IMG/VR virus record: IMGVR_UViG_3300027859_000074
Span: 1-25,101 of that record
Direction: 5' to 3' (one strand)
Source: a virus
DNA: 25,101 nt
Positions 1-25,101 of this stretch are shown piece by piece. The translations under genes were made by a program, and so were the position numbers. Positions within the stretch are counted from its first letter, which is position 1, and each line of letters opens with the position of its first letter. Below the pieces are notes generated by a model. It did not search any database. It was not told the DNA's origin and worked only from the letters and a program-made list of their open reading frames with translations.

Positions 1-1105
1 CGCATAAAACAAATGCATCATTATATTTTCTTCCTACAGATTCAACAATATTTGGAAAAAGCATAGGTTTAATTTCATTATTTCTATACTTTGCTACTAC
101 AGCATGAGGGAACTCTGTTATATCAATTACAACAAAAGCAGAGAAATCTTTTCCAACTCCTCTTGCAACGTCTACTGTAATAACATAATCATGCCCTTTT
201 TGCGGATCAACGTATACATCAAATCCAGCACTTCTTGTTTCAGGAGTTTGATAAACCATACTCCTCAACTTACTAGGAGCAATCAAAGTATCAACAGAAC
301 CTAAGAACTCACATTCAAACTCAACTCTAAACTGTTGGTCTGACGTGTTTGCAATAGTTTGTTCTTTCCATACTTCATCCCTACCTGGTACTTCTGACCA
401 ATGAACATCAGTTGGTACATATTCATTCTTACTTCTTTCTGCATCATGCCACATACGGTAGAAGTGATTCATACCGTGTGGTGTAGAAACTATAATTACT
501 TTTGTATTTTTACCAGAAGTAATAGTAGGATAAACACTAGCAAAGAAAGAATCAGCGATGTGATTGGGAACAAAAGCAAATTCATCCAAGAAGAGGATGT
601 TAAAAGACATACCCCTAACAGCACTAGCAGAGGTAGACGCAGCCAAGATTTTACTACCATTTTCTAACTCCAGAGAACCTCTATTCCATGATAAGACACC
701 TTGCTGCATCCACTTAGGAACATTTTCATATGCCGTTTGTAAACGACCTAATAGTTCTCTAGCAGTTGCTGCCTTGTTAGCAAGAATACCAATGTTAACA
801 CTATCATTAAAAAGAAGATAATGCAATAGGTATGATATAACAGTTGTAGACTTACCTGTCTGACGAGGCATCTTACAAATGTTAAATCTATTATCGTGGA
901 AATTGTTAATTAACTTCTGTTGAAAATCATAAGGTTCAAAAGGCATTAAACCTTCATCAAGAGTAACAATCTTTACGTGTTTTTGAGCAAAGTAAACAGG
1001 ATCTTGCTTACACGCCATAAACTCAAGAATCTGTTCTTGAGTAAATTCAATTTTGGTATTTGCCCGTTTTAGATTGGGGTTACCTAAATAAATGTCTTCA
1101 GTCAT
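1..1105 (-). CDS. gp17: Terminase large subunit gp17 (3'-truncated by window edge)
   Basis: This is the ATPase/nuclease motor of T4-type DNA packaging. It hydrolyses ATP to pump concatemeric DNA into the prohead through the portal and cuts the DNA at headful. My translation from the ATG at 1105 gives 368 residues before the window ends; T4 gp17 is about 610. A Walker A loop (PRQTGKST) lies near residues 80-87. A Walker B strand (ILFLDE) lies at 170-175, with the paired Asp174/Glu175 expected for magnesium binding and catalysis. The coupling motif STPHGMNHFY is near 207-216. The RNase H-like nuclease domain begins near residue 300, and Asp312 in VDVARG matches the first catalytic aspartate. 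The remaining nuclease acidic residues and the C-terminus lie outside the window. The gene follows a 48-residue ORF that stops 8 nt upstream. Identification is firm. Confidence 0.97.
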   Translation of the reverse strand, partial: MTEDIYLGNPNLKRANTKIEFTQEQILEFMACKQDPVYFAQKHVKIVTLDEGLMPFEPYDFQQKLINNFHDNRFNICKMPRQTGKSTTVISYLLHYLLFNDSVNIGILANKAATARELLGRLQTAYENVPKWMQQGVLSWNRGSLELENGSKILAASTSASAVRGMSFNILFLDEFAFVPNHIADSFFASVYPTITSGKNTKVIIVSTPHGMNHFYRMWHDAERSKNEYVPTDVHWSEVPGRDEVWKEQTIANTSDQQFRVEFECEFLGSVDTLIAPSKLRSMVYQTPETRSAGFDVYVDPQKGHDYVITVDVARGVGKDFSAFVVIDITEFPHAVVAKYRNNEIKPMLFPNIVESVGRKYNDAFVLC

Positions 1106-1113
1106 AATAAGTC

Positions 1114-1260
1114 CTACATCATTTCATAGTGTCCAAATTTTTTGTCGTGTTCTATAGTTCTCCTTTGCAGTTCTAGTATCTTCTCTAAATTTTTTACTTT
1201 CTTTTCTAACTCTTCTGTTTTATTTTCCCCCTGTTTGGAGGAGTGGTTCTCCTGGGTCAT
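1114..1260 (-). CDS. Small coiled-coil protein, 48 residues, overlapping the preceding gene
   Basis: A short open frame starts with ATG at 1260 and ends with TAG at 1114-1116, giving 48 residues. The protein is strongly charged. Its middle (EELEKKVKNLEKILELQRR) has leucines and isoleucines at heptad-like spacing, which suggests a short coiled coil. The tail is KFGHYEMM. The first 41 nt overlap the end of the preceding gene in another frame, and the stop lies 8 nt before the gp17 start, so it fills what would otherwise be a gap of about 110 nt. No strong Shine-Dalgarno sequence precedes it, so translation may be coupled to the upstream gene. I do not recognise the family. Its position suggests, but does not show, a link to packaging. 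The coding call rests on composition, length and gap-filling. Confidence 0.66.
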   Translation of the reverse strand: MTQENHSSKQGENKTEELEKKVKNLEKILELQRRTIEHDKKFGHYEMM

Positions 1261-1840
1261 ATTCTGATACTTGGTAGTTCCAGAGTTTAGCATTAGGATA
1301 CACTTTTCTCACTTGATCCTGTACTTCTCTGCGTGATGGGAGTTTGACTTGGGGGAAGAACATTTGTAACATGTAGTTCTTTCCTCTCCACGCCAAATAA
1401 ACATGGATTATCTTTCCTGTCTTTCTTGAAACATAAGTTGTCTTTTCAGGTATTGTATATTGAATATTATTTTTAGGTGATACCATCGGTTGTGGTTTAA
1501 CTATATCAATCACAGTAGTGCTACTGCCATCCAGATGTTCTATTTTTACATCTTCTAAAAATTGTGTGAATGTTTTAGATTCACCTATCCCTCCACCGCC
1601 ATTCGCACCACCATTACCACCGTTACCGCCATTAGAATGACCGTTACTACTTCCATTGCCGTTGGAACCCCCGTTAGTTTTGCCGTTGCCATTGCCATTG
1701 CCGTTACCGTTCTTTTTCTTACCGTTCTCTTCAGGATCGGATTTTAAGTAACCACCACGACCAACAAAATACCCACGAGGAATCTTCTTACACTTTTTAT
1801 CAGTGTTACAATAATATTGTCCAACTGGGCAACTTTTCAT
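1220..1840 (-). CDS. Unrecognised protein with Cys-containing N-terminus and Gly/Asn-rich linker
   Basis: The protein has 206 residues from the ATG at 1840. A TTG three bases upstream is possible but less likely. Three parts are visible. Residues 1-35 hold three cysteines (C4, C11, C17) in a CPVGQYYCNTDKKC pattern, followed by basic and glycine residues. Residues 40-86 are a low-complexity linker of Gly, Asn and Ser, including a run of alternating Asn-Gly. Residues 90-206 look like a folded alpha/beta domain with FLEDVKIEHLDG, then HVYLAWRGKNYMLQMFFP and a basic segment PSRREVQDQVRKVYP. No signal peptide or membrane segment is apparent. It lies just upstream of the packaging genes and behind its own late-promoter candidate. 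Function is unknown; a virion or packaging accessory role is only inferred from its position. Confidence 0.85.
   Translation of the reverse strand: MKSCPVGQYYCNTDKKCKKIPRGYFVGRGGYLKSDPEENGKKKNGNGNGNGNGKTNGGSNGNGSSNGHSNGGNGGNGGANGGGGIGESKTFTQFLEDVKIEHLDGSSTTVIDIVKPQPMVSPKNNIQYTIPEKTTYVSRKTGKIIHVYLAWRGKNYMLQMFFPQVKLPSRREVQDQVRKVYPNAKLWNYQVSEYDPGEPLLQTGGK
1583..1723 (-). repeat. Low-complexity Gly/Asn codon repeat
   Basis: Within the 206-residue protein, codons for Gly and Asn alternate and cluster (GNGNGNGNG, then NGGNGGNGG). On the plus strand this shows as repeated ccgttg, ccattg and ccgtta hexamers. Such tracts can change length by slippage in steps of three or six bases without breaking the frame. 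It probably encodes a flexible linker between the cysteine-containing head and the C-terminal domain. Confidence 0.8.
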
Positions 1841-1863
1841 CAATTAAATCAATACCTACGTTA

Positions 1864-1871
1864 TATTTATG
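1864..1871 (-). promoter_or_regulatory. Candidate late promoter (CATAAATA)
   Basis: The minus strand reads CATAAATA, one base from the T4 late consensus TATAAATA and fitting the NATAAATA form described for T4-like cyanophages. It sits in the short gap after the 123-residue gene and 23 nt before the ATG at 1840. It would drive the Gly/Asn protein, the 48-residue ORF and gp17. Spacing to the start codon agrees with the other candidates in this window. Confidence 0.6.
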
Positions 1872-1876
1872 GTTTA

Positions 1877-2248
1877 TTATGTTTCTAATGCAGTAAAGAT
1901 TACTTTAAAGGTAGTTGAATTAGAAGATGCAGGAAACCCTAAAAGTCTTAATTTACCAGAATCAATATCTACAGAAAATGTTGCTATCCCTATAGGTTGA
2001 TTAATTGTTCCAAATTCTGATAGATATGCATTAGTATTATCGTGAACTACGTTAATTGTTGTTTTATTAAAATTATTTCCTTCTACTGCTTGTATTTGAT
2101 AATTGACTGATCTGAATTTTGAAGATTCTACAGATACTAAGGTTGATATACCAGTCGCTGTGGTGGTAAGTATACCTGATTGAATTACCCCTGCACTAGT
2201 GTCTAGTGTTTGAAATATTGGTGGTTTAACTCCGACGATATATGGCAT
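1877..2248 (-). CDS. Small beta-rich virion-type protein, 123 residues
   Basis: A 123-residue protein with ATG start and no cysteines, signal peptide or helices of note. Alternating hydrophobic and polar residues predict a compact beta sandwich. The segment YQIQAVEGNNFNKTTINVVH, followed by YLSEFGTI, SVDIDSGKLRLLGFP and a C-terminal TFKVIFTALET, resembles a small domain I recall at the ends of marine-phage fibre and structural proteins. That recollection has not been checked by search. Here it stands alone. It starts 4 nt after the 110-residue gene and probably shares its transcript. Both follow the large fibre-like protein, so it could be a fibre-associated or decoration protein. Function is unproven. 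Confidence 0.85.
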   Translation of the reverse strand: MPYIVGVKPPIFQTLDTSAGVIQSGILTTTATGISTLVSVESSKFRSVNYQIQAVEGNNFNKTTINVVHDNTNAYLSEFGTINQPIGIATFSVDIDSGKLRLLGFPASSNSTTFKVIFTALET

Positions 2249-2252
2249 GATA

Positions 2253-2585
2253 TTAATTAGCGGTTTCTAAAAGACTGAGTATTATCTTAAGAGTACTATT
2301 TGCACTTGCTTCAATAGTTACAGAATCATTTGTTTCCAAAACTAATTTACCACTCATAGGAACAAATGCATCATTAGTAGGAACATTAGCACCTTTAATA
2401 ATTTCTGTTTGAGTGCTAGATCTTTTATGCGTCATAGTTACTGTTGAGTTAGTATCACCATAATTTGTAATATGGGCATATAGCACAATAGCGGTATAAC
2501 CAGTAGGAGCAGTGTAAATTGTCTGCTGACTGGTTGTAACTTCGTGTGTAACCGTTTGAAATCTATTGAGTGCTAACTGAGCCAT
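2253..2585 (-). CDS. Small beta-rich virion-type protein, 110 residues
   Basis: A 110-residue protein starting with ATG one base after the stop codon of the 1158-residue gene, so the two are almost certainly co-transcribed and perhaps translationally coupled. The sequence is mainly predicted beta strand (TIYTAPTGYTAIVLYAHITN, STVTMTHKR, GKLVLETNDSVTIEA, TLKIILSLLE), with an N-terminal MAQLALNRFQTVTHEV lead-in. The overall form suits a small jelly-roll or Ig-like capsid or tail accessory protein. Its C-terminal strand resembles that of the following 123-residue protein (STLKIILSLLET against TTFKVIFTALET), so the two may be distant paralogues. I do not recognise a named family. Confidence 0.85.
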   Translation of the reverse strand: MAQLALNRFQTVTHEVTTSQQTIYTAPTGYTAIVLYAHITNYGDTNSTVTMTHKRSSTQTEIIKGANVPTNDAFVPMSGKLVLETNDSVTIEASANSTLKIILSLLETAN

Positions 2586-2586
2586 A

Positions 2587-5500
2587 TTAACTTAATGCTA
2601 GGATAAATGGAGTCATTTCTGAGAATAGACTCTTACTAAAAGACCGACCACTGATAGTACCAGTTTCTTGGTTGATTTGCAAATCATCTCCAATTCTAAA
2701 GTTACCTGCTTGATCCGTACTGGTATAAAGAACCTTTCCACCATCTAAAGTGATGACTTCATTTTCTTGATTAGTAACACCACCTCGTTTAGGTGTAGCA
2801 GTTACAATCTGGTTACCAGAACCAACATACTCGAAAGTATGAGAACTTGCAACAATTCTACTGCCTTGTGAGAAGAATGTTGTCGAACCAACTCCCACGC
2901 TATTCAGCAAATTAGTCGCCAAACTTAACGTAGTAATTCCAGCAGTAACTGGCGTGGAACTATTTATCGTATAATAAAGATCCTCCATATTGGCAGTACC
3001 AGTTGCTGTATTACTACCTACTTCTGGTGCTGAAATCGTGATAGATGGAGTAGTTTCATATTGTGACCCACTACTAATAATAGTAATAGATGCAACACTA
3101 TCTCCTTCTAAAGTAGCAAATGCAGTTGCAGTCTCTCCATTTGGTCCTGCTGGTGCATCTACAGTTATACTTGGAGTTGCTGTATAACCTGTTCCACCTG
3201 AACCTACCGCAATAGTATTAACTGCTTTATATAATTTATCAAAGAATACTAGTTGACCATCATAAGGACGGTCTACATCAATCTTTACTGTACCACCAGA
3301 AACATAAGTATGAACTATTGTAGATATACCTACATTCACAACAAAAGAGGTAGTTGAAGGAATTGAATCTACATCAAAAACAAATGGTTTCTTTTCTGGA
3401 TATGTTTTCTGTCCAGATGGGCAAGATAGTAAAATACTAGAAAGAGTAACTCCCATTCCTACTTGGAATCCATGAGCAGCACTTGTAGTTACTGTCGCAA
3501 TTCCTGATAGATTATCATATACAAAGTTACTTATATTTAATGTAGGTGTACTTACATTTACTGTTACCTCTGCTGTAGAAACTAAAGAAGTTGTAGTAAC
3601 AATACCAACATACTGCAAATCACTTACCCCTCTAGAAACCAAACCAAAAGTACCAAAACTACAATTACTGTTTGCTATGTCTGCTTGACCACCTTTATCA
3701 CAAGTAACTGCTTCATTAGTACAAATAGTAAACAGTGAAACTAATTGAGCAAATCCACTATTAGTAATCGCAACACCAACACCACCTTGATTGTATTGTG
3801 TATATGAGTCTACGTTCATAGAACTCAAAGATCTTGCTTGGTCACCATCAACATATAATCCTGTTCCTGTTGTGGTATCACTTGTACAGTTCTGAATATA
3901 TGGTCCTTTCCACTTACCACCACCTACATTTTCTGCTATCTCTGTAGTTGGAAAAGCAACTGCAGCAGAAGGTGCTAAGTGACCCGTAAAAGTCATATTT
4001 GCTAACTTAGATGCCTTTCTTACATGAAAGATATCGCTTGTATTATTAATTGGAGTAACGGTAACTGCTCTTTGGTCATCCCCTACGATAGAAACAAAAG
4101 CAGGAACTTCTATTGGATTTGATTCTTGATATCTACCAGAAAGAACTTTAACTGTTGTTCCTGATTGAGCAATACCAACTGCTGCTTTAATTGTTAGTTT
4201 AGCATTATCAATAGATGTGCCGTTATTATCATCATCACCATCCTTTGCAACATATAAAACATTAGGTGCAGAGTTAATACCTGAAGCAATAGCATTAATT
4301 CTTACATTTTCACCAATATTTACTGTGGTATTTGAAATAGTAACAATACCAACATTAATTATATTAGAGTTACCATCTAAAGTAATAGATGATCTACCAA
4401 CAGTAAGTACACCAACAACTCTTGCATCACCGTCCACATATAGGGCGGTATTCCCTAATCCAACGTGTACGGTTCCTATCCCATTGGCAGAACCTAGTGT
4501 GGTTAACCCTACAACTGATAGGTTTTGACCGACCCTTACATCCTGACGGGCGGTTATTACACCAATAGAATCTACATTCTTTACATCTTCATAAGTAAGA
4601 GTTCCACCAACTGATACATTGCCAGTAAACTCTGCATCACCAGATACGTATAATCTTTTTCCTGCAACTGCATCTGCACCCACACCAATATTAGATGTGG
4701 TATTAATACCAACAGAATCAGACTGCCAAAGTCCAGCACCACCACCGCCACCAGCAGCACTACTTAAAACCCACTTATAGTTCTTACGAACATATGCTTG
4801 TCCATCATAAGGAGCATCACCTATACCACCGCCACCAAACGATGCTAGTTGTTGCTGAACTCTATTTACAAATAATCTATAATTCTCTTGAAGTTTTTCA
4901 TAAGTTACAAACTTCTGATCTAGTGGTGTTAATGGGTCAGAATTATCTTCATCAGGTGGTATACTTAAAGTATTTTCAATCAGAACTTCTTCATTAAATT
5001 TACTAAAAACTTCTTCTAAATGATCAATCTTTTTCTGAAGTTTTATATTCTTCTTCTCAAATGAAGAATATAAATTCTTTGCTTCTGATATATACTGCTC
5101 TTGATCAGGAATTCTGATTGAAGTATACTTATTATAAAGACCTCTAATTTCTTTGTTTATACCCTTAATTTCTTCATCATAAGATTTTACTTCTGGTACT
5201 ATTGGAATAGAACCTTCTACTAAAGAAATCTTTTCTTCTAATCCTTTTATTTCTTCATCATAATATTTTACTTCAGGAACTTCAGGTATTTCTGAACGAA
5301 CTTCTTTTACAGATTCTAATATCTCTTTAATCTGCTTATCATAATACTTGACTTTTGGTAACTTAGATATTGATTTCTCAATTAATTCTATACCTTTTTC
5401 AATACCAGAAATCTGCTCATCATAATACTTTATTTCAGGTATTACAGGTATCTCTTCACGAACTTCTTCAATAGAGTCGATTATTAAATTAAGTTCCTTC

Positions 5501-6063
5501 TCATAGTATCTAACTTCAGGAACTTCTGGAATACTATTTCTAACTTCTTCTACTAATGCAGTAATATTGTTTAATTCATCGTCATAAAGAATTGGTTCAG
5601 GAATAACAGGTATTTCTGAACGAACTCTTTCAATATTCTCTTTTAGAGATGATAGATTATTGTATAAATCAGTTGGGTCAAATTGTTCAGGTATACTCTC
5701 TTCTACTTCTGTTATTTCGGCACGTAAAACATTAATATGCCCTTCATAACTAACCTGTTCGGGTATATTATCAATCCTTTCTTTTAACTCTTCAATTCTA
5801 CCAAAAACCTCTGAAAGGTCTGTTTTCTCAGGAATTGATTTAGATAATTTTTTTAGATCTTCTCTTATCTTTGCAAGAGGATTTGGTTTTGCTTTAGGTT
5901 TTACTTCTTCAACTATTTCTACTACTTCTTCTTCCTCACCAAAAAATTCCTTTGGTGCAGAAACTTTTTTATTTGCTAATTCCTGTTCTTCTTTTAATTT
6001 TTTGCGAGCTAATTCTTCGTCTTTTTTTCGCTCAAAAAAATCTGATGGTTTATTTAGAGACAC
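2587..6063 (-). CDS. Large fibre-like virion protein: coiled-coil repeats, beta-helix and beta modules
   Basis: An 1158-residue protein. Its start is the GTG at 6063: the codon two triplets upstream in frame is TAA and no ATG lies between. Residues 10-70 are highly charged helix. Residues 77-312 carry proline-initiated helical repeats (IPxVPExxYYDxxI), locked at 27 residues from 124 onward. A further coiled coil runs to about 360, then Gly-rich linkers (SFGGGGIGDAPYDGQ, GGGGGAG). From about 465 there are fibre-type repeats (LYVSGDAEFTGNVSVGG). Residues 600-815 resemble a right-handed beta-helix (LYVAKDGDDDNNGTS, NPIEVPAFVSIVGDDQ), a fold used in phage tailspikes. Shared beta modules occupy about 840-1030. 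The N-terminus probably anchors the protein and the helix and C-terminus project. It lies between gp16 and gp17. Adhesin, whisker-like or tailspike roles are all possible. Confidence 0.85.
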   Translation of the reverse strand: MSLNKPSDFFERKKDEELARKKLKEEQELANKKVSAPKEFFGEEEEVVEIVEEVKPKAKPNPLAKIREDLKKLSKSIPEKTDLSEVFGRIEELKERIDNIPEQVSYEGHINVLRAEITEVEESIPEQFDPTDLYNNLSSLKENIERVRSEIPVIPEPILYDDELNNITALVEEVRNSIPEVPEVRYYEKELNLIIDSIEEVREEIPVIPEIKYYDEQISGIEKGIELIEKSISKLPKVKYYDKQIKEILESVKEVRSEIPEVPEVKYYDEEIKGLEEKISLVEGSIPIVPEVKSYDEEIKGINKEIRGLYNKYTSIRIPDQEQYISEAKNLYSSFEKKNIKLQKKIDHLEEVFSKFNEEVLIENTLSIPPDEDNSDPLTPLDQKFVTYEKLQENYRLFVNRVQQQLASFGGGGIGDAPYDGQAYVRKNYKWVLSSAAGGGGGAGLWQSDSVGINTTSNIGVGADAVAGKRLYVSGDAEFTGNVSVGGTLTYEDVKNVDSIGVITARQDVRVGQNLSVVGLTTLGSANGIGTVHVGLGNTALYVDGDARVVGVLTVGRSSITLDGNSNIINVGIVTISNTTVNIGENVRINAIASGINSAPNVLYVAKDGDDDNNGTSIDNAKLTIKAAVGIAQSGTTVKVLSGRYQESNPIEVPAFVSIVGDDQRAVTVTPINNTSDIFHVRKASKLANMTFTGHLAPSAAVAFPTTEIAENVGGGKWKGPYIQNCTSDTTTGTGLYVDGDQARSLSSMNVDSYTQYNQGGVGVAITNSGFAQLVSLFTICTNEAVTCDKGGQADIANSNCSFGTFGLVSRGVSDLQYVGIVTTTSLVSTAEVTVNVSTPTLNISNFVYDNLSGIATVTTSAAHGFQVGMGVTLSSILLSCPSGQKTYPEKKPFVFDVDSIPSTTSFVVNVGISTIVHTYVSGGTVKIDVDRPYDGQLVFFDKLYKAVNTIAVGSGGTGYTATPSITVDAPAGPNGETATAFATLEGDSVASITIISSGSQYETTPSITISAPEVGSNTATGTANMEDLYYTINSSTPVTAGITTLSLATNLLNSVGVGSTTFFSQGSRIVASSHTFEYVGSGNQIVTATPKRGGVTNQENEVITLDGGKVLYTSTDQAGNFRIGDDLQINQETGTISGRSFSKSLFSEMTPFILALS
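5128..5694 (-). repeat. Tandem 81-nt (27-residue) coiled-coil repeats
   Basis: IP-initiated units begin at residues 124, 151, 178, 205, 232, 259 and 286 of the 1158-residue protein, an exact 27-residue period. Two shorter units of 23 and 24 residues precede them. The unit reads approximately IPxVPExxYYDxxIxxIxxxIxxVRxE. The unit at 232 departs most, with ISKLPK. The last unit decays after about residue 312 into an ordinary coiled coil. Confidence 0.88.
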
Positions 6064-6086
6064 AGAATATTACTCATCTATTTTAA

Positions 6087-6094
6087 TATTTATT
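6087..6094 (-). promoter_or_regulatory. Candidate late promoter (AATAAATA)
   Basis: The minus strand reads AATAAATA in the AT-rich gap between the gp16 stop and the GTG start at 6063, 23 nt before that start. It matches the NATAAATA form of the T4-type late promoter. It would drive the 1158-residue protein and its two small downstream partners. Confidence 0.6.
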
Positions 6095-6105
6095 TTAGAA
6101 AAAAA

Positions 6106-6522
6106 TTACTCTTTTTCAGAATTCTGCTGTTTGATTAGTTTTGCTAAATCAGCAGTAGAACCAACGAATAATGCATTAGTTACATTAGTTGGAGATTTTT
6201 TATCCTCTGTATTAACATCTTTCAGTTTTTTCTGAAGGTCTATTAATTTATCAGTAGCATCAGAGACACTTTTGATTAACTGACCAGCAACTTCATATGC
6301 TCTAGGCATTTCACTTTCTTGAGCAATTTCAAGAATACCATCAATTGCTTCTTGTCCCTTCTCTATTATACTATAAAGATTACCTCTTGTATACTCATAG
6401 TCTCTTGTAATATCATCTTTAGTTAATCTATCAGGAGGTGGAGTAGATCTTTCAATTGATTTCTTTTCTTCTACCACTTCTGGAGTGATATTAAAAGTTT
6501 TATCCAAATTGTCTTTTGTCAT
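6106..6522 (-). CDS. gp16: Terminase small subunit gp16
   Basis: A 138-residue protein equivalent to T4 gp16 (164 residues), the small terminase subunit. It oligomerises, recognises viral DNA and stimulates the gp17 ATPase at packaging initiation. Residues 1-40 are polar and probably disordered. Residues 41-103 are helical (DYEYTRGNLYSIIEKGQEAI, then MPRAYEVAGQLIKSVSDATD) and match the central helical oligomerisation core of T4 gp16, which has RRNMHFQQQM and ADSPRHMEVF at the same places. The C-terminal NVTNALFVGSTADLAKLI aligns with T4 NIQNATVFMGSPTELMDEI. The ATG lies 3 nt after the gp15 stop, implying coupled expression with gp15. In T4, gp17 follows directly; here about 5 kb of other genes intervenes. 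Confidence 0.92.
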   Translation of the reverse strand: MTKDNLDKTFNITPEVVEEKKSIERSTPPPDRLTKDDITRDYEYTRGNLYSIIEKGQEAIDGILEIAQESEMPRAYEVAGQLIKSVSDATDKLIDLQKKLKDVNTEDKKSPTNVTNALFVGSTADLAKLIKQQNSEKE

Positions 6523-6525
6523 AAT

Positions 6526-7530
6526 TTATAACCAACTCTCAGTAGTGCCATCAAATCCAAAGTCATCACCCACCTCAATAGATGCATTATCAGCAGTTGT
6601 AATGGATTTAACTGCAGTTCCCTTAATATGAGATACTGCTGTAGTAGAATCTTGTCCTCTCTTTATTATTAACTGATTGCCCTCTTTTGAAACAACTAGA
6701 ACTTCTTCTCCACCAATATCGAGATATAAGTTCTCAGTAGATGATACTGCAGGTATCTTAGAACCATCATCCACTGTAATATCCGTGTCACCTAATGTGA
6801 TGTTCTCTGATAGATTGGTAAGAACAATACCAGTGTAGTTCTTGATTGCACTTGGAGTAACAGAGTATGTGATATCTCTAGCAGCAGATTTAGCACCACC
6901 AGCAATATATGTAACAGAAGACTTCTTGATGATATCCTTTGTAGCATCGGCAACTGGTCCGAATAGATATGTCTTTGCAGTAAATCTTAGTGTATAAAGA
7001 AGAACTCTTCTCTTATCAAAGTCTCCTTCATAATCATCTTGCATTGTAATATTTTCCAATACAATCGGTATATCTCTCTTTTCTTTTATAGTTTCAACTA
7101 ATTCTACAGTTACATTATATGCAGGTTGGAAATATGGAAGAATCTGTTCTGTAATTTGAAGTGCATCATCATTCACCTTACACATAATACTCAATTCAAA
7201 TTGCATATTATATGGGACTGGCATATATGACTTTTTAACATCACTTCCGTCAGTGGGATCTTTAACAATAAATTGCTGAGTAGTAGTTACCTTTCTTGAT
7301 GGATCATAAGTAAGACCAGTAAACTCAAAAGACATCCTCGGTAGAGTAATGGCAGTAGACTTATTCAAGTCAGGTGATTGCTCTAATCTTGCTAAGAACT
7401 TCTGAGTAGGACCATATGCCAAAGGAACCCTTATCGTCGAATCGGTTTGCTTAACAGTAATGCCGTTAAACAAAGTACCAAACGCAATAATGGTTCTTCT
7501 CAGAATTTCGTTATAAAAATATTCAAACAT
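6526..7530 (-). CDS. gp15: Tail completion / sheath stabiliser gp15
   Basis: A 334-residue protein equivalent to T4 gp15 (272 residues), the hexamer capping the proximal end of the tail tube and sheath where it docks to the neck. Matching stretches include the start (MFEYFYN against T4 MFGYFYN), IRVPLAYG (T4 IRVPITYA), FELSIM then QITEQILPYFQPAYN (T4 YELSIF, QIVEQILPYFQPHFN), and KRDIPIVL (T4 KRDIKIVL). Residues 1-200 carry the conserved core. Residues 238-310 (including IGGEEVLVV, IIKRGQDSTTAVSHIKGTAV) are an extra C-terminal beta module absent from T4 gp15 and shared with two other large proteins here. The ATG at 7530 has an AGGA ribosome-binding site 8 nt upstream and a late-promoter candidate that contains the stop codon of gp14. 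Confidence 0.95.
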   Translation of the reverse strand: MFEYFYNEILRRTIIAFGTLFNGITVKQTDSTIRVPLAYGPTQKFLARLEQSPDLNKSTAITLPRMSFEFTGLTYDPSRKVTTTQQFIVKDPTDGSDVKKSYMPVPYNMQFELSIMCKVNDDALQITEQILPYFQPAYNVTVELVETIKEKRDIPIVLENITMQDDYEGDFDKRRVLLYTLRFTAKTYLFGPVADATKDIIKKSSVTYIAGGAKSAARDITYSVTPSAIKNYTGIVLTNLSENITLGDTDITVDDGSKIPAVSSTENLYLDIGGEEVLVVSKEGNQLIIKRGQDSTTAVSHIKGTAVKSITTADNASIEVGDDFGFDGTTESWL

Positions 7531-7548
7531 TGTTATAGTCCTGGTATA

Positions 7549-7556
7549 TTATTTAG
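7549..7556 (-). promoter_or_regulatory. Candidate late promoter (CTAAATAA) overlapping the gp14 stop codon
   Basis: The minus strand reads ACTCCCTAAATAATA. The TAA stop of gp14 forms the middle of CTAAATA, a C-variant of the T4-type late promoter. The motif ends 19 nt before the gp15 ATG, with an AGGA ribosome-binding site between. The same CTCCCTAAATAATA string recurs in front of gp13. Confidence 0.58.
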
Positions 7557-8986
7557 GGAGTACCAAATGGGTTCTGTTCAGTAAAGTCTAATATCTTATC
7601 TGCTTCTAATTCTATATTAGTATTATCGGCAAATCCATCATCAGTAGGTTCTTCATCTACAATGCGTAATGCATGTGATGCCTTAGATACAGATCCAACT
7701 ATATTTTCTCCAATACTAAATGCACCAGAGATTGAAGATACCTCTAAAATATTTGTTATAGAGTCCCAAGTTCTAACTCTTCCTGTAGCACCACTTACTG
7801 AACCTGTTACGGTTTCATTGAATATGTAATTACCTGAAGAATCTAATGAAGGATTAGATATTGTTATATTTGGTATCTGAGTATAACCAGCACCAGCATT
7901 GGTGATATTAATAGCAGTAATACTACCTCCAGAACTCAAGACTGCGTGTGCTGTAGCAGTAGTTCCAACTCCTGCTGGACCTGCTATCGTAACAGTTGGG
8001 GAGGTTGTAAATCCACCACCACCTGATGTTACAGTGATAACTCCCACTAATCCATTACCAATATATGCAGTTGCTGCTGCACCTGCTCCACCACCTCCAG
8101 TAACTTGTACAAGAGGTGCGACAGTATATCCAGAACCTGGATTAACTAAATCTATGTTTTGAATAGATTTAGCATTTGCATTTACATTTAAATTGCATAC
8201 CTGAATACCACCAATCATCCTTGTAGTGGCAATACCAGTTACTCCACCTGAAGGTGCTGAAGAGAATCCTATAGTAGGACTGTGGAGGTATCCACCGCCC
8301 CTGTCAGTGATTTGTACGAATCTTATACCACCAGTAGATATAATACTTGTTTCTGCTGCTGCAGTCGATCCTGTGCCGACTAGAGTGAATGTTTGAGTTG
8401 GTCCTAAGATAGTTGGAATACCATCCTCTGTAATCCCATCAGCATTATCTCCAGTTAACTCATCATCAATCTCAGCAATGCCAGTATCAATAACTTCATC
8501 TCCATAACGGAAGAGTTCACATCTCAATTCATAAACATATGTTTTTTGAAGTTGATAGAAAGGTTTTTCGTGTTCAACAAACTTAATCTCAAATAATCTA
8601 TCACCTAATGGAAAATAGATTAAATCACCTTCTTTTGGTCTAGTGGATAATTTTACATCTGCCTCATTCTTCATCAAAGGTGAGATATAATCTTCAAATC
8701 TTTCCTTAGAAATAGTAAGAGTTATTTCGTTTGTTGCTTCAATACCAAACTTGGTTAGAAGAACTGGATTCTCTCCATATCCATCAAAAGTATCTACATA
8801 TGCCTCTAAAGGATATGCGTCATCAAATTTAGATTGTACTACTTCCCTTATTATTTTATTTTCTTCAACATATTTTCTGGGCATATAATGTACTTCAACA
8901 CCATACATCCTCAACTGTTCGTTGATTAAATCCTGAACTAAATTCTGTTCAGATCTTGCTCCTTGTTGAAAAAAGGGATTGAGCAC
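7553..8986 (-). CDS. gp14: Neck protein gp14 with a large beta-rich insertion
   Basis: A 477-residue relative of T4 gp14 (256 residues), the neck/connector protein that closes the filled head and links it to the tail. Conserved blocks are MYGVEVHYMPRKYV (T4 MRGVECYYVPREYV), AYVDTFDGY (T4 AYLNSFEGY), RPKEGDLIYFPLGDRLFEI (T4 KEGDLIYFPMDNSLFEI) and PFYQL, all within residues 1-165. The end, FTEQNPFGTP, resembles the T4 ending with SSPFDNDF. Between them, residues about 200-445 are an insertion with four GGxGY-type beta repeats (near 229, 284, 322 and 364) and a TGSVSGATG module near 394. The start is GTG at 8986, which is forced because an in-frame TAG lies three triplets upstream. It begins 4 nt after the gp13 stop, with AGG upstream, so the two neck proteins are probably coupled. 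Confidence 0.94.
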   Translation of the reverse strand: MLNPFFQQGARSEQNLVQDLINEQLRMYGVEVHYMPRKYVEENKIIREVVQSKFDDAYPLEAYVDTFDGYGENPVLLTKFGIEATNEITLTISKERFEDYISPLMKNEADVKLSTRPKEGDLIYFPLGDRLFEIKFVEHEKPFYQLQKTYVYELRCELFRYGDEVIDTGIAEIDDELTGDNADGITEDGIPTILGPTQTFTLVGTGSTAAAETSIISTGGIRFVQITDRGGGYLHSPTIGFSSAPSGGVTGIATTRMIGGIQVCNLNVNANAKSIQNIDLVNPGSGYTVAPLVQVTGGGGAGAAATAYIGNGLVGVITVTSGGGGFTTSPTVTIAGPAGVGTTATAHAVLSSGGSITAINITNAGAGYTQIPNITISNPSLDSSGNYIFNETVTGSVSGATGRVRTWDSITNILEVSSISGAFSIGENIVGSVSKASHALRIVDEEPTDDGFADNTNIELEADKILDFTEQNPFGTP

Positions 8987-8990
8987 TATA

Positions 8991-9833
8991 TTAACCTATC
9001 ATATCTAGAGGTGGAATTTCATAAGTATTGGACATCATTTCTCTGATGACTTCTAAGTCCTTTTCACCATCATCGTAAATTTGTCTTCCATTTAATTCAA
9101 TACCACCTGGTAATTTAACTCCTTGGAATTTAAGCAAATTTTGACCCCACTGTCTCTTCATCAATGCAGTTGCATATTTCTTTAAGAAAGAATCATTCCA
9201 AACTCTTGTATAATCATTTGGATTTAATGCTCTAAAACAATCCATTATTAGGTAATCGCCTGGATTTAATGTTGCCCAGTCGAAGTCAAGGTATAGTCTA
9301 TCCATCCTCTGATTGAACCTTATTTGCTTCTCTGTGGTCAATAGAAAGTCAATGTCAGACAAATAGGTCTTTGTCATTGCATATGTTAATAATTCAGTTG
9401 CACCCCAATAATAAATGTCATTTAAGAACATTTGATATTTAACACTGAACATATTATTTGTTACAGTATTAGAACCATCAAAGTGAAATACTTTAGTTAC
9501 TCCAATAACAGAAGGAGGAACTTGTAAATAATTTTGATTTTCTTGATATTTAAATTCAGTAGTTAATCCAACATTCTTATCTACAATGGTAGTTGTTATT
9601 CCTGTATTACCTGCTTGTCCTGGTCCCTTTCCTCTATCAATATCATCTTGTGTTACTTTATATTTTAAATATACCTGTGCGACACCATCAAAATGCCTTT
9701 CATTAAAATACTGAATTGCATCGTCAATGATGTCCTCTACTTGCTCATCGGCAACATTAATTTCAAGCACTGGAGCTCCCAGTTGCCTTTTGCAATAATC
9801 AGTAAATTCTTGTCTACTTGCTGGTTGTGCCAT
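8991..9833 (-). CDS. gp13: Neck protein gp13
   Basis: A 280-residue protein that I recognise as the gp13 neck (head completion) protein of T4-like cyanophages; T4 gp13 is 309 residues. It forms the connector ring beneath the portal and works with gp14 to make filled heads competent for tail joining. The N-terminus (QEFTDYCKRQLGAPVLEINV, then QVEDIIDDAIQYFNERHFDG) is a helical adaptor-like region seen in its cyanophage relatives. Later segments include YYWGATELLTYAMTKTYLSD, FDWATLNPGDYLIMDCFRALNP and KKYATALMKRQWGQNLLKFQ, typical of helical connector proteins. Placement directly before gp14, gp15 and gp16 matches the T4 order and supports the call. The ATG at 9833 has an AAAGG element 12 nt upstream and a late-promoter candidate 21 nt upstream. 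Confidence 0.92.
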   Translation of the reverse strand: MAQPASRQEFTDYCKRQLGAPVLEINVADEQVEDIIDDAIQYFNERHFDGVAQVYLKYKVTQDDIDRGKGPGQAGNTGITTTIVDKNVGLTTEFKYQENQNYLQVPPSVIGVTKVFHFDGSNTVTNNMFSVKYQMFLNDIYYWGATELLTYAMTKTYLSDIDFLLTTEKQIRFNQRMDRLYLDFDWATLNPGDYLIMDCFRALNPNDYTRVWNDSFLKKYATALMKRQWGQNLLKFQGVKLPGGIELNGRQIYDDGEKDLEVIREMMSNTYEIPPLDMIG

Positions 9834-9853
9834 TTATACACTATACCTTTCTA

Positions 9854-9861
9854 TTATTTAG
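9854..9861 (-). promoter_or_regulatory. Candidate late promoter (CTAAATAA) overlapping an upstream stop codon
   Basis: The minus strand reads GCTCCCTAAATAATA. The TAA stop of the 128-residue gene lies inside the CTAAATA motif. The motif ends about 20 nt before the gp13 ATG, and AAAGG follows as a likely ribosome-binding site. The arrangement repeats the gp14/gp15 junction, including the shared CTCCCTAAATAATA string. Confidence 0.58.
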
Positions 9862-10244
9862 GGAGCAGAAGAAATACCTGGATAAACCAAGATATTTCCA
9901 TTTACTATATTATAAATTGTAGAACCTGAACTAACTAAAACGTTATAAACATATCTTCCTTCTACCAGTGTTCTAGTATCTGTAGAACCCACTGATACTT
10001 CAAAAACACCTCCTGCTGCACTTGTAAATCCAACATTAAAGGTGGTAGCAGGAACGGTGGTTGCACCTATACCTGCACTTTTTTGCATCTGAGATGATGC
10101 AGTATATCCTGTAAAATTATATGGAGAATTGGAGGTATCAACAACATTAAATTTTGCTGTAAAATCTGCACCAGAATAAAGAGTCAAATTAGCAGCATAA
10201 GGAACTCCTGCTGTGGGATCAAATGTTAAATTCTTACTTGACAT
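9858..10244 (-). CDS. Small beta-sandwich virion-type protein, 128 residues
   Basis: A 128-residue protein of mainly predicted beta structure. Segments such as ADFTAKFNVVDTSNSPYNFT, GYTASSQMQKS and GRYVYNVLVSSGSTIYNIVN, followed by NILVYPG, recall Ig-like baseplate upper-protein N-terminal domains (BppU type) in layout; this is a visual resemblance, not a tested match. A strong AAGGAG ribosome-binding site (10255-10260) lies 10 nt before the ATG, within the end of the preceding gene. The start overlaps that gene by 11 nt. I recall similar small proteins before gp13 in cyanomyoviruses. It is probably a virion component at the baseplate or neck, with no assigned function. Confidence 0.87.
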   Translation of the reverse strand: MSSKNLTFDPTAGVPYAANLTLYSGADFTAKFNVVDTSNSPYNFTGYTASSQMQKSAGIGATTVPATTFNVGFTSAAGGVFEVSVGSTDTRTLVEGRYVYNVLVSSGSTIYNIVNGNILVYPGISSAP

Positions 10245-10455
10245 TGTAGACTAACTCCTTAAGTAAAGATTTGATTTCGTTCATTTCATTTTTTAAATTA
10301 GCGAGATCCTCTTCCATATTTGTTACTTTATCGTTTTCTTTTGCTTTTACTTTACGACGTGTCACATATCTTTCATAATCTGAAGCATTAGTGTTAATAA
10401 TAGCATTTGATTTGGGATCTCGTTTGAGATCCGCATTACCTTCTACGTTAATCAT
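10234..10455 (-). CDS. Small coiled-coil protein, 73 residues
   Basis: A 73-residue protein. Residues 1-42 are polar, with conserved-looking DPKSNAIINTNASDYERYVT followed by RRKVKAK. Residues 46-70 (NMEEDLANLKNEMNEIKSLL and onward) form a leucine/isoleucine heptad coiled coil. No transmembrane segment or signal is seen. Its ATG overlaps the TGA stop of the 2470-residue gene as ATGA, a typical coupling arrangement, and its end overlaps the 128-residue gene by 11 nt. Expression is thus tied to the large tail protein. A role as a small assembly or bridging factor for the tail protein is possible but not shown. The family is not identified by name. Confidence 0.87.
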   Translation of the reverse strand: MINVEGNADLKRDPKSNAIINTNASDYERYVTRRKVKAKENDKVTNMEEDLANLKNEMNEIKSLLKELVYNVK

Positions 10456-13400
10456 GCTAATGCCATCACTCTCAATCTTCTTGCACGAGGTACATGTACC
10501 TGTGATGTTGAAGTCATCACGAGTTTAATTCTATAATACCTATATGAAGGTAATTCATCTGCAGTAAATGTATATTCAACATAATCAAGATCTTTAGCAT
10601 CTTGTCCATAACCATTTGATTTTGTAATAAAATCGTCTGTCGAACCATCATTATTTGCAGAGTCAATAACTTCTCCATTCTTGTTCAAGTTTGCATATCC
10701 AGGGAATGGAACAAACACAGGATCAATTCCTGGTTGAGCATTGACTGCATAGAATGCTCTAATGTCTGTATTAACATTAATATGAGCATCTAATATTATC
10801 TTCAAGGAAGATGCAGAATTTTCCAATTCCATTTCTTTGGAGATGTATTGACACGCATTAGGATCATTATCAATAGTCTTTACTTGTGCGTTAGTAGCGT
10901 AACTTGTTACTGGATTATTAATTCTATTAGAAGTTAATATTGCACTAATCCTTTGACCATCAATTACAGGACTCACCCAACTGTTAGTTGTATTGAGTGT
11001 AAACTTCATATTCAAAGACTTATTACCAGGAAGAGTTGTTAACTTATTGTCTGCATTTACTTTTGAAGCAATCAATCTTGGTGTATTTAAGTAATTGCTT
11101 TCATTCGGAACTACAGCATCAAAACCAGTATCAAGGAATGATATTTCATTACCACCCAAACTAGTTCCTGTAACAGTTCTTACATTAGCAGTAATGCTTG
11201 TCTGTGGAAGAGTTACATTAGATACTAGAGGTGTAATAATTTCAAAAGGAACATTTTGAGTTGCAGTTATCTTAGAACCACCAGCAGATTTTGAATTGTT
11301 AAAGAATAGTTGTGGGAATCCAACATCATTACTTCTGTCATCATTTGTATCCTTATATTTCTTGGACATATCCAATTTAACATTGTAGGAATCAAATTTA
11401 ATCTCATCAACTACATCATGCGTAGTATTAAGTCTCCATAAACCAACTCCATCCAATTCATACTTATAAACTGGAGTTCCAACTGGATAATCAACTGAAG
11501 TTGAACCTCTTACAATATTTCCACCAATTGTATTACCTGAAGTATTTGTATACTCGATAATTTCATCACCTATTCTTAGAAGTCCAACGTTAGTAGTTCC
11601 TACACCTACATTCTCATAGTTGGTAAAGATACCAGCATTTTCAACTGATATTGCTGCTGTAGATCCTACAGGATAAGCAGTAGCAAGTTTTGTAGGAATA
11701 GAATCTGATTCTATCTTTGCTAATGTTACTTTATTGTCAGTAGAATACATTCCATGATTCTTATGATTGACATTGATGGTTAATCCATCATTTACAGAAA
11801 CAATAGAACCTATCTGAACATCTCCTCCGTTTGCATTATTCAATACTGTAGTAATACCAGCATTGTTAATGAAACTCAAAGTATTTGCTGAACCTACAAC
11901 AAAGTTGCCTTCAACATTGTCGAGAATTAATTCAGAAGTGCTGCCAATAGATGTAACAGTCATCTTAGCATTTCTTCCTATAGAATTAGCACCAATAGTT
12001 GCTATTCCTACAACATCACCTATTTGATATCCAGTACCACCGTTAGAGATAGTTGCACCAGATGCAACGATTGATCCTCCATTGATAGTAATGTTTGCAG
12101 TTGCATTTCTACCATTACCAGTAAGAGTTACTAAGTTGACTCCAGTAAAGGTTAATTGACCAGATGCTGGAGTATAACCTAAACCTGCATTGGTTATATT
12201 AAGACCACCTGCAGTTCCAGCAGAACCAACATAATCACCAGTTGCCTGAGTTCCACCTTGAACAACAGTATTGCCTAATAAGAAGTCTGTGTCACCAACT
12301 GTTGTACCAAGACCAACTCTGACTTGTCTAGAATTGATTTCTAGAGAATCTGGCATTAGTTGAGCAATTTGTCCGTTTCCTATATCTAATTGTGGGTTAT
12401 AAGTATCAAATGAACCACTTTCTATAAAGTCTGCTCTATAAAGAGTAAACTTAAGGTCTTCCCACTGACTTGGTTCCCATGTAGAAGCATTTTGAGATTT
12501 AAACAAACTTCCAAGTATTGGTTGATTAGAAACAAAGGTTTGATTAGTTACATCATTTTCACCAACTCTGGAAATATAAACACTATATTTTGCTGAATTA
12601 GATAGCATTACCATTGCATATTCTCTACCTGCTTCAAGATAAACAGGTGCATCAAATTGGAAAGTAGTAGACTGAGTAGCATCAGTAGATAATACTACTT
12701 CATCAGGATCTAATGATACCTCTGATAATGGAACTATAGTTTGTGTAGGTACTCCATTCTCCATAGTTCTGATAGAGAATATAACGGGAACACCCATGTC
12801 ATCTTTTGTTCTGAAGAAAACATCACATCTAGTTAAGAATACACCTTCAGGATTATCGATTATAAACGATTGTGCTAATGGGTCACCACCTCTTTGCCAT
12901 TGAGCAGTCAATACATCTTGAGTTGTAACACCTAGAGTTGCAGTTATGCTGTCTTCTGCTGTTACTTCATTAATAGTGACTGTAGCATTTCTAGTCGAAA
13001 TAATATCTTCTCTTACTGTATCAAGACTACCTTGTGCCATGTAATCTTGTTCTGCACTCGTAGTAGCATCTTGAGCATTGCCAGCATCACTTGATAATCT
13101 AAACAAAGATCTACCAGTTGCAAAACTAGGGAAAGTATTATTGTTTGGATTAGGAATAAAGAAAGAACCCAATAAAGAACCTGATAGTGAAGAAATCAAA
13201 CGTACACTACTAATAGTTGCTTGAGCACCACTAGATTGACCTGTAAGAAGCATTCCAGAAGCAACCCACCCATAGAAGTCAGTTTGACTTATATCCGCTA
13301 ATCCAGCAACATCTACGTTCAATAAAGTTGATGAAGATGTATATGTTGTAGGAATTGAACCTGATGTATATGGGTCTTCTGCATAGGTTCTTGAAGGAAC

Positions 13401-16400
13401 ATTAAATGCACCAGTTCTATGATTAGGATTTGCAACCCTAAATTGAATATAAGCAGAAGAACTATTTCTATTTGAACCAGAGTTCATTCTTCCAATTACA
13501 GTTTCTCCAACTTGGAATGCTCCTGATGACATGCTTATTTGCAATAACTTAGGAACACAGAAACGTGATACTTCTCTGCCAGCAAAGAAGGCATATACTC
13601 TAGTTAATGGTTTAATACCTTGAGCAGTAAACTGAACATTCCTTGACCTTACAAAAGTAATAAGTTCTCTACTTACTACTCTATCACCAAGAGAAACATC
13701 ATCTCTGGTTTCTGTTACTAGAACTTCTCTACCAGATCTTTGTCTACGTTGATCTTGTAAAGTTGCTGTGGATTCCCTTCTAAATCTTTGCTGTGTCCTA
13801 CCTAGAGATCTACCCCATGTGCTAACAGATGTTTCTTGTCTAGTATCTCCAGCCCATGTTACTCTCCAAGAATCCCACGCAGTATTAACAAATCCAATCT
13901 GAGGGTCTCTTCCTAAAATTTGACGTGCTCTTGCTACTTGTGATGAGAAATTACCTTCTACGATTGTTCTTGCTTGTATTCTGACAGTATCTGTCCAAGT
14001 ATCTGATTGTGGTGTTAATGATAAAATGCCATTCCAGAAAGGAACAATAAATGGTGTTACACTAACTGACCTAGTTGCAAATTCTTGCTTAAACCATTCA
14101 ACTTCAGCATAATCTAGAGTGACGATACCATTATTACGTCTAACATTAACTCCTTCAATTTGAGCAGTAGTAGGATCTTGTGTTGCATCAACATTAACTA
14201 CAGGACCAAACATAAGGTCAACTGAAGTTGTATAATGGCTTGGTCTCAATTCCTTGTTCTTTGTATCAATACTGTTCTTGATAAAACGCTCATCTTGAGA
14301 CAAGAAGTTCTCAAAATTATCAACAAAGAATCCAGACTTAAATCTGTTCAATCCATTTGCATCAGAAACAAAGAAGTTTTGAGTATTTGTTTCTAATAAA
14401 GATAATGCAGTATAATATTCTAAATTACTAATTCTTTGTTCCAATCTTCTAATATCACTCATTGTATAACGAATGTATTCTAGAGAAGTAATTGAAACAT
14501 CATCATCAATATTGCAAAGATATGGTGCAAGACTGATAGTAGCAAGTTCTATAGAATCATCAACTTTCGCTGGTTTTTGTGGTTGTGGTGAAGGTAATCC
14601 TGTTACTAATTGTACCCTTCCACTCTTAGTCAAACAAACAACATCTACTCTACCCACATAATGAGAGAATGTAGTTAAAATATTCTCATCAGATGCTAAA
14701 ATACTATTTGAAGAATTACCAGAAGAATCAAAATTCCTTCCTTTGAATTCTAATGGAGATCTAGAACCTTCAGTAACAGTATATTCATTAACTCTTGGTC
14801 TAATATCAATTACATCACTATTTTTGATATTTTCATAATATGGTATTTCATTGCAATAATCAAAGGACTCATATGAATCTATAGTTGTTATGTCACCAGT
14901 ATCATTGGTATCATAATAGGCACTTAAGAAATAAATTTTAATTTGCTTAGAAGGTGCTTTTACATCCTCATTCTTAGTAATAAATCCCTGATTGTATTGA
15001 GTAGTTTCTTGTCCAGTAGAGAAACTATAATTATCTGTTATGTCAAAACTAGATTCGACTATAGTTGTTATAATTGCCGATACATTTGATTCAGAAGAAG
15101 AAATACTCTCTCCTTCTGTAAATTGACCATCATTTTTATAGATAAACTCAATTTGAGATGGTGTAACAATACTTGCTACAATAGCAACTGCACCACTGGT
15201 TTGTCCCGTAATTTTTTCACCTACAACATATTCTGCAGTAGTATTTGATGGACTTGTAATAGTGTTAAGAGTTGCTTTTGGTGCTGCTGGTGCATTAGTA
15301 TCCCCAGACTCAAATACAGCATGTAGATCAATTACATCAGGAGTATTGAGAGAAATAACCTCATCTTCTACTCTTGTACCAAAAGGATAATTGCCATGAG
15401 TTAGACCATTATTTAATGTTGTTGTTCCTATACCAGAACCAACAAGAATAGACTTATCAACAACAATAGAATTAACTCTATTTCTTATTTTAGTTTTTGA
15501 TGTTGGTTTTACTTTTGTTAATGTGGTTATAAGAGTTGCATTAGTTGTATCAGAACCCAAATTACCAATTTGTAAGGTTTTGCCACCATTAGTAAAGATA
15601 AACTTATCTGCACTTAATGTTTCGGTTGCCCCATCAGTTCTCTGTAAGGAATATCTTTCTTCATCGAATGGTAAGTATGACTCATTATCACCAGCATTTA
15701 CTAAACTAGTTTTATTACCTGAGATACTAACATTATATGTTTTTCTAATTGTAATCGATGCATTTGTTAAATCAACATCTGATATGTACTGATTAGGAAG
15801 TTCAGTAAACAAACTATTGTCAGATGAACTTTGCAACTCTGTAGTTAAGACTTTAAAGTCAGTTACCTCTCTAACAGAAGTTGGCAAACTTCCATTTACT
15901 ATACCATCAACATCAGCAACGTTTGTGATTGTTATGGTGTTTGTACCAATTGCAGTAACCTTACCATAAGTAGGATCATTTGATTTAGCAGAATTGCTAA
16001 ATTGAACGAGATTATTTACTTTTACTAAAGTACCAGGAAATCTTTCATTAGGACTTGTAACTGTACTGAATCCACCAGAGGAAGCACTAATAGTAGCAAT
16101 ACCAATATTAGATGAAGTTGATTGAATTACATCAGCATTAAAGATAGATGATAATCCAACAGTACCTGAATATGGTGTAGCACCAACATCTCTGGTACTA
16201 AATATGGATTTTACGTCTTCAATACCATGAGCAGTTACTGCTATTGCAATCTTCCCACTTAAGATACCATTGACAATTATTGGTTCATTTTTAATAAAAT
16301 CACCCGAAGTTTCATATACTTCTAAACTAGCATTATCTGTGATAGGATTAAATAAGAATCCTGTTGCACCACTATTAGCACCTTTTATGTGAGTTGGTGT

Positions 16401-17864
16401 AGTAAGTGTGCTTTGTTGGTTTAGAGTAATCTGAGTAGTTGTTTGTACATCATATAGAGAAATATCCCACTCATTCAATACTGAATTATTATTATAGGTT
16501 CCACCTTCTAATGCAAAATCATATATTCTAGCAACACCTATCTCATTACCACCAGCAGTAGTATTTCCTGCACCGATTCTACTATCTCTCAAACTAACAA
16601 TAGTATTATTTGCTGTACTTATTCCTGGTGAACCAAAAACTCTATTTAATTTTAATGTTGGACCAGTATTATAAATTATAGACTCATCTTCTATAGTAAA
16701 AGAAGTACGTGGTTTAGGTGCATCAACAAGAGTAGGACGTACTTTTCTAACCTCATATCCCTTTACAAATGCTGTACCCTCAGAAACTTTATATACAATT
16801 TTATCTTCTGCTGGAATATCTCCACCTGCAGTAAATTCTTCAATGTCATATAATCCGTTATTGCCTTCATTATCGTTTAATGAATCAAGAACAGAAACAT
16901 CAAATGCTCCTAATGTATAGTTTCCAGACTCATCAAATGTTCTTTTTGCTAAAGCCTCTGTTAATTCTTTTTGAAACGGACTTGATGCAATTTTACCAGG
17001 TATCCTTAATACCCCATTTTCAACAGTTCCTAATTCTACAAAATTAGAATCTTCAAAATCATCTAATGATTTCTTAAATAAAGATGCTGTAATCTTTAAT
17101 CTATCTGCTCCTGGTGCAGCAAAGTTATTATATCCCTGTGAATTATCATTTAAAGTTTCATCTAAATCAGATGTAATTATTTCTTCATTTACATTTAAAC
17201 CAATTCTGTAGTTTGGAGTATTAGAATATTGATCTAATATTAATGTCTCATCATCAACATTAACAAAATTCCCATGAATGAAATATACACCATTCTGAAT
17301 AGAGAATGATGATCCTACAATAGCAGACCCTGATTGTAGTGTAGACGCAAATGGAGTATTAGCAGCAATCGAACTATTACCAAGTAAACCAGAAGTAATA
17401 TCGGTATTACAAACTAATTCTTCACCATCACTAAAAGATTCAGTTGAATTATTGACTGTACTTGAACTCAAATAATTTACATAAAGAGTTAAATTGCCAT
17501 TATCCGAATTTGTAGGTAACAATACTTCAGTAACATATGCAGTTACTCCAGAAGTTTGTCCCGTAATTTTTGTACCAACTAATTGATCCGCATATGCAGA
17601 TACAGGAACACCTTGATAAGTATTACTTAATTGCAATCCTGTATATTGCCTTTGATAGGTTGTATTGCCAGGAATTACTTTAGCACCATCTTTAAAGAAG
17701 TGCTGACCAAACTTTTCAATCTGGTTTTGTAATATTGATTGAAGTCCTGTTAACTCTCTTGCTTGGACTGGGAATCCAGGCTTAAACAATACCTTATGAA
17801 AATCATCAGAAGGATCAAAGTCGTCGAAATACGGAGCAACGTTTAGATTAGTTTGTTGTGGCAT
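10452..17864 (-). CDS. Giant DUF4815-type tail/baseplate structural protein, 2470 residues
   Basis: The N-terminus (PYFDDFDPSDDFHKVLFKPG, then QARELTGLQSILQNQIEKFG) matches my memory of DUF4815, a domain of phage tail proteins common in T4-like cyanophages. A module with KITGQTSG follows near residue 100 and recurs near 493, 885 and 1543. An arginine-rich stretch lies near 1330-1410, followed by TRVYAFFAGREVSRFCVP. Residues about 1665-1815 (QSFIIDNPEGVFLTRCDVFF, then PVYLEAGREYAMVML) form another beta domain. GGxGY repeats lie near 1891 and 1943, and a gp15-like RG module at about 2060-2135. The C-terminus ends RRLRVMALA. It follows gp8, in the place where T4 has gp9 to gp12, and is probably a baseplate-periphery or long tail protein. 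The exact T4 equivalence is unknown. AAGGAA lies about 13 nt before the ATG. Confidence 0.9.
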   Translation of the reverse strand: MPQQTNLNVAPYFDDFDPSDDFHKVLFKPGFPVQARELTGLQSILQNQIEKFGQHFFKDGAKVIPGNTTYQRQYTGLQLSNTYQGVPVSAYADQLVGTKITGQTSGVTAYVTEVLLPTNSDNGNLTLYVNYLSSSTVNNSTESFSDGEELVCNTDITSGLLGNSSIAANTPFASTLQSGSAIVGSSFSIQNGVYFIHGNFVNVDDETLILDQYSNTPNYRIGLNVNEEIITSDLDETLNDNSQGYNNFAAPGADRLKITASLFKKSLDDFEDSNFVELGTVENGVLRIPGKIASSPFQKELTEALAKRTFDESGNYTLGAFDVSVLDSLNDNEGNNGLYDIEEFTAGGDIPAEDKIVYKVSEGTAFVKGYEVRKVRPTLVDAPKPRTSFTIEDESIIYNTGPTLKLNRVFGSPGISTANNTIVSLRDSRIGAGNTTAGGNEIGVARIYDFALEGGTYNNNSVLNEWDISLYDVQTTTQITLNQQSTLTTPTHIKGANSGATGFLFNPITDNASLEVYETSGDFIKNEPIIVNGILSGKIAIAVTAHGIEDVKSIFSTRDVGATPYSGTVGLSSIFNADVIQSTSSNIGIATISASSGGFSTVTSPNERFPGTLVKVNNLVQFSNSAKSNDPTYGKVTAIGTNTITITNVADVDGIVNGSLPTSVREVTDFKVLTTELQSSSDNSLFTELPNQYISDVDLTNASITIRKTYNVSISGNKTSLVNAGDNESYLPFDEERYSLQRTDGATETLSADKFIFTNGGKTLQIGNLGSDTTNATLITTLTKVKPTSKTKIRNRVNSIVVDKSILVGSGIGTTTLNNGLTHGNYPFGTRVEDEVISLNTPDVIDLHAVFESGDTNAPAAPKATLNTITSPSNTTAEYVVGEKITGQTSGAVAIVASIVTPSQIEFIYKNDGQFTEGESISSSESNVSAIITTIVESSFDITDNYSFSTGQETTQYNQGFITKNEDVKAPSKQIKIYFLSAYYDTNDTGDITTIDSYESFDYCNEIPYYENIKNSDVIDIRPRVNEYTVTEGSRSPLEFKGRNFDSSGNSSNSILASDENILTTFSHYVGRVDVVCLTKSGRVQLVTGLPSPQPQKPAKVDDSIELATISLAPYLCNIDDDVSITSLEYIRYTMSDIRRLEQRISNLEYYTALSLLETNTQNFFVSDANGLNRFKSGFFVDNFENFLSQDERFIKNSIDTKNKELRPSHYTTSVDLMFGPVVNVDATQDPTTAQIEGVNVRRNNGIVTLDYAEVEWFKQEFATRSVSVTPFIVPFWNGILSLTPQSDTWTDTVRIQARTIVEGNFSSQVARARQILGRDPQIGFVNTAWDSWRVTWAGDTRQETSVSTWGRSLGRTQQRFRRESTATLQDQRRQRSGREVLVTETRDDVSLGDRVVSRELITFVRSRNVQFTAQGIKPLTRVYAFFAGREVSRFCVPKLLQISMSSGAFQVGETVIGRMNSGSNRNSSSAYIQFRVANPNHRTGAFNVPSRTYAEDPYTSGSIPTTYTSSSTLLNVDVAGLADISQTDFYGWVASGMLLTGQSSGAQATISSVRLISSLSGSLLGSFFIPNPNNNTFPSFATGRSLFRLSSDAGNAQDATTSAEQDYMAQGSLDTVREDIISTRNATVTINEVTAEDSITATLGVTTQDVLTAQWQRGGDPLAQSFIIDNPEGVFLTRCDVFFRTKDDMGVPVIFSIRTMENGVPTQTIVPLSEVSLDPDEVVLSTDATQSTTFQFDAPVYLEAGREYAMVMLSNSAKYSVYISRVGENDVTNQTFVSNQPILGSLFKSQNASTWEPSQWEDLKFTLYRADFIESGSFDTYNPQLDIGNGQIAQLMPDSLEINSRQVRVGLGTTVGDTDFLLGNTVVQGGTQATGDYVGSAGTAGGLNITNAGLGYTPASGQLTFTGVNLVTLTGNGRNATANITINGGSIVASGATISNGGTGYQIGDVVGIATIGANSIGRNAKMTVTSIGSTSELILDNVEGNFVVGSANTLSFINNAGITTVLNNANGGDVQIGSIVSVNDGLTINVNHKNHGMYSTDNKVTLAKIESDSIPTKLATAYPVGSTAAISVENAGIFTNYENVGVGTTNVGLLRIGDEIIEYTNTSGNTIGGNIVRGSTSVDYPVGTPVYKYELDGVGLWRLNTTHDVVDEIKFDSYNVKLDMSKKYKDTNDDRSNDVGFPQLFFNNSKSAGGSKITATQNVPFEIITPLVSNVTLPQTSITANVRTVTGTSLGGNEISFLDTGFDAVVPNESNYLNTPRLIASKVNADNKLTTLPGNKSLNMKFTLNTTNSWVSPVIDGQRISAILTSNRINNPVTSYATNAQVKTIDNDPNACQYISKEMELENSASSLKIILDAHINVNTDIRAFYAVNAQPGIDPVFVPFPGYANLNKNGEVIDSANNDGSTDDFITKSNGYGQDAKDLDYVEYTFTADELPSYRYYRIKLVMTSTSQVHVPRARRLRVMALA

Positions 17865-17880
17865 AATTCGTTATTATTCC

Positions 17881-19431
17881 TTAGAATTGCAAAATGACTT
17901 TAATGTCTTCTTTTTGGTTGGATGATCTAGTAATAGAAGGTCTATTATCAACATAAATTATATTTCCTGTGTATTTTTCAACTTCAGGACTGCCAATACC
18001 ATTCGTAAAAGTTTGACCCAAGTAATATGTTTTATTATTTATTACGGTACTGATACCGCTAAATGATGAATCAATGCTGAGATTAGACACTGATGCATGA
18101 CTAATATCTAAACTTCCAGGTGCTGTTGGATTACTTGAGAACTGAACTAACTCATATCCGTATGTTGGGTCAGTTTGTGCTGTTCCAACTGTATTGAATC
18201 CTGCAAGAGTTCTATCTTGCCAGAACTTTAACACTCCAGTAGTCTGGTCATAACTAACCACTCTACCCACTGCAGTAGATCCTGCAGCAACTGTTTGTGT
18301 AAATTCACCATCCATAGTAAATACTGCACTACTATAACCAACACCAGTTATTTTTAATGCAGACAAAGCACTTGCTTTATCAGCAACTAGTAGTGAAGAT
18401 GGTGTTGCTTTTGGATTTTCTACAATTCCAATCCTAGCAAACTCATTTCCTGTTACAAAATCAGGATTCTCTGTATCATTTTCAATTCTAGAATATAAAA
18501 GAACATTGTATGCACCAAGTTCTCTATAGATATCAGCACCATGTCCTCCTTCAGGAGAAATGACAACATCAAGACTTGGTGAGGTAGTTCCAGCAGGAAC
18601 TCCACCAGCAGCTAAATCAACATTGGCATAAGTGTATCCTGAACCTTGACTAGAAACAACTACAGAATCAACTGTCTGGTCATTGTTGATAACCACTGTA
18701 CATTCAGCACCAGTGCCATTACCTCTGATAGGAACTCTAGTATAAGTTCTATTTGCAGTACCAATACCAACTCCACGGTTATTAATGGTTACAATTTTAA
18801 CTGAACCATCAACAGCATTATTACGAACAGGTGCATTATCCGAAGAAGTTGCCCAATCTGTAGGTACAGGAATAAAATTAGTCGAATCAAACTTTATAAT
18901 GTCACTTGGTTTAATCGTATACAAATACTTCCAGATATATCCATCACCACTTGTTCCTGCTGACCTTGGTTCTAAATCAATAAATGTAGGTTCATCTAAA
19001 GAAGATTTACCATTTGGCGTTTCTGGTGTTGTACCATTTTGAAGGCACTCATAAACTCTGTATTCTGAATTAAGAACATAATATGTGGCATTATATAAAT
19101 TAGTCGCACCTGAAACTTTAGCAGTGTTTGTTCTGCTATAGTCAGCACGGTACATATCATAAACTGTACCTGATGTCCATAGGCGTTTTGGAATTACTTG
19201 TCTAGTGTCAGACGCAGTAATCTTTTTCAACGCAATCATATCATCCCAATATTTGTTCTCTTCATTAAAACTATCTTTAGGTGCAGGAGGATTTTTCTCC
19301 CAATCAGATTGGTAATCAGTTGGATTGGGTAATCCAATGAATGAATAGTAAGAATTTGCACTTGAAGATACTCCAGCAACGAAGTTCTTTGCGTTTAATA
19401 TTCTAATCTGATCAGTTATAATCGCAGACAT
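17881..19431 (-). CDS. gp8: Baseplate wedge protein gp8, enlarged
   Basis: A 516-residue relative of T4 gp8 (334 residues), a baseplate wedge subunit. Matches by eye include VIPKRLW (T4 VIPRRDW) near 79-85, YRVYECLQNG (T4 YRCLD) near 124-133, GDGYIWKYLYTIKPSD (T4 GDGYVWEYLFEIPPD) near 162-177, NFIPVP (T4 EYIVVP), and the ending VDNRPSITRSSNQKEDIKVI (T4 MENRPPIIMAMDQTEEINIL). The extra length is mostly central: residues about 213-290 contain GGxGY-like beta repeats (SQGSGYTYANV), and 381-416 a short module resembling the TGQTSG family. It would join the baseplate wedge and help trigger sheath contraction on host contact. A late-promoter candidate lies in the gap before it. The 2470-residue gene starts 16 nt after its stop. 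Confidence 0.93.
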   Translation of the reverse strand: MSAIITDQIRILNAKNFVAGVSSSANSYYSFIGLPNPTDYQSDWEKNPPAPKDSFNEENKYWDDMIALKKITASDTRQVIPKRLWTSGTVYDMYRADYSRTNTAKVSGATNLYNATYYVLNSEYRVYECLQNGTTPETPNGKSSLDEPTFIDLEPRSAGTSGDGYIWKYLYTIKPSDIIKFDSTNFIPVPTDWATSSDNAPVRNNAVDGSVKIVTINNRGVGIGTANRTYTRVPIRGNGTGAECTVVINNDQTVDSVVVSSQGSGYTYANVDLAAGGVPAGTTSPSLDVVISPEGGHGADIYRELGAYNVLLYSRIENDTENPDFVTGNEFARIGIVENPKATPSSLLVADKASALSALKITGVGYSSAVFTMDGEFTQTVAAGSTAVGRVVSYDQTTGVLKFWQDRTLAGFNTVGTAQTDPTYGYELVQFSSNPTAPGSLDISHASVSNLSIDSSFSGISTVINNKTYYLGQTFTNGIGSPEVEKYTGNIIYVDNRPSITRSSNQKEDIKVILQF

Positions 19432-19445
19432 TTGACAGAAGTTTT

Positions 19446-19457
19446 TATTTATTTATT
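19446..19457 (-). promoter_or_regulatory. Candidate late promoter (two overlapping AATAAATA registers)
   Basis: The minus strand in the gap before gp8 reads TTAATAAATAAATAAAAAC, giving AATAAATA at 19450-19457 and again at 19446-19453. Either register places the motif 14-18 nt before the gp8 ATG at 19431. It fits the NATAAATA late-promoter form and would drive gp8, the 2470-residue protein and the two small genes after it. Confidence 0.62.
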
Positions 19458-19462
19458 AAAGA

Positions 19463-20986
19463 TTATATAGATGGGTATATTGTCAATGTTCCAGCCATTG
19501 CTGAGTGGTTTTGACAAACATAATAAAGAGTGTTTGGTGCATTAAAAGGAATCTGGAATTTTATTGTTCCAACAGCAGCACCAGGATTGGTAACACCAGT
19601 TTCATATTGAGTTCCAGCATCATAAGCACCAGAAGTAGTTTGTATTCTAAATGGGTGACCACTTGCATTAAGAACAAACTCATATGTTTGTCCTCTTGCA
19701 AGATAGAGTGTAGGATCCTCTGCAGCACTCAAATTACCTGGACCAGTAAAGGTATAGTGACTAGAACCACTATTAGCAACTGCCCACTGTGATGTAACAA
19801 GATCGTTGCCATGACCACTAAATGAAGTAGCACTAGCAATACCAGTCGTCAGTGTTCCCTGATTTGTAGTCTCGAATTTTTTGGTTCCATTAAATGTCAG
19901 TTCTACCTGATTATCAAGAGTATATCTAAATCCATATTCATAATTAGTACCATCATCAGATGAACCACCTATTTCTATAGTTCCACCTTGATATGATTGA
20001 ATTCTGTTACCTGATCCAAGATGTCTTATTCTTAGATTTTGTGGAGCATCTCCAACATCCAATTGAGTAGCAGTAGCAACACCAGTTACGATAGTTCCAT
20101 CATTATTCACTTCTAATCTTGTATTAGAACCATTTCTTAGTAAAATCTTATTATCATTTTGAACTATTAAGTCCTGACCATTACGTCCAACAACACCAAA
20201 AGTAGTGGCAGCACCGTAACCAGAACCACCAAAATAATGGTAAGTGCCATCCCAATTTTGTGTATTGGATACTGTGCTCATTCCAGTAGTAACAACTAAA
20301 GATTTCGTGCTTACGAATTCTGTGCTACCACCACCAACTCCAGTTAATCCTGAACCATCGCCAACAAAAGAAGTAGCAGTTAATATTCCAGTTACAGTTG
20401 CATTAGTTCTTATATCTACTCCATTAGTGCTATTAAGGTAGACCATATCACCAGAACTGGTTCCAGTAGCGGTAATATTAGTTCTCATAGCACTACTAAG
20501 ATTCATACTATAATCGGAGTAGATAGCTGCTGCTGAACCATATGCACCCCAACCAAAACCAATTCTCAAATTATCTGGTCCTGCACTTCCCCATCTAATT
20601 ACATCACCATTACCTGCACCATTAACAAAGTGAATTTCATTCTCATCTATTAAACTTATCTTGTTGCCACTATCAACAACTACGTTACCTGTGATAGATG
20701 TTACTCCAAGAGTAGAAATACCAGAAACATTTAAAGAACCAGTATTTACATGAGATGTACCTGCTGAACCCGTAATTGTTACTTGTCCAGTTCCACCAGA
20801 AACACTTATATTATCTCCAGCAACAATAGAAGTAACAATACCAGGTGCTAGGTTGGTAGTCGAACCTGCTCCTAGTAAAGTATAAAGTTCATCAAAATTA
20901 CTATTGACTCTTGCAGCACCAACTAACAGACTACTACCTGTGCCGTCGTCTGGTGCTGCCCCCGTTGATATTCCTAACTTTGCCAT
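19463..20986 (-). CDS. Tail fibre protein with C-terminal cupredoxin-like domain
   Basis: A 507-residue protein. The N-terminus (LGISTGAAPDDGTGSSLLVG, then AARVNSNFDELYTLLG) is the attachment region common to cyanophage tail fibres. The shaft holds repeated short beta motifs typical of trimeric fibres, such as LNVSGISTLGVTSITGNV and TATSFVGDGSGLTGV. Residues about 403-507 form a separate domain: HYTFTGPGNL, PTLYLARGQTYEF, SGHPFRI, FQIPFNAPNTLYYVCQNHSA and MAGTLTIYP. His444, Cys491, His494 and Met497 are placed like the type 1 copper ligands of cupredoxins, and C-x2-H-x2-M matches amicyanin spacing. The shaft probably trimerises, displaying three such domains at the distal end. It sits directly upstream of gp8. 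Fibre identity is fairly secure; copper binding is inferred. Confidence 0.88.
   Translation of the reverse strand: MAKLGISTGAAPDDGTGSSLLVGAARVNSNFDELYTLLGAGSTTNLAPGIVTSIVAGDNISVSGGTGQVTITGSAGTSHVNTGSLNVSGISTLGVTSITGNVVVDSGNKISLIDENEIHFVNGAGNGDVIRWGSAGPDNLRIGFGWGAYGSAAAIYSDYSMNLSSAMRTNITATGTSSGDMVYLNSTNGVDIRTNATVTGILTATSFVGDGSGLTGVGGGSTEFVSTKSLVVTTGMSTVSNTQNWDGTYHYFGGSGYGAATTFGVVGRNGQDLIVQNDNKILLRNGSNTRLEVNNDGTIVTGVATATQLDVGDAPQNLRIRHLGSGNRIQSYQGGTIEIGGSSDDGTNYEYGFRYTLDNQVELTFNGTKKFETTNQGTLTTGIASATSFSGHGNDLVTSQWAVANSGSSHYTFTGPGNLSAAEDPTLYLARGQTYEFVLNASGHPFRIQTTSGAYDAGTQYETGVTNPGAAVGTIKFQIPFNAPNTLYYVCQNHSAMAGTLTIYPSI
19466..19777 (-). other. Cupredoxin-like domain (fibre C-terminus)
   Basis: This is the region for residues 403-506 of the 507-residue fibre. 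Its start, PTLYLARGQTYEF, fits the first strands of a cupredoxin sandwich. HPFRI supplies the first His, and the C-terminal loop YYVCQNHSAMAG supplies Cys, His and Met. All four type 1 copper ligand types are retained in the right order. Known family features are established; metal occupancy here is inference. Confidence 0.7.
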
Positions 20987-21009
20987 TTATAGAGCACTAG
21001 ATTTAAAAG

Positions 21010-21016
21010 TATTTAG
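21010..21016 (-). promoter_or_regulatory. Candidate late promoter (CTAAATA) overlapping an upstream stop codon
   Basis: The minus strand reads ATTATCTAAATACTTTT. The TAA stop of the large upstream protein (21013-21015) lies inside CTAAATA. The motif ends 23 nt before the fibre ATG at 20986. This is the third such stop/promoter overlap in the window. Confidence 0.55.
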
Positions 21017-24000
21017 ATAATATAATTAGAGGACTTCAAAGGAATTGTCCGTTGTACTAATGGCCAAGTGGAGATTCCACTTATACCATCATTTGGATAA
21101 ACCTCAAACTGATTAGTTTCAGATCTACCTGTAAGAGTAATCTTACCCCAACTATAATTACCAAAGTAATTAGAAGCAGTTATGATTCCTGCAAATCCAC
21201 TTCCTGTTCCTTCACCATCATCATCAAAGGTATAGAACTCAGAAGAGAAGTCAATACCAGTGGTTCCAAAGGTAACCGTTGAAAGACCACTTATATTTGC
21301 ATAAACTCTTCTTACAACAGTCATTCCCACACCAACTACATTTCTAGTAACATTACTTACTGCACTTACTTGGTATATGTTATCAATAAATTGAGTTCCT
21401 ACACCAATTATATTGTTATCAGTATCCTTAGAAGTTATAGATGTTGTGGCACTTCCTGCATTAGATGCGAAGACCATGAAGTAATCTTGAAGATCAAGAG
21501 AACTAATAGTAATCGCAGTTCCAACTAATTTTGTTTGTCTTAAATCAGAATATGTTGGAATGTATAGATCCATAATCATCTTATCAACGGTACTTTGTGT
21601 TGTAGTACCGAATCCAACAACAACACCATAGTCACCAATATAGGAGTCAACATCATTAGTCTCAGAAACCAAAGTAGGAGGTTCGATGAGAACTTGAGGA
21701 CTTTCACTATAATTTGTACCACCAAATGATACCGTTACACCTATAACTGAACCACCACTAATCTGTGCTGTTGCAGTTGCAGTAGAACCAAATCCAACAG
21801 CGTTAGAAATGACTACATTTGGTACTGAATCATATCCAGTTCCTCCACCAACAACAGAGATAGAACTAATAGTTCCTCCAGTAGATACAACAGATGTAGC
21901 AGTAGCACCTGTTTTTACTACTTGAGATGTTAAAGTAACTTGATCTTGGAATGTAAGACCAACATCACTCTCATTTTGAGAATCAAATATAGGTCTTACA
22001 TTATCAACATAGAGTTGAGTTGAAGTTACTCCAACCGCCTTAATAATATTTGCTGCAGGAATAACACGAGGTTCGTATAATCCTCTATCCTTAGAAACTT
22101 CTTTTCCATTAAGAATCATATCTTCTGTCTGCCTAGTCAAAATAACTGGTTTAGTTTGATTAGGATCAGCAGTGATACCTGGACCATAATAAGGAATAGT
22201 ATCTACGTTATTTGTAGACTTAATTAATGTAACTGTTCTTGGGTCTTCTTGTAGATAAGATGGAGTAGGAGCATATGCACTTGGAGTTAAAGTATCACCA
22301 ACTTCAACAGGTTCTATAACATCTCTAAATTTAACATCCTGATCACCACTACCCTTGTAGAAGATTATCTTACAAGTATCTTTTGCTTTAGGTGCTTCAG
22401 TAAATGTAAGAGTACTTCCACCCTCAAACTTAAATCCTTCACCAGGAACCTGAAGAACATCATTAACAAAGATTAGAAGAGTATCTTCAATATTAATAGG
22501 AGAACCTTTGCTTGCCCTTATAGAAACAACTACTCCTCCCTGACTTAATGGGAAGGTTAGTCTATTTCCATCAAATAAGTATGCAACATCATCTAAGTCT
22601 TGCAATTGACCTACAGACCAACCAGTAAACTCATCAGTAAATATTTCATCTATTGTTAATTGGAATTCGTGATAAGATGAAGTTGTAGGTATTCCTGTGG
22701 TTCCACCGATAGCTACAGTTAAGATTTCTCCATTACCATATCCATAACCAGTATTTCTAAGAGTAAAGTCCGTAACACTTGAACCCCGACCAACTGCTAT
22801 ATCAATAGTTGCATTAGAACCCACTCCAGATACAGAAGATGAACTGTATATTAAAGGAATATTTGAATAACCAAGTGGTGAGTCAAAAACAACTTCCATT
22901 GGCATCGTAACGCTTCCACCTCTAGCATAAAGATGTGATGTTGTGGATATACCAACGTTTACTGCAAATCTAGTAGAATCCAATACTTCAATAACATCTG
23001 TTCCTTCTGCAGCAGGATCAGTTGCTCTTGGAGTCATTAATGACCTTTGAACTGTTCCTCCTGACTGGTAGAATGTAGGAACTGTTGAAACACCCACATT
23101 AGTTTCAAATTTTTGAACAGAAATAATCTTAGTAACTACAGAACCAGAATAATATGGGTCAGTTGTTCTTGGATATACATGAGTAGATGAACCACCATCT
23201 AATCCACATGTCATTGCGATTCCAGTAAAGATTACATCCTTTCCTACAGATAAAGCATGAGCAGTGGTAGTAGTTACTGTTGCTATACCAGTAACATTAT
23301 CATAAACAAAGTTGGATAGATTTCTTGGAGCAGAACTTGAATATGTGCAAGTAAATGCTATTCCTGATACCAATACTTCACTACCTACATTCAATCCATG
23401 AGCAGCAGAAGTAGTTACAACCAACTCTCCAGTAGAATTGTTATATGCTGCATTATCAACAACTCTTGGGGCACAGAAGACCTGAGAGTTAGTAACTGCA
23501 ACACCAACAATATTGCCATTTGAAATTGATGCTGTTCCGATAGAAACAATATTGACACCTGTTAGACTTTCGGTTTGTATGCCAACATTAACTGTTGTTT
23601 GAATACCAGATATGTAACCAGAACCACTGTTACCAATAGAGACTAATGAGATTGTTCCTGCTGCAGATACTACTGCTGTTCCTCCAGCAGCGACTAATGG
23701 TTGATATCCAAATCCTGCAGTAGAACCTACAGAAACTATAACACCACCAACTGGAAGATTAGAAGTATTGACATCAGATGCGATTGATGATGCAGTTCCA
23801 GTAAATGATATAGTTGTAATACCTGTTGAACCAGATTCTTCTAAAGTATAATCATACTGTATTCCTGGTCCTTGGAAGACATCATTTATTAAGATAATAG
23901 CATTGTCATTTTCAATACCAGTTACAGTTCCTCCAGCAGAAGTTAGAACAAAGTCTCTTTCTGTTCCAGTAAATCCTGATGAAATATCATCAAAGATATA

Positions 24001-25101
24001 GTTACGAGCATATGTTTCTTGTGCAGTATTAGGAATACCAGAACGCATAAATGATCGTCCTTGGAAATGAGACCCTGTTGCTATTCCAACCCAGTCCCTA
24101 GAATCAGGTGGATTAGTAGTAGAACTCATTGGAAGAGTTCCATAAGGTGCTTCCACAAAGTTTAAAGTATTTTCTACAATGTTATAATTACCAATAACCT
24201 TGGTTACTACATCACCTGTACTATATCCAGCAAGAGATGTTCCTAACCATTGTCTACGTACTCTTATGGTATTTGTATTTCCAACACCAATACCTTCAAT
24301 CTTCATTATCTCATTACCAACTTTAATCAAGTCTCCACCAAAGAATGAGGTAATTCCTGCAAATTCGACAATATCACTAGTAGTGAATACTTCGTTTTCA
24401 AGATGAGTGGTTACTGCAGTAGATACAAGAGGAGATTGGATAATGTTGTCTAGTGTTACAAGTACTTTTGAATTTTGATTCGTAGAAACAAATCTATGAG
24501 ATGTACCAATACCAACACTAGTAAAGTCAACATTATTAACAACTCCCATAAGGGCATCTTTAGCAGTTGCTGCAAGTTTGATCTTATCTTCAGTAATCTT
24601 AACTGCAAATACTGATGATGGTAATTTGTCAGTAGTTCCTACACCTACAAATCCATCTGTGGATGCGATTCCAATTGCTTGAGTTGTACCAGCACCAGCA
24701 TGGATGTATTGAAGTTCCTCTCCAGTGACAAAGTAATGATTTGCCATCTGAATAGTATTCTTAGTCAAATCAACTACACTTGTGCTGCTTCCATCAAAAC
24801 TTCTATTAAAGATATCATTTGTTTGGTGCTTTAATCCAAATGCTCTCTTAATATCTCTTTCAGTACCAAAATACTCACCATACTCAGTTTGTATTGTTCC
24901 ATTCTCAAGACTTATTACATCTCTAGAATCATCTTGGATTCTTAATGCATTCATGAATACATTGACATGAGCATCAATACTAGGAAGTGGAGTATATACT
25001 AATTCAACTACAGAACCTGTTATACGGGTTCCAATGGTTCCTAGACCTGATACAGACTCAATAATACCATATTCTGCATTATAAGTATCTCCAGTGCTAG
25101 T
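21013..25101 (-). CDS. Very large modular baseplate/tail structural protein (5'-truncated by window edge)
   Basis: At least 1362 residues are encoded. The first in-window ATG (24954) is not the start: the 49 codons upstream to base 25101 are open and read like the same protein (YNAEYGIIESVSGLGTIGTR). The segment DSRDVISLENGTIQTEYGEY, then GTERDIKRAFGLKHQTNDIF, resembles large virion proteins I recall from T4-like cyanophages. Modules in order are an RG beta module (about 24200-24400), a NDVFQGPG fibre-type motif (about 23870-23910), repeated SNFVYDN/AHG units (about 23250-23450), two NVGIST-SGGTV units, a second NDVLQVPG motif (about 22450), and GGxGY repeats (about 21680-21885). No enzymatic motif is seen. 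Its place ahead of gp8 would suit a functional counterpart of T4 gp7, but that rests on position alone. Confidence 0.85.
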   Translation of the reverse strand, partial: TSTGDTYNAEYGIIESVSGLGTIGTRITGSVVELVYTPLPSIDAHVNVFMNALRIQDDSRDVISLENGTIQTEYGEYFGTERDIKRAFGLKHQTNDIFNRSFDGSSTSVVDLTKNTIQMANHYFVTGEELQYIHAGAGTTQAIGIASTDGFVGVGTTDKLPSSVFAVKITEDKIKLAATAKDALMGVVNNVDFTSVGIGTSHRFVSTNQNSKVLVTLDNIIQSPLVSTAVTTHLENEVFTTSDIVEFAGITSFFGGDLIKVGNEIMKIEGIGVGNTNTIRVRRQWLGTSLAGYSTGDVVTKVIGNYNIVENTLNFVEAPYGTLPMSSTTNPPDSRDWVGIATGSHFQGRSFMRSGIPNTAQETYARNYIFDDISSGFTGTERDFVLTSAGGTVTGIENDNAIILINDVFQGPGIQYDYTLEESGSTGITTISFTGTASSIASDVNTSNLPVGGVIVSVGSTAGFGYQPLVAAGGTAVVSAAGTISLVSIGNSGSGYISGIQTTVNVGIQTESLTGVNIVSIGTASISNGNIVGVAVTNSQVFCAPRVVDNAAYNNSTGELVVTTSAAHGLNVGSEVLVSGIAFTCTYSSSAPRNLSNFVYDNVTGIATVTTTTAHALSVGKDVIFTGIAMTCGLDGGSSTHVYPRTTDPYYSGSVVTKIISVQKFETNVGVSTVPTFYQSGGTVQRSLMTPRATDPAAEGTDVIEVLDSTRFAVNVGISTTSHLYARGGSVTMPMEVVFDSPLGYSNIPLIYSSSSVSGVGSNATIDIAVGRGSSVTDFTLRNTGYGYGNGEILTVAIGGTTGIPTTSSYHEFQLTIDEIFTDEFTGWSVGQLQDLDDVAYLFDGNRLTFPLSQGGVVVSIRASKGSPINIEDTLLIFVNDVLQVPGEGFKFEGGSTLTFTEAPKAKDTCKIIFYKGSGDQDVKFRDVIEPVEVGDTLTPSAYAPTPSYLQEDPRTVTLIKSTNNVDTIPYYGPGITADPNQTKPVILTRQTEDMILNGKEVSKDRGLYEPRVIPAANIIKAVGVTSTQLYVDNVRPIFDSQNESDVGLTFQDQVTLTSQVVKTGATATSVVSTGGTISSISVVGGGTGYDSVPNVVISNAVGFGSTATATAQISGGSVIGVTVSFGGTNYSESPQVLIEPPTLVSETNDVDSYIGDYGVVVGFGTTTQSTVDKMIMDLYIPTYSDLRQTKLVGTAITISSLDLQDYFMVFASNAGSATTSITSKDTDNNIIGVGTQFIDNIYQVSAVSNVTRNVVGVGMTVVRRVYANISGLSTVTFGTTGIDFSSEFYTFDDDGEGTGSGFAGIITASNYFGNYSWGKITLTGRSETNQFEVYPNDGISGISTWPLVQRTIPLKSSNYII

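Follow-up and report, generated by a model that had tools for sequence, protein, structure and literature searches.

Cupredoxins (rusticyanin, plastocyanin, amicyanin and pseudoazurin, together with cupredoxin domains found in nitrite reductase and in multicopper oxidases) are built on a beta sandwich, with ligands in the order His...Cys-x2-His-x2-Met. The domain described here shares with them the predicted sandwich and the ligand order, and its loop spacing is that of amicyanin; it differs from them in belonging to a virion baseplate protein rather than to a soluble electron carrier and in its very low sequence identity. In phage T4, gp10 (a wedge protein and tail pin) and gp9 resemble the protein described here over its N-terminal 45–85 residues, but neither has a counterpart to its shaft or tip. 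The cyanophage family PHROG_677 (cyanophage “gp9”, T4-GC 398) matches the protein over its full length, lies in a similar gene neighbourhood and likewise includes a cupredoxin-like C-terminal domain, at profile positions 306–411. The family differs from our protein in shaft length, and its annotation mentions no cupredoxin or metal site. Metal on an adsorption organelle has a precedent in the tip of the long tail fibre of T4, gp37, which, as cited in PMC11705849, binds iron through HxH motifs that also occur in marine phages. The ligands of gp37 and their arrangement differ from those considered here, as probably does the metal.

Cupredoxins and phage connectors are each known. In the literature searched, which lay outside the subscription journals, no description was found of a cupredoxin or blue copper domain in phage tail proteins, nor of the two joined in a baseplate protein of the virion that retains the type 1 ligands.

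The carrier protein and its place on the baseplate

The window (the whole stretch of 25,101 nucleotides that was analysed) contains a minus-strand open reading frame encoding a protein of 507 residues. The terminase of the window is nearest to those of single-cell marine virus contigs (93%), followed by those of Synechococcus phage Bellamy (85%) and Prochlorococcus phage P-TIM68 (83%). The 507-residue protein belongs to PHROG_677, “baseplate wedge tail fiber protein connector”, whose profile it matches over residues 1–506 (E 5e-48). An AlphaFold2 model of the full-length protein was uninformative (pLDDT 36, 11 sequences), and its parts are delimited as follows:

19463–20986, minus strand: baseplate-wedge pin or tail-fibre connector of 507 residues (PHROG_677 match; synteny with P-TIM68)
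20852–20986, minus strand: gp10/gp9-type wedge anchor, residues 1–45 (T4 gp10 match; Pfam T4_gp9_10_N below its cut-off)
19796–20851, minus strand: variable, repeat-like shaft, residues 46–397 (identity and length spread among relatives)
19466–19795, minus strand: predicted cupredoxin-like domain, residues 398–507, 110 residues long (AlphaFold2, Foldseek against the PDB, profile against the PDB)

The resemblance of the N-terminus to the baseplate wedge protein gp10 of T4 was found with the family profile (residues 4–85 against gp10 residues 3–86, E 1.7e-6) and with a single-sequence search (residues 4–88, E 1e-4). The match to T4 gp9 is weaker (E 0.6), and that to Pfam T4_gp9_10_N (E 3.5e-4, 21.1 bits) lies under the cut-off of 25. 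No homology to gp10 was found beyond the N-terminus, the profile alignment being confined to residues 4–85. The gene lies between an upstream gene for a gp7-type baseplate wedge protein and a downstream gene of gp8 type; the gene order in P-TIM68 is identical, and its upstream gene is annotated as a wedge initiator. The gp10-like N-terminus together with the gp7 and gp8 neighbours indicates a pin or connector anchored to the wedge rather than a classical long tail fibre, an identity that the gp10-like N-terminus rules out. The earlier note had proposed a tail fibre tipped with a cupredoxin-like domain; the tip is borne out by AlphaFold2 and Foldseek, whereas the fibre gives way to the gp10-like N-terminus and the wedge-connector label of the PHROG.

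Two observations concern the neighbouring genes. Directly downstream of gp8, at 10452–17864, lies the gene for a DUF4815 protein of 2470 residues (PHROG_358), the syntenic gene of which is named neck protein in P-TIM68. Moreover, a repeat of the type GxGYxxxPxVxIxxP seems to have been inserted into several unrelated structural proteins (21013–25101, 17881–19431, 7553–8986 and 2587–6063); the carriers of this repeat are of gp7 type, of gp8 type, a head closure protein Hc2 and a fibre-like protein, and PHROG matches overlap across them.

The two ends of the pin are better conserved than what lies between them. Among relatives, identity is 67–100% in the anchor (residues 1–45) and 68–99% in the C-terminal tip, but 28–99% in the shaft, with about 28–31% in the more distant relatives; proteins with the same two ends range from 395 to 798 residues in total length. 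This suggests that shafts are exchanged as modules among related phages. The conservation of the tip above that of the shaft argues against a fast-evolving determinant of host range and favours a general role in docking or stabilisation. In six of the loci compared (L002, L003, L005, L006, L007 and L010), anchor and tip are like those of the window protein and the shaft is of very different length.

The C-terminal domain and its putative copper site

The C-terminal domain is predicted to be a Greek-key beta sandwich of the cupredoxin type. Modelled as a monomer with AlphaFold2 (45 sequences), a check proposed in the earlier note, it gave a cupredoxin-like sandwich with a pLDDT of 94.7 and a pTM of 0.85. 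Its top match in a Foldseek search of the PDB was rusticyanin (E 2.5e-5, probability 1.00, TM 0.59), and below it came nitrite reductase, pseudoazurin, plastocyanin, laccases and further copper proteins; among the 50 best-listed matches, almost all were copper proteins of cupredoxin fold, at TM-scores that are moderate (about 0.5–0.6, with an rmsd of 5–6 Å). Two of the matches, a pseudoazurin and a nitrite reductase, are engineered proteins that carry the amicyanin loop (2ux6, 2vmj), whose Cys-x2-His-x2-Met spacing is that of the domain. The domain is C-terminal, as had been claimed earlier, and extends slightly beyond the last ~105 residues (19466–19777) first assigned to it, to residues 398–507. 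No second copy was found within the window.

At the level of sequence, a family profile of 38 members, run against PDB chains, matched rusticyanin (1.6e-4), nitrite reductase (1.9e-4), plastocyanin (0.0019) and amicyanin (0.036), as well as laccases, and in this profile the copper ligands of rusticyanin align with all four ligands of the domain. A profile in which the ligand regions were masked (17 sequences, 91 positions, hence of limited sensitivity) found no cupredoxins in the PDB, so the sequence kinship to cupredoxins rests on the ligand site itself and the fold on prediction. A single-sequence PDB search with the domain was uninformative. The window domain scores 14.9 bits against Pfam Copper-bind (PF00127), under the cut-off of 21.2; 13 of the 38 relatives match Copper-bind at E values up to 1, the best being 0.00092. 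Membership of the amicyanins proper was rejected, since the score against the NCBIfam model TIGR02657 is 14.6 bits for an equivalog cut-off of 110.2; only the loop spacing is amicyanin-like. A His-Pro at the first ligand is also found in the type 1 sites of laccases, where it belongs to an HPFHLHGH motif, but the further His residues of that motif (type 2/3 copper) are missing from the window domain.

The putative ligands lie in GHPFRIQ (His444) and CQNHSAM (Cys491, His494 and Met497), and are encoded as follows:

19655–19657, minus strand: His444 codon, putative copper ligand 1, in GHPF (invariant in 38 of 38 relatives; CAT or CAC)
19514–19516, minus strand: Cys491 codon, putative copper ligand 2 (invariant in relatives; the only Cys of the protein)
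19505–19507, minus strand: His494 codon, putative copper ligand 3 (invariant in relatives; codon usage)
19496–19498, minus strand: Met497 codon, putative axial copper ligand (invariant in relatives)

The order and spacing at residues 444, 491, 494 and 497 are compatible with a type 1 set His...Cys...His...Met. The four ligand types had been pointed out earlier, as had the amicyanin spacing and the His-Cys-His-Met order; the sequence agrees on each count. Only six columns (G35, H47, Y92, C94, H97 and M100 in domain numbering) are invariant in the 38 aligned relatives, and four of them are the ligands named beforehand. Change at the Cys and His codons is synonymous only: Cys is encoded by TGT in 22 relatives and by TGC in 16, and CAT and CAC are mixed at both His, the residues remaining constant. 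Since the IMG/VR matches (80 loci retained) were partly seeded with YYVCQNHS, conservation was rechecked on BLAST-picked phages and with a ligand-blind profile. In 14 BLAST-picked relatives (mean pairwise identity 38%), the same six columns are again the only invariant ones, the chance of four columns drawn at random from 110 all falling among them being 2.6e-6, and the ligand-blind search, described below, found all four ligands in 25 of 31 copies; homologues do not freely substitute these residues.

A chance occurrence of the motif was ruled out by the invariance of the ligands and by the number of Cys-x2-His-x2-Met motifs expected from the residue frequencies of the window, which is 0.0002 per 507 residues and 0.003 over all long minus-strand frames, against one observed. 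As Cys491 is the sole cysteine of the whole protein, an intrachain disulfide with a structural function is likewise excluded.

Distribution of the module and loss of the ligands

By tblastn, 365 phage records contain the domain, most of them from Synechococcus and Prochlorococcus phages. It stands C-terminally on gp9/gp10-like pins, but is not confined to them: it occurs in proximal tail-fibre proteins (P-SSM2, S-SCSM1), in the short-tailed phages P-GSP1 and P-SCSP2, within a giant gp7-type protein of P-HM2, and fused to annotated subtilisin-like proteases (S-H9-1; positions 1315–3321 of locus L084), to which may be added two Peptidase S8/S53 entries of BFVD found with Foldseek (A0A0E3F583 and V5URI3). 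Three proteins (L013, L014 and L017) have two copies each, every copy being followed by collagen-like GPQ repeats and retaining all of its ligands. The domain is a mobile module. For one member of the family, S-SCSM1_231, the record gives the annotation virion protein; the virion proteins of S-SCSM1 were identified through mass spectrometry (PMC9602691). At the pattern level used, no close cellular relatives of the window domain were found in 84,980 species genomes; a broader profile matched two metagenome-assembled contigs in the same set.

For the ligand-blind search, 22 whole phage records were scanned with a profile that was blind to the first His as well as to the Cys-His-Met loop, and 31 distinct copies were obtained. 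All four ligands are present in 25 of these (24 directly and one with the loop further downstream); in five, His and loop are both missing, and in one the His alone remains. The profile was built from mostly site-bearing members, so that the sample is not fully neutral. One further His-only copy was found with the unmasked profile. Fisher's test on the joint retention of His and loop gives p 3.5e-5 (relatedness not corrected for). For the most part the ligands stay or disappear together, which is what a metal site predicts.

Ligand-less copies reach the virion. In ORF 080 of P-SS2, Asp, Ala and Thr replace His, Cys and His, and the protein was found in purified particles by mass spectrometry (PMC2784084). 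The presence of such copies in virions means that the module can work without metal. The virion-detected protein encoded at positions 63255–63593 of P-SS2 (L093/L111), 112 residues long, consists almost only of the cupredoxin-like domain and has lost His, Cys and His. Ligand-less paralogous copies in the same or related phages provide natural controls.

Possible roles of the site

The reading we favour, with moderate confidence, is that the protein is a trimeric-type wedge pin of a relative of T4-like cyanophages, the copper-locked cupredoxin tip of which is reused as a docking or adhesion module. Of this reading, the analysis shows the sequence, the predicted fold, the conservation of the ligands, the modular distribution and the similarity of the anchor. 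The gp10-like N-terminus would dock the pin on the baseplate wedge, and the length-variable shaft would project from this anchor, with the cupredoxin domain as its C-terminal tip. Each domain would bind one copper ion, either during assembly or once the particle is released into seawater, and this ion would fasten the sandwich and the C-terminal loop together, so that the tip would be rigid, stable and free of disulfides. Such a tip could then be reused as a plug-in piece for docking or adhesion wherever tail proteins need a conserved end or a spacer. Invariant ligands, no other Cys and many carriers suit a domain made rigid by one bound ion, most probably copper. We infer that copper would be the metal, that it would occupy the site in the particle, that the pin would be trimeric with its tip facing outward, and that the role would be structural or one of docking rather than redox. 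The predicted site is likely to bind copper, and it might conceivably have a redox or copper-recognition role. A copper-bound tip has against it that phage tails assemble in a copper-poor cytosol.

Another explanation is a beta-sandwich adhesin or spacer that holds no metal, with packing and ancestry accounting for the retention of the four residues. The virion-borne ORF 080 of P-SS2 and the failure of the ligand-masked profile to find cupredoxins both speak for this; however, the domain otherwise changes fast and is most conserved at His, Cys, His and Met, and packing alone would not predict that these residues mostly stay or disappear together, so we consider this explanation unlikely, though it carries some weight. 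If a metal is bound, it might be zinc, iron or nickel, acting as a structural ion lock in the particle in the manner of the iron in gp37. The precedent of metal in phage tail tips and the ability of His, Cys, His and Met to bind other metals make this conceivable, but Cys-x2-His-x2-Met with an upstream His is a specific match to type 1 copper proteins, copper proteins are what the profile aligns with, and the Met is invariant too; we therefore judge another metal rather unlikely.

The site could also be an active copper site at the host surface, engaged in electron transfer, in redox sensing or with a copper-handling receptor, somewhat as in the Trojan horse idea proposed for iron in tail fibres. 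An outward tip is plausible, the ligand set is complete, the domain is widespread in cyanophages, and the hosts of these phages are copper-sensitive and use plastocyanin. Against this, we know of no receptor or partner, the tip is conserved above the shaft, unlike a typical determinant of host range, and the module also lies inside collagen-like fibres and subtilisin fusions, all of which makes a host-surface site distinctly improbable. Finally, Cys491 might be a free thiol that links the subunits of the trimer through a disulfide or forms some other covalent bond there, as the single Cys of the protein would permit; since this leaves the invariance of both His and of Met unexplained, it seems extremely improbable.

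Should copper be bound, as in the copper-locked pin that we favour, a virus group that is among the commonest in the ocean would have sites of blue-copper type on its infection apparatus, with a bearing on adsorption, on how stable virions are under sunlight and in seawater, and on the chemistry of copper near copper-sensitive picocyanobacteria. A stronger proposal, which we hold to be improbable, is that the baseplates of cyanophage particles bear several type 1 sites, loaded with copper and capable of redox chemistry, and that copper takes part in infection, perhaps as a redox trigger, through copper-dependent docking, or through recognition by a copper-handling surface protein of the host. 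Virions would then be a previously unnoticed class of oceanic copper protein and copper ligand. A family now listed only as a connector acquires a labelled site of four residues that can be tested.

A minor observation concerns the fold: Foldseek also returned matches (BFVD A0A481Z6J5 and others) to “beta-sandwich proteins” of Pithovirus- and Marseillevirus-like metagenomic viruses.
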